Assembly: GCA_027475525.1 (NCBI GenBank)
Contig: JAMWFC010000082.1
Coordinates: forward strand, 2,046,001 to 2,110,000
Reading direction: 5' to 3'
From: Macrolepiota albuminosa
Taxonomy: Eukaryota; Basidiomycota; Agaricomycetes; Agaricales; Agaricaceae
Length of the DNA stretch: 64,000 nucleotides
Positions 1-64,000 of this stretch are shown here, piece after piece. How positions within the stretch are numbered: position 1 is the stretch's first letter; every line of letters starts with the position of its first letter. The position numbers were made by a program, and so were the translations under genes. The notes under the pieces are model-generated. The model was given only the letters and a program-made list of their open reading frames with translations, ran no database searches and was not told the DNA's origin.

Positions 1-1067
1 CAGGATGTTCTAAAATCGTGAAGATTACTTCTCTGAGAGGTCTATAAGACTCTTGGAGACTTTGGTACTGATTTGCTCACTGACACTTAATTCCGGAACC
101 CTTTGAATACAATTTTCTCCATTTTCTATTCTTGTTGACTATATCGCAACATAGATAGATGTGTATCCCTTCATTTTTGTGGTCAACTATGTTGTACTCC
201 TATTGAACTAATATATCGCTTGAAAGATCAGTGGCTCCATGTCCACGATCTCTTAGTATTCTGGATTTTGAAACTCCCAACCCTTTTGAAAGCCATAACA
301 CGTGATAGTACCTCCATGTCCACGATCTCTTAGTATTCTGGATTTTGAAACTCCCAACCCTTTTGAAAGCCATAACACGTGATAGTACCATACAACTATA
401 AAAGAAGAGGTAGATCACACTCCTAAATTGCCTGCCTTATCTCATGCTGGGCTAGCTGGCATAGCACATAGCCTCAGCTTATGGTAAAGTCATAGTATAG
501 TTTAATAATTTCTGATACAAAATTATCTTAAATAAAATAATGTTCATAATAGTAAAACAAAAGAATATATGTAAAAGTGAAACATACATATAATAAAAGA
601 GGCATCTTGATACAATGTAAAGTGTGAGGCCAATTGTTACACAAGTCCACACCTCCAAAATGCCATCAAGTCTGCCTTGTAAGATGGCTTGCTCAAGTAG
701 CTGAAGTCAGCAGAATCTGACACTCTGCCAGCTTGTATAATTGTGCCACAGCTTTCAGAGGTCACCTTTACACAGATGGAGAGAGAAAAATCATAGAACA
801 ATGTTCAGATCTCATTAAGAGTTTGAAGGTTGGTTTAAAACAGATATTCCAAAAATCCATGAAACATTGACACCCAACAACAAGGAATCAATTGTGAACC
901 TTTCAGACAAGTTTTAAATATTATATTGTATGAGTTGAATATTTGGAGCATGCTCAGTGTAGTCCTTCAAAAGGCGAAGACACGAGCATGAGTCAAAAGT
1001 CTTCAAATAACCTTGTCGTTTGCTAGACTGTCCAGACAACATAGCATCTGTGATTGCGAGTGCACTT
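1..1067. other. AT-rich intergenic sequence, no gene seen
   Basis: No coding region with convincing composition or splice structure is visible on either strand. The only structure I see is the 77-bp tandem duplication at 235-388, listed separately. Confidence 0.6.
235..388. repeat. 77-bp tandem duplication (likely assembly artefact)
   Basis: Two copies of a 77-bp unit lie head to tail, at 235-311 and 312-388, with no mismatch seen. The period matches 13 other unrelated duplications in this window, so it is probably an untrimmed k-mer overlap between joined contigs. Confidence 0.9.
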
Positions 1068-1484
1068 CACTGCTGGCACTGAAAAGTATTTCTATTGGAA
1101 AAAGTACAAAAGAAACCTGTTATACCACTTCTACATTGTTTTTTCCCAAGAAATATATCAATATTTCCCCACTAAAATAGTTAGAAAAATTTTCACCTTT
1201 TTCCCAACTTTTTCCCAATGAAAAATACTATCTTTTTACCATCCTTTTTCTAGAAATAGTGCATTTTTTAGGAAAAAAGTGTGAAAAAGCAGCATTTTTT
1301 CAGAAAAACAGTGGCAAAAGGTGACATTTTTCCTTGTAAAACAGTTGAGAAAAAGATAAACATTTTTCTAAATATTTTGGTGAGAAAATGCTTACATATT
1401 TCTTGGGTAAACACCACATGGAAGTGGTATAACAGGTTTCTTTTGTACATTTTCCAATGAAAATACTTTCCAGTGCTAGCAGTG
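1068..1484. mobile_element. MITE with long terminal inverted repeats
   Basis: About 417 bp, AT-rich, non-coding. The left end (cactgctggcactg) recurs inverted at the right end (ccagtgctagcagtg). The inverted similarity runs inward for at least 120 bp on each side, including the block acaaaagaaacctgttatac. No clean target duplication is obvious. It ends about 85 bp before the start codon of the SLP1-like gene, so it probably sits in that promoter. This is a non-autonomous DNA-transposon derivative; I cannot assign the superfamily. Confidence 0.8.
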
Positions 1485-1568
1485 CTTGTGACATCAATTG
1501 ATGGGAATAACTTCGCCGCGCTAACGAGTTTTATTTATAGACCCGGCCACGACGTGGCTTTCACTTGG

Positions 1569-4500
1569 ATGTCGTGGCTTCAAGTGCTGCCACTGGGCCT
1601 CGTCGCTCTCAACGTCGTCCGCGCAGCAACTTCGCTCAACGATCCATTTCGCGCACTTGCTCTTCAGATTCCAAAGAAGCCAGAGCTGCCAATTTGTTGT
1701 CTTAAGCCTCAGCAACCCCTCGATGATGATGATGAATTCTGTTTAACGCCGGCAAGCTACAATACTGAGCTAAGAGGCGGGCCGATAGGCCGGATGTACA
1801 GTACCATGTACAGGGAGCAGCGTTTGTTGGTATCGATGTATGTATTTTTGTAGAGTAGAACTTTCCTCATATTGATTGTATGTTAGCATGTATAGTAGCG
1901 GGTTCACGTCGCAGTAAATCAAAGGTAAGGTTAGGGTTAGTGCGGGTTCAAGATAGGGTAAATTCGAGACCAGTGATGTGCGGACGCGGGATGTCCATGA
2001 CCTCCCGTGGTGTGTGAGATCCTGCTATATTGACAGAGTGAACGGTTGATGTGTGCGAGTCGAATCAGATGCGGCCCAATTCCATTGTCACGAGTCCTCC
2101 GCTTCATTGTCCATTTTTTCTTCTGTCCTGGCCGAGACTTACTCCGGCACGTGTCCATAGTGCAGTGATTCAGAGCTGGGTTCCGGCTCTTTCCGTTTAC
2201 CGGGGGTGGACAAGGTCCCTGGCCGCGGGGCCCGGATATTTTGGGGGTAGGCAAGGTCCCCATCACGGGAGCCAATCGCGTGCGGAGGCTGGAGTACCAC
2301 TTGTCTTGATGAAATGTGCTGATGGGGTTGTACGGGATGCATGCCAGCTGACAAAGATCGATGTCGATGATTCGGAGAATCCGTGGCCGTGAAGATAGAG
2401 ACACGGATCATCGGTAGTGGAGAAGTGAAGATGTGCCGATAAGAGAGAGTGGATTCTGCAACCTTGGGGGTTTGAACGGTCGTTCGTGGTGCAAACTCAT
2501 ATTTTTCCCCCTTGTCGGTGTCTGCCGGGGTGCAATGGCAGACGCGCAATGGAGACCACTACTCCATCGCGCCCCTCTCAGCAACCCCTCGAGACTGTCG
2601 AAGACGAGATCCTACTTTCTTTTGAGGAATGGAAGAGGCAACAAGGCGATATAATTAACCGTACTAGAAACACCGACAATGCCACTGATACGCTGATACC
2701 TGTCAATGCAAGTAGTGACATCCCTACTCTACCTCATGTGGAGGAACCACAGAAGCCACCACATTTTCGTGTCCCACTTACTGACCGCTTCAACTATGCC
2801 AGTTCAGAATGTTCCGCACGCGTACATCTTGCACATCGTGGTGCAAAATCTGCTTCTTCTATTCTCTCCTCAAAGCGCGACCGGTACATGCTTAGTCCGT
2901 GCAATGCAGAAAAGCAGTTTGTTGTCGTCGAGCTATGCGAGGACATTCGTATCGATACCGTTCAACTCGCAAACTTTGAATTCTTTAGTGGCATCTTCAA
3001 AGACTTTAAGCTTAGCGTTGCAAAAACCGATGTTACGGCAGAGGGTGCATTTACTGACGCTGGCGTGTTTCATGCAAAGAACGTTCGTGGAGTCCAGGTG
3101 CATGCGACCATCATCCACCGGTAGCCAAATCATAACTGACATCACCCAGTCGTTCCATCCGCCGACCTCGCTTCGAGACTTCTATCGCTATATCCGCATC
3201 GATTTTCTCTCTCATTATGGGAACGAGTTTTACTGTCCCGTATCTCTATTACGTGTCTACGGCCTTACCCATCTTGAGCAATGGAAGTGGGATACTTGGG
3301 AACAAGAAAGCAAGGAAAAGGCTGAGGCTCCAAAAGTGGATGCAAGTCCCAAGGAGCCAACGTTCACGCTTGAAATCGAGACGTCTTATGAACATACGCC
3401 CCCAACAAATGTGTCGTTAACAATTGACACTCACAATGAAACTTCTGTCATCGGAAATCCTACTGCTTCCAGTAGTGTTGTGAGGTTGTTCAGAAATGTT
3501 CTATGTCGCCGCTCATTACCATCCTAGGCCGTCGTACTTGGCTCAGTCTTGGATCCACTACCCTCAGCAGTTGTGCCAGATACACGCCATAATTCCGAGC
3601 CAATGAGACTACCTTCAATGTCAACTTTTGCTTCCGGAGAGCCCACCTACACCCCCTCCAATACAGCCCTCACCACATCCTCAACAACTCGACCTGATGT
3701 AATCACTCCCCTCGATGTCTCTCAAAATCCATCAACCACCTGCTACTCCCCCTCTACAACCTCCAACAATTCTAAGGACCCTTCTAGCACCGTCCCCTCA
3801 GCCTCATCTTCTAACTCCAAACCGCATCCTCCACCAAACCCTTCCACATCCCAACAGCCATCTCAGGGACCCGGCGGAGAATCAATCTACCGCACCATAA
3901 TGAACCGCCTCACCGCCCTCGAAGCAAACCATACACTCTACGCTCGCTATGTCGAACAACAAACCTCTGGTGTGCGTGAGGTGCTCCGGCGCATGGGCGA
4001 AGACGTCGGTCGTCTCGAAGGTATTGTCCGCGCTCAAGAGCAGGTACATTCTAAATTGCTCAGGGCATCTGAGGAGCGCATGCAGCTTGAATTGGGAGAG
4101 TTGGTGAAGAAGGTAGAGAGCTTGAAGGGAGAAATTGACATGGAGAAGAGGGTTGGAGTGGCACAAGTTTGTTTGTTGGCAGCTGTGTTGATTTTTATGG
4201 GGCTTACAAGGGGATCGAGAGGGGATCAGGGGGCTGTTGAGGCGGCTGAAGGAGAGAAGGCGACAACAAGAAAGCAGGGGATCGGGGAGTGGGGTAAGAG
4301 ATTTTCGAGTTTGAGTGGGGATTGGAGGTTTAAGAGAAAGAAGCAGGAGGATCCTTTTGACCAAGGTTAGTATATTCTCTCCATGGCTCTGTTCATGTCT
4401 TGCTCACGCTTTTCTTGTTACATGCTCATCAAGACACAAAAACTCAGTTTGTAGACTCTGCACCTTCATCTTCGGCTGATGACCGGCCTCCCCTTGCACC

Positions 4501-5038
4501 AAAAACAAATGTGGTCAAAGACCTCGCCTTGCGTTCAATATCAAGCGACACAAGAGTACCCCACCCTCGCTCGCGTTCACATACACCATCTATACGTACG
4601 CGTCAATATCAGTACCGACAACATCTTCAGCATTCACATCTTCCTGAAACACCCACACGCGTGAATACGCCCATGCTCGTGGTGCCGTTACAGCGCGCCA
4701 GCTCTGGTTTTAACACGGGACACCGAAGTGCGCGGCGGTGGGCACGGACGGCGCATTTACATGAAGTCAGGGGATCTGCCATGGTACGTAGTATTCATAG
4801 AAAGAAAGGGGATGAGAACGATGCTGAAGGGGATAATCCGTTTTGGGATGGGCCCATGGTTGGGAAGGAGAGGAGGCAGAAAGGGGAAAGAGAAAGAGGG
4901 GGTGAAGGAAGGGTGAGGGCTGACAGAGAATGTAAAGGTGATAAGACGGTGGACTGTGAGAGCGATGTGTGGGTGGATACAGATCTGGAGGAAGACGCTT
5001 ATATGCAGGTTTCTAGGAATGGAACTGCATGTGGATGA
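1569..5038 (+). CDS. SUN-family SLP1-like ER membrane protein, interrupted by an insertion
   Basis: The start at 1569 gives a signal-peptide-like N-terminus (MSWLQVLPLGLVALNVVRA) followed by DPFRALAL and PICCLKPQQPL. After the insertion at 1708-2576 the frame resumes with QQPLETVEDEILLSFEEWK, then the SUN-like domain (NYASSECSA, SSKRDRYMLSPC, VVVELCEDI, ANFEFFSGIFKDF, RIDFLSHYGNEFYCPVSLL). Then come a Ser/Thr/Pro-rich linker, a coiled coil, one membrane segment (QVCLLAAVLIFMGLT, near 4165-4210) and a charged tail ending at 5038. Introns placed by frame: 3098-3149, 3480-3527, 4366-4433. Relatives of yeast SLP1 and animal SUCO/OPT are ER/nuclear-envelope proteins. Family assignment is firm. It is uncertain whether this allele works, since the insertion separates the signal peptide from the SUN domain. 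A start at 2549 without a signal peptide is an alternative. Confidence 0.8.
1708..2592. repeat. 869-bp insertion bounded by 16-bp direct repeats
   Basis: The 16-mer ctcagcaacccctcga occurs at 1708-1723 and 2577-2592. Both copies lie in the same codon phase (PQQPL and SQQPL). Removing one repeat plus the intervening 853 bp joins PICCLKPQQPL to ETVEDEILLSFEEWK, the arrangement expected in SLP1 proteins. No terminal inverted repeats, long ORF or poly-A tail were seen in the insert. It could be a mobile element with a long target duplication, a misassembly, or a very long intron. The last is less likely because no good donor gives the right phase. Confidence 0.6.
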
Positions 5039-8034
5039 GGCGCAAATGCTCGTAACGTGCGTTTGTATCTTTATACAGTCTTCCTTCTTTCATCCTTTTT
5101 TTTCTCGAGTAATCGATGAACCCATTCATAGATACCTATAAGCACTTCATCTTTGCATTGTTCCACCTGCAGCCACACGAACTACACGCACCGTTATAAT
5201 CGCGCATACATATATCTGGATTTCGATGACTCATTAACTTATATATCCTTGTTTTAGTACACTCCAACATCCAAAGCCACTGGTATATCATCGTTCATCT
5301 CAGAATTGTGCCGATTTCCCTTATTAGAAGAGGGAGCTCGTGGAAGACCAATATGGTGAGCTTGACATGAGCGAGAGAAAACCCTGTACCGGTTATTCGC
5401 AGTCGACATGATTGAGAATCAATCGAATATCCGTGAACACTTACTTCTTCCCTAGTCGCATCCGAATTCAATCACCTCATTCGATCTTCGATGGGCCCTA
5501 TCAGATATCAACCAATCAAGCTCACGGTGCTTGCCTTGTTACTGACACGGCAAAAACGCGCACAGTGGCTATTTCGTTCGGCAACACTTGAATCTGGGAC
5601 TACGTATATGATAGATTTATGGCATGCCAAAAGGACGAAGCCTCGTAAAAGGGACCCCTTCCACAACTACTCTACCCTGGGCTTTTACTCTGGATGTTCC
5701 TCTCACTGAGGGAAATCTTTGTCCGCGGCTAATCTTGTGAGCTTCCTCAAGTTGTTGCTTCTCGTTAGATGGCGAGAACACAGTTTCACTATGAAACAGT
5801 ACTAACAAATTGAGTAATCAATACGATGAAGCACAGATTCATGTATCGAACATACAAGCTAGAGGTATGAATCCTTCCAAAGTCTTGCCTATAGTGACCA
5901 AAGCTGTCCTGATGTTGATCATCTCTTTGCAGAATGCTAAAAAGTCAAGTCGACGTTGGAATGTTGTGACAGGATAGTCGAGTGGAAACCGAATATACGG
6001 TAAGCTAGATATAATAACTACTTAGTCTTGACACCGATGCGGGGCAACAGCTATTACCTTGACAGAATAATACCAGGCTTTGGTAAGAAAAGGTAAATGC
6101 TGTGTAAATAGGATAACCTCACCTCAGTGTTGGCACGCGATGGGGCAACAGCTGAGGTGCAACGTAGGCGCAAAACAGTATATAAATGTTCTATGTTACG
6201 GAATGACGGGGCCGCTGCGAGTGAAATTTCTGGGGGTGTCAAAGCCAAATGGCATGTTGGCGTTCGGTTGTTGATGAGATTACGGTGGTGGCAAAAGTTT
6301 CTGTGACATGACTGAGAACTGCTATTCCGAAAGTTACAACACCTTGGGTCCTCATCGCAGACCACCGTTGACTCCTTCAGTATCCCCAGAGCTCGGGCTT
6401 TTTTTGTGAGATTGCAGAGACACGCTGCCCAAAAATTCAGGAGTATATGAGCATTGGTTGCAATAACTATGATCTCACCGGATCATTCGCTTCTTAGTAC
6501 GTCCTTGAATCAGAGTCTGCATTAATCAACACCAACGTTCTCGAGTCTTTGCCTTCATTCTGTGCCTGAGATATCAATATTTGTATTACAGTATCCATTA
6601 CATCAGTATATTGCTTTTTATTTTTCTCTTTCCTCGAGTTCCAAAAAATCGAACAAAAAATCCAGCAGGGTTTTTCGACCCCACAAATTGAAGAACAAAA
6701 ACCTGCAAAGGCGTGGGTTAGCCACTATCTGGTGGGCGGGTGGGGAAAATCAACATCCGCGCACCAACTGATCCCTAAATTTTACCCTGTCATCTTTCCA
6801 TCTCGTCAGGCGTTGATTTGTGGCGTGTTAAGTAAGTCCCAGTGAGAACTGTATCTGGCAGATCTAAGAATCAATGTGAATTTCAAACACTTTCTCAGGT
6901 ACAGGCTGAAATTTCGGCATAACTTTAATTTAGATTCTTACGTGCACATTGTGTAGTGCCCATAGTCGCCCATAGTTGTGGTTTAATAGTTTATCCTGGG
7001 AGTTTCTCTCACATCCGTTCCACATTCCTCCGAGGTCTATGTAGTAGTTATTATAGGACAAGATTGCAATTTTAGGACTTACACCAGTCTTAGTCATTCC
7101 TCGTCTCAGCCATGCTCAATGCAAACGACTCTGGCTGAAACTACTTCTCCGGTCATCCGAGCTAATGCACGATGCACTCGTGAAGATTCTATCAAGCACT
7201 GTATGACGCGGATCTACAACATGATTCACGGTATACCTGCAATCCCTCAATATCAGGGACAAGTCTCAGGGAAAAAGGTTGGATAGTCAAGGTAACAGGA
7301 TACCAATGACTCTGAGGGACGTTAAGATAAAAGAGAGGCCTGATTTGAGATATAATGTATAATCAATGAAATTCTCGGACCCCTTGCAGCCGCGGAGAGC
7401 CAATGTATAATCATTGGAACCAGAAGATAATCATCATAGCTAAGGCAGGTTGCTCAAAAAGAATGCCGTACACGTTTTCTTGTTAGAAAGTCATCGGAGT
7501 GGACCGTATTGGGTGAAGTAAGAGAGCAAAAAGATCACAGGCAGAAACAGATGGCAGAAATGATATATCGCCCTTTTCCTTATAAATGAGTTTTGTTCAT
7601 CAACCTGCAAAAGTGAAAAGCAAAACTGGTGAAAAGGGAACATCGTCATTATCTTCGAAGCATTTTCAGCGCGGTATTTCTGAGAGCAAATCCATGAGAA
7701 ACACTTAGTAGAAGCCTGCAACATGCAAAACGAATGGTGGAAAATTGGAATTCGACCCCCAACGGTACCACCGGATAATTCCGTTACGCGCCGGCCCTAA
7801 CGTTTGTTCGTTATAAGGATGGGTCCCATGATTGATTTCTTTGGCTCACAACCCCATTTATGCGATCCCCAGTGGCAAGAGGTAAGTTGTTTATCTGCCT
7901 CGTTCCAGAGTATCTTAGAATTTTCTCATCAGCCGCTGCGATGTATGCGCCAGCCCCGCAACACGGTGGTGACACGTCATGTAGAAACTTGTACGTTTCT
8001 CTATATCGCCTTTTCTCATTTGCAAGTAATAGTC
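5039..8034. other. 3-kb stretch without a recognisable gene
   Basis: It contains only short, unlinked ORFs (the longest is about 100 codons, 6054-6365 on the minus strand) with no family motif and no exon chain I could build. The ORF at 5617-5808 (-) has a plausible charged composition, but I could not connect it to anything. Decayed genes or small unrecognised genes may be present. Confidence 0.4.
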
Positions 8035-8379
8035 TCATGTGTAGGGCCTGTTTGTGTTGATTGTGTGGTAGCGCTCTCGGTGGGCTTCGTTATAAATGAA
8101 CCTGTGGTCTCTGGAGTGGGTTACACTGCCAGGCAAGTCCAGATTTTTTCTTGGATCGTTCTCATACTCAAGTGTTTCATAGAGTTGACCAGCAAGTCTT
8201 GGTTGGACTTGCTTGTCTCCGGGCAGGATTTTCCCTGGCCCGTATCCGCTTTCTGGATTTCTGGGAAGTGGGCGAGGTGAAGGTGCTTTGGCACGCTTCG
8301 CGTCAATTGTTGAAATTAAATAACCCAGGTCATCCCCTGTATCGTACTCTACTCCTGTTGTCAAGTTGAAGGAATACAA
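8035..8379 (-). CDS. Hypothetical protein, probably a gene fragment
   Basis: This 114-codon open frame has protein-like composition: alternating charged and Pro/Gly-rich segments (KAPSPRPLPRNPESGYGPG, YETLEYENDPRKNLDLPG). I do not recognise the family. It begins with a non-ATG codon in the continuous frame, so an upstream exon may exist. A second ORF follows on the same strand at 7811-8038 (MRLLLANEKRRYRETYKFL) and overlaps its end, so the real gene may be spliced or frameshifted. It lies about 80 bp downstream of the TRP4 stop on the same strand. Confidence 0.35.
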   Translation of the reverse strand: MYSFNLTTGVEYDTGDDLGYLISTIDAKRAKAPSPRPLPRNPESGYGPGKILPGDKQVQPRLAGQLYETLEYENDPRKNLDLPGSVTHSRDHRFIYNEAHRERYHTINTNRPYT

Positions 8380-8458
8380 GTTCGATATGCAAACTCTAGT
8401 GTCAAATTAGATTCTATTGCTGTCTACAAGGAGGTTGTTGAGGTCTATACAGAGGCTT

Positions 8459-9585
8459 TCAACCCAACTTGCTCTGTTGTCCAGATGTTTGGAATGTCTC
8501 CAGGGCATTCCAAGCCAAACCTGACACGATACTTTCCAGTGCCATTGCGGTCCCCTCCTTATAACCTTTGGCCAAACCTGCGACTACAAGAAGCGCCGAC
8601 GCGTTTATCAGGACAAAGTCGAGGACTGATGCTAAGTCTTGAGGGATATCCTTTCCAGACGTAAGCAATCGCTTAAATGTATCCGCATTTTCCTGTCCAT
8701 CCCCTCCAATCACTGTAGAGAGCGGATGCTCTTCCAAACCAAAATCTTCCGGGGTGAGAGTCATTTCGGTGATTTCGCCGTCCTTTAATTCCCAGGCCCA
8801 CGTCGGACCAGCGCAGCTGATCTCGTCCAAGTTCTCATAACCGCATACGACCAGCGCTCTCTCGACACCACCGTCACGTAAAGATTTAGCGAAGGTCAGA
8901 CCAATCTCACGCTCGGCTACGCCCAAGACCATTCCCCGCGGTTGAGCGGGGTTGATGAGAGGTCCGAGGACATTAAACATCGTACGGAATGGCAGGGCTT
9001 TCCGGAAAGGTGCAATGACCGCCAGCGAGGGGTGGTAGTGTGGTGCGAGAATGAATGTGAATGGTATACGAGGTATAGGTGTAATACTTCCGGGTTGTGG
9101 TGCCTTGAAGTGGCAGCCCAATGACTCCAGAAGATCGGCAGACCCTGACAAGGAGGTCGATGCGCGACTGCCGTGCTATGGACAAGGTCAAAGATGAGAT
9201 ACTCAGATACATTTGAGAACCTCACTTTGATCACACGGGCTCCTGCTCCTGCAGCGACGATTGCTGCAGTCGTGCTGACATTGAATAGGTTGTACCCGTC
9301 ACCCCCTGTGCCCACAATATCGACGATGAAATCGTCTTCGGTATTCTGCACGTCGGCTTTCAAGGCCCTCTCTCGCAAGACTTGGGCAGCGGCGACTAGC
9401 GATTCAGGACGTCGCTCCACACGATGAACGTGCAGTGCGGTCAGGAACGCTCCGACTTGTGATGACTGAAGGACGTTCGGAGCAAAGAGATGGTTAAGAG
9501 CTTCCTTGAGGTCTTCTGCAGTGAAATACTCCGGGGTTTGCACAAGCCTATTCAACAGGGGTTTGAAAGAATCAGACGTGTACAT
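8459..9585 (-). CDS. TRP4: Anthranilate phosphoribosyltransferase
   Basis: The product transfers the phosphoribosyl group of PRPP to anthranilate, the second committed step of tryptophan synthesis. Start at 9585 (MYTSDSFKPLLNRLV). Exon 1 (9585-9226) carries the N-terminal helical domain and the PRPP-binding loop DIVGTGGDGYNLFNVSTTAA. A 50-bp intron (9225-9176, gtgagg...catag, phase 0) separates it from exon 2 (9175-8459), giving VIK/HGSRASTSLSGSADLLESLG, which fits the family. Further matches are PFRTMFNVLGPLINPAQP, the usual motif near the active site, and a C-terminal NASALLVVAGLAKGYKEGTAMA. The product is about 358 residues, normal for the family. No frameshift or 77-bp duplication affects it. 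Confidence 0.95.
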
Positions 9586-10140
9586 GGTGATGAATGCGAA
9601 GTTCGTTTCGAAGACGCTTTTTATGTCAATCAGCGATCAGAGATCATGGCGGAGGCAGAGTGCACATTTGCAAGGGCATAGCAATTCCGAGCCATCTTTG
9701 GACCCAGATCACCTCACATGCCTTGCAACATATCCGTAAAGGCCATTATGGAATGAGGATATCTATAAGTTGAAGGAGGGCTAGCGCCTCAAACGTTTAG
9801 GAGTCGATGATCAGTCGCTGCAACAGCCTTCCGATGAATACGCCAGTATGGTTACTTCAAATCCCCTATCAACCTCATTTGGCTAGAAACGCTCTTCCAT
9901 CATACCGATCGATCCCGCGGCCGGTGTTAAAGCGTTCCACAGCGCAGCGCAAGTAGCATAAAAGTTTGATGATTAAGCGTTTCTTGCATATCTGGTTGAT
10001 GCGCGGTATTGCGTCTTCTGCGACTATATGTAGATAGAGACTGTTGGGAGCCAAGTGAGGTCATAGATGTGACCAATGTGGTACACGAACAGTGGTCCTC
10101 AGGGCCCGAGCTCGCCACCACGCTGCTTTTCCGCACATAT
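9586..10140. other. Upstream region of TRP4, no gene seen
   Basis: Presumably holds the TRP4 promoter, since the gene reads leftward from 9585. No coding sequence or clear regulatory motif was recognised. Confidence 0.4.
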
Positions 10141-10167
10141 ACATTTAACTCAAATACACATAGAGTA

Positions 10168-10345
10168 CCCTCAGTTTGGTTAATACACAACTGAGGGTAC
10201 GTTACTTACACTTCACTATACACCACGCAATACTCACTACAAATCGTACCTAGATTATACTTACGTGTATTGATCTAGGTCCTTACAATACAGTTTGGTT
10301 TATACGCAACTGAGGATTATACTTACGTGTAATGGCCTAGGTGTG
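10168..10345. repeat. Paired CTCAG...CTGAG hairpins with direct repeats
   Basis: Hairpin 1 (10168-10197) has arms ccctcagtt and aactgaggg. Hairpin 2 (10291-10314) has arms cagtt and aactg. Each is linked to a direct repeat, gattatacttacgtgta, at about 10253 and 10316. The same architecture with different loop sequence recurs at 16303-16455, just before a Copia gag. This suggests an LTR or LTR fragment, but no matching pair of ends was found here. Confidence 0.5.
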
Positions 10346-11032
10346 AAACACCTATCGGGTTCCCGGTATCAGTTCCAACACAGACAGAGTAACAAAAACT
10401 GAACAGGTGCCTCATACTCCGACCCTCAATGCTGAACTTCTTGGTCAAAAACTTGAGTTTAGGGGACCGCTTTGTCCACTCACTCGTGACATAACTTACG
10501 GATTGGCACTTGGACATGACATCCATGGATCCTTGAAGTCGTTGATAACGCATCCAAGGACCTGCTTGCCAACCATTGTTATTGCAAACAACCCCTTGGC
10601 TAGGTCTGTTTCAAACACTCTGTCAAAGCCGAGAAATTTTGCCTGATGACCCCTTGACATGTACCACTCCTCCGCCAGCGTCGGCTACGGCCCAGTGATA
10701 TCACCGACGGTTCTAAAATCGTCTTCTCTTTCAATCCTGATCTGAGAAACTTTCCTTTGTATACCGTAGGTCACCACTTGCAATGCATCTCCCCATACCA
10801 AAGTAAGTTCTTTGCTTCTTTGCAAGTCTGGCAAATGAACCTCTGACCGACATTCTCTACTTCACAGGAAGAGCAAAGCGTTTGATATATTGAGGAAGCG
10901 GATAGTTCATCGTCCACGCGTGCATTTGGAAGAGACAAGACGGGATTGTACCACCTCGTTAAACTGAATAGCTCAGGATCTGCTCGAGTTATACAGGAAC
11001 ATCATTAATTGGATCACTGACCGACAGGATTT
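10346..11032. other. Intergenic, no gene recognised
   Basis: Only short open frames are present. Part of this may be the eroded 5' end of the leucine-rich pseudogene that follows. Confidence 0.3.
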
Positions 11033-11813
11033 GTGACCTTTCCTTGGCTTCTCGAGTATGCTCTGCTGAAGCATAGCGTGCTCTTTTCCATGATCGATCT
11101 CTCCCGGGATACTAGAGTGCCTGCGCTCTGGCCGGGCACTATACTTCAACATCCCCAGAAAGCGTTGGCCATCCGCGTTTTGACTCTACGGTTTGACTTG
11201 ACGTTCATAATTATTCCTGATCTCCTTTTGTCCTCCCTCCGATTAATGGCACAAGCGCTCACGGCGCTACAAGGACTATTCGGACATTCCCTTGCAATGA
11301 TGCATCCCATACACTTGGATTCTCGATGGCTGCACTGCCGAATCACGTACATTCCTTAACTCACTATTGCCTTTATGGTCCGTTATTCCTTTTCTATCTC
11401 GACACCCCGAATTCGTGACATCGCAGATGCATTACTACCTCATCTCACAACGATCGATGTACATGTATCTGCCCTGGCATCTTTCCTAACACCGCGATCT
11501 CTAACGAAGATACGCCTCGAAGTTGATGGTTGGAGCAGTGTAACGAGCCGAGAGCTTCTTGTACTCTCTCTTTGATATGACCCTGACAACCCTCATCGTT
11601 GAGGATTCATCGACGACAGGCCACTTGGAGCTAGCGAGATTCCTCGCTCATCTAGCAAATTTAGCAAAAGCTACGCCAAAACTCGAAATGTTGGCGTACA
11701 CCAAGATATCACCCCTCAGTGCACATGTCAGCAAGTCATCATCAAACCTGCAGGCTTGCCCGGCTAACATTCCCACCGGATATACTTCCTCATTCTGTCA
11801 AGGCAATAGCTGA
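11033..11813 (+). pseudogene. Decayed leucine-rich gene, F-box/LRR-like
   Basis: Three short ORFs in different frames (11033-11359, 11375-11575, 11559-11813) together read like the LRR part of the large agaricomycete F-box-like family: HPQKALAIRVLTLRFDL, IADALLPHLTTIDVHVSAL, LTKIRLEVDGWSS, LARFLAHLANLAKATPKLEM. The frame breaks near 11360, 11570 and 11720, and no complete F-box was found, so I call it a pseudogene. A further ORF to 12141 runs into the 3' end of the convergent sedolisin gene and is probably not coding there. Family assignment is by resemblance only. Confidence 0.4.
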
Positions 11814-12074
11814 AAGTGCCTTCACTCGCTGCCCTTCCCTCAGATGTGTAGCATTGAAGGACGAGCAGAATACTTCTTTATGCACGCGCCAAGGCGGTTG
11901 CATTACGAAAGATGACGCTGATTTTTTGTCCTCAGATGCCTTGGAGAGTGATTCACCTCCATCTCAAGAAATGTTCGCCCCTCTAGAATGCCTTCCAAGC
12001 TCCGCAGTAAGCACGTGTAACTTTGATGGTCCCTGTCAATTAGACTACTTTACTTCACTTCCTAAGTATGTATT

Positions 12075-14950
12075 TCAAGGCAACGAGAGGAAAAGTGGCA
12101 TCAATTTCTCGAGGTTTGGTGTCCCGAGACCTAAATCATAGTCAGTTGTTGAGTACGTGGTAAATGGCTCAGTTGAAACATGCCAGTAACGGGGTCCCAG
12201 CCCTCGGTCCTTTATGTATATTAGTAACGCAATCATGTAGAGGTGATGTACTCACGAAGTGAATCCAGGCGTTCCTTCGATAGTGAATGAGTCAAGTTGC
12301 AACTGTCCCTCAAATTGGAAGAAATTTACCGCATCCTTGGTTTCCGCCCATGGTTATATCATTGAAAGCAGCCTGGAACTTCTCAGAGTAGATCTAGCAA
12401 ATACCAACGTCGCATGAGATCAAATGTAAATGTCTGCCGACTTACAGCTGGGTTTATGAAACCGACGGGGCCCTTTCCAGCGGCAATCCTTGCATCATTT
12501 ACCAGAGTTATCAATGAACCGACCACAGGTGACGAACAGGACGTCCCAAAGACTGGCTGAAACTCTCCATCAATGCCTAGATGTAAGGGGAGAAGACGTG
12601 TCCATCATGATGTGCAAGCTCGGGTTCGGGTGGTCCATACTCACCGATGACATAGTTTGCACTGGATTTATGAGAACACAGTTTAAACATCCAACAAAAT
12701 GTAGAAACACCTACCCATTGGCAGATAAATCAGGATACGCTCGGACCTGAAATATGTTCCTGATGTTAGTTGAAACAAGCGCAGTACTGGGCATGGCTTA
12801 CCCTTCCACTGTTGTTAAATACACCATTCCGGTAAGGAGGTGGGTGAGCAGTTAAGAAATGCGTCACAGCATCGGCTTGGTACGAGGGCATTCTGGCAAT
12901 GAGATCAGAAATAGCGAGCCAAGAAAGATACATGAACGGACGGGAAGATGTTTGAAAATCCACCTCCAGAAAAGATCTTTTGTTCACATGCGCCTTCAGG
13001 ATCATTGATAGATGAGTTTGGATTAACCTGTGTCGCCCCAACAGCAGTGACAAATGGGCATGTTACCTATAACATTAGAATGAGCACTAAGTCTAGAGGG
13101 AAAAAAACGTAGTACGCACAGGAAAGCTGGGGTTAAATACAGAGCCATAATTCCTGTCAAGTTTGACTACATTGCCATCAGATGTGTTTCACATAAAATC
13201 AACAAAAAGATAGCTCACGGTGAGAATTTAAGCATACTCCTTTAATTCCCGCGACACCATGATCTCCAGAGCTGTAGAAAACTGAAGTTCCCATCAAGCC
13301 GAGCTATACAGTTGCTTATCTTAGTAACATCTAATACCTATTTAAGCTTCAAGCTTACTTTGCCGTACTCTTGACATTGCCTCATTGCTGAAGCTGCCGT
13401 GATGCTTGCCTCGTCCTGATTATAAGAAACAGAAACTACATTTGGTGGAGCGATGATGCCACAGGACTCGGGACCTGAAGAAAGTGATCAGAATCCCTCC
13501 TTACGCTCTATACAAACTCAGGCGACCTTTGAAGCCACCAGGTCGAGGATCTGGATAAATGCCGTCCTGTCTGCGATCAGACGCATTCCTGTGATTGTTG
13601 TTCTATGCCTACTTGTTTAGGATCATCACCACCTTCAAAGGTACAGAAGCTCCCATCCACAGCGTCAAGCCAGTTATCGAAACCAACCTCTACAAAGAAG
13701 ATTCTCAGTCATTAGCCGGACCATGATAACCCAGATTCATGCCTCCGACAATGTCGCCGGTTTGAAGCAAAGTGATAGGTTGAGGATTAGTTAGACCCAT
13801 AGCGTATTCAAGATCAAGGTCGCTTTCTCCGTTGCAATCCAAGCTTTGATTCTTCGTCTGGACAATCGCTGTGATGGTTGGTTACGAGCCGTCAATATGA
13901 CGAGCATTCAGAGATAATAATCTTTCCACGGACCTCCATCGATCAAGACGGTCTTTGGTTCAACGCCGACAAGATTAGGTGAGAAGTTGCTGGAAGACAC
14001 GAGAATGAGCATTGAGGTCTAAGCTTTGACAATGGAAACGGATACCCGAAGAACAAATCGAGATCGCCTTGTAAGAAGGCCCGTGGTGTAAACTCGACTT
14101 GGGATAAGTGAGCAACAGGAGGGTCAGGAAATGAAACATCAACCTACCTATCCCGTAACTATTCTTATCCGTTGCAACGGGTGTATAATTGACGGAATAT
14201 AATGCGCGGAGACAGTCCAACGTAATATACTCGTCACAAGTAGCAAGAGATAGCGCCTTGTCAATTTTTTTGGGAGACGACTTTGGGCCTCGAGCCGTAG
14301 AAGAGGCGCCAACATTCATCCCCCGTTTGTTAGAGCAATTTAATACTGGACGATGCCCGAAGTGAACAGTCGGTTTAATCAAATCGACGTGTGGTTGAAC
14401 ATGAGCGGGAACAGAATAAGAGGTACAGCCTGGAAAACCTTTTATAGATAGTCTCATAAAATAATACGAAAGACTCACCAATTTGTTCTTCTCCAGTTTC
14501 TGAATGGCTATAAACATGATACTCTGCTTTGAGCAAATCTTCCACTTCCCCAACCGTTGCGTTAAGATCAATCCAGCCCTTACTGACGGAAAGACGCAGG
14601 CGTTCTCGTGCAATTCCAGCGTCTGTCAGCCAATTTGCAACAGCAGCAATGGTGTCATCGCTAGGTGCAAAGGTCTCAACGACTTCAGAAGGAGCCCAGT
14701 GTTGTCCATATGTAGACGATTCAGGATGAGACACTGCCAGGAGCATCTCCTCGATGCGATCAAGGTTTTGCTGCCTGAGTCCGAATCTCATGGGCAAAAC
14801 CTTATCGTGTTCCAGTCGGCGAGCTATTTGCCAATCAATAGGATCAACCGCTCTTGTCTCGTGCACTACATGGTGGCTTGCCCGAGGAGAAGGTGTCGCC
14901 AAACATGTAGCAAGGAAGCAGGCGAGTGCGACTCGTATCTGGCGCATCAT
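12075..14950 (-). CDS. Sedolisin (peptidase S53), tripeptidyl-peptidase-like secreted protease
   Basis: Start 14950 gives a signal peptide (MMRQIRVALACFLATCLA), then the pro-S53 activation domain (LRQQNLDRIEEMLLAVSHPESSTYGQHW). The catalytic domain shows Glu and Asp in GESDLDLEYAM, the oxyanion Asp in YSSGDHG, and Ser in GTSCSSP. I place about 18 exons. The first five are 14950-14479, 14429-14148, 14097-14046, 13989-13934 and 13868-13741; the rest run to the stop at 12075-12077. Introns are about 45-70 bp. The last intron appears to use a GC donor (gcatgt), giving WDPVTG/LGTPNLEKLM, the usual family C-terminus. Estimated length is 600-660 residues. Such enzymes are secreted acid peptidases. 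All catalytic residues are present, so it is likely functional. Confidence 0.9.
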
Positions 14951-15060
14951 ATAGGTCTTGCTAGTCCCATACCTTCGACCTCGTTATATACCCTTCTCTA
15001 TTGGCATCTATATATCTTGTCCATCATGGGGAAACAATACGAGTTTATGGTGCTGTGCTA

Positions 15061-15119
15061 TCCCAGCTTCTTTTCGGAGGCAAATATCCTTTGAGGTAAT
15101 TTCCGAAAAGAAGCTGGGA
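15061..15119. promoter_or_regulatory. 18-bp perfect inverted repeat upstream of the sedolisin gene
   Basis: The arms tcccagcttcttttcgga (15061-15078) and its exact complement (15102-15119) flank a 23-nt loop. The structure lies about 110 bp upstream of the sedolisin start codon, in the expected promoter/5' UTR. It may be a regulatory hairpin or the relic of a foldback element; the sequence alone does not decide. Confidence 0.5.
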
Positions 15120-16302
15120 CGCAAGAAAGATATTGCTAAACCTTTTTCACGGGCTCCAAGTTAATGTGGATAGTCGTCATCGATTGTTTCAACACAAAGC
15201 ACAGGCGTACTAGAGGTTCGTTGTCCTCCTTAGCTGGACAAGCGAAGAACTCACGGTCGTCAACAAATGTTAGAAAAATCCCAATCCTGGAGACAGCAGA
15301 TAGAGCAGAAAATGAAATCTATAATCTATATCTATATCAAGAAGTCAGGCTCCTGTTGAGGGATAGACTGGGACCCACAGCTGACATTACTTATGTCGGA
15401 AAAATGCTGATGACCGATGATTAGACAAACCCGATTTTCACGCCTGATCAGACCAGGGCCTGTTTCAGATTATCAGACGGGGCCGAAGCGGGCGCATCAG
15501 AGATAAAGAATAGCGCTTTAATATAGCTCGGTAATGGTGTTTGTGGTTCTATTGGCTAGGTATCTTAGCTTCTAAGTTTTTAGTTATCTATCGCTTTTCA
15601 GCCCACCATAGGGAAATGCCGTTTACGCACGAGGGCTCAAGCGAATCTGATATGCAATCTGATATGCGCTATTTCACGGAGGTCGTTTCGTGCCCATACC
15701 CACTAAAACCTTACTGACTTCCAAACTCTGTATGGCTTTGAGGTACCCTTCTGGCAAGATATTTAGCCACGTTTCTGATACCAGCTTTTCTTCTAATGCT
15801 TTCTTCCCGTGATATCTCCTGTCAGATGCTAGTCAACTTGAATCAATTTTTATTCTTTATTGAGCATTCTCGGTTTCTGCTGTTGTGTCTATCTTTCCTG
15901 GGTTCGCTTCTCTATTTATGTTCCAGTCGCACCACCTCGACTCTTACAAGATCACTGATCTACCAACCCTGCCCTTACTACCCCGGTAAGGCAAGATTGC
16001 AGGCAAGGTTTTCGGTTTCGCTCACACAATGTCAGTAATTAATGAATAATTCTACTTATACCTAATGAGAAATAGTCCCCATAGCCATAGAACTTAAATC
16101 GAGATAGTGTCGAGGATAATCTCTGTTGGAATAGACTCACCGCTGTGGCGGCGGCGTCGGTTACTTCCCGGTTAATTAAATCTCTTCTTTTCCCTTTTCC
16201 TACCACTCCAGTACGATCGGATTCGATCGTCCTGCATAGTTCCTCAAGCCACACTTTCGGTCTTTCCATATGTAGGATTTATCTTAGAATAGACCCTCAG
16301 TT
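15120..16302. other. Intergenic, two weak ORFs
   Basis: An 86-codon ORF at 15164-15424 (+) and a 76-codon ORF at 16039-16269 (-) exist. The latter begins MERPKVWLEELCRTIESD and contains a good donor (gtgagt) after about 43 codons, so it could be the first exon of a small gene. Neither is recognisable. Confidence 0.3.
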
Positions 16303-16460
16303 CATTCCACCGAACTGAGGGTACGTCCTTTACTTACTCGTCGATCTAAATACTCATGGTACCTGTAGACTACATTACTTACTGCGTATTACAGGTTAAA
16401 CAGAGTTCATTCCACCGAACTGAGGACTACATTACTTACTGCGTATTACAGGTTATTGGA
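16303..16460 (+). repeat. Paired CTCAG...CTGAG hairpins, possible Copia LTR end
   Basis: Hairpin arms ccctcagttc/gaactgaggg at about 16303-16322 and agttc/gaactgag at about 16403-16425. Each is linked to the direct repeat gactacattacttactgcg (about 16368 and 16425). It lies directly upstream of the Copia gag start at 16501, so it is plausibly the end of that element's 5' LTR or its leader. Confidence 0.45.
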
Positions 16461-16664
16461 CCCGAAAAGCGCTTACTTACGCTACACACATTGACAAAAT
16501 ATGACCAGCACTACATCCACGGGAGGTAACAGCAATCCCCCGACATTCCCAGACAAATTTTTATTCAATGATACAAACTACATTATGTTCCATGATAGAG
16601 TCCTTCTGGCAGCAAAACTCAGAGGCGCCGAAGGATACCTTGATGGAATCATAGTTACCCCAAT

Positions 16665-17093
16665 GTAAGCCTGGCTTACAGCATCCCCATATGCTACATA
16701 TATAGTGTGTCATAGCTGAATAGATATCTATTCAGTTATTCTGCCTTTTGGCTGTACGGTTCTGTCGGACACACTCAGAGCATGATTACATTAACTGAAT
16801 AGATCCGGCTGAGAGTTCAATCCCGGCCCATGGCAAAACTGTCTACTGTGTGCCGGCCATGGTTACTGTGGGGTTGAATGGAGCTCAGTTGCAAGGGGTT
16901 GTACCCTTGGGGTAGCGATATGTGTGCCCTGCACCTCTGGTAACCCACAGAGAAACTCCGGGAACCCAGGATTGGGGCTAGTTCTGGCTGGAGGGGTCAT
17001 GGTCCAGAGGGGGTGAGGGTGTAAGCCAAGTTATTCTGCCTTTTGGCTGTACGGTTTTGTCGGACACACTCAGAGCATGATTACACCCAAACC
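16665..17093. repeat. Insertion within the Copia gag, flanked by 56-bp repeats
   Basis: A 56-bp sequence (starting gttattctgccttttggctg) occurs at about 16735 and again at about 17030, one C/T difference. Between them are a palindrome (actgaatagatatctattcag) and a weak B-box-like gagttcaatccc. The Copia gag reading frame is interrupted by this segment. Nature unknown; a small SINE-like or rearranged insertion is possible. Confidence 0.4.
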
Positions 17094-17653
17094 CAAAACA
17101 GTACCAGCCCCACCAGCGACTGAGTGGTGGGACAAAACCCGTCCTACCAGGAATGGCAGGTCTGAAATGCATGGGCACTGGCACTAATTGTATACAACAC
17201 CAAAAACTCGGTTGGACTGGGTATAAAAATGTCGGACACCACAGCAAAGGCATGGTCAATGCTGAAAGAAGCCTATGGAACAGTGTCAGACTTAGGGGCA
17301 AACTCAGCTGAAACGTGTTGAGAGTGGCAAAATACTCTGATAGAACGGATTTCCAAGAACATATTGCAAACCTTCAGTCAAAGTGGAATAACATGGTCAA
17401 AAAAGAAGCGGACATCAAGGACAATTAGTTCTGAGCAATAGTAATCTCATCGCTTCCAGCTTCATGGGATTTCATTGTGGCATTGCTACAGGCAACCAAG
17501 ACCTCTGTTGAACTTATCTCAGGTCTTAACATCTATTGGGAATGGTTAAATGAAAGGTTGTCAGCCGGTGCTGATTTGACATTGTCTGCACTACTTGCTA
17601 AGACCCCACAAACCCAAAAGAAATTAGTGTGCACAAATACAAACTGTGGATGC

Positions 17654-18711
17654 TGATGACACCAACTGTGGTTGGGTGCACTGGACATATATGCAGTACA
17701 ACACCATCTCCAGTGCCTGGCATGCATAGTTGTGAGGAGTCCTGACAGAGTCTTGGTGTGCTTGAGCAAATGTGATAGGACAATGTGCTAGATAATAGTG
17801 CCTTGGGTGCTACCTAACAAACTGTAAGTGCCATAGCTTAAGCAAAGATATAGAGATGAAGACAAATAGTGCAGTGTAATGTGCCTGTAGGTGGCACCAT
17901 AAACGACAAAGACGAGATAGACAAGGCTAGCACCCAACTTAGCAACAAAGTTAGGTCAAGCTAGTGTGATTTGAACGCTGAGTGTAACTGGGTGCTCAAA
18001 GGTTACAATTCCTTTTTTCATATACATGTGCAGTAGCTATCTTTTATACTATATGCTACTGCATTTCCAAGATAAGTCCATTTGCGGTGCTGCCAATTAG
18101 TGCCTCTCCTCATGGTCTCAGCTAACGGCAACCTGTCAATGGAAACTGACAGCACATGGACAATGGTGACCAACAGCGTTCTAGCCCATGGGGCATGGCA
18201 ACTCTAAATTGACTTAGAACTGTATGAGTCTACTTACTTTTTAATATAAATCCTGATTTGCCAGGCCACTCCAGGGTATGGTCGGAAAATCCTTGACAGA
18301 TGCCGTGAGTGCTAATGTCGGTGCTAAACATTGTATCAATTTCTGATAAGTCAAGATGTCAGGCTTGAGTATATCCTGTGCCATTGTCATTGATTCTTGA
18401 TTGAGGTGCCTTGTCAAATGGCAGCACCTAATGCTAACCTCTTTTGGAAGTGATCAGGGTTTGGTCAGAGTTATCTCCCTGCCATCATGCTAGCACTATG
18501 GATCCTAGGCCTCTTAAATCCTTGAAATCAATAGGTAGTGTGTGCTGAAGGACTGGAAAATGTTGAATGAGGCTGATAAGCAAGGCTTGCAATGGGGTGC
18601 CAAAGTCAGAGTTATTCTGAGTCCTAGAAGGCCACTAGAGTCTTCAATATGTCAAATGTTGGTAAGCCCCTAATGTCCCTTGATGTGCTTAGCCCAAGTA
18701 GAAGCCTATCA
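17654..18711 (-). mobile_element. Solo LTR, Gypsy family A, CpG-depleted
   Basis: Homologous over its length to the 1043-bp LTRs of element A1, read antisense (tgatgacaccaactgtgg ... aagcctatca), but with most CG dinucleotides changed to TG or CA. Flanked by the exact 4-bp duplication atgc (17650-17653 and 18712-18715). No internal sequence remains, so it is a solo LTR in the Copia gag knuckle. Confidence 0.85.
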
Positions 18712-19066
18712 ATGCACAGAACATTCAATTGAAAACTGTTACTAGAAGGGAGGAGGAAAAGAGAGTCAATTTTCTCCCAACTTTGGATGTCAAAGGAATG
18801 CTACACCTGCTCAGATGGCCCCAAAATCAGAGACTCCCACTGCAAATCTAGCCACAACTGTCACACCACCACCTTAGACAACCTATGCATTGATGGTAAA
18901 CCTGCAGTTTGCTCTAGCCGCTGTGTATGACTTGGCTTCCAACTCACTGGAGTCATACTTATTGGAAGTTGAGATCCCAGCCAGTGTTTTTGCCTTGTCT
19001 ACTCCCAGCAATGAAGTACCCACCTACGCAGATTCTGGTGCAATGGACCACTGCTTCATCAGATGC

Positions 19067-20110
19067 TGATGATGCCCAAAAGTAGATCAGTAGCAGATAT
19101 AGTTTATGGCTACTGACCTGTACAGATGCATTGGATGTGCTAAGTATTGAGGAAGTCCTGGGCAGTTCCCAGAGAACAAGTCAGAAACAAGTTGAACAGC
19201 AAGATTTTTGGATGTGCTAAGTATTGAGGAAGTCCTGGGCAGTTCCCAGAGAACAAGTCAGAAACAAGTTGAACAGCAAGATTTGGTGAAGGTTGATAAT
19301 GGTAGTTGGTAAGGGATGTGCAGCAAAAGAGGTACACTAACAACAAAGTGTGCCTGAGTAAAAGGGAGATGTAAATATGAGTAAATGCGGCAAGGACATG
19401 GGAAGAAAACTAGAGGCTTAGCAATGACTAAGCTGTGTGATGCCTGCCATAGATGCAAGGTGCATAGGTTCTGTAAGCATAACTGTGGCAAGCAGGCTAA
19501 GAGTGCTCAGACAGTTGGTGACTATGAACTTAGTCAGCTCAAAAGAAATCTGAACCATGAGGTGAACTGAGAAGTGTAAACTGGGGTACTCTGTTCTGTT
19601 CTAACTAGTGACAACAGTAAATATTTATAATAAAATGAGTTCACTGTTGCTAAGCAACTAAGCATCACCAAGGAGTGGTGAACTGGAGGGAATGTAAATA
19701 GTTGCCATGCATTAAACTAAATAATGAGAGGTTAACAAGAATGCTGTCTGTCCAAGTAAAAAGAAGGCACCAAGCAGTGCCAGGCATCAAGGTGAAATGC
19801 CAGGCTGTCAGTCATGGGGAAATGCCATTATTCCAACTCATAAGTGCTGCTGCCAGCTAGTGGTACCATGTGCTACCTGAGTGATGCCATTTGTCAATGC
19901 TTGCTGATGGTGTAATGCCAGCTGTCACTTGTCATTCCAGCTGCCATCGGCACTATCACTGATCAAGTACATCACTTGCCATGCATGGCTATTGGGTATG
20001 ACTTAAAATGGATAAATTGTATGTGCCAAGTTTGGAACAAGTGCAGCAAAGTGTCCAGAGCCAATGCTGAGCCTGCTGATGATGCACCTAGCTTGTGTGG
20101 GGTCCTATCA
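19067..20110 (-). mobile_element. Solo LTR, diverged Gypsy family-B type
   Basis: Begins tgatgatgcccaaaag and ends gtggggtcctatca like the family-B LTRs, with weak similarity between (aagtcctgggcagttcccag, atgcctgccatag). Flanked by the 4-bp duplication atgc (19063-19066 and 20111-20114). True length is about 967 bp once the 77-bp duplication at 19131-19284 is discounted. It splits the Copia protease. Confidence 0.8.
19131..19284. repeat. 77-bp tandem duplication (likely assembly artefact)
   Basis: Unit at 19131-19207 repeated at 19208-19284, no mismatch seen; inside the solo LTR above. Confidence 0.9.
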
Positions 20111-20330
20111 ATGCTCTGACTTCAAAGACTACAAACTTTACCTTAGCCCTTGACAAGGTATTGCAGCAAATCAGGGGGTGTTTTCAATATTCTGGGAGAG
20201 AAAACTGTCTGGAAGACTGTAACCATAGATGGTCACATATCCCAACTGGTCTTCAAGTCTACTCTGCATATGCCTGAGCTGGCTGCAAACTTGGTTTCAA
20301 TTGGGAAGTTTGATGACTTAGAGTTTTTGA

Positions 20331-21042
20331 TCATCTTTAAAGTAGAAAAATGTCAGGGGACTCCTCATTTCTTCCTTTTCTCACTCCTTATCTCTTTACT
20401 CTCCCTTCATTCATTCTCTTATTTCTTCTGACATTATTTCATTTTACTGTTTCTATTCTTTCAACACTATCTGTTAGTACTACTCTCAGCTCTTGAGATG
20501 CTCTGGTTCTTTACATTCAGACAAGTGTTGTGGGCCCTTCAGCACCGCTTCCAGACTGCTTATATAAGCCAGAGTTTGCCTTTCTGATTTCTAAAGTCCG
20601 GAGTTTTCCTGCCTTGTTTGCATAGTTGTTTGGTTAGTCAATTTTTGAGTTTTTAAGGTTTTGTTGTACTATACAGTTGTTTCCCATGCTTCAGAAGCCC
20701 CAGAAGCATTCAACCTGGCATAGGGAATCCCTAGACTTGTTCTCTTTGGATCTCCCTCTGCCAGGTGAGTAGTTATTATGATATTGTCAGTACATACTCT
20801 AATACACTTTGGATCTCCCTCTGCCAGCTGTGTGACTGAGCCACAGCCTCTAGAGGTTGCCCTTACAGAAAAGCCACCTTTAGGGATCTGGCAAAACACA
20901 CCTTCATGGTTGGAGAAAAGAAAAATTAGATATACCTCCTTGTCATCTGACCTACAAGTCAAAAGAGGACTGCCACAGACAAACTGCCCCTAGCTCACAC
21001 CTCTACCAGGATTTTCCTCTACCTCCAAGGTTCTTGTGATGA
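20331..21042. other. Unassigned repeat debris, possible solo LTR
   Basis: Begins soon after the Copia fragment with tgtcaggggactcc and contains a TATA box (gcttatataagcc, about 20557) and a tggca at about 20720, compatible with a short LTR. The 20-bp block ttggatctccctctgccag is repeated about 64 bp apart. A weak polyprotein-like frame (EKPPLGIWQNTPSWLEKRK) lies at about 20850-20990. Identity uncertain. Confidence 0.35.
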
Positions 21043-22104
21043 TGATAGGCTTCTACTCAGACTGAGCACATCAAGGGGCACTATAGGCCTACCAACACTT
21101 GATATACTGGAGACTCTAGCAATCCTCTTGGACACAGAACACCTCTGGCCTTGGTGCTCTTCTATAGGGTTACTTATCAGTCTCAACCACTACTATTAGT
21201 TTTTCAGCATACACCATCTATTGACTTTAAAGATTTAGGAGGTCCAGGACTTAAAGTGCTAGCACAATGGTGGGGAGGTGATTCTGACCAAACCCCAATC
21301 AGTTCTAAAAAGGGGTTAGCATTAGGCGCTGCCATTTGATGAGGCACCTCAATCAGAAGTCTAAAGAATCAACAATGATGGAACAGGATATATTCTAACC
21401 TGACATTTTTACCTATCAAGAATTGATACAATGTTTAGTGCTGACATTAGAGCTCATGGCATCTGTCAAAGATTTTCTGACCATACTTCAGAGAGGCCTG
21501 GCCAATCGGAATTACACTAAAAAGTGAGCAGACTTATATAATTTTAAGTCAGTTTAGAGTCACTGTGGCCAATGGGCTATAACACTATTGGTTGCCGTCA
21601 CTTATGTGTGCTGGTTGCTGTTGACAGGTTGCCATTAACTGTAACCATGAGGAGAGGTGCTAATTGGTAGCATTGCAAATGGACTTATTTCAAAAATACA
21701 GTAGCGTGTAGTATAAAAAATAGCTACTCTGCATGTATATAACAATGAATCATAACCCTTTGAACATCCAGTTACACTTAGCATTCAAATTGTGCTAGCT
21801 TGGCCCAACTTTGTTATCTGGTTGAGTGCTAGCCTTGTCTTTATCATTGTCATCCTTTACAGTGCCACCTACAGGCACATTACATTGTGCTATCCTTTCT
21901 CTTTTCAATATCCCTGTCTAGATTATCACACTTACAGTTGGCTAGGTAGCATTGGAAGCACTATTATTTAGCACAATGTCTTATCACATCTACTTAAGCA
22001 CACCAGGACTCTGTTGGGACTCCTCACAACTATGCATGCCAGGTGCTGGAGACGGCGTTGTACTGCATGACGTCCAGCACACTCAACCACAGTTGGCATC
22101 ATCA
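21043..22104 (+). repeat. 5' LTR of element A2 (family A)
   Basis: Starts tgataggcttctactc and ends ggcatcatca, the sense orientation of the family-A LTR. It is followed by ttttagagcccactgcagag, the mutated form of the A1 primer-binding region (TGG changed to TAG). Confidence 0.85.
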
Positions 22105-22182
22105 TTTTAGAGCCCACTGCAGAGGGTTTTCATTAAGACAGAATTCTGCTGAAAACTTGAGCTCAGTGACAGTGCTGCCTCC

Positions 22183-24716
22183 TGTTGGAGAGCATAGTTG
22201 AACAAAATACTACTAATTCCTCACATTTACCAGGTGTACTACCAAGGCAGACCCTAGATCAGGAGCTTAAGGCAGCACCAAATAGCTTAGCTGAAAGCTT
22301 TTTCTCATTCTCCTGACCTTTCAAATACCTAGCAGGTGAGAACTACATATTGCTAACACCTCTAGAAGAGTTATCTAGGTTGTTGTCACCAGAACTTAGC
22401 AATTCAGAATTACTCAAACCCATACCTACTACATCAATGCTAAGTGACACTAGCACTACTACTACTATTTCCACTTCAGCAGGCACTCCAGCCATCATGG
22501 AGCAGGCAAATATCCAGCACATGCCTCTCAGAAACTATTTCTTTTCACCAAAATGAGACAAAACAAAGCCTCATGAGTTAACACAATATTTTAGAGAATT
22601 GGAGTACTTGCTATATGACTGTTATGTCACAGACAATACACAGATGAAGGAGTATGCTGCTAGATATATTTCTTACAATACTGCCAAATCATAGACAGGT
22701 TTAACCAAGTTTCAAGGATTAACAGATGAACCAGTGCCAAAACCATTCACTTATAAAGAGTGGAAGAAGGCAATTATTTGCTTATATCCTGGCACCAAAG
22801 AAGCTACATGCTACATGGTAATGGAAATTCAGAAGTTGGTACAGGATACCTTTGCATCAGAAATTCATACTCTGGAAACGCTATCTACTTATCATTGTAA
22901 CTTCCAGCAAATAGCAAGGTGGCTAGTATAGAATAGGAAGTTATATTGGAATGAGAAGTGACAACTGTTCCAACAAGAGATACTGACATTACTGTGGATT
23001 AGGATAGCATGCTGACTGGAGATCCTTATGTCTGAACATCATCTGGAGAAACCCTATGATATAGATAAGATCTTTGAGGCAGGCAAGTGAATGCAGACAA
23101 GTAGATGCTAAAAGAAACAGATATGGGTATACCTTTTCAGTGATCTGTTAGCATGACAATGGAGGGATGGCACCTACAGTGGGGTTGCCAGCACCTAGCG
23201 CCACTAATGACTGCAATGAGTTTGTCAAAAAGGAAGATCTGGAGAATACCATTAATACTGCAGTCGCCAACATTATGAATAAGCTAGAAACCCTAATCTC
23301 AACCAGTTTTATAGTGCCTAAGAAAAACATGCAGATGGGACTGTGTCATTTTTGTGAAGAAGCAGGACATACTATAATTAAAGGTTGCTGCACTATCCTC
23401 AAGCAGTATCTTCACCAAGGAAAAGCATGCCATGGCACAGACGGTAAAATAGTCCTGCCTTCAGGTGTTAACATCTCCAATTATCCCAAATACAAGACAT
23501 TTCAAGAGTGCATTGACAAATGGCACTATTGCAACTTCAGAAATTTAGTGTCAAGAAATCTAACAGCTCAACTTTAACTGAGACAAAAACAACTTTCCAA
23601 CAGATGCTAATACATGAGGTACTTCAGCTTAACACTGTTAATGAGCAACCTATATTGTCATGAGAGGAAAGGATTGAAATGTTAGAAAAAGAGTTAAAAT
23701 AGCTTAAGAACCAGATTTTTGATAGGATAGAGCTCAAAAAGAGTAAACAGCTATTAAAGAATTATAGGCCCTCAGGAGCTACAACAAACACAACACCAGC
23801 AAAACCCTTGACTTCTAGTGCTAAGGATGATGCACTTTTTTTGAACCAGGCACTCATTGTAACCAAGCTCCTGCTGCATTCTTATTCAGATCCAGCAGAT
23901 AACTATGCCCTACACATCAACTGTAATTTTGAAGCACCAGACAAACTTATGGAGGGCTATTGCATGACAGTGCCTATTTATGACCTAGAAAAGTCTAAGG
24001 AAGTCTTTGATTGCATTATAAAAAGCCAGGTCATACTATTAGTTGGAGAATTATGCAGTGTGTTGCCTGATGTTAGAAATCAGATGTGTACAGCAGTTAC
24101 CTCTTGACAAAATGTAGCTAACAATATAACAGTAGTGGACGAATATAACAATGCACTACCAGGATTTGCATATATCACAGAGGCTGTAGCAACAGAGACA
24201 GCAAAAACAGTGGAAATAATGGAACCACCTAAAGAAGCTATGTCAGTAGACCCAATCGAGATCTACTTGAAGTCACTAAGATGTGATGACAATCCTGCTA
24301 TTCTCACAGTCACACAACACTCTTATGTTATTTATTTGATCATGTTAACAGTGGACAGAACAAGTGAGCTAGAGTTTATTGTAGATAGTGGAGCACAGAT
24401 TATTTTAATGGCTGCTGATGTCACTAACAAGTTTGGCATCATATACAACTTTACAATCATTCTTAATATGCAGAGCACTAATAGTATTATTGATCAATTT
24501 CTAAAAATGGCTCAGAATGTTCCTTGTGCTATTGGCAATCTAACTTTCTATCTGCAAATTTATATTCTCAGATTGCCTGCATATGATTTATTATTAAGAA
24601 GACTCTTTGACATGTTAGTGAGATCAGTAGTCAAGATGACATCTGAAGATGAAATAATGCTAACTATTAGCGACCTTAATTTTAGAGTTAGAAAAATGGT
24701 ACCAACATTCTCCTGA
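22183..24716 (+). pseudogene. Decayed gag-protease of element A2
   Basis: It aligns with the A1 gag: LLTPLEELSRLLSPE, MEQANIQHMPLRNYF, ELTQYFRELEYLL, the knuckle CHFCEEAGHTIIKGC, and the protease FIVDSGAQIILMAADV with LPAYDLLLRRLFD. Tryptophan and arginine codons of A1 are often stops or other residues here (for example KWDE becomes K-stop-DK), as expected from G-to-A and C-to-T change. Several frameshifts and stops make it non-functional. Confidence 0.85.
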
Positions 24717-27372
24717 GGCAAATTTCAGAAGCCTAGGCCTAGGCAACGACAACCCTTGCAAGTGTTCTTCAGCACCATTGAGGAGATGAGTGATGAGGAT
24801 CATGAAGATAAAGCACTTATTTTGGACTATAATCATCAGACTAGGCAAGTAATTCTTATATTACATACTTCTTTAGCCTGCAAAATCTTAAATTCCTCTT
24901 TGTCGCTTACTAGCAAAGCTCTATCGTATTTAAACCTCACAGCTTCAGATATTACTGAAAACCTTTTGACAGACACTTATTTTGTTTCTACTTCCAATTC
25001 TAAAATTTTTTTAATATCCAGTTTTGCTAGAAACCAGAATTCTACTTATAATTTGTTTGCTAACAATAGTATTCCTAAGTGCAAAGGAGTTTAGGTCAAA
25101 AAAAAGTATAAGCCCATAGCACTGAAAACAAAACCAGTAGTGAGCACCGTATCTGAGAAATTTTGCATTGAAAGAAAAATAATCAGCAATCTGTTAGTAA
25201 CCCTTCCTAAACTCAATCCAACTCCAGCACCTTTTAAACTAATAGAACAATTTATGGCAGAATAAAAGATGCTATTCCTTAGCACACACAACACAGAATT
25301 CCTATCAATGGCAGAACTAGATATATTAGTCAACATTATGCAAAAACAAAATGAGGCATTTGCTTGAAAGGACTCAGAGCATAGTAAATAAGAACTGACT
25401 TTTTTCCACCAGTGGTTCTACTAATTATACCCCATGTACCATGGACCAAGCATAATTGACTTATCCTCCTAGGAATAGAAGCCAAAGTCTGTCAAATTAT
25501 TTGCTCCAAGATAGCAGCTGGCATATACAAGCCTTCTAATTTGGCTTACTGATCTAAGTAGTTTTGCATACTCAAGAAAAATAGGTAGCTATGTATAGTT
25601 CACAGTTTGGAGCTGTCAAACAAAGTCACAATTCATCATTCAGAGATACTGTCCTTTCCCAATCACATCACTGAGTTTTTTGTGGGATGCATCTGTGGCG
25701 CTACTCTGGACTTGTATGTTGGCTATAACAAGTACTTAATCCACCCTTCCTCTCAAGATCTAATAACATTTCAAATGCCATTTGAGGCACTATGACTAGT
25801 TACACTTTCCATAGAATAAACAAACTCAGTACCTATATTCTACAATGACATTACATTTATTCTATAGCCTGAGATACCTTACCACATGCTCAGTTTTATT
25901 GACGATTTAGATGTTAAGAGACCAAAAGATTGGCACTTAGTAGATGGCAAGTCTGAAGTCCATCTGAAGAACCCTAAAATTTGTATAGCGCTATGGGACT
26001 TTTTTCAATTGGTTAATTGAGTACTGCAGCACATAAAATATTATGGCAGAACTTTTTCAGGTCATAAGTTAGTTTTTTGCATGCCACAATTTAAAATTTT
26101 AAACCATATCTGCATGTTAGAAGGCAGGATCCCAGAAATCATAAGTTAGTTTTTTGCATGCCACAATTTAAAATTTTAAACCATATCTGCATGTTAGAAG
26201 GCAGGATCCCAGAAAAGAGCCAATTAGCACTTTTTGAAAAATAGAGGGTCTGCTATAATCTTTCTAAAGTTTGCACCTTTCTAAGCACAGTAGGCATCCT
26301 CCACATGTTCATTCATCATTTCATGCATAGAGCACATGCTCTCAATCACTTAACCCACTCAGGGATATCCTTCAAGTTTGGACCCAATCAAGTTAGTGCC
26401 CAAAAAGACTTAGTGAAGGCATTACAGGAAGCAAAGCCACTGGTATCAATTGACTATACTACTGCTGATCCTATCATACTCACTGTTGACACATCATATA
26501 TTGCAGTTAGCTTCTTCTTATGTCAGTATGATAGCACAAATTAAAAAATTAGATGCTACAATTGCTTTGGATTGATCACTCTTAACAACAGAGAATTGCA
26601 CTACAGTCAGCCCAAGCTAGAGTTATATGGCTTGTTCCAATCATTTCAGATGCTATGCATATACCTTATAGAAGTCTAAAATCTAATTGTCAAGATTGAT
26701 GCACACTACATTAAAAAAATGCTACAGAATCCCAACATCCAACTCTTAACTAGCATGAATTGCTGGGTAGTAGCAATACTAATGTTCCACTTTGAGTTAG
26801 TTCATATAAAAAGCACGTTTTATAGGCTAGATAGATTATCATGACACCCATGATAGTCAGAAAAATGAGGCGCTAGACAAAAGCATAATAAAGTATTTAA
26901 TGACTGGATTGACCAACTATATGGATTTATCTATATCATTCAATTACCTATTCTCTTGCTTTGTGAAAATCAATCAGTCTCCACTTGGCTACATCCTATT
27001 GTTCTATATCAATCTAAGCCATATGAGGCACCATTAACTTTTTACACAGCCAGTATCTATAATGTTGCTAAGCCATCTAACAATCTAAAGATAGTTGAGG
27101 AACCCAGATCCTTGTGAGAAGACAGCTAAAACCTACTATATTCGGCAGTGCCATAAAACACCAAAGCAAAGACAGAAGATCAGTGAATAGACCAAGTTAG
27201 GAAGTGGCTATACAATTTGTAGCAACTCCAAAACCTTACTAATGTAGAATATGCCATATTTATTTGATATGTGACAACTTTTTTCTTAGCAGAAGACTGA
27301 CTCTAATAACAAAATAGGTTTGGTGCACACAAGTTAGTAATTAAGCAAGACAACTGTATCAGAATTCTATGC
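24717..27372 (+). pseudogene. Decayed pol of element A2 (RT, RNase H, start of integrase)
   Basis: It follows gag with the same ATGA overlap region (gagatgagtgatgagg). Recognisable blocks: an FIDDLDVKRPKDW-like YXDD segment near 25890-25930, HHFMHRAHALNHLTHSG, ALQEAKPLVSIDYTTADP, QPKLELYGLF, and the first zinc-binding part of integrase. The sequence stops at 27372, where a family-B LTR begins. Multiple stops are present; the 77-bp duplication at 26062-26215 adds an artefactual break. Confidence 0.8.
26062..26215. repeat. 77-bp tandem duplication (likely assembly artefact)
   Basis: Unit at 26062-26138 repeated at 26139-26215 inside the A2 pol remnant. Confidence 0.9.
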
Positions 27373-28306
27373 TGATAGAATACCATACAGGATCAGCACA
27401 TCAATGGCAGGCCATGGCAACATGGCACTGGCTTAGGATATTTTAGTGTGCGCTATCTGACTAATTTTAGTAATATTTGATGGCTATGTATGATAAAAAG
27501 CAGATCTAATCAATGATAGCATCAATGGCAGACAGAATGACAACTGACAAATAGCATTAATTACTGATAACAGCACTTAGCAAGAAGGCTGATGATTAAT
27601 CAGAAATGATGGATAGCTTGGCATTTAATCTTGGCATCTGACAGCGCTTAGCGCCTTGTTAGCGTCTGACATTGCTTAGCATATTGGACAGATAGCAGGT
27701 TTGATGAATTAATAGTTTAGCATTGTGATCTGCCATCTGGCACCGCTTAGCGCATTGAATGGATGGCAGAGATTTGAAACCATTGGAGCTACTCTATAAA
27801 ATTTTCAGTTCACCGTACTTTGGCATTATTAGTTACTTGGCAACGGTGAACTCCTTGTAGTATAAAAAGTACTTACTGACTTGTGCATATCTAGCAGAAC
27901 AGAGTTTCTTGCCCCCACTCACTCTAGTCTCTCTTATAGTCTAGATCTTATTTATAGTCAGCAATATCGAAGTAATTGGCAGTTGCAGACTATCGCCATT
28001 CAATAAAATTCTTGCACCTCACATCTATGTATGGCAGGCATTAACATTGCTTAGACCTCACTAAGCTCCTCCATATTCTTGCCGCTTACCTTGCTGCACT
28101 CTACTTACCGTTCCTTCTGCAGATGCCTCTATCCTTAGCACTTGACATTTGCTGACCCCCCTTTTTGACACTATATTTTTTTTACAAATGTGATCTCTAG
28201 AACCTGCCCAGAACTCTTCTCAACACCTTAAGCATGCTCAATGCAAGCTTTTAGCTTGGTAACATTATTCTTACATTTGTTACTGACTAAACTTTGGGCA
28301 TTATCA
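27373..28306 (+). mobile_element. Family-B Gypsy LTR at a deletion junction in A2
   Basis: Sense orientation, from tgatagaataccatacagg to gggcattatca, about 934 bp, CpG-poor, with a TATA box (tagtataaaaag, about 27858). The left flank is integrase of A2. The right flank is the middle of the antisense gene, and the flanking tetranucleotides differ (atgc and ctag). This fits recombination between two B LTRs that deleted the material between. Confidence 0.8.
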
Positions 28307-30977
28307 CTAGATATAGGCACATCTTCAGCAGGAGGCATCTCTATGATGACAGGAAAAAAAGGAGAAGCCAGGGTCCTAATGATTAAATCAGCAAAAATAG
28401 AAGACAAATCAGAACTAAAGACATACAATTCTTCACTAGGGCCACTCTGACAAGAGTTAGTGGCAAGCTGTGGAGTAGTTTGAAGAAAAACAGCATGTAC
28501 TGCCAACAAGTCATTGATATTAGCAACTGTGGATTCAGAGAGAACTTTGTCATTATCCTTGCCTTTAGCATCCCTCTCAGTATCCTCACCTTCATCAGAA
28601 GATGGCTTGGCAGTAGACAAGATAACCAGGGTAGCAGGTGCTAACTTATAGCACTTACTGAGACTCTTACTAGGAAATGCAACACCAGGCTTACATTTCA
28701 ACAAAGCAGGACAATGAGGAGAACAGGCAAAGGGAGCAGTAATGGTGGTGCCATCCTGAGTAATAAGGAGTACTAAGCTGGCCTCACTAATGATGGTAGG
28801 CTGGCGAGCAGCAGCTAGGTCATGTTGTTGACAAACAAAGTCCCTCATGTTATGAACCAGCATGGCATGCTTATAATTCTTTTGCATGCTAGCATCTTTA
28901 CCATGCTCTCAAATGCAGATGCCATTGAAGGCACAACCCTGTTTTAAAGCATCACATCTGTAGCAAGGGAGGGAGGCCATAGAAAACCAACAACCCTCCA
29001 AATTATTCTCAGCCCAACATTTATCACACTAAGATCGGAGTTAGTGATGTCATAATGCCAAAAGCAAGTAGAGACTTACCACACCAACCTCTGCTCAAAA
29101 GGCATGATGATCTTGGAAGACACTGTAATCTTCTTCTTGGTGCCAAGTACCTAGACACCAGCAGGTAGACCAGTATCAATAATAGTGGTATCACAACAAA
29201 GGTGCAAAAAGTCACAAATTTCTGCATCAGTAAACATGACTTGTTTAGGTGCTTGAAGCCATCAAAAATTAAGTGCTAAAATCTAGCGATCTTGAAGAAA
29301 ATACTTATGACATACAAGGAAACATCTTGAGCAGGAAGATTAACCTAAAAATGAATTAACAACAGAACAAAAAGGATAGAGATATGGCTGTACTGTATGT
29401 TTAGGAGGGCTGGGACAAGTAGTAAGTGTACGCTCAATAACAATGGCAAAATTTTGTGGAGGACCATGGGAGACTGAATAGGAAAGATCTACCCTAGGCT
29501 CAGTGGCAGGTATGGTAATTTGTTTGATGGCCAAATGAAGGGGACCAAGATGAGCAGAAGAAGCAGTGATAACGCCCAAAGTTTTGGTCAGTAACAAATG
29601 TAACTAAAGTGTTACCGTACCAAGAGCTTGCGTTGGGCGCGCTATAAGTAATATGAGGAGTCCCGGGCAGGTCCCAGAGAACGCGTCTGTGAAAAAGGGT
29701 AAAAGTCGGTAACGGGGTCGGCAAGTGTCAAGCGCTAAGGTAAAGCGCCTAAGAAAAGAGCGGTAAGTGAACACGGCAAGGTCAACGGCAAGAGCACGGT
29801 AAGCTTAGCGAGATCTAAGCGTCGATAATGCCTGCCGTAGTTGCAAGGCGCGAATAAGTCAAAGTTTAGCGAGAGTCTGCAACTGCCGACGAGTTCGACG
29901 TTGCCGACCGTAAATGAGCTCTTGAGCGTAAGAGAGAGACTGAAGTAAGGGGGAAACTCTGGTCTATTCGTCTGATGATGTATGTACAAGTTGGTAAGTA
30001 ATATATATACTACAAGGAGTTCACCGTCGCCAGTGACCAACCATCGCCAAAGTGCGGTAAACTGGAAAATTTCATAGGGGTAGCTCCAACGGTTTCAGAT
30101 CTCTACCGTCTTTTCAAGACCCTTGGCGCCACCAGGCGGCAGATCGCGGTGCTAAATCATCACTCCATCACTCTTCTGTCTGTCAGAACCCCTAAGCGAT
30201 GTTAAGCGCCAAATCGAGACGCTAAGCGGTGTCAGACGCCAAGGTCAAACGCCAAGCTGTCCGTCAGTTTTTGATAGATCATCAGGCTTCTCGCTAAGCG
30301 CTGTCGTCAGTGACTGATGCCATCTGTCAGTTGTCATTCTTGCTGCCGTCGGCGCTATCACTGATCGGATCTGCTTCTTGCCGTACCCGGCCGTCAAATA
30401 TTGCCAAAATTGGATAATTAGCGCGCGCTAAGGTATTTTGAGTTGGTGCCGTGTTGCCGTCGCCTGCCGTTGATGCGCTGATCCTGTATGGGGTCCTATC
30501 AGCAGCGCCACAAAAATGACTGTCAAGTGCAGGAGAGGCAAGTGTAAAAGGGGCAAGCAAGGTAGAGGATGAAGGAGCGGCCTAAATTGATGAGGCACTA
30601 GGAAGACTGATAATAGTTGGCAAAGTTTGGGTTGACTATTCAAAGTCAACATTGCTAGCATAAGGAGCCTATTATAGGCACCAAACCTTAGCGCCACAAA
30701 ATCAAAATCAAACTCAACTTACAAATAATCCCACAAATAGATGCAACTAGTTGGCACCTTTATACTCCTGATATCAAGCCATGCACTACTCACAAACTTT
30801 GACTTCACATGCCCAGGAGCTGTCAGGGCCATGCACTACCAATCATTGCTGATAAAGCTGCATTATGGCAGGAATATATTGTGGTGCATCAGCAGTGCTA
30901 GTAGCCTTAGCACAATCAAATAAATACAAAGCCTTGGCAAGAAAGTTGGGGAGGACAGAGGCAGCAAACCCAGACAT
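28307..30977 (-). pseudogene. Decayed antisense gene (aORF1 homologue) of element A2
   Basis: Reads opposite to the A2 gag-pol. The first exon begins at 30977 (MSGFAASVLPNFLAKALYLFD) and aligns with A1 aORF1 MSTSFDASALRNFLAKASYLFD. A later exon near 29240 reads MFTDAEICDFLHLCCDTTIIDTG; 28887-28310 carries MQKNYKHAMLVHNMRDFVCQQ, SSDEGEDTERDAKG and QSGPSEE. Stops are scattered, and a family-B LTR (29567-30501) is inserted in the third exon. Shared exon order with A1 shows the antisense gene predates both copies. Confidence 0.85.
29567..30501 (-). mobile_element. Solo LTR, Gypsy family B
   Basis: From tgataacgcccaaag to gtatggggtcctatca, antisense orientation, 935 bp, with many CG dinucleotides preserved, so younger than its surroundings. 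Flanked by the duplication gcag (29563-29566 and 30502-30505). Confidence 0.85.
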
Positions 30978-31111
30978 TCTGAAAAGATAGGATAAAAAAC
31001 ACAAGTAGAAGAAAGTGTCTAGAAACGAGTTTATAATGTGCTGGTGGCATTATATAGACCATAGCACAGTCAAATTAATGACAGTGTTTAACTGAAGACA
31101 GTCAATTTTTC

Positions 31112-31124
31112 AGTTGGGAAAAGA
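31112..31124 (+). other. Polypurine tract of element A2
   Basis: Purine-rich stretch (gttgggaaaaga) directly before the 3' LTR, the expected position for plus-strand priming. It corresponds to gttggggggaga in element A1. Confidence 0.7.
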
Positions 31125-32080
31125 TAATAGGCTTTTACTTAGACTGAGCGCATCAAGAGGCACTATAGGCCTACTGACACTGGATATACTGGAGACTCTA
31201 GCAATCTTCTTGGACACAGGACACCTCTGGACTTAGCACTTTGCTATAGGTGTTGCTTATCAGTCTCAACTACCACTATTAAGTCTTTCAGTAGACATCA
31301 TCTATTGACTTCAAAGATTTAGAAAGGTCAGGATTCATGGTGCTAGTGCAATGGTAGGGAGGTGACTCTGACCAAACCCCAATCAGTTCTAAAAAGATAT
31401 TAGCATTAAGTGCTGTCATTTGACAAGACACCTCAATTAGAAGTCTAAAAGACCAATAACGACAAAACAGGATATATTCTAATTTGACATTTTATCCATT
31501 AAGAATTGATACAATGTTTAGTGCCAACATTAGAACTCACAGCATCTGTTGAGGATTTTCTGACTATATCCTGGAGAGGCCTGGCCAATTGAAATTACAT
31601 TCAAAAGTGAGGAGACTCATACAATTTTAAGTCAGTTTAGAGTCACCATGGCCAATGAGCTATAACACTGTTGGTTGCCATCTACTATGTGTGCTGGTTG
31701 CCATTGACAGGTTGCTGTTAACTGTAACCATAAGAAGAGGTGCTAATTGATAGCATTGCAAATGGATTTATTTCAAAAATACAGTAGCACATAGTATAAA
31801 AGATAGCTACTCTGCATGTACATAGCAAAAAATCATAACCCTTTAAGCACCCAGTTACACTCAGCATTTAAATTGCACTAGCTTTGCTCAACTTTGTCAT
31901 TGAGTTGAGTGCTAGCTTTGTCTATACTGTCATCATTATTTATGGTGCTACTTATGGACACATTATATTGCGCTATTTCTTCTTCTTTCAATATCTACAT
32001 CTAAATCGTGGTGCTTACAGTTTGCTAGATAGCATCAGAAGTGATATATTATTTAGTGCATTGCTTTATCACATCTACTC
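31125..32080 (+). repeat. 3' LTR of element A2, left piece
   Basis: Family-A LTR in sense orientation (taataggcttttactt...). It is broken at 32080, where a family-C LTR begins, and continues at 41635-41710 and 42645-42686. Confidence 0.8.
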
Positions 32081-32126
32081 TGTCAGATTCTGCTAAGTCA
32101 GAAGCTTTCTAAGAAAGCAATGCTCT
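32081..32126. mobile_element. Left end of an old family-C LTR
   Basis: tgtcagattctgctaagtc corresponds to the first bases of the intact family-C LTR at 37335 after CpG decay. The remainder is at 40884-41634. The pair is flanked by tact (32076-32079 and 41635-41638), the target duplication in the A2 LTR. Confidence 0.75.
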
Positions 32127-32278
32127 CACATAGAGACATCACAACGGTACGTGTCATACGTTGTACGGGAGCCCGCTTTGTGCCGTACCATACGTGTCCA
32201 ACGGAGTCCACTACACTGGAGCGGAGCAGTCCCCACAGTGCCGTAGAATACAGAGCCGCGGACGTGTCACAATGTGCT

Positions 32279-32378
32279 NNNNNNNNNNNNNNNNNNNNNN
32301 NNNNNNNNNNNNNNNNNNNNNNNNNNNNNNNNNNNNNNNNNNNNNNNNNNNNNNNNNNNNNNNNNNNNNNNNNNNNNN
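32279..32378. other. Assembly gap, 100 N
   Basis: Exactly 100 N, a conventional placeholder, so the true distance is unknown. It removes the end of the family-C RT, RNase H, integrase and 3' LTR from view. Confidence 1.
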
Positions 32379-33748
32379 TCGCTCATGTCGTGGAAGATGT
32401 CGTTCATGAAGTATTGGAACGTGGCGGGGGAGTTAGTCATTCCGAAAGGCATTACAAGGTACTCAAACAGACCATACCGCGTGCGGAACGCGGTTTTCCA
32501 CTCGTGTCCTGGGGCGATGCGGACGTTGTTGTAACCGGAGCGGAGGTCGATCTTCGTGTAGACCTTGGCACTGCGGAGTTGATCGACCAGATCGCCGATG
32601 AGCGGGAGCGGGTAGCGGTTCTTCTTGGTGATCTTGTTGAGTCCCCGGTAGTCGACACAGAGTCGGAGCGAGCCGTCCTTCTTCTTGGCGAATAGAACTG
32701 GGGCTCCGGCGGCGGAGGCGGAGGGTCGGATGAATCCCTTACCGAGCATTTCGTCGAGGTAGTCCTTGAGAGCCCGGAGTTCGACCTCCGACATGTTGTA
32801 GACCTTGCCGAAAGGGGGGGTGGCTCCTTCCTCGAGGTCGATGGTGTGATCATAGGGGCGGTGAGGGGGGATCTCCTTGGCGTCTCCTTCGGAGAATACG
32901 TCAGCGAACTCGTGATACTCCGGGGGAACTACTTCTCGGAGGATTTGCTCCTCGGTTTTCTGTTCTGGGGGAATGGCGTCCCCTCGTAGGTGTTCTTCCG
33001 GGAGAGAAGGCGAGGTGTGCAGCTGAAACGTGGGAGTCCCATCCCTCATGAGGCGGGCGAAGGGGGCGGCCCCAATGATCTTGATGTCGAGTGCGCTCGG
33101 GTCGGTCGGGGTCGCGGAGGCATCGGCCGGAGCGGGTGTGACGCGTGTCTGAGACCGGCAGGGGTAGTTCGGCCCTTTGTACTTGTTCCGAGGAATGTTT
33201 GGGGGTCGATCAGGGGCCTTGAGGTCTCGGACGGGCGTGGGTGAGGCATGCGCGGGGGGCGCGGCAGTCGTCCCGGGGGTGTCGGGCGTCGGGTCGCCTC
33301 CTAGGGCTCGGAGGTGCACGGCGGTTGAGGGGTGGTCTTCGGGTCCCGGGAAGGTCATGGTGAGCGTCCTCCAATCGATGTCGGGGTTCGTGTCGTGCAG
33401 CCAGGGCAGCCCCAGCACCATCGGGGTCGAGTCGTGAAGTCGCGTGACCAGGAAGTCGGAAGTGAACTCGTAGTTGTTGTCCAGGGTCACGCGTCCCGAG
33501 TGAGACCTTTGTGAAGTCGCGTGACCAGGAAGTCGGAAGTGAACTCGTAGTTGTTGTCCAGGGTCACGCGTCCCGAGTGAGACCTTTGATGGGGCCGGAG
33601 GAGGAGGGGGTGCCGTCGAGGCGTTGCAGGCGGAGGGGCTGGTCGAGGGAGTCGTGGGGGAGGTCGAGGGCGTCGCTGATGAAAACCCCGGTGGCTCCGC
33701 TGTCGATAAGGGCCGATATCGGTCCCGGGGTGCCGTCCAGCCTGGCAT
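32379..33748 (-). CDS. Family-C pol: end of second protease domain and reverse transcriptase (partial)
   Basis: After the artefact at 33434-33587 the frame reads [20 protein letters not shown] (end of the second retropepsin region). It continues through a linker to the [62 protein letters not shown] and [13 protein letters not shown]. It runs into the gap just before the YXDD catalytic motif. These are typical Ty3/Gypsy chromovirus-like RT blocks. The first about 50 codons of the open frame (33748-33590) are out of phase with the protease and not real. Confidence 0.85.
33434..33587. repeat. 77-bp tandem duplication (likely assembly artefact)
   Basis: Unit at 33434-33510 repeated at 33511-33587; shifts the frame within family-C pol. 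Confidence 0.9.
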
Positions 33749-34530
33749 TGATGACGAAGGATCGGGACGAACGAGACTGGAGTCCGGGGGGTGGTGGGGG
33801 CTCGTCCGGGGGGTCCTTCGGGGTCGGATCTGAGGAGTGGGGAATGTCGAAGGGGAGTTGCTGGTCGTCGGGGGTCGGGTCCCGGGTCAGGCGAAGGGTG
33901 AGGTGTCGCCAATCGATGCGGGGGTTAGTGTCCCGGAGCCACGGGAGTCCTAAGACCAGGGGTGCGGAAGGAGGGTGAGGTGTCGCCAATCGATGCGGGG
34001 GTTAGTGTCCCGGAGCCACGGGAGTCCTAAGACCAGGGGTGCGGAGGGTGAAGTTTTGTTATCAACATCCGGAGGTTGTGAGTCTGTCCGTTGGCGAAGG
34101 TAACGGGCATACGCACGAAGTGGGTGATGTCCCCCGCCGTAGAGGCGTCTCCGTCAAAGAGGCAGAGTCGTACCGGGACCGGGAGTCGCTGGGCGGGTTC
34201 CGGGGCGAAGGTAGACCATGCTTCATCGATGAAGTTGTCGGTGGCGCCACTGTCGACGAGGGTGTTGAGGGGAGTTCCGGAGGGGGTGAGGCGGGTTTTG
34301 AGGAGGAGGGAGTGCGAAGAGTGGGAGGGTAGGTAGGCCGTGAGGGTGTCCTGTATGAGTGTCGTAGAGCGAAGGTGTGAGACCGGGGCGGAGAAGACGT
34401 CGGGGTCGATTCCGCGATTTAGGGCGTCTTCCGGGTCTAAATCGCTGGGTCGTTTTCCGAATACTCGTAGGTAGCGTCCTCCCCTTCGAAGGTCCAGGTG
34501 GCACGTCCCATGACCTGTCGTTTGGGGCAC
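33564..34530 (-). CDS. Family-C protease region with two retropepsin-like domains
   Basis: Domain 1 lies near 34340-33900: [15 protein letters not shown], then [20 protein letters not shown]. Domain 2 lies near 33760-33360: [16 protein letters not shown], then [20 protein letters not shown]. Each has the D-S-G-A active-site motif and the hydrophobic C-terminal motif of a retropepsin. The frame is broken near 34046 and by the duplications at 33895-34048 and 33434-33587. The region overlaps the gag end by about 94 bp in another frame, as usual for gag-pol frameshifting. One retropepsin per polyprotein is the norm, so the tandem pair is notable. Confidence 0.75.
33895..34048. repeat. 77-bp tandem duplication (likely assembly artefact)
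   Basis: Unit at 33895-33971 repeated at 33972-34048, one transition between copies. Confidence 0.85.
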
Positions 34531-37301
34531 TCGGAGATGAAATGATCTTTCTCACCACAGAGTATGCAGACGCCCTCCCTTCTCCGTCGTTCCTGCACAT
34601 CCGTCGGGACCTCGATCCAGGGTCGTCCCTTCTTTTGAAGCCGGTTGGCTCGGAGGGCCTCCTCGTCCCGTTCGTCGTCGAAGTCGAAGTCTTCGGGGTC
34701 TCCCGGGGGTTCCTCGGGGCTTGGCGCGTCGCCCGGGTCTTGGGTGGCCACGGCGGCGTTGAGCTGGGCCTGGGGGCGGGTGCCGCTGCCGGGGTTAGCA
34801 TTGGGCGGGCCGCGACTCACCGGGGGTCGGCCGCCAGGGAACGCGGGGGGACCGGGGTTGGGAGCTTCGCCGGAGGGCCAAGGGGGTCCTCCTCTAGGGT
34901 TCCAGGGGGGTCGGGAGTTCGAATACTCGCTGCGGTCTTCCCAGTAGCGCTGGTCGATCTGCATGACGAGGGCCTTGTATCCGTCGTAGGAGGGTTGTTT
35001 CGGGGCGAGTCGGAGGACGTCCTTGATACGTTGTGGGAGGGCACGGCGGAGGGCGTACCGGAGGGCGCTGTAATTCCAACCTGTCTCGTAAGCTTCCTTT
35101 TCAAAACGTACGATGAAGGTAGTGAAACGTTCTTCAGAGCGCATCCGGAGGTTGAAGAGGTTGTCCTCGGCCTCGGCCACGGTGTCGTATATCCCGAATT
35201 TCCCGGAGAACTCGTCGACAAAGGCTTGCCAGCGAGCGAGTGCCGGGTTGTTGGGGTCGAACTGGATGAGGGCCGTGTAGTGATCGAAGGCGATCCCCTG
35301 GAGGTACGACGCGGCAAAGGCCACCCGGGAGCTGTCAACCTGAAACGTGAGCGGCTTTGCCTGAAACGTATTAAGACACTGAGTGAGGAAGGTACGCCAT
35401 TTCCGGGGGTCCCGGCCCGTGAACGCATCAGGTTTCTGAATGTCTAGACGTCCTTTGCGGGCGAGGGCGTCGCGAGCGTCGTCCGGTCCGGCAGCGTTAC
35501 GGGGAGGGGGGCCAGCGTTGTAATAGTAGTAGTAATGATTACCCCCCCCTCCTTGAGGAGGAAAAGCGCCAAGGGCGGGGCCCCACCCGCCGGGAGGTCC
35601 TCCTCCGGGTGGCTCACCTGGGGGGCCACGCCCGGGAGGTCCGTTGTCCCAAGGGGGTTCGTTCCTGCCAGGAGGGGGCCCGGGTCTCCACGCAGGGAGT
35701 GGCGGAGGTGGGGAGGTCCGTTGTCCCAAGGGGGTTCGTTCCCGCCAGGAGGGGGCCCGGGTCTCCACGCAGGGAGTGGCGGAGGTGGGGGCCTGGGGGT
35801 CGTCCTCGAGGTTCAGCTGGGGGTGGCGGAGGCGGTCGGGGAGGGTTCGGCGGTGTCGGGTCGGGCGGAGGGGGGTTAGGTGCTGGGTCGGGTGCCGGGT
35901 TGCGCGGGGGACGTTCAGAGGGTTCGGCAGTGTCGGGTCGGGCGGAGGGGGGTTAAGTGCTGGGTCGGGTGCCGGGTTGCGCGGGGGACGTTCAATCCGG
36001 GAGGGTCGGGCTTGCATCGGGGGTCGCGGGGGGTTCCGTAGGTCGAAGTGGGGTGGCGGATCGCGGCGGAAGTTGCGTTCCGGAGGGGCCGGGGCGGACG
36101 TGGCGGGCGGTGCTGGTGCCGGGGCGGGCGCGGGCGCGGGACGTTGTTCGTTGTTGTCACGCGTGAGCTCGTCAATGTAGCATAGCGTGTCGTCCGTACT
36201 AGGGGTGTCCACCCGGGCTCTACCGGGGTTCGTCGGGGCCGGGGGTCGGGCGTTGTCTGTTCGCGGGAGGGGTTCCAGGGGTCTTTGAGGCTGTCCCCAG
36301 GTCTCGAAGGTACTAGGAACGGAGTTAGCCCTGCGGCGAGTTGACAAGCCTACCGTGCGAGCAGCGGGTTGATCGAAGAGGCCTCCCGTCGGGTTGAGGG
36401 ACCGTAGTATGGCTGAGGCGTTCTGCCGTTCTTCCCGTTGCCGTTGCTCCGGAGCGGGGACCGTGGAGGTTGCCGGGACTGCTGGGGCCGGTTCCGGGGG
36501 TTCCCGTCGAATGTGAATCGAGCGACCTGGGTCCGCGGGGTCGTTGAGGGGTCGAGGGGAGGGGGACGCGTGGACTTCGTCGAGCAGTTGCTGTAACTCT
36601 TCCCGGAGGATTGTGTTGCGCCTATACTTTACCATGGTTTGCTCCGGGAGTTCTCCTCGCGTGAGGCGATCCCCGAATTCGACCAGGCAGTGAGCCCATT
36701 CCTCCGGAGTGCCTTCGAAGTCGTCGTGCCCGAATTCCACGAGCAGCGTCCTCGTCCGTTGCGCGAAGTCCTCCGGTGAGATCCTGAGGGAGCGGAGTAT
36801 CTCGTCCCGTTGCCGTTCATACTCCTCGAGGCGTCGTCGTCCCATTGGCGAGGGAGGGGTTCGAGCGGGTGGAGCGGCGGCCGGGTGATGACGAGGGGGG
36901 TAGTCGGGGTAGGGGGGTCCTCGGGGTTCTCGGGGTTGGGGGACGGGGCGCTGGTAACCGTAGTAGGGGGTGGGTGCAAAGGGGCCCTCGCTGGGGGGAA
37001 TCGGGCGAGGTCCACTGGTTACAGGTGGGGTCTCCGGCAGGCCCCCGGAGATGCTCCGGTACGAGGGGACCTCCACGGGTCGCGCCATGGCTAAATTGGG
37101 CGGAGGGGCCCAGCTGGCTGAGGGCCCCAGGTCGTAGAGGGACGGGTCGGGGGCCCAGTGGCGGTGGAGGTATGGAGGTTCGTACGGGAGAGGTGGGTAG
37201 ACGGGGCGGGGGGTCTGCGCGGAGTAGTGGTCGGGTATCGGGCGTCCGTAAGGGTCGGTCTGGTACCCGGTGGGGTAGTAAGTGTGAGTATACGTAGCCA
37301 T
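34437..37301 (-). CDS. Family-C Gag
   Basis: Start ATG at 37301-37299 (MATYTHTYYPTGYQ). Pro/Arg-rich N-terminal half, then a retrotransposon-gag capsid-like domain (KPDAFTGRDPRKWRTFLTQC, VAFAASYLQGIAFDHYTALI, WQAFVDEFSGKFG, RFTTFIVRFEKEAYETGWNY). It ends with a zinc knuckle, [14 protein letters not shown] (CX2CX4HX4C), near 34520-34570. The apparent 955-codon frame passes through two 77-bp duplications (35634-35787, 35841-35994) in the Pro-rich linker, so its true length is smaller and the linker residues are unreliable. Gag packages element RNA into virus-like particles. Confidence 0.85.
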   Translation of the reverse strand: MATYTHTYYPTGYQTDPYGRPIPDHYSAQTPRPVYPPLPYEPPYLHRHWAPDPSLYDLGPSASWAPPPNLAMARPVEVPSYRSISGGLPETPPVTSGPRPIPPSEGPFAPTPYYGYQRPVPQPREPRGPPYPDYPPRHHPAAAPPARTPPSPMGRRRLEEYERQRDEILRSLRISPEDFAQRTRTLLVEFGHDDFEGTPEEWAHCLVEFGDRLTRGELPEQTMVKYRRNTILREELQQLLDEVHASPSPRPLNDPADPGRSIHIRREPPEPAPAVPATSTVPAPEQRQREERQNASAILRSLNPTGGLFDQPAARTVGLSTRRRANSVPSTFETWGQPQRPLEPLPRTDNARPPAPTNPGRARVDTPSTDDTLCYIDELTRDNNEQRPAPAPAPAPAPPATSAPAPPERNFRRDPPPHFDLRNPPRPPMQARPSRIERPPRNPAPDPALNPPPPDPTLPNPLNVPRATRHPTQHLTPLRPTRHRRTLPDRLRHPQLNLEDDPQAPTSATPCVETRAPSWRERTPLGQRTSPPPPLPAWRPGPPPGRNEPPWDNGPPGRGPPGEPPGGGPPGGWGPALGAFPPQGGGGNHYYYYYNAGPPPRNAAGPDDARDALARKGRLDIQKPDAFTGRDPRKWRTFLTQCLNTFQAKPLTFQVDSSRVAFAASYLQGIAFDHYTALIQFDPNNPALARWQAFVDEFSGKFGIYDTVAEAEDNLFNLRMRSEERFTTFIVRFEKEAYETGWNYSALRYALRRALPQRIKDVLRLAPKQPSYDGYKALVMQIDQRYWEDRSEYSNSRPPWNPRGGPPWPSGEAPNPGPPAFPGGRPPVSRGPPNANPGSGTRPQAQLNAAVATQDPGDAPSPEEPPGDPEDFDFDDERDEEALRANRLQKKGRPWIEVPTDVQERRRREGVCILCGEKDHFISECPKRQVMGRATWTFEGEDATYEYSENDPAI
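35634..35787. repeat. 77-bp tandem duplication (likely assembly artefact)
   Basis: Unit at 35634-35710 repeated at 35711-35787, one T/C difference; in the gag linker. Confidence 0.85.
35841..35994. repeat. 77-bp tandem duplication (likely assembly artefact)
   Basis: Unit at 35841-35917 repeated at 35918-35994, two transitions between copies; in the gag linker. Confidence 0.85.
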
Positions 37302-37321
37302 CAAGAACGGTGTAAGGAGAG

Positions 37322-37334
37322 AGTCTTGATATTA
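37322..37334 (-). other. Candidate self-priming primer-binding site of family C
   Basis: Directly abutting the LTR, sense strand taatatcaagact. It lacks the TGG expected for a tRNA primer. Instead it is perfectly complementary (13 of 13) to agtcttgatatta at 37718-37706 in the LTR, which lies about 25-30 nt after the LTR TATA box, where the transcript should begin. Confidence 0.7.
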
Positions 37335-38082
37335 TGTCAGGTTCCGCTGAATCGGGGGCTTTCCGGGAAAGCGACGCCCTTACGATGCGGACTTGATCTA
37401 CGGATACTCGGGTGTCTGGAACTCCGGGGCTAGGACTCCGGGGTTCAAGACGAGGACAGGGGTAATCCCGGGAGAGGGGACTAGAGTCCGGGGGTTTTGG
37501 GTGAGAGTGGCTGGGAGTCAGAGGGGGTCGAGTCGTGAACCGGAGGTTCTAAGACGAGACCAAGTTAGTAACTTAAGAGTCGCGAAGTGCGTACCAAAGC
37601 TTAGAGCACGCGAATACTAAGGCGTGCCAGTCAAAGCGTACCAAACAAGGCGTACCAGTCAAACAGAGGGCACGCAATATCCAAAGTAACAGTATGCAAA
37701 GTAGGTAATATCAAGACTAGCGAATACAACAAGGAACTACGCTATAAGTACTACGGGACCGGGTCTCGGGGTTCCGGGGTGTCTGGGATGGGTTCCGGGG
37801 GTTATTGAGTAGCGGCAGGGGCTGTATACCGGGATCGCGCGTGTGGGGCACGCGATCAATTGGCGCGGATGGAGCCGTGATGCGTGATGCGTGATGGCCG
37901 GCACGAGTCGCGTGATCTGATCGTTGATCGGGGCTGGTGACGGCTGATGGCGGTCCTTGATGCGCGTGATGGCGGTGTTGGCGGTCGTGATGGCGGGGCG
38001 TGTCCTGTGGGGTCGGAGGGAGGGTCCCGGAGGGTGTTCCGGGGGTGTCCCGGGGTGGGCCCGGAGGGGAGGGGTCGTGACA
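37335..38082 (-). repeat. 5' LTR of the family-C element
   Basis: 748 bp, bounded by tgtca and tgaca. On the sense strand it starts tgtcacgacccctcc. A TATA motif (sense ttatag, 37747-37742) lies in the middle. A CpG-decayed homologue is at 32081-32126 plus 40884-41634. Confidence 0.85.
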
Positions 38083-39430
38083 AATATTCCATTCGACCAC
38101 AGGTCCTTACCAAAAATTAGTACAGTTTACATCTAGGGCAGAAATGCGGCAGTATAAAAAAACACCATTATACGTCATTATGGTGGACTAGGGAAGTCTG
38201 GACTAGGGGAGTCGAACCTGCCACTCCACACAATACTGAAAATTGAGTGGGTCAGATCAACTACCATAGGCCACTGACAGGCAGGTTTGACCCCCTTCTA
38301 AGTAAGCGCCTGTGGTACAATGGAATATTGATAAATTGATATTTCATATTGTGCACAAGAGGTGGGTTCGACTCCTGCTAGTGCATATTAGAGCAGCAGG
38401 CCGCTGATGTCCGCTAGCATCATTAATGTGATCCGTTTAAAACTCCAGAGATTTCTGCAGTGGCATGGGTTGATCGTCTTTGCGCATGTGGTCATTCCAG
38501 ATCTCGTGACTATGCGCAACTTCGGCCAACCCATACCCGCTTCAGTAATTTCTAGCGTTTTTAACGGATCAACTTGATGATGCTAGCGAGTGATGAACGG
38601 ATATTTTATTAGGGCTTACAGGCCCTATTAAAATATTTGTCACTAGCAGGAGTCCAACCCGCCCCTCAATATTCCATTGTCACTATTAGACCCCATTAAG
38701 GTGGAGTAGAGGGAGTAGAACCCACCGCTGTACTTTTCCTCTTTCCTGTATACTTCTATGGTGTAAATAAATATCAGTCTAATATTGTCAATTCAATACA
38801 TATGCACCAGTTGCAGTAAAATCTCTATCCGTTCAAATTCTGTATGGGTCCGTTTGTGCACTACATGAACACCGTCCTGACTTGTAGCAAGCGCCTGTGG
38901 TACAATGGAATATTCATCAATTGATATTTCATATTGTGCACAAGAAGTGGGTTCGACTCCCACTAGTTCACATTATATAATAGCAGCAGGCCGCTGACGT
39001 CCGCTAGCGTCATGAATTTGATCCGTTGAAAACTCCAGAGATTTCTGCAGCGGGATAAGATGGACAAGTCGACGCATGTGGTCATTCCAGTGCTCATGAC
39101 CAGTTGATATTACACTGTGGCGGGCTACCTTTGTGCTGGCCTTTGTAAAAAAGGTAGTCAGCCCTAGTGTATCGTCACTTGTCATGTGAACTGGAATGAT
39201 TTCATGTGTCAACTCCCCCATCCTTTCTCGTTTCAGTAATTCCTAGAGTTTTGGTCAGATCCACTACCACAGGCGCATACTCCAGGTCAGTGCGATGTAT
39301 ATGTAGAGCAAAAATGCACCCATATAAAAACACAGCATTAGTCCCTGTTAAGGTGAAGTAGGAGTAGAACCCACCACTGTACACAATATTGAATATCAAT
39401 AAATGAATATTCCACTGCACCACTGGGACT
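38083..39430. repeat. Cluster of tRNA-like, SINE-type modules in both orientations
   Basis: Plus-strand modules: A-box TGGTACAATGG (38313-38323, 38898-38908) followed about 52 nt later by B-box GGTTCGACTCC (38365-38375, 38950-38960). Minus-strand modules have B-box complements at 38208-38218, 38649-38659, about 38712 and 39361-39371. They share the core caatggaatatt and a downstream body (gcagcaggccgctgacgtcc at about 38394 and 38982). The body contains an inverted repeat pairing ccgctagcatcat (about 38413) with atgatgctagcga (about 38580). Confidence 0.7.
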
Positions 39431-40130
39431 GGTTGCACCGCTGATGTCAGCTGGCTCACATGCCGACGTCAGCTACCGTCTGCTACCGTCCGCTGGCATG
39501 CCAGCGGACAGCGGACACTCATGCACCCTCTTCCGCCCTTCCCCCTCTTTCTCCCCAGTGCCATCCTCTCCACTCCCCACACTACCTCACACGCCACCCC
39601 CGTCCACCACATGCACCCCGCTTCCCTCCTCCCCCCTGACCTGACGTCCGACGTCTGCTACGTCCGCTGGGGTACCAGCGGACACCCACGCTCCTCCCCT
39701 TCCCCCTTCCCCCTCTTTCTCCCCACCCCCATCCCTCTTCCGCCACCCCCCACGCTCTCCGAGACGCCACCCCATGCGGCGGACACCCACGCACCCCGTT
39801 TCCTTCTCTCCCGCCCTGATGCCGGACAATGCCGGACGATGCCGGACGATGCCGGGGGTTGCCGACGGATTCCCGTGGATTCCGACGGATACCAGCGGAT
39901 ATCCGGCGGATGCCGACGGATGCACGACGGATGCCGACGGATGCCAACGGATGCCAGCGGGTCACGACGGCTGCCGGCGAACTCCGACGGATGCCAGCTG
40001 ATGGCCAGCTGATGGCTGCTGATGCCAACGCCCCTTTCAGGCCACGAAAACTCTTTTGGGAGGTATGCCACCCCCCTTCCACCTCAAAAAATCCATACGG
40101 GAACCTGCGGAAACGTAGGTGGGCGTCCGT
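39431..40130. repeat. GC-rich degenerate short-repeat tract
   Basis: From about 39430 the sequence is dominated by variants of gtccgctggcatgccagcgg and, at 39820-40025, by a degenerate 9-10-bp unit (gccgacggat). Long ORFs here on both strands are by-products of the repeat and show no protein family. Confidence 0.6.
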
Positions 40131-40167
40131 TCATTGTGTTATCCGACCTTTGAATCTATCCGTTAGT

Positions 40168-40252
40168 AACGGACCTGTGGTGCAACGGTTAAATGTGCGT
40201 TCCGTTGCTGGAGGCTTTCCCAAGGCCGGGGGTTCGATTCCCCCCCACAGGC
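40168..40252 (+). repeat. tRNA-like module, possible SINE head or tRNA pseudogene
   Basis: A-box tggtgcaacgg (40178-40188), B-box ggttcgattcc (40231-40241), a perfect 7-bp cctgtgg/ccacagg outer stem and a perfect GGGGG/CCCCC T-arm. A variable-arm-like hairpin (ggctttcccaaggcc) recalls tRNA-Ser. The anticodon stem pairs poorly and the A-box overlaps the outer stem, so it does not fold as a normal tRNA. It resembles the modules at 38.1-39.4 kb. Confidence 0.55.
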
Positions 40253-40734
40253 ATACGACGGGCAAGTCGACGTTACCTTTTTTCTTGGTCCAACCAGACC
40301 CCGTGGACCTGCGTAGGCCTCTGTGGATGTCCGCTGGTGTCCTGCGCAGGCCTGGGAGGGCCCGCGTAGGTTTGAGTCCGTCGACGTACGTCTGCGTCCA
40401 TGTCCGCTGGTGGCTTGCGTAGGCCTGCGTAGATTTTCAGGGCCCTTTCGTGGACGTACGCTGGCGTCGGGGGTGGGAAAAGGATGGAAGGGGAGACGCG
40501 CAGCCTCGAGTTATTGCGGGGGGGAATGGAGAGGGGAGGGAAATGGGGAACCTCGAGGAGGGTTTATTCATGCCATGAAGTCCGCCACTGGAGGAGGTTT
40601 TCACTCGTGTGCTGATGCCCGCCGGCGGCCGCTGACGCACATTGACGTCCGCTAGTGTCCGCTGGCATCTGCCGGGCCTGCGTGCGCATGTGTGTGCCCG
40701 CCTTTTATCGATCCACTGGACCGTGTCATACAGC

Positions 40735-40883
40735 ACATTGTGACACGTCCGCGGCTCTGTATTCTACGGCACTGTGGGGACTGCTCCGCTCCAGTGTAGC
40801 GGACTCCGCTGGACACGTATGGTACGGCACAAAGCGGGCTCCCGTACAACGTATGACACGTACCGTTGTGATGCCCTACCCTG
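40735..40883. repeat. Right terminal inverted repeat of the hAT-like element
   Basis: Inverted near-copy of 32127-32278, differing at only a few positions by eye. On the left side the sequence is cut off by the gap. Confidence 0.8.
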
Positions 40884-41634
40884 ATGCTCTTACAAGGTGG
40901 ACTTGATCTATATGTACTCAGGTGGTCTGGAACTTCAGACCATGCTCCAGAGTTTAAGACGTGAACAAGGAATTCCTGGAATAAGAGGCTTAGTTCAGAA
41001 ATTGAGAGAAGTCAAAAAGACAATGGAGTTGAGGTTGAGTTGAAAATCGGGAATTCTAAGACAAGACCAAAGTTAATAAACTTTAAATCATGAAGTGCAT
41101 ACCAATCTCAAGAGCATGCAAGTGAATTAAGCATGCTAGTCAATGTGTGCCAGTCAATGTGTACCAGTCAATCAAAGAGCACATAAACAATTAATATAAT
41201 ATCAAGATTAACGTACGACAAGTATGTAGCTACTATTTAAGTATGTGTGGGGGTTACTTCAGGTTCCTAAGGGTTTCCAGGGTGTCTGGGGCAGTTCTAT
41301 GAATTAATGAATGGTAGTAAGTAGAAGGGAAACTGTATATCAGACATTGCACATAGGATACACAATGAATAGGCATGGAGGAGAAGCTGTAATGCATGAT
41401 GCATGATAGCTGGGATGATTGGCATGATCTGATCATTGGCAGTTGTGCTGGCAGGTAGTTCCAGAATCCATAATGCAGGATTGTCAGGAGGTGCAGCATA
41501 ATGGTAGGATCTGATGCACATGATGGCAGTGTTGGTAGTCATGATGGTGGAGTTTGTATTGTGGCAATGGTAAGGTAGTCTCAGATGGGGTTCCAGAGAT
41601 GCCCCGAGGTGGTTCTGGATAGGAGGTTATGACA
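40884..41634 (+). mobile_element. Main part of the old, CpG-depleted family-C LTR
   Basis: It aligns with 37380-38082 (ttacaaggtggacttgatc ... ggttatgaca), with CG replaced by TG or CA almost everywhere. Together with 32081-32126 it forms a solo LTR inserted in the A2 3' LTR. Confidence 0.8.
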
Positions 41635-41710
41635 TACTAGAGCATACTGGGACTCTGTCAGGACTCCTCACAACTATGCATACTAGACACTGAAGATGGC
41701 ATTGTACTGC
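41635..41710 (+). repeat. 3' LTR of element A2, middle piece
   Basis: Continues the family-A LTR (gactctgtcaggactcctca) up to the insertion of a family-B LTR at 41711. Confidence 0.75.
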
Positions 41711-42644
41711 TGATGACGCCCAAAGTTTGGTCAGTAACAAATATATTAATAGTGTTACCGTACCAAAAGCTTGCGTTGGGCGCGCTATAAGTGATGTGAG
41801 GAGTCCCGGGCAGGTCCCAGAGAATGCGCCTGTGAAAATGAGGTAAAGTCGGTAAGGAGGTCGGCAAGTGTAAAGCGCTAAGGTAAAGCACCTACGAAAG
41901 AAGCGGTAAGTGAACACAGCAATGTCAGGGGCAAGAACACAGTAAGCTTAGTAAAGTCTAAGCGTTGTTAATGCCTGCTGTAGCTGCAAGGCGCAAATAG
42001 GTCGAAGGCTGGCAATAGTCTGCAACTGCCGATAAGTTTGACGTTGCTGACCATAAATGAGGTCTTGAGCGTAAGGGAGACTGAAGTAAGGGGAGCAGGA
42101 AATTCTGTTCTCTGATTTGATGGGTATGTACAAGTCGGTAAGTACTTTTTATACTACAAGGAGTTCACCGTCGCCAGTGACTAACCATTGCCAAAGTGCG
42201 GTAAACTAGAAAATTTCATAGAGGTAGCTCCAACGGTTTCAGATCCCTACCGTCCATTTAAGACCCTTAGCGACGCCAGATGGCAGATCGCAAAGCTAAA
42301 CCATCAATCCATCACCCTTCTGTCTGTCCAAATGCTTAGCGGTGTCAGGCGCCAAATTGAGGCGCTAAGCGATGTCAGACGCCAAGGTCAAATGCCAAGC
42401 TGTCCATCAGTTTTTGATAGATCATCAGGCTTCTTCCTAAGTGCTGTTGTCAGTGACTGATGCCATCTGTCAGTTGTCATTCTTGCTGCCATCGGTGCTA
42501 TCATTGATTGGATCTGCTTCTTGCCGTACGTGGCCGTCAAATATTGCCAAAATTGGTTAATTAGCGTGCACTAAGGTATCCCGAGCCAGTGCCATGTTGC
42601 CATAGCCTGCCGTTGATGCGCTGATCCTGTATGGGGTTCTATCA
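41711..42644 (-). mobile_element. Solo LTR, Gypsy family B
   Basis: tgatgacgcccaaag to tggggttctatca, 934 bp. Flanked by the duplication ctgc (41707-41710 and 42645-42648), inside the A2 3' LTR. Confidence 0.85.
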
Positions 42645-42913
42645 CTGCATAATGTCTAGCACATTCAACCATCATTGGCATCATTACTACTTGTCTTGCT
42701 GCATGTACTTACTGCTCATTCTACAGGTGCTTTTTATCTTTAGCGCTTGATGCTTGCTGACTCTCTCTCTTTATCCATTGTTCTACTATTTTACAGATGT
42801 GATCTCTGGGACCTGCTGGGACTCCCCTCAATATATCAAGTGTGCCCAATACAAGCCTTTGAATTGGTAACAGTATTATACATTTGTTACTAACCAAACT
42901 TTGAGTGCTATTA
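42645..42913 (+). repeat. End of A2 3' LTR, then right end of a sense family-B LTR
   Basis: 42645-42686 finishes the family-A LTR (catcattggcatcatta). 42687-42913 matches the last about 230 bp of a sense family-B LTR (gatctctgggacctgctggg ... tttgagtgctatta). Confidence 0.65.
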
Positions 42914-43530
42914 CTGGCATGGTAATAGCTATTGGACTGCATTGATAAAGGGGTTTTTGCACTATAATGATCTACTGAGTGTTTTCTTTTTTTTTTATTT
43001 TCTTTTTGATTACTTACAAACTGACATTTTTGGAATGAAAGAGGGGGTGTTTATTTTAATACATCAAAAACTACATATCAGAATTTGATAAGTCCAACAA
43101 AGTCTGTTATTAACTGGGGCACTAAGGGCCAGCAACTACACATTATATGTGAAAAGAATGGGATTACCCAAAAGAAGCAAGTCTCCATTCTGGATGTGTT
43201 TACTTGCTTGCCACTCAAGCACATCAGTAATGTCATCATGAAGGCTGAGCAAAAGAGTCTCACAATGTGCTAAGATATTGATGCAAGAGCATAGGATGGC
43301 CAAGTCACAACTCAAGGTTTTGGTCACCTCATCAATATAACAGAGTTGGCAATGAAGCTCTTCAGCAGGATGGAGCAGAATCACCAGATAGGAAAACTCT
43401 TTTCTAAGCCAAGGAAAGGCATTGCCCATGACATGCATAGTGGGAGCAGGGGTCCAGAAGGGATCAAATTTGACAAAGTTAGCAAAAACAAGGTGAATCA
43501 GAAAAAATGAGACTTACACAAATAGTAATG
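42914..43530 (-). pseudogene. Decayed last exon of an antisense gene (aORF1 homologue)
   Basis: FDPFWTPAPTMHVMGNAFPWL and HDDITDVLEWQASKHIQNGDLL align with the last exon of A1 aORF1 (FDPFWTPPPAMRVSGDAFPWL, HDDITAALEWQVSNLIQDGDLL). The flanking 42914-43060 aligns with the sequence downstream of that gene in A1. It belongs to another decayed family-A element in sense orientation. Confidence 0.8.
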
Positions 43531-46052
43531 GGAGCTCAACACATCTACTTATAGCACTGTAGCATAGTCTGCTATGTGGCATTGGCCACATAGCTTTTAC
43601 TTAGTATAATGATTGAATATTATATTATATTTATTATAATATAATATTATGTATATAATTATAAATAGTTAGCTACATGCTGCTTATTAAGCAGCTTATT
43701 TTGTATTCATACTACATTGTCAATAGACTGGACTAGTCTGATTCTGTGTAGTGTGAACTCTAAGCTCTCACTTACTCCGTAACTTCATTATATTTTTTTG
43801 AATCAGCCAGCTAGGATCTATTGCCTAACATTCAATGTCAGTTGCTAAGTTCATTGACAGAACTCTATCAGCTTCTCAAGCTTTGTGCATAGCCATATTA
43901 TGCAAATTTCAAACAGGGAATTGATGATTAACCCTATATCTACAGTCACTACTCATAGTGAGTGGAACATCCATGACCTATGAAGAGACTTAGCAGATAC
44001 TCAGAATGCGCAAGCATTCAATGTGGGCCAGTCAAAATCCAAGGCTCGAGATTGAGGTTGGAGCACTGACCTGCCCAGGAATGAGAGCAAGGCCCAGAGA
44101 GCTGAGAGCTCGCAACATGATGGCCAGCAATGGCCTTGGAACAAGATGCCTGAGGAGGATTAACTCCACCAGTTACACAGCTGCCAGAAGGACTTTGACA
44201 GTCCAGCCAGTTAGCTTCCAAAGGGCCCCCTGATGAGGTTAAGCAGTCGATAGGCACCCAGAGCATCTCAGAAGACATCAATTTGTCAGTATGGACTGGA
44301 GGACCTATGCCCCCAAGCTGGAGTAGTAGGGCTAGGCAGGCCATAGCAGGCTCAATGCCCATCAGGATAGTGGAAGCCTGCATAGAGGAGGTATCAGAGG
44401 AGGATGCAACTCCTGAAGCAGGCAGCGCAGAAAATTGTTTTCCATGCACACCAGCAGTGGAGGAGGTCCAGGAGGTTGCCAATCTCCTAGAGGAGGTTGT
44501 TGAGTTGTCTACTGATGATGATGCCAGAGCAGAGGAGCAGCAGTTGAAAACCACTTACACTGTGCACTTGCAGGTGGTCTGAGATTTACACCCAGAGGTG
44601 ATGAAATACACCACTCAGGCATGACTCGAGCATTATGCTTCTGTGCATATTGTAGCACTTAGGCAACAAGGGCACAAGATGATAAAGTAGCACACGAGAT
44701 CTAGCAAGAAAAATAAAGACTCAGAGTGTATTAGGACATGTCTATTGGTTTGTATTCACCTAGCAAGAAAAATAAAGACTAGGTAATGTAAGTATTGTGC
44801 AATGGAATGAAGTTTATCTCGCCTCACCTCAGAGTGTATTAGGACACGTCTGAGGTTGGCCGTACGTAACTATGGTAGTATATGTAGTGCGGGTAAAAAC
44901 AGATAACGAGCGTTGGGGATGCAGGGTCAATATAAGAGAGAACAAAATGACATACTAAAAAAGGAAAGGCGTAAAGAATTTTGTAACGAGGGTATGTTCG
45001 GGACCTTTGGCCCAGCTTGTAAGAATTAGTATCCGATGGTTTCTCCAACACAAGATGCCCACTGTATTCAGTACTAGATATACTAATTTGATGGTGAGAG
45101 TTCTTACTCTAGAACTTCAGATGTATTTGCAGCATAAAGTTGCAAAGCAATCAGGGATGTTGACTCTCTGGAGCCACACTTCTGAGGAATGCTTGGCATG
45201 TTGTAATCAGGATGTCAGAGTTGAGCTAATAGAGGCATTAGCATGGGCACAGGAAGTGCCTGAGGCAAATCCAATAAGTATCTTTTACACTCCAGCAGGA
45301 CAAGGATGGTGTGAGGACCTTCTGCACATGCATAACTGAGACCCTAGAACAGAGATTTCAGGCCCAGATAGACAAGCTAGTACTGCTTTTAAGGTGGAGA
45401 GCAAGGCATCTTTGATGCCGTGCATGCCAATGGCAGAAATATTGAGCAACTGAGTTGCATATCAATGTATGTGCAATGGCAATCTCAGGGCTAAGGGATA
45501 GTCCCTTATAGACAATCAGGGCATTGTATTTGAGGGCACTAAGCCCATTGATGAGATGTGTTGTTGATTTGTGATGCAGGGCCAGGAGAATCAATCTTCT
45601 TCAGAGTGAGAGTGGCACAACAATCATGATTAAGGAGACTTCCTCAAGCAAGATAGTGCCACAAAATGTGATGTCTCTGGTAGATGCCAGGACAAGTGCC
45701 CTAGATTGACTCCCCAAGAGGAAGGCAATTATGCTCACAGCCAAGGAGGCTTGGGACATCTATTGCAGAGTAGACAAGAGAAATTGCTTCTCTAAGCTGC
45801 TGATCTAGCGACTAGATCCCTGGGCCAATGAGAGGCCATTTGTATGCATTGTGAAGCCATGCATGACTGCCTTTATTGTGTAGTCAATAATGCCTTGGAA
45901 GTAACCTTATAGTTACCAGACAGGGTAAAGCTACGTAAAGCAGATAGTAGGCACATTTGTGCCTATTCAGGTGCTTCCAAGTTTAATGACTTGGAGGACT
46001 GGGCAATGGATGTATGCACCCACCTCATCATGTGTTTATATGAGGGTACTGT
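43531..46052. other. CpG-poor repeat debris, not resolved
   Basis: It contains an AT-rich palindrome (about 43600-43660) and a possible LTR start (tgtagcatagtctgc, about 43560). An Asp/Glu-rich frame lies at 44283-44582 (+). The direct repeat ctagcaagaaaaataaagac occurs at 44701 and 44760. A gag-like end is present (FNDLEDWAMDVCTHLIM, about 45980-46040). These look like remnants of at least one further retroelement. The 178-codon ORF at 44018-44554 (-) shows no family features. Confidence 0.35.
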
Positions 46053-46983
46053 TGATGATGCCCAGAGTTTGATCAGTAACAAATATAGCAATAGTGTTAC
46101 TGTACCAAAAGCTTGCATTGGACATGCTAAAAGTGATGTGAGGAGTCCCAGGCAGGTCCCAGAAAACGCGCCTATGAAAATAAGGTAAAGTCAGAAAAGG
46201 AGTCGGCAAGTGTCAAGCGCTAAAGTAAAAGCGCCTAGGGAAGAAGCGGTAAGTGATCACGACAAGATAAGTGGCAAGAACATGGTAAGCTTAGCAAAGT
46301 CTAAGCAACGTTAATGCCTGCCATAGCTGCAAGGTGCAAGTTATGACGTTGGCTAGCGATAGTCTGCAACTGCCAATGACTTTGACGTTGCCGACTGTAA
46401 ATGAGCTTTGGACCATATGGGAGACTGGAGTAAGTGGGCAGGAAACTCTCTTCTTGTTGTTCTATGTACAAGTCGATAAGCACTTTTTATACTACAAGGA
46501 GTTCACCGTCACCAGTGACTAACAATTGCCAAAATGCAGTAAACTAGAAAATTTTATAGGGGTAGCTCCAACGGTTTCAGATCCCTACCATCCATTCAAG
46601 ACCCTTAGCAATGCCAGGCAGCAGATCACAACGCTAAAACATCAATCCATCAACCTTCTGTCTGTCCAAAATACTAAGCGGTATCAGGTGCCAAATCAAG
46701 GCGCTAAGTGATGTCAGATGCCAAGGTCAAACACCAAGCTGTTTGTCAGTTTTTGATAGATCGTCAGTCTTCTTTCCAAGCGCTGTCGTCAGTAACTGAT
46801 GCCATCTGTCAGTTGTCATTCTGTCTGCTATTGGCGCTATCATTGATTGGATTTGCTTCTTGCTGTGTGCAGCCATCAAATATTGCCAAAATTGGTTAAT
46901 TAGTGTGTGCTAATGTATCCTGAGCCAGTGCCGTGTTGCCGTGGCCTGCCGTTGATGCACTGATCCTGTATGGGGTCCTATCA
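46053..46983 (-). repeat. Family-B LTR (3' LTR of a truncated element)
   Basis: tgatgatgcccagag to ggggtcctatca, 931 bp. It is followed by tctcctcccaactgaaaaat, the polypurine tract and adjoining block shared with family A, so internal sequence lies to the right. Confidence 0.85.
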
Positions 46984-47151
46984 TCTCCTCCCAACTGAAA
47001 AATTGACTGTCCTCAGTCACCAAATATGGTTACCGTTACCGCTTTTGTGACAAGTAGTCTGTGCGTTCTTCAGATTTTGTTTATAGTCCTGGCACATGAG
47101 TTTGGACTTCGATTTCTCTCCCCATTTTTACCTGGCGCTTTTATTAGAATT

Positions 47152-48415
47152 ATGTCCTTTTGTATTCCAACTCTGCCCCCAGTACCGTCTTGCGAGGCTC
47201 AAGACACTGCCTCCACCTATATCAAAAAGGCAAACAAATTTATTAGGCACATCGAGGGTGTGGGCGCGGAGGCACCTCCAAACTTGATTGTTGCTGTGAT
47301 GAAATTGTTGGAGTGCTGGTATGAGGTTTGCGTCCTTGGCGTAGGGTGGGATAGAGAAATCAAGGTGTGGAAGTGGTGCCGAGCCTGCTATGTGGATCAC
47401 CATGGCGCTGATTGGTTGGCGCCTTTTGCTCGTTTTGTGAGTGTTTCTAATTCTTGCCGTGTTGCTAGCTGATCATGTTACTAGGCGCCCCCTCTCATTC
47501 CAACAATTGAGGACGAGTTGGAGGACATTCTGTCTGGGGTGTTGCCAATGACAGTAAGCACACCTGCGGCAGAATGAGTATTTCTAACTCATTCATCCTG
47601 ACTTAGCTTTGGTCTGATTTGTCTCCTCACAGCAAACAGGAGGTGTTGGTGCCCCTTGCACACATTCAGGTGGACGAGGAGATCATAGCAAGGTGAGAGG
47701 AGGTTTCCTGAGATTCTCGGGAGATTACCAGGGCACTAGAGGAGCGAGAGAGGGTGGCAGCGTTGGCAGCAGAGATCGAGGAGATTGCTGTGGGGAAGGC
47801 ACCTGCCACCAAGAGGCAGAGGACTGAGGAATCCGGCAAGGTAGGTTGTGCCAGCAGCACTTCAAGCCCAGTGCTGCCGGCTAGCAAGTCGGGCTCGCTG
47901 AGGAAGCCGGCAGGTGCTTCCAAATGCAAAGTATATGCTGATTTTGCTTGCTGTTGCTGGTGGTCGCTAACGATATTCGCAGAGTCACAAAGCGGCTCCT
48001 CAATATGCAGTAAATAGTACTTTGAAACCTGGTCTCCTCATTTATTGTGATTTGTTTAGGTGCCTACGCAGTCCCACTTCAACGACAAGAAGCTCAAGGG
48101 TCTGCTCTTGCTGCATTGCAAGGAGGCTGTCTTGGGCGAGGGTCAGGAAGCCAGCATCATGATAGAGGAGATGAAGGGAAAGAAGACCGTTTCCCTGGCG
48201 ACCTGGCAAGCATTCAAAGAAGCATGGGGGGCGGTAAGTGACAATGTTTTTATTACTTCCCGCTAACCTCCAGATATAGTGTAACAAATGCTGGGCCAAT
48301 AATGACCCCAAAGACTGTTGGTTCCCGACTGGAGCCCAGCCATGTTATTGTTGTGGCACCCTCAAGCGTGCGTGCACTATTGACGGGGCTAAAAGTCGTG
48401 AGCGTGGTGGTGCGC
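47152..48415 (+). pseudogene. Decayed antisense gene of a family-B element
   Basis: Exon 1 starts at 47152 (MSFCIPTLPPVPSCEAQD) and aligns by pattern with aORF1 exon 1 of A1 (...WCRACYVDHHGADWLAPFARF against WCVARYREYEGADWLRPFVDLF). Further exons carry ALEERERVAALAAEIEEI and, after an intron with gtaagt donor, CNKCWANNDPKDCWFPTGAQPC. This is the same Cys motif as in A1 (CDKCWSENDPEGCWFPT). Stops are present (for example near 47697), and the gene is cut by the LTR at 48416. It shows that family B also carries the antisense gene. Confidence 0.8.
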
Positions 48416-49343
48416 TGATGATGCCCAAAGTTTGGTTAGTAACAAATATAGCAATAGTGTTACCATACCAAAAGCTTGCGTTGGGCATGCTAAAAGTAAT
48501 GTGAGGAGTCCTGGGCAGGTCCCAGAGAACACACCTATGAAAATAAGGTAAAGTTGGAAAAGGGTCAGCAAGTGTCAAGCGCTAAGGTAAAAGCACTTAT
48601 GGAGGAAGCGGTAAGTGAACATGGCAAGGTAAGTGGCAAGAACACGGTAAGCTTAGCAAAGTCTAAGCGACGTTAATGTCTGCCGTAGCTGCAAGGCGCA
48701 AGTTCATCGAGGGTTAGCAATAGTCTGCAACTGCCGATGACTTTGACGTTGCCAACCGTAAATGAGATTTAGACTGTATGGGAGACTGGAGTAAGAGGGC
48801 AGGAAACTCTGTTCTTGTTGTTCTATGTACAAGTCGGTAAGCACTTTTATACTACAACAAGATCACCGTTGCCAGTGACTAACAATTGCCAAAGTACAGT
48901 AAACTAGAAAATTTTATAGGGGTAGCTCCAACGGTTTCAGATCCCTACTGTCCATTCAAGACCCTTAGCAATGCCAGGCGGCAGATCGCAACGCTAAAAC
49001 ATCAATCCATCAATCTTTTGTCTGTCCAAAATACTAAGCAACGTCAGGTGCCAAATTGAGGCGCTAAGCAATGTCAGACACCAAGGTCAAACGCCAAGCT
49101 GTCTGTCAGTTTTTGATAGATTATCAGGCTTCTCCCCAAGCGCTGTCATTAGTGACTGATGCCATCCATCAGTTGTCATTCTGTTTGCTGTTGGCGCTAT
49201 CATTGATTGGATCTGCTCCTTGCCATGCACAGCCATCAAATATTGCCAAAATTGGTTAATTAGCGTGCGCTAAGGTATCCCGAGCCAGTGCCGTGTTGCC
49301 GTGGCCTGCCGTTGATGCACTGATCCTGTATGGGGTCCTATCA
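48416..49343 (-). repeat. Family-B LTR, second in tandem
   Basis: tgatgatgcccaaag to ggggtcctatca, 928 bp. Followed by the same polypurine/internal start as 46984, giving an LTR-internal-LTR-internal arrangement. Confidence 0.85.
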
Positions 49344-49513
49344 TCTCCTCCCAACTGAAAAATTGACTGTCCTCAGTCACCAAATATGGTTACCGTTACC
49401 GCTTTTGTGACAAGTGGTCTATGCGTTCTTCAGATTTTGTTTATAGTCCTGGCGCATGAGTTTGGACTTCACCTTTCTTCCCCTGATTTTACCTGGCGCT
49501 CATTTCAAATAAA

Positions 49514-49744
49514 ATGTCTTTCCGTATTCCAACTCTGCCCCCCGTTCCATCCCATGAGGCTCAAGACATAGCCCACGCTTACATTGAAAAAGCCAACAAG
49601 TTTATTAGATGCATTGAGGGTGTGGGTGCGGAGGCACCTCCAAACTTGATTGTTGCTGTGATGAAGTTGTTGGAGCGCTAGTTAGAGGTGAGGGTGCTAG
49701 GTGTAGGGTGGGATCGTAAAATTGAGGTTTGGGAGTGGTGCCGG
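49514..49744 (+). pseudogene. Truncated first exon of a family-B antisense gene
   Basis: MSFRIPTLPPVPSHEAQD and VGAEAPPNLIVAVMKLLER match the copy at 47152, with a stop after LLER. It is cut at 49744 by a sense family-B LTR. Confidence 0.8.
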
Positions 49745-49900
49745 TGATAGGACCTCATACAGGATCAGCGCATCAACGGCAGGCTATGGCAACGCGGCAC
49801 CAACTTGGGATACCTTAGCGCACGCTAATTATCCAATTTTGGCGATATTTGACGGCCAGGCACGGCAAGAAGCAGATCCGATCAGTGATAGCGCCAACGG
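49745..49900 (+). mobile_element. Left part of a sense family-B LTR, split by element A1
   Basis: tgataggacctcatacagg to gatagcgccaacgg. It continues at 63691 after A1 and reaches the window end. Confidence 0.85.
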
Positions 49901-50943
49901 TGATGATGCCAACTGTGGTTGGGTGCGCTGGACGTATACGCAGTACAACGCCGTCTCCAGCGCCTGGCGTATGGGTTTGTGAGGAGTCCCGGCAGGGTCC
50001 CGGTGTGCTCGAGCAGAGGTGATAGGGCGATGCACTAGATAATAGCGCCTCGGATGCTACCTAGCAAGTGGTAAGCGTCGTAGTTTAGGAGAAGTTATAG
50101 AGAAAGAAACGAATAGCGCAGCGTAGCGTGCCCGTAGGTGGCACCGTAAATGACGAAGACGAGATAGGCGAAGCTAGCGCCGAACTTGGTGGCAAAGTCA
50201 GGCAACGCTAGCGTGATTTGAACGCTAAGTGTAACTGGGTGCTCAAGAGGTTACGATTCGTTGTTATATACATGGCAAGTAGCTAGTTTTTATACTATGC
50301 GCTACATTATTTCCAAAATAAGTCCATTGACAGCGCTACCAATTAGCACCTCCCTTTGTGACTGTAGCTAATGGCCACCTGTCAACGGCAACCTGCAGCA
50401 CATGGGTGACGGCGACCAACGGCGACTCTAAAACTACTTAGAAGTGGTACGAGTTTGCTCACTTTTTGATGTAATTTAATTGGCCATGCCATCCTGGGGT
50501 ATGGTCAGGGAATCCTCGACAGACGCCGTGAGCGCTAATTCCGGCGCTAAACATTGTACCATCTTTTGATAGATTTAAATGTCGGGTCTGCGTGTATCCT
50601 GTCTCGTCGTCATTGATTCTTTTAGACTTCTGATTGAGGTGCCTCGGTGATTGACAGCGCCAATTGCTAACTCCTTCCAGTACTGATCGGGGTTTGGTCA
50701 GAGTCCCCTCCCGCCATTATGCTAGCGCTATGAGTCCTGAGTCTTCTTGGTCTTCAAAGTAACTGAGTGGAGTGCGCTGAGGGGCTGATACTGGTGATTG
50801 AGATGAATGGATAAGTCTTGCCATAGAGCGCCCGCGCTAGGGCTGCTCTGTACCCAAGGCTGGTCGCTAGAGCCTTTAGTGTGTCAAGTGTTGGTCGGCC
50901 TATAATGTCCCTTGATGCGCTCAGTCCGAGTAGAAGCCTATCA
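49901..50943 (-). repeat. 3' LTR of element A1
   Basis: tgatgatgccaactgtgg to gtagaagcctatca. The sense strand contains a TATA box (tataaaaa, 50294-50287). Confidence 0.9.
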
Positions 50944-50955
50944 TCTCCCCCCAAC
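50944..50955 (-). other. Polypurine tract of element A1
   Basis: Sense gttggggggaga, immediately upstream of the 3' LTR. The adjacent block caactgaaaaattgactg is conserved in family-B elements at 46990 and 49350. Confidence 0.8.
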
Positions 50956-51032
50956 TGAAAAATTGACTGTCCTCAGTCAAACGCCGTCGTTAATTTGACT
51001 GCGCTACGGTCCGTATAATGCCGCCGGCGCCT

Positions 51033-51040
51033 TATAAAAA
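51033..51040 (+). promoter_or_regulatory. TATA box of antisense gene aORF1
   Basis: tataaaaa lies 51 bp upstream of the aORF1 start codon and within 100 bp of the 3' LTR, pointing into the antisense module. Its position suggests an independent plus-strand promoter. Confidence 0.6.
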
Positions 51041-51090
51041 GTCGTTTTCCGTACTTCACCTTCCCGTGTTTTCCTTCCCATCTTTCCAGT

Positions 51091-53692
51091 ATGTCCACTT
51101 CTTTCGACGCCTCTGCTCTCCGCAATTTCCTGGCTAAGGCCTCCTATTTATTTGATCGTGCTAAGTCTGTCGGTCCCGCCGATGCGCCACAAACCGTCCC
51201 TGGTATTATGCAACTCTATCGGCGCTGGCTCGTGGTCCGCGGCTCCGACAGTTCCTGGGAGCGGGGTGACGAGGTTCGTGAGTGGTGCGTGGCCCGGTAC
51301 CGTGAGTATGAGGGTGCCGATTGGTTGCGCCCTTTTGTGGACCTTTTTGTAAGTTTTCTAAGTTTGATTTTGGCGTTGTGGCGCTAAGGTTCAGCGCCCA
51401 TACCAGGCTCCCTCCTTATCTGACGAGATCAACACGTTGTTGGCTAGTACCGAGGTCAGCGAAGTAAGTCCTTCCTTCTCCTCCCCCCTTTTTTTTCCAC
51501 TGTTAATCCTTGAGTAGTCGGTTGCCACGTCTCCCACCGTCGCCAGTCTTTCTACTGCCCCCTTGGCCTCTACTGTCCCTTCTGTTCCTGCCGCCCCTCC
51601 TTCTTCGACTTCTGTTCCGCCTCCTTCCGTTCTTGGCAGCCCTTTTTGTGGCGCTGCTTCTTCCACTCGCCCTGCCCCAAGCGCTGCTTCTCCCGGCCTC
51701 CTTCCGTTCTTGGCAGCCCTTTTTGTGGCGCTGCTTCTTCCACTCGCCCTGCCCCAAGCGCTGCTTCTCCTGTCCGTACTGCCCCTCCCCATTCGGCCAT
51801 CAAACGTATTGCCGTTTCTCGTAGCGAGCCATGACCCAGCCCGACGCGCCCAACTTCTCACGGTCCTCCGCATAATTTCACCATTGTTATTGAACGAGTG
51901 CCTCCTGCTTGTGCTAGTTCTCCTCCCAAACGTACCGTGCATTCTTTCCCTATCTTCCTTACTCCATTTTTCTGACTTCTCCCCTTCCAGATCAATCTCC
52001 CTGCTCGTGTTCCCCCTTTGTATGTCGTAAGTGCTTTGCTCGTTGTCGCTAGACTTTAGCGCCTAAATGTTAATGTCGATAGGCGCCTAACCAGACCATG
52101 TTCACCGACGCAGAGCTTCGCGACCTTTTGCGTCTTCGCCGTGATACTACCGTCATTGATACCGGCGTCCTGGCTGGTGTCCAAGTACTGGGCGGCAAGA
52201 AGAAGGTTACCGTTGCGCCCTTGGAGCGTTGCACGTTTAGGGCAAAGATTGGCACGGTAAGCACTGGTTTGCCCATTGGTAGATTCATGCCGTCGCTGAC
52301 TTCTTTCTTAGTGTGACAAGTGTTGGTCTGAGAACGATCCTGAGGGCTGCTGGTTTCCTACCGCGTCTCTGCCTTGCTATCGGTGCGATGCGTTGAAACA
52401 AGGCTGCGCCTTCAACGGGATTTGTACTCGTGAACATGGTAGGGACGCCATTATGCAAAGGAACTATGAGCGCGCGGTGTTGGTTCGTAACGCCCGGGAC
52501 TTCGTGCTGCAGCAACGTGATCTGGCGGCTATTCACCAACCCACGGTAATCAGCGCAGCCAGCCTGGCTCTGCCGACTACCCAGGATGGTACTACCGTGG
52601 CGGCACCTTTTGCTCGCTCTCCTCGTCGTCCCGTCCTTTTGAAGCGTAAGCCTGTTGTCGCGTCTCCTGGCAAGAGCCCTGGTAAGCACCGCAAGCTAGC
52701 GCCTGCTACGCCTGTGGTTTTGTCTTCGACCGAGTCTTCTACGGATGAGGGGGAAGGCACTGAGAGGGATGCCGAGGGAGAGGATGATGATGAAGCTGAG
52801 CCCGTTGTTGATGCTGATGCGCTGTTGGCGGTACGCGCTCTCCTGCTTCGCCTTACTCCCCCTATCGCCGCTAACCCTCGTCAGAGTGGCCCCAGTGGTA
52901 ACCAGTACGTATTTTCCTAACTTCTCTTTTCTTCGCGTGCTAACTTCTTGACTGATAGGTCCCCCACTCCTGTTCCCGCCGTAGTGGCTATCCCTGCTGC
53001 CGAAGATGTCATTATGTCTGATGCTGGCGCTACCCCTGCCCCCGAGTCGGTTGCGGCTAGCGACACTCTGGTGGCTCTTCCTATTACTCCGTCCCTTACT
53101 CCTCCCCACAGCTCCCCTTCTTTTACTAGTAGTCGCGAGACTTCTGCGGCGCCGGAGTCCGAAGGAACCCTGGTGCTGGAAGGTGAGCGTCGTCGCCGCT
53201 GGAGATACTTGCCTCCCTACGGCATCCATCTTTCTTCCGCCAGAGCTATGTCCCCCGGCGACGAGCGCCATGAGTGGACGCCCCGTGCGCCTGTAACTGT
53301 CCGGGTACGTCCGTCTTTGTTCGTTCCCCTTTTCTCCCCTTTTCTAATCCTCCAATAAGTTCGATCCCTTTTGGACGCCCCCTCCCGCCATGCGAGTTTC
53401 TGGCGATGCCTTCCCTTGGCTCGGGGACAAGTTCTCCTATCCCGTTACCTCTCTCCGTCCTTCTGCCGACCTTTGCCAGCAACTCCGTCATATCGAGGAT
53501 GCGACCGAAGCCGTTGGTTGCGAACTTGCCAACCTGTGTCCTTGCATCTCCACCTTAGCTCGCCGCGAGCGCCTCCTTCTTGAGCTTCATGACGATATTA
53601 CAGCTGCGCTTGAGTGGCAAGTGAGTAACTTGATCCAGGACGGGGACTTGCTTCCTTTGGGCGATCCCGCCCTTCCCGAGTATGATCCGTAG
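51091..53692 (+). CDS. Antisense accessory gene 1 (aORF1), Cys-rich protein of unknown function
   Basis: Eight exons: 51091-51348, 51395-51463, 51518-51936, 51991-52026, 52095-52256, 52312-52904, 52959-53304, 53360-53692. All junctions keep frame, and exon 3 does so only if the 77-bp duplication at 51619-51772 is removed. About 712 residues. Exon 1 is a helical domain (FLAKASYLFDRAKS, EWCVARYREYEGADWL). Exon 6 opens with CDKCWSENDPEGCWFPT, PCYRCDALKQGC, a possible zinc-binding cluster (CX2C...C...CX2C...C). An acidic stretch and a helical last exon (LGDKFSYPVTSL, ELHDDITAALEW) follow. One in-frame TGA (about 51831) aligns with AGG in copy A2. Conserved in families A and B; function unknown. 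Confidence 0.75.
51619..51772. repeat. 77-bp tandem duplication (likely assembly artefact)
   Basis: Unit at 51619-51695 repeated at 51696-51772. Removing it makes aORF1 exon 3 342 bp, exactly 114 codons. Confidence 0.9.
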
Positions 53693-54067
53693 TTGCTGAC
53701 CCTTAGCGCTTTTAAACTTTTATGGACTTTGTCTTTTTGATACGAACTTTGTAGTGTGTGATCCTAAAATAAACGCCTCCCTTGGCTTCAAATCGTCAGT
53801 TTGTAAGTAATCAAAAGAAAATAAGTAAAAAGGGGAAACGCTCAGTAGATCATCACAGCGCAAAAACCCCTTTGCTGACGCGGTCCAATAGCCATTACCG
53901 CGCCAGCCTAAGTAGAAAATAGGAACTGTCTGGAAATAAATAAGCGGATCCATGTAAGAAGTAGCACGTATAAAGAAATAGAAAACCAGTGATCGCTTAT
54001 GCCCGTTTAGCGCGGTTGTGAGTAAGCGCTGAACATCGAATGTCGATTCCCTTTTTGGAGGGGCCCA

Positions 54068-54221
54068 GAATAAGTTAAACACTTTTGATTGGCTAGCGCT
54101 CCTGTTAGGGTCCTGGCTCCTTGAGAAAAGACCTCCCACGCTGTGAATAAGTTAAACACTTTTGATTGGCTAGCGCTCCTGTTAGGGTCCTGGCTCCTTG
54201 AGAAAAGACCTCCCACGCTGT
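54068..54221. repeat. 77-bp tandem duplication (likely assembly artefact)
   Basis: Unit at 54068-54144 repeated at 54145-54221, between aORF1 and aORF2. Confidence 0.9.
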
Positions 54222-54347
54222 TGCTAATCGAAACACTTCCCGTGTCCTATAAATTACTTATGCATCAACTCGATTCCATCAGTCTTCACGATGGCCACCC
54301 CGTCTGGTTGCGTGTGGACTCGAAGCTGTGATCGCGCATATGTTACC

Positions 54348-54812
54348 ATGGACCCTCCCACTTTTCTGGACCGGGCCACCTCGTTCTTTCATCATTACCC
54401 TCCCAAGGGTATTCCTAAGTTGGCCGACGAAGTAGTCGAGTTGAGTCGTCGCTGTCGGCTTCTGCGGGCTGCTTGTGAAATCTGGGGAGACGCGTCCCTG
54501 TTAACGTGTTTTGGTACAGAGGCTACTTGGAGTCAGGCTTTCCATGTGCGTGTCTTGCTATTCTTGGCGCACTCCTTCTGACAGTCGCCCAAATCCAGGA
54601 AATTGCCACCGAAGACACGGCGGATCATCTTCAACTTTTGATGGAGGAAAGCTATTACCTGGTTAGTAACTGAGCCATCACCTCTCCTTCCATGTCTAAC
54701 GGCTCTTTTCCCTTAGTCCCCTCGCAAGTATACCGGCGCTCGTCTCTTTCGTGGTCCCCTCGAGGGGCCGACGGTTGTTAGCAAGCGCATTTCTTGGTTC
54801 GGCCCTTCTTGA
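54348..54812 (+). CDS. Antisense accessory gene 2 (aORF2), small protein of unknown function
   Basis: Three exons: 54348-54545, 54599-54661, 54717-54812, all phase 0, giving about 118 residues (MDPPTFLDRATSFFHHYPPK ... RISWFGPS). The start has a good context (ttaccatgg); an in-frame ATG at 54291 would add 19 residues. Introns use gtgcgt and gttagt donors. No domain recognised. It lies about 650 bp after the aORF1 stop on the same strand, antisense to the element's gag-pol. It could be a separate gene or part of a longer spliced unit with its neighbours. Confidence 0.55.
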
Positions 54813-55066
54813 CCTGTCGCGTGTTGTTTTTCTCCCCCCCCCCTTATTGTTTGAGTGAGGCGATCCCATCTTCTTCGCAGCGCCACCGGCCTAACATATT
54901 CCCAGCTTTTTGCTTCTTTTGCCGTAGTTATATGAAATACATCGTTGTTGTCGCGTCCTCGTGATTGTGCCGCATAAGTTCTGTTTCCTAAGTCCCTTCG
55001 ACCCTGCATAATGTCGCTAGGTATATATTTGAGATTTCCGGGCCTAGCGTTGTTAAGTTCTTCGGA

Positions 55067-55932
55067 ATGCCTACTCCCTCTTTCTTTCTCGAAGACATCA
55101 CCTCCGTCCCTTGTCCCGAGGTTTTAGATTGCCTCGAGATGTTCTTTGCTTGACTGCCTCCAGGCGGTATCCGACACCATAACGGAAATATCCTTACCCT
55201 GATTTGGCGCTACCGGTTACTTCTGGCTATGGCCCAGGAGTGGCTCGTGGAGTCCGAACAGCATCCCAACGCGGTAAGTTTCTGTCGTCAGGGTGATCAA
55301 GTACCGTCTTACGTGTCCTTCCAGCCTCCTGTTTCGGGTAGCACAAAAAGCTTGGAGTACCTACTCCTCGAAACGGATAATGTTGTTAGTTCCTCTTCTT
55401 TTCCCGCTCCTACGTTCAGGTTTGCTGACCCCCAGCTTCAGACTTTGAAGTGGTTGCCCTTGCCGGACCTGATTGACGACGAAGTTCGTGCCGCCACGCT
55501 TCAGCGCGTCATCATACCGTTTACGCCTCTAGCTCCTCGCTTCGGAGCGGGAGCGCCTCCTGCCCCCATACATGAGTCTCCACCCGGTTCCTTCACCTTT
55601 CGCTTCGGAGCTGGAGCGCCGCCTGCTCCCATAAACGAATCTCCCACCGGCTCCTCCACCATTGTTCCTTCCCCTTTCGCTTCGGAGCTGGAGCACCGCC
55701 TGCTCCCATAAACGAATCTCCCACCGGCTCCTCCACCATTTGCGCTGGAGCGCCGCCTGCTCCCACCAATGAATCTCCTCCCGGCTTCTCCACCTTTCCT
55801 CCGGGGACCTTTCCCTCTACTCCGTCGCCTATTCTTCCCCCTGCACCGCCTCCTTCTCCTGCGCATCTCCGCCGCAGACAGCACCCCCGTCGCTCTGAGG
55901 GATTTGTCAGGGGTCCTCGCCGTAGAACGTAA
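55067..55932 (+). CDS. Antisense accessory gene 3 (aORF3), Pro-rich repeat protein
   Basis: Two exons, 55067-55273 and 55325-55932. Exon 2 reaches the TAA stop in frame only after removing the 77-bp duplication at 55596-55749 (531 bp, 177 codons). The N-terminal part is FLEDITSVPCPEVLDCLEM, then WRYRLLLAMAQEWLVESEQ. The C-terminal part has repeats of the type FGAGAPPAPINESPTGS and a basic tail (R-rich, SEGFVRGPRRRT). An in-frame TGA at 55151-55153 interrupts exon 1 in this copy. No family recognised. The stop lies about 140 bp from the convergent integrase stop at 56070. Confidence 0.5.
55596..55749. repeat. 77-bp tandem duplication (likely assembly artefact)
   Basis: Unit at 55596-55672 repeated at 55673-55749, one G/A difference. 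It overlaps genuine protein repeats in aORF3, but only its removal restores the frame. Confidence 0.85.
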
Positions 55933-56069
55933 AGTAGCCCATAGATAAATTATTGCCAGATCCATAGCCCTGTATAGTATTGTATAGTATGAAATTCCAC
56001 GCGTTGTTGTTCCATTCATAAGTAAGGTGCAAGGCGCTAAGGTCTAGCGCCCTTCTCCTTCGGATCCTA

Positions 56070-57495
56070 TTACTGATCGGTTTCTTCTTCTGGTGCGACT
56101 TCGTCATCGTCCACAAGTTTGGTCTCCTCTAGCTCTCGAAGTTTAGCAGTGTCAACGTCTAGCGCCGATAAAGGCAGTGAAATGTGTTCGCGTGCTAAGT
56201 AGGGAATGAGTCGGAACGCCGCTACTGGTCGATGCAAAACTGAGCCGTCCAACTCGCAGAGTACGTATGCGCCTCCCCGATTGCGGGAAACCACAATTAG
56301 GGGTCCCAGATACCGAGGCCGCATCTTTTTGTTATGAGTAACTTCGATCTTGGAGTTGCGCATTAGTACTAGGGCGCCAGTTGTGAAGTTGTAGTCTCGG
56401 ATCGTGGCGCTATGCTCGGTCTCAAATCGTAGCGCAGCTTGTCGTCTAGCCTGAAATACTACCTCGTGTAAGCGCTCGAGATCCTCCATGCGTCGTTGTA
56501 AGTCTATAGCGCGTCTAGCGATCATGTTGGTAGAGGATAGTATTGAGTTCGGTGGGGGTTGTAGGTACGTCGCTTCCACCACGTCCGCAGGTAGCAAGGG
56601 GTGGGTGCCAGTCGCCGCATAGTAGGGAGAGCAGCCCATCCTCTTTCGTACGGTAACCCGCTCCGACCAGAAGACCGAATAAGTCGCCTCGCTCCAGCGA
56701 CTTTCGTCGCCGTCGACCGCCTTGAATAGCGCTTGTCGAACATCGAAATGAGGCCTTTCTACGATTCCATTAGCACGTTTATTGTATCCTGAGACTTGGA
56801 TGTGTTGTATGTTGTATTTCTTGGCAAGATAAGTGAGCGCCTTAACTATTGGCGCTCCGTTGTCTGTGACGATCTCGTGAAGGGCTCCCCATCGGCAGAT
56901 AACGTCCTCAAAAAGCCACTTAGCTATAGCGTCTGTATTTTCCCGCTGGAGCATACGGAACTCCGGCCAATGTACCAAGGAACACCTTCCTTGAATGATA
57001 TACTTGTATCTGTATTTTCCCGCTGGAGCATACGGAACTCCGGCCAATGTACCAAGGAACACCTTCCTTGAATGATATACTTGTAGCACCCTGACTTGGG
57101 CATGTGCATGGTATTGATATATATTTTTCCGAATAACGGCGCGGGAGTCGCTACTGTTGGGGGAATTAACGTGTCTGCTGAATTTGACAGAGATGACAAG
57201 TGCGAATATACCACGCGATATTGGCGCTAACTTGCGGCCACCAAAAGCGCTCCAAAAGGTTCGCCCTTGTCGCATAGAGTCCTCGGTGTCCCAAGTCATC
57301 ATGCATAGCACGTAGAATCCTAACTTGATTATCCGGTTTGATTACTAGTTTATGGGCGCCATCTCTATTTCGTCGCCAAAGTCGGTTTTCCACCATAAAG
57401 AAAGTTGTCGCATATCGAATGAAGGTGGCGTATTCCGTATCCGTAAGGTCTGATGGTCGTTGCAAATCCTGTAGCCACTTCCTAACCTGGTCCAC
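56070..57495 (-). pseudogene. Integrase of element A1, frameshifted
   Basis: HHCC zinc-binding domain (HDDLGHRG ... CHLC) at 57320-57190. The frame breaks at about 57172, where cgttaattccc would need one more base to read LIPPTVATPAPLFG. The duplication at 56932-57085 shifts it again. The core domain has IYINTMHMPKS where a catalytic Asp is expected (Asn here, one G-to-A change), the second Asp in HEIVTDNGAP, and the Glu in NGIVERPHF. The tail (RYLGPLIVVSRNRGGAYVLC) resembles the C-terminal GPY/F-like region. Integrase inserts element DNA; this copy is unlikely to be active. Confidence 0.85.
56932..57085. repeat. 77-bp tandem duplication (likely assembly artefact)
   Basis: Unit at 56932-57008 repeated at 57009-57085, within integrase. 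Confidence 0.9.
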
Positions 57496-57525
57496 TCGCT
57501 GATCTTCTGACTTAGCTTTGGCGCT

Positions 57526-59974
57526 TCAAGGTACCGCCGAATATGGCAGGTTCTGACTGTCTTCTCGCAAGGGTCTTGGTTCCTCGACTATTTTTAGATC
57601 GTTAGATGGCTTAGCGACGTTATAGATACTGGCCGTGTAAAAAGTTGATGACGCCTGATATGGTTGGGGCTGGTACGGAACAATAGGGTGAAGCCAATTT
57701 GCAACTGGTTGGTCTTCGTGAAGCGCCGGAATAGGCAGCTGAATGATATGCATGAAACCATGCAATCGATCAATCCAGTCGTCAAATACATCGTTGTCGC
57801 TATCGTCTAGCGCTTCATCTTCCGGTTGTCTGGGTCGCCTAGATAATCCGTCCGGCCCGTGGAATGCACTTCTGACGTGTACTAACTCGAAGTGAAACAT
57901 TAATATCGCTACTACCCAGCGGTTCATACTGGCCGACGGTTGAATATCAGGGTTCTGAAGCATTCCTTTGATGTATCGTGCGTCGACCTCGACAATGAGA
58001 TTTTGTACCCCAATGAGGTACATGCGCAGCACCTGAAACGATCGAAACAAGCCATATAACTCTAGCTTGGGCTGACTGTAGCGCGATTCTTGGTCGTTAA
58101 GGGTAATCGATCCGAAGCGATTGTAGCGCCGGATCTTCCAGTTCGCGCTATCACACTGGCATAAAAAGAAGCCAACGGCGATATATGATGTGTCAACAGC
58201 AAGTATAACGGGATCGGCGGTAGTATAGTCAATAGGTACCAATGGTTTCGCTTCCTGTAGCGCTTTTACTAAGTCCTTCTGGGCATTGATTTGATCGGGT
58301 CCGAATTCGAAGGGGACCCCTGAACGGGTTAGGCGATTAAGGGCGTTTGCGCGATGAGAAAAATGGTGTATGAACATGCGCAGCACCCCTACAGTGCCCA
58401 AGAACGCGCAAACTTCTGAGAGGTTATGACAGATCCCCCATTTCTCCAACAGCGCTAATCGGCTCTTTTCTGAAATCCTGCCTTCTGGCGTGCAAACGTG
58501 CCCCAAAATTTTAAACTGCGGTGCGCAAAGAACGAGCTTGTGCCCCGAAAACATCCCGCCACAATACTTCATGCGCTGAAGTACTCGGTTAACCAGTTGA
58601 AAGAAGTCCCATAGCGCCATACAAATATTAGGATTTTCTGGGTGAACTTCGGGCTTGCCATCTACCAATCGCCAATCCTTCGGGCCTTTAACTCCTACGT
58701 CGTCTATGAAGCTGAGCACATGGTGAGGTATTTCGGGCTGTAGGATAAACGTAATATCATCGTGAAATATCGGTACCGAGTTTGTCCATCCCATAGGAAG
58801 TGTGACTAGTCGTAGCGCCCCAAACGGTGTTTGAAATGTCGTCAAGTCGCGAGAGGAAGGATGGATTAAGCGCTCGTCATAGCCTACATACAAATCCAGG
58901 GTAGCGCCACATATTCGATCAAGTCGCGAGAGGAAGGATGGATTAAGCGCTCGTCATAGCCTACGTACAAATCCAGGGTAGCGCCACATATTCGTCCCGC
59001 AAAAGATTCAGCGACGTGATCGGGCGCTCGTCATAGCCTACATACAAATCCAGGGTAGCGCCACATATTCGTCCCGCAAAAGATTCAGCGACGTGATCGG
59101 GAAATGGCAGTACCCCTGAATGACGAATGGTGACTTTGTTTAGCGGTTCTAGGCTGTGAACTATACGTAGCTTCCCGTTTTTCTTTAGTACGCAGAACCA
59201 CCTCAAGCGGTAGGCCGAATTAGAAGGCTCGTATACACCTGCCGCTATCTTGGAGCGAATAATTTGGCAGACTTCGGCTTCGATGCCTGGGGGTATGGGT
59301 TGGTTATGCTCAGTCCAGGGCACGTGCGGTATTGTCAGTATAACCACTGGTGGAAAGAAGTCAGTTCTAAGTTTACCGCGTTCTGAGTCCTCCCATGCAA
59401 AAGCCTCATTCTGTTTTTGCATGATGTCGACTAATACGTTCATCTCCTCCGTCGAGAGGAAGCCGGTATCGTGGGCGCTAAGAAATAGCGCCTTTCGTTC
59501 TTCCGTAAATCGTCCCGTTGGTTCGAAGGGTAGTGGATTTGGGTCAAGTTTTGGCAGGGTAGCCAAAGGGTCGCCTATTATTTTTCTTTCAATGCGAAAT
59601 TCCTCGGGTACGGCGCTCGCTACCGGTTTTGTTTTAAGCGCTACGGGTTTATATTTCTTCTTGACCTGAACCCCTTTGCGCTTAGGGGTACTATTGTTAG
59701 CAAACGTATTATAAATAGAGTCATGGTTTCTAGCGAAACCTGATATCAAAGATTCTTTCGAGTCGGGAGTAGAAACGAAATAAGTGTCTGTTGAAAGGTT
59801 TTCAGTAATATCTGACGCCGTGAGGTATAAGTAGGATAACGCTTCGCTAGTAAGCGACGAAGAAGAATTCAAGATTTCATGGGCTAAAGGGGTATATGAT
59901 ATAAAGTTTACTTGCCCAGTCCGATGGTTATAGTCCAAGATAAGCGCTTCATCTCCATGATCCTCATCACTCAT
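57526..59974 (-). CDS. Reverse transcriptase and RNase H of element A1
   Basis: The first ATG of pol (59974-59972) overlaps the gag stop as ATGA. RT blocks: ILTIPHVPWTEHNQPIPPG, GKLRIVHSLEPLN, GATLDLYVGYDERLIHPSS, PMGWTNSVPIFHDDI, and the YXDD-type FIDDVGVKGPKDW. RNase H: PVILAVDTSYIAVGFFL, SQPKLELYGLFRSFQVL, VEVDARYIKGMLQ. Two overlapping 77-bp duplications (58842-59100) split the frame; removing 154 bp restores it exactly. It ends at a TGA (57526-57528) with the integrase following in the same frame. Decayed copy A2 has TAA at the same codon, so the stop may be inherited. Confidence 0.85.
58842..58995. repeat. 77-bp tandem duplication (likely assembly artefact)
   Basis: Unit at 58842-58918 repeated at 58919-58995, one A/G difference; in RT. 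Confidence 0.88.
58947..59100. repeat. 77-bp tandem duplication (likely assembly artefact), overlapping the previous one
   Basis: Unit at 58947-59023 repeated at 59024-59100, one A/G difference; a second junction within 105 bp of the first. Confidence 0.88.
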
Positions 59975-62568
59975 CTCCTTGATGGCGCCGGAAAACACTC
60001 GCAAGGGTCGTCGCTAACGTAAGGTCGCTTTCTTGGTCCCGGTTTCTGGAATTTTCCTCGGGGAAACGTTGGTACCGTTCTCCTGACGCCCGAGTTAGGG
60101 TTGCTAATAGTTAGCGTCGTTTCGTCTTCAGACGTCGTCTTGACTACTGATCGGGCTAAGACGTCGAAGGGCCTCCCTAACAATAAGTCATACGCAGGCG
60201 ATCTAAGAATGTGTATTTGAAGGTAAAACGTAAGATCGCCAACAGCGCATGGCACGTTACGAGCCATTCCCAAGGATCGATCAATAGTGCCGTTAGCGCT
60301 TTGCATATTAAGAATGATGGTCGGGTTGTAAATGATGCCAAGCTCGTTAGCGACGTCAGCAGCCATTGAAATAATCTGTGATCCGCTGTCCACAATAGAT
60401 TCTATCTCGCTTTTTCCATCAACTGTCAACATAATCGAGCGAATCGCGTGAGAGTCTTGGGCTACAGTGAGGACGGCGGGATCGTCGCTAGATCTTAGCG
60501 ACTTAAGGTAAGTTTCAACCGGGTCAATGGACGTAGCTTCTTTGGGTGGCGCGGCCTCTTCTTTGATTTCCGACGTGACCGTCTTGGTTATGTACGCGAA
60601 TCCCAGTAGCGCGTCGTCGCATTCGTCCACCGCCGTTACATTGTTAGCTACGTTCTGTCGAGGGGTTACCGCTGTACGCATCTGATTCCTGACGTCTGGC
60701 GCCACACTGCATAGCTCCCCTACCGACATCATGACTTGACTCTTCATAATACAATTGAATACTTGCTTAGATTTTTCTATGTCGTAGATTGGTGCCGTTG
60801 GTCGGTAGCCTCCTGCTGGCTTGTCTGGCGCCCCAAAGTTTCGATTGATAGGCGGAGTGTAGTTACCGGCAAGTCCTGAATACGGGTGTAATGGCGGTTC
60901 TGTGCTAGCTGAGGCTTTGGCCGTATCGGGTGTGTCGTCGTTGATGCTGGGATTCGCAGGCTTTGCAGGTGCTGGATCTGACGTAGCGCCTGAGGGCCTA
61001 TAGTCTTTCAACGGTTGCTTGCTCTTTTTAATCTCTACACCATCGAAAACCTGATTTTTTAGCGACTTTAGCTCCCTTTCCAACGTCTCGATCCTCTCCT
61101 CTCGTGACAACGTCGGTCGCTCGCTAACAGCGTTAAGCTGGAGTACTTCATGGATTAGCACCTGTTGTGGAGTTGTTTCTGCCTCCGTTGTGGCCGTACT
61201 ATTGAGATTGCCCATCGCTAAGTTCCCAGGGTTCCGTCGGTGCCATTCATCAATTCGTCCCTGGAAGGTTCGGTGCTCAGGATATAGAGGGATGTTAGCG
61301 CCGGAGGGTAGGACTATTTTCCTGTCGGCGCCTCGGCGTGCTCTTCCTTGGCGTAGATATTGTTCGAGGATAGCACAGCGTCCGCAAGTCATCGTATGTC
61401 CTGCCTCACCACAGAAGTGACAAGGGCCGGATTGCATATTACCTTGTGGCGCATTAAGGCTAGTCGAGATTAACGTTTCCAATTTGCTCATAACGTTTGC
61501 GACTGCCGTGTTGACTGCGTTTTCCAGATTCTCCTTCTTGACAAAACCTCCCTGATTGTTAGTCGCGCTAGGTGCTGGCGCCGCAACAGGTGGCGCCTTT
61601 CCTCCGTTATCAGTACTAGAGGGTCGCTGGAAGGGGATGCCAGTATCCATGCCTTTCAGTATCCATTTACCTGCTTCAAAAACGTCTTCTATATCATAGG
61701 GTTCCTCAGGATGGTGGTCGGACTTAAGAATTTCTAAGCGACGAGCTATACGAGTCCATAGTGACGTTGGAATGCCTTGTTGAAACAAGCGCCGTTCCTC
61801 GTTCCTGTAGAGTTTGCCATTCTGTACTAGCCATCTTGCAATTCGCTGGAAGTCTCGATAATAAGTAGATAGCGTGCCTAGTGTATAAATGCCCGTTGCG
61901 AAGGTATCCTGTACCAGTTTCTGGATTTCAAGGACGGTATAGCGCGTGGATTCTTCAGCGCCAGGGTACAGTTTAATGATCGCCTTTTTCCATTCTTTGT
62001 AGGTATACGACCTTGGTACGGCCTCTCGTGTTAATCCTTGAAACTCATCCAGTCCCGTCCAGGATTCCGCGGTATCGTAGGAAACGTATCTGGCGGCGTA
62101 TTCTTTCATTTGTGTGTTGTCGGTGACTCGGCAGTCGCGTAATAAATATTCCAATTCTCGGAAATACTGTGTTAGCTCGCAAGGTTTCGTCTCGTCCCAT
62201 TTTGGTGACGAGAAGTGGTTTCTTGGCGGCATACGTGGTGTGTTTGCCTGCTCCATATTAACTGGCGTCGACATCGTGGTGGGGATAGTAGTGTTAGTAG
62301 TGGTTTTGCTTAGCGTGGTTGTAGTCGGTACTGGCTCGGGTAACTCTGAGTCGCTAGGTTCTGGCGATAATGACCTGGACAACTCTTCCAAAGGAGTAAG
62401 CAGTGTATGGTTTTCACCCGCTAAGTATTCGAACGGTTGGGAAAATGGGAAGAAGCTTTCAGCCAAGCTATCTGGAGCGGCTTCAAGTTCCTGATCTAAA
62501 GTCTGCCTCGGTAGCGCGCCTGGTAAGTGTGGTGACTCAGTTAAGGTTTGTTCAAACGCGCTCTCCAA
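59971..62568 (-). CDS. Gag and protease of element A1
   Basis: Open frame of 865 codons. The first ATG is at 62274 (MSTPVNMEQ), but the upstream frame to 62568 (LLTPLEELSRSLSPEPSD) is also preserved in copy A2, so translation may start earlier by an unseen route. Capsid-like region: CELTQYFRELEYLLRDC, YKEWKKAIIKLYPGAEESTR, YYRDFQRIARWLVQNGKL. Knuckle: CHFCGEAGHTMTCGRC. A region resembling fungal DUF4100 follows (KSQVMMSVGELCSVAPDVR). The retropepsin has IVDSGSQIISM and YDLLLGRPFDVL. It ends overlapping the pol ATG (ATGA). No stop or frameshift is seen. Confidence 0.88.
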   Translation of the reverse strand: MESAFEQTLTESPHLPGALPRQTLDQELEAAPDSLAESFFPFSQPFEYLAGENHTLLTPLEELSRSLSPEPSDSELPEPVPTTTTLSKTTTNTTIPTTMSTPVNMEQANTPRMPPRNHFSSPKWDETKPCELTQYFRELEYLLRDCRVTDNTQMKEYAARYVSYDTAESWTGLDEFQGLTREAVPRSYTYKEWKKAIIKLYPGAEESTRYTVLEIQKLVQDTFATGIYTLGTLSTYYRDFQRIARWLVQNGKLYRNEERRLFQQGIPTSLWTRIARRLEILKSDHHPEEPYDIEDVFEAGKWILKGMDTGIPFQRPSSTDNGGKAPPVAAPAPSATNNQGGFVKKENLENAVNTAVANVMSKLETLISTSLNAPQGNMQSGPCHFCGEAGHTMTCGRCAILEQYLRQGRARRGADRKIVLPSGANIPLYPEHRTFQGRIDEWHRRNPGNLAMGNLNSTATTEAETTPQQVLIHEVLQLNAVSERPTLSREERIETLERELKSLKNQVFDGVEIKKSKQPLKDYRPSGATSDPAPAKPANPSINDDTPDTAKASASTEPPLHPYSGLAGNYTPPINRNFGAPDKPAGGYRPTAPIYDIEKSKQVFNCIMKSQVMMSVGELCSVAPDVRNQMRTAVTPRQNVANNVTAVDECDDALLGFAYITKTVTSEIKEEAAPPKEATSIDPVETYLKSLRSSDDPAVLTVAQDSHAIRSIMLTVDGKSEIESIVDSGSQIISMAADVANELGIIYNPTIILNMQSANGTIDRSLGMARNVPCAVGDLTFYLQIHILRSPAYDLLLGRPFDVLARSVVKTTSEDETTLTISNPNSGVRRTVPTFPRGKFQKPGPRKRPYVSDDPCECFPAPSRR

Positions 62569-62626
62569 TAGGAGGCGGCGCTGTCGCTGGGCTCGAGTTT
62601 CCGGCGGAATTCTGCCTCAATAGAAC

Positions 62627-62644
62627 CCCTCGCGGTGGGCTCCA
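62627..62644 (-). other. Candidate tRNA primer-binding site of element A1
   Basis: Sense tggagcccaccgcgaggg begins three bases after the 5' LTR. Its TGG matches the CCA end of a tRNA, but I could not assign a specific tRNA from memory. Confidence 0.6.
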
Positions 62645-62647
62645 AAA

Positions 62648-63690
62648 TGATGACGCCAACTGTGGTTGGGTGCGCTGGACATATACGCAGTACAACGCCG
62701 TCTCCAGCGCCTGGCGTACGGGTTTGTGAGGAGTCCTGGCAGGGTCCCGGTGTGCTCGAGCAGAGGTGATAGGGCGATGCACTAGATGATAGCGCCTCGG
62801 GTGCTACTTAGCAAGTGGTAAGCGTCGTAGTTTAGGAGAAGTTATAGAGAAAGAAACGAATAGCGCAGCGTAGCGTGCCCGTAGGTGGCACCGTAAACGA
62901 CGAAGACGAGATAGGCAAAGCTAGCGCCGAACTTGGTGGCAAAGTCAGGCAACGCTAGCGCGATTTGAACGCTAAGTGTAACTGGGTGCTCAAGAGGTTA
63001 CGATTCGTTGTTATATACATGGCAAGTAGCTAGTTTTTATACTATGCGCTACATTATTTCCAAAATAAGTCCATTGACGGCGCTACCAATTAGCGCCTCC
63101 CTTCGTGACTGTAGCTAACGGCCACCTGTCAACGGCGACCTGCAGCACATGGGTGACGGCGACCAACGGCGACTCTAAAACTACTTAGAAGTGGTACGAG
63201 TTTGCTCACTTTTTGATGTAATTTAATTGGCCATGCCATCCTGGGGTATGGTCAGGGAATCCTCGACAGACGCCGTGAGCGCTAATTCCGGCGCTAAACA
63301 TTGTACCATCTTTTGATAGATTTAAATGTCGGGTCTGCGTGTATCCTGTCTCGTCGTCATTGATTCTTTTAGACTTCTGATTGAGGTGCCTCGGTGATTG
63401 ACAGCGCCAATTGCTAACTCCTTCCAGTACTGATCGGGGTTTGGTCAGAGTCCCCTCCCGCCATTATGCTAGCGCTATGAGTCCTGAGTCTTCTTGGTCT
63501 TCAAAGTAACTGAGTGGAGTGCGCTGAGGGGCTGATACTGGTGATTGAGATGAATGGATAAGTCTTGCCATAGAGCGCCCGCGCTAGGGCTGCTCTGTAC
63601 CCAAGGCTGGTCGCTAGAGCCTTTAGTGTGTCAAGTGTTGGTCGGCCTATAATGTCCCTTGATGCGCTCAGTCCGAGTAGAAGCCTATCA
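62648..63690 (-). repeat. 5' LTR of element A1
   Basis: tgatgacgccaactgtgg to gtagaagcctatca, 1043 bp, same length as the 3' LTR. Visible differences are transitions. Confidence 0.9.
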
Positions 63691-64000
63691 ATGGCAGCAA
63701 GAATGACAACTGACAGATGGCATCAGTCACTGATGACAGCGCTTAGGGAGAAGCCTGATGATCTATCAAAAACTGACAGACAGCTTGGCGTTTGACCTTG
63801 GCGTCTGACATCGCTTAGCGCCTCGATTTGGCGCCTGACATTGCTAAGCATTTTGGACAGACAGAAGGGTGATGGATTGATGGTTTAGCACTTAGCGCCT
63901 CGATTTGGCGCCTGACATTGCTAAGCATTTTGGACAGACAGAAGGGTGATGGATTGATGGTTTAGCACCACGATCTGCCGCCTGGCGTCGCTAAGGCTCT
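63691..64000 (+). mobile_element. Right part of the sense family-B LTR hosting A1
   Basis: Begins atggcagcaagaatgac, continuing the LTR cut at 49900, and runs off the window end. Confidence 0.8.
63814..63967. repeat. 77-bp tandem duplication (likely assembly artefact)
   Basis: Unit at 63814-63890 repeated at 63891-63967, in the family-B LTR. Confidence 0.9.

What the first reader, a model, noticed from the sequence alone, without database searches (positions are those of the whole stretch)
51091..55932. Gypsy retrotransposon carrying an intron-rich, antisense multi-gene module
Seen: three plus-strand genes with 8, 3 and 2 phase-consistent exons lie between integrase and 3' LTR of a minus-sense Ty3/Gypsy element that has matched LTRs and a target duplication. 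Known: retrotransposition goes through spliced sense RNA, so sense introns would be lost; antisense introns are invisible to the sense spliceosome and survive. Inference: the module is stably inherited cargo with its own promoter (TATA at 51033), possibly a regulatory or anti-silencing function, or an RNA antisense to the element's 3' region. Decayed homologues in A2 (28307-30977), at 42914-43530, and in family B (47152-48415, 49514-49744) show it is ancestral. Additional antisense ORFs are known in some plant Gypsy elements; I know of no description of this spliced three-gene form in fungi.
Basis: partly seen in the sequence, partly recalled or inferred. Interest (0 to 1): 0.92.

Follow-up and report, generated by a model that had tools for sequence, protein, structure and literature searches.

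The report
Fungal jumping gene with backward helper genes
A very abundant jumping gene in a mushroom genome carries three extra genes written backwards that still contain introns and are kept working by selection, and it is studded from end to end with a short DNA word that may be its own address label, which could show how such elements escape their host's silencing.

Summary
A minus-sense Ty3/Gypsy element (49901-63690) carries three plus-strand genes with 8, 3 and 2 exons between integrase and 3' LTR. Intron positions and GT-AG ends are kept while intron lengths change; each gene has its own conserved TATA box. The genes encode proteins that selection keeps; they are not passive cargo. The window's own copy is damaged, and 77-bp assembly duplications confuse its reading.

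New here: the element is packed with TAGCGC (61 against 8.6 expected), conserved well above background (27 of 39 sites against 29% of other CpG words). A related family with a diverged gene 1 is packed with a broader word, TT[AG][CG]CG (159 against 23.6). Gene 1 has six cysteines spaced like a zinc cluster. Best reading (inferred): gene 1 binds its family's motif and activates or un-silences the element, as Arabidopsis VANC proteins do. Antisense extra ORFs are known in plants and fungal Boty; nine paper searches showed no spliced three-gene module with a dispersed motif.

The parts
62648..63690 (-). 5' LTR (in element sense)
49901..50943 (-). 3' LTR; holds 10 TAGCGC/GCGCTA words against 0.9 expected
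49897..49900 (.). target duplication ACGG (partner 63691-63694 ATGG)
   Evidence: with the empty-site homologue at about 30300-30400
62628..62644 (-). putative primer-binding site beginning TGG
   Evidence: sequence shown; assignment by position
50944..50957 (-). putative polypurine tract next to the 3' LTR
   Evidence: sequence shown; assignment by position
56070..62616 (-). gag-pol in four open pieces (59971-62616 gag and protease; 58961-60013; 57526-58953 RT and RNase H; 56070-57341 integrase part), interrupted
   Evidence: a 77-bp assembly duplication starts at 56932
51033..51038 (+). TATA box of gene 1, 58 nt before the ATG
   Evidence: present in 16 of the 18 upstream regions listed
51091..53692 (+). 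gene 1: exons 51091-51348, 51407-51463, 51518-51936 (holds a 77-bp duplication and a stop), 51991-52026, 52083-52256, 52312-52904 (six-cysteine cluster), 52959-53304, 53360-53692
52312..52407 (+). six-cysteine cluster C-x2-C-x8-C-x8-C-x2-C-x6-C of gene 1
   Evidence: invariant in the 8 sequences
54248..54253 (+). TATA box of gene 2, 43 nt before the ATG
   Evidence: CTATAAATT in 37 of 37 copies
54291..54812 (+). gene 2: exons 54291-54545, 54599-54661, 54717-54812
55022..55027 (+). TATA-like box of gene 3, 45 nt before the ATG
   Evidence: one of the listed forms in 31 of 32 copies
55067..55932 (+). gene 3: exons 55067-55273 and 55325-55932; first exon paralogous to that of gene 2; stop and frame break in this copy
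49901..63690 (.). 61 TAGCGC/GCGCTA words dispersed over LTRs, module and pol (37 and 24 on the two strands); three of them repeat others through 77-bp duplications
51619..51772 (.). 77-bp tandem duplication inside gene 1 exon 3, read as an assembly artefact
54068..54221 (.). 77-bp tandem duplication between genes 1 and 2, read as an assembly artefact

Best explanation
An accessory gene module of a Ty3/Gypsy lineage, read from the strand opposite to gag-pol by its own promoters. SHOWN by comparison: three protein-coding genes with spliceosomal introns, kept under purifying selection through many transpositions, and a short DNA word dispersed over the whole element that is itself conserved. INFERRED: the introns survive because the transposing RNA is of the other sense, in which they read CT...AC and are not spliced. 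INFERRED: the gene 1 protein, with a zinc-cluster-like six-cysteine domain, a basic stretch and an acidic stretch, is a nuclear DNA-binding factor that recognises its own family's word (TAGCGC in lineage A, TT[AG][CG]CG in lineage B) at dozens of sites in each copy, and so activates or un-silences its own element, as VANC proteins do for VANDAL elements. Genes 2 and 3 are paralogues found only in lineage A and may be partners. I put the protein-coding, selected, antisense module at about 0.95, and the link from gene 1 to the motif and to activation or anti-silencing at about 0.45.
For: Coding: dN/dS of gene 1 against 20 diverged loci 0.06-0.37, 15 of 20 at or below 0.20; 0.106 against L049 where pol pieces give 0.067, 0.032 and 0.048. 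Frame control on 4 loci with exon 6 and 5 with exon 8: no stop in the annotated frame, 1-20 per sequence in the other five. Gene 2 exon 1: 48 of 52 pairs with finite dS at or below 0.30; gene 3 exon 1: 14 of 16. Introns: GT..AG at the e5-e6 boundary in 21 of 21 lineage-A family copies and 10 of 12 diverged loci; at e7-e8 in 17 of 19 and 10 of 13; exon gaps in multiples of 3, intron gaps of 1, 4, 5, 8. Promoters: gene 2 TATA in 37 of 37 copies, including 24 of 24 whose exon 1 is under 70% identical. Motif: 61 against 8.6 expected in the element, 51 against 6.7 in L049, 7 against 4.0 in window 1-17000, 1 against 2.2 in another Gypsy at 32400-41500. Conserved 27 of 39 against 0.287 for other CpG-bearing 6-mers (p 1.9e-7), and above that control in LTR, module and pol taken apart. 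Lineage B: 159 against 23.6, 90 of 118 conserved exactly against 0.46. No strand bias in L049, L050, L051, as for a double-stranded DNA site. CpGs of the word decayed in 24 of 698 cells against 505 of 6090 for others. Lineage B has gene 1 and pol but no gene 2 or 3 match, so gene 1 is the shared partner of both motifs.
Against: No RNA, binding, methylation or localisation data. No family in Pfam, NCBIfam or PDB matches gene 1, and the spacing C-x2-C-x8-C departs from the zinc-cluster pattern that I recall (C-x2-C-x6-C). The fold prediction is poor over the cysteine part (mean pLDDT 52.8). Within the family dN/dS runs to 0.60, 0.69 and 1.12 in 3 of 20 copies. Singleton CpG changes are not rarer in the word (14 at 34 sites against 80 at 295), so resident copies show no sign of protection from deamination. 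The two words overlap: TAGCGC is also raised in L051 (31 against 6.7) and TTAGCG in lineage A. Conservation of the word between the two subfamilies at 54250-57000 is only suggestive (4 of 7, p 0.059). One frame on the other strand also shows a low ratio (0.14-0.30), with 3-7 stops, as expected when its third positions coincide with the real ones.
Confidence: 0.5

Rival explanations
1. Accessory protein of the replication cycle (for example nuclear entry of the pre-integration complex, as proposed for plant antisense ORF products), with the dispersed motif serving something else, such as nucleosome layout or a host factor.
For: Plant GENE23 is nuclear, and retroviral-accessory roles are discussed in PMC7264820. 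Nothing here ties gene 1 physically to the motif.
Against: The motif differs between lineages together with gene 1, and lies on both strands in LTR, module and pol. A site used by the host to silence the element would be expected to be lost, not conserved.
Confidence: 0.25
2. Self-limiting regulator: like HBZ of HTLV-1, the antisense gene product lowers expression of the element and so limits damage to the host.
For: HBZ is antisense, spliced, nuclear and lowers 5' LTR activity (PMC10186651 passages). The LTR is dense in the motif (10 against 0.9).
Against: Several hundred candidate copies in the genome (393 for a module DNA probe, 761 for exon 8), many of them young, do not look like strong self-limitation; but repression would fit the same sequence facts.
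Confidence: 0.15
3. Host genes picked up once and carried as passengers, or an antisense non-coding RNA whose reading frames are incidental.
For: Position and orientation; antisense transcripts are known in many retroelements (PMC7264820).
Against: dN/dS about 0.1 between families, frame-preserving gaps, conserved intron positions and promoter boxes. The 27 named relatives of 29 hits are hypothetical proteins of Termitomyces, none with a known function; whether those lie in elements was not tested.
Confidence: 0.04
4. The module or its introns are an assembly artefact.
For: The assembly does carry 77-bp duplication artefacts, two of them inside the module.
Against: 20 copies at different places share the module, and diverged families share it too.
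Confidence: 0.01

Closest known systems
Antisense additional ORFs between pol and 3' LTR of plant Ty3/Gypsy elements (Grande gene23, RIRE2, Retand, PvRetro13)
   Same: Place, orientation, presence in most copies, transcription from an own promoter in Grande, suspected nuclear or DNA-binding role (PMC7264820 read in parts 1-2 of 3; PMC11963269 passages)
   Different: Here three genes with 7, 2 and 1 introns, no TRP28 match, and a dispersed conserved word. The passages found by 'intron' and 'splic' in PMC11963269 describe no introns in the antisense ORFs.
Boty of Botrytis cinerea with antisense gene brtn (Zhao et al. 2011)
   Same: A fungal Gypsy element with an extra antisense gene
   Different: One gene. 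I saw the paper only as a citation in PMC7264820, PMC8365987 and PMC4227169, so its intron state and sequence could not be compared.
VANDAL elements and VANC anti-silencing proteins of Arabidopsis
   Same: Works like it, if the inference holds: an element-encoded protein and a short family-specific word at high density in the element, different between related families (PMC5735166 passages)
   Different: VANDALs are not LTR retrotransposons (recalled); their words lie mainly in non-coding tandem repeats and in one orientation, here they lie on both strands and inside pol as well; no binding shown here.
HBZ / APH antisense genes of deltaretroviruses
   Same: Antisense, spliced, regulatory gene of an LTR element (PMC10186651 passages)
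   Different: Promoter in the 3' LTR, one gene; here separate TATA boxes for three genes, and no bZIP (no Pfam hit).
Antisense homing endonuclease genes with spliceosomal introns in mobile group I introns
   Same: A mobile element keeping introns in an antisense gene (PMC9548176 abstract)
   Different: Unrelated element and protein.

Membership tests
LTR retrotransposon, Ty3/Gypsy | paired LTRs and target duplication | tested here: met
   (4-bp duplication with one mismatch)
LTR retrotransposon, Ty3/Gypsy | protease, RT, RNase H before integrase | tested here: inconclusive
   Pfam hits for protease and RT-RNase H; the integrase piece has the right place but no Pfam hit in the window copy
[quoted passage not shown]
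   20 of 20 copies with pol side, 19 of 20 with LTR side; L049
antisense additional ORF (aORF-3R) elements | conservation of the protein like that of gag-pol | tested here: met
   dN/dS 0.106 against 0.032-0.067 for pol pieces
plant Retand lineage | TRP28 domain (PF04195) | tested here: not met
   no Pfam family at E<=1
Boty/brtn | homology to BRTN | not tested
   BRTN sequence not at hand; the protein search returned no Botrytis protein by name
Zn2Cys6 zinc-cluster proteins | six-cysteine pattern | tested here: inconclusive
   six cysteines invariant in 8 sequences, five of six at 90% or more in 22 Termitomyces proteins; the first spacing is x8, and no Pfam hit
VANC-type sequence-specific anti-silencing system | family-specific short word at high density in the element | tested here: met
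   the words of the two lineages overlap in part
VANC-type sequence-specific anti-silencing system | element-encoded protein binds the word and removes methylation | not testable with these tools
   needs binding and methylation data
VANC-type sequence-specific anti-silencing system | homology to VANC proteins | tested here: inconclusive
   no Pfam or NCBIfam hit and no plant protein named; VANC was not compared directly

The most novel reading that the evidence does not exclude
A Gypsy retrotransposon superfamily of termite-fungus mushrooms carries its own sequence-specific transcription or anti-silencing system: an antisense, intron-bearing zinc-cluster gene whose product recognises a lineage-specific DNA word written dozens of times across the element, through its coding regions as well, so that protein and genome-wide address label co-evolve. 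It would be an LTR-retrotransposon counterpart of the VANC system, protected from intron loss by lying on the antisense strand.
Probability: 0.4. Interest if true: 0.92.

Novelty: new variant of a known kind. Interest (0 to 1): 0.78.

Why it matters
The function of antisense extra ORFs in LTR retrotransposons is described as unknown in the review that I read (PMC7264820). Here hundreds of young copies and several diverged families lie in one genome, selection on three such genes is measurable, and a candidate DNA target is visible, so one binding assay can test a function. If right, it shows that a retrotransposon can keep intron-bearing regulatory genes by writing them backwards, and that self-recognition by dispersed words arose outside plant DNA transposons.

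Tried and rejected
Protein database with the 481-residue piece: no hit at E<=0.001; with its residues 1-130: none at E<=1; with an 8-sequence alignment: 29 hits. IMG/VR scan: no relative. PDB by profile: nothing better than E 0.36. AlphaFold of P0017 with 22 rows: mean pLDDT 52.8, so no fold search was made. Paralogy of gene 1 exon 1 with genes 2 and 3: not supported (hhalign probabilities 0.2 and 1.9). A third lineage of gene 1 in this genome by two Termitomyces queries: the 150 best matches listed for each looked like lineages A and B. tRNA and Rfam scans of the window: nothing. The idea that the word's CpGs are shielded from deamination in resident copies: not supported (singletons). The 77-bp duplications as a biological feature: rejected, one single period at many unrelated places.

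I found no description of a spliced multi-gene antisense module with a dispersed motif in a fungal LTR element in those listings; subscription papers are not covered.


Full report
WHAT IS THERE. The window is G000:C65:2046001-2110000 of a genome of 100,137,612 bases in 129 contigs. The finding lies in a minus-sense LTR element. Its LTRs (49901-50943, 62648-63690) differ at 15 of 1043 columns, all transitions. It is flanked by ACGG and ATGG; a homologous unoccupied site in the window reads through this point. gag-protease and RT-RNase H have Pfam matches on the minus strand; the last pol piece, 56070-57341, has none.

AN ASSEMBLY ARTEFACT. In the window and the 20 loci there are 83 near-exact tandem duplications of period 77; apart from the N gap at 32279 and one 30-base run in L027, no other period from 30 to 199 occurs. 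A second set of loci, 96 kb, gave 15 with period 77 and none with other periods from 40 to 159. I infer untrimmed overlaps of a k=77 assembly. Two lie in the module and one starts at 56932 in pol, so frame breaks at these places are not biological. In addition the window copy has a stop in gene 1 exon 3, a stop in gene 3 exon 1 and a frame break in gene 3 exon 2; copies without the two stops exist.

COPIES. A DNA probe from the module gave 393 candidate places, of which 40 were scored and all 40 matched at 96% or more, the window included. Twenty of these copies were fetched as 8-kb stretches. In 20 of 20 the match runs on past 56070 into pol and in 19 of 20 an LTR lies on the other side. They form two subfamilies of ten: one like the window and one in which genes 2 and 3 are replaced by a diverged set, with gene 2 exon 1 at about 62% and gene 3 exon 1 at about 43% identity, which suggests exchange between families. 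A search with exon 8 gave 761 candidates, 150 scored; among the 20 loci cut there, 16 of 20 had no stop in exon 8.

THE GENES ARE CODING AND SELECTED. Of 90 gene 1 exons (1, 5, 6, 7, 8) that could be assessed in the 20 family copies, 2 held a stop; 10 further exons were left out, mostly for 77-bp insertions. dN/dS (Nei-Gojobori) against the window is 0.27-1.12 within the family, with 17 of 20 below 0.5, and 0.06-0.37 against the 20 loci, with 15 of 20 at or below 0.20; the other five (L029, L030, L031, L034, L045) are comparisons over one or two exons. L029 is itself a window sequence (43142-43474). Against L049, a family with 76% identical LTR, gene 1 gives 0.106 (dS 0.786), the pol pieces 0.067, 0.032 and 0.048. 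Reading the same aligned exons 6 and 8 in all six frames, the annotated frame has no stop in any of the sequences compared and a ratio of 0.06-0.22; four of the other frames have ratios of 0.72 or more, and one frame on the other strand has 0.14-0.30 with 3-7 stops, the expected shadow of third positions that coincide. For gene 2 exon 1, 48 of 52 pairs with finite dS among 12 chosen copies are at or below 0.30 (14 pairs saturated); for gene 3 exon 1, 14 of 16 among 7 copies (5 saturated).

THE INTRONS ARE OLD. At the exon 5-6 boundary GT..AG stands at the same codon in 21 of 21 family copies (window included) and in 10 of 12 diverged loci; at exon 7-8 in 17 of 19 and 10 of 13. Three of the misses are 77-bp duplications and most others are decayed GT. 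Lengths differ (55, 54, 51, 50; 55, 50, 49, 47). In six diverged loci exon gaps are 3, 9 or 15 bases and intron gaps 1, 4, 5 or 8. Gene 2 intron 1 is GT-AG in 15 of 16 and intron 2 in 14 of 14 copies assessed. Splicing itself is inferred; no RNA was available. That antisense introns survive because the transposing RNA is sense is established reasoning, not a result here.

OWN PROMOTERS. Gene 2 has CTATAAATT upstream in 37 of 37 copies, including 24 of 24 with under 70% identity in exon 1; gene 3 has one of four TATA-like forms in 31 of 32 (L048 lacks it); gene 1 has TATAAAA in 16 of 18 regions listed, the two misses being 77-bp insertions. The boxes lie 58, 43 and 45 nt before the ATGs.

RELATIVES. 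L049 has the same order: LTR, genes 1, 2, 3, then pol on the other strand. Lineage B (L050, L051) has pol on the other strand and a gene 1 relative in which exons 6-8 form one open frame (387 residues in L050), and no match to genes 2 or 3 at E<=0.01. So gene 1 is the common core, introns 6 and 7 were lost or gained, and genes 2 and 3, paralogues of each other (hhalign 92%, E 6e-7), belong to lineage A. In the protein database 29 relatives were found, 27 of them named, all 27 hypothetical proteins of Termitomyces strains; several carry the N-terminal, cysteine and C-terminal parts in one predicted protein. The genome is thus probably Termitomyces or near it (inference). Whether those relatives lie in elements was not tested.

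GENE 1 PROTEIN. Six cysteines (C-x2-C-x8-C-x8-C-x2-C-x6-C) are invariant in 8 sequences from both lineages, and five of the six reach 90% in 22 Termitomyces proteins. A lysine/arginine-rich stretch and an acidic stretch follow (sequence). No family matches in Pfam, NCBIfam or PDB. The zinc-cluster comparison is recalled, and the first spacing differs from it.

A DISPERSED, CONSERVED WORD. TAGCGC/GCGCTA occurs 61 times in the element against 8.6 expected from dinucleotides: LTR 10 against 0.9, module 12 against 2.6, pol 27 against 4.1. It is not raised in an unrelated Gypsy of the window (1 against 2.2) and little in window 1-17000 (7 against 4.0). Shuffles of the whole window give 21.5 against 100 found, none of 100 shuffles reaching it. 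The 61 include both LTRs and three repeats through 77-bp duplications. L049 has 51 against 6.7. Lineage B is packed with TT[AG][CG]CG: 126 in L050, 159 in L051 against 23.6 (none of 200 shuffles). The words share the core [AG][CG]CG, and each is mildly raised in the other lineage. Between window and L049, 27 of 39 alignable words are conserved against 0.287 of other CpG-bearing 6-mers (p 1.9e-7); LTR 8 of 10 (control 0.40), module 7 of 11 (0.21), pol 12 of 18 (0.37). Between L050 and L051, 90 of 118 against 0.46 (p 2e-11). Counts stay high although 12 of the 39 window words have no match at the same place in L049, so words are also gained or lost. All codon phases are used in pol, and both strands are used (A1 37/24, L049 26/25, L050 61/65, L051 73/86). 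Among family copies, CpGs in AGCGC have decayed in 24 of 698 cells against 505 of 6090 for other CpGs (p 1e-6), while single-copy changes are not rarer (14 at 34 sites against 80 at 295): selection on what is transmitted, not shielding of resident copies. Between the two subfamilies the same test at 54250-57000 is only suggestive (4 of 7, p 0.059).

MECHANISM. Shown: three selected antisense genes with introns and own promoter boxes; a conserved dispersed word that differs between lineages. Inferred: gene 1 is the DNA-binding partner of the word and raises or un-silences expression of its own element. The parallel is VANC, whose words are family-specific and dense (PMC5735166 passages), though mainly non-coding and in one orientation there. 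Repression as by HBZ (PMC10186651 passages) and a role in the replication cycle (PMC7264820) remain possible.

NOVELTY. [quoted passage not shown] Boty's paper seen only as a citation). The spliced three-gene form and the dispersed word were not found in nine answered paper searches, which cover open-licence papers only. I therefore call it a new variant of a known kind.

Noticed in passing
whole window; e.g. 235, 19131, 26062, 33434, 33895, 51619, 54068, 56932, 63814: Near-exact tandem duplications of period exactly 77, apparently untrimmed k-mer overlaps of the assembly; they break frames in genes and elements.
   Followed up: yes
32279-32378: Run of 100 N (scaffold gap), next to a 142-bp inverted near-identical copy at 32137-32278 and 40732-40873.
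   Followed up: no
about 18000-28000: Older element remains with very few CpG (6-13 per 2 kb against about 130 in the young element) and decayed forms of the TAGCGC word, as expected from methylation-driven decay.
   Followed up: partly
32267-37331: A second, unrelated Gypsy element (RT and gag Pfam matches) with no match to the module in tblastn and no enrichment of the word.
   Followed up: partly
54250-56070 compared with L011, L013, L014, L017, L019, L021, L023, L024, L026, L028: Genes 2 and 3 and the end of pol are replaced by a diverged set in half of the copies, as if families exchange this part.
   Followed up: partly
L050:2524-3684: In lineage B exons 6-8 of gene 1 are one exon: introns lost or gained inside a retrotransposon gene.
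   Followed up: partly
38301-38390 and 38886-38975: Paired 90-bp repeats that hold a GGTTCGACTCC stretch like a tRNA promoter box (resemblance recalled); ARAGORN and Rfam report nothing there.
   Followed up: partly
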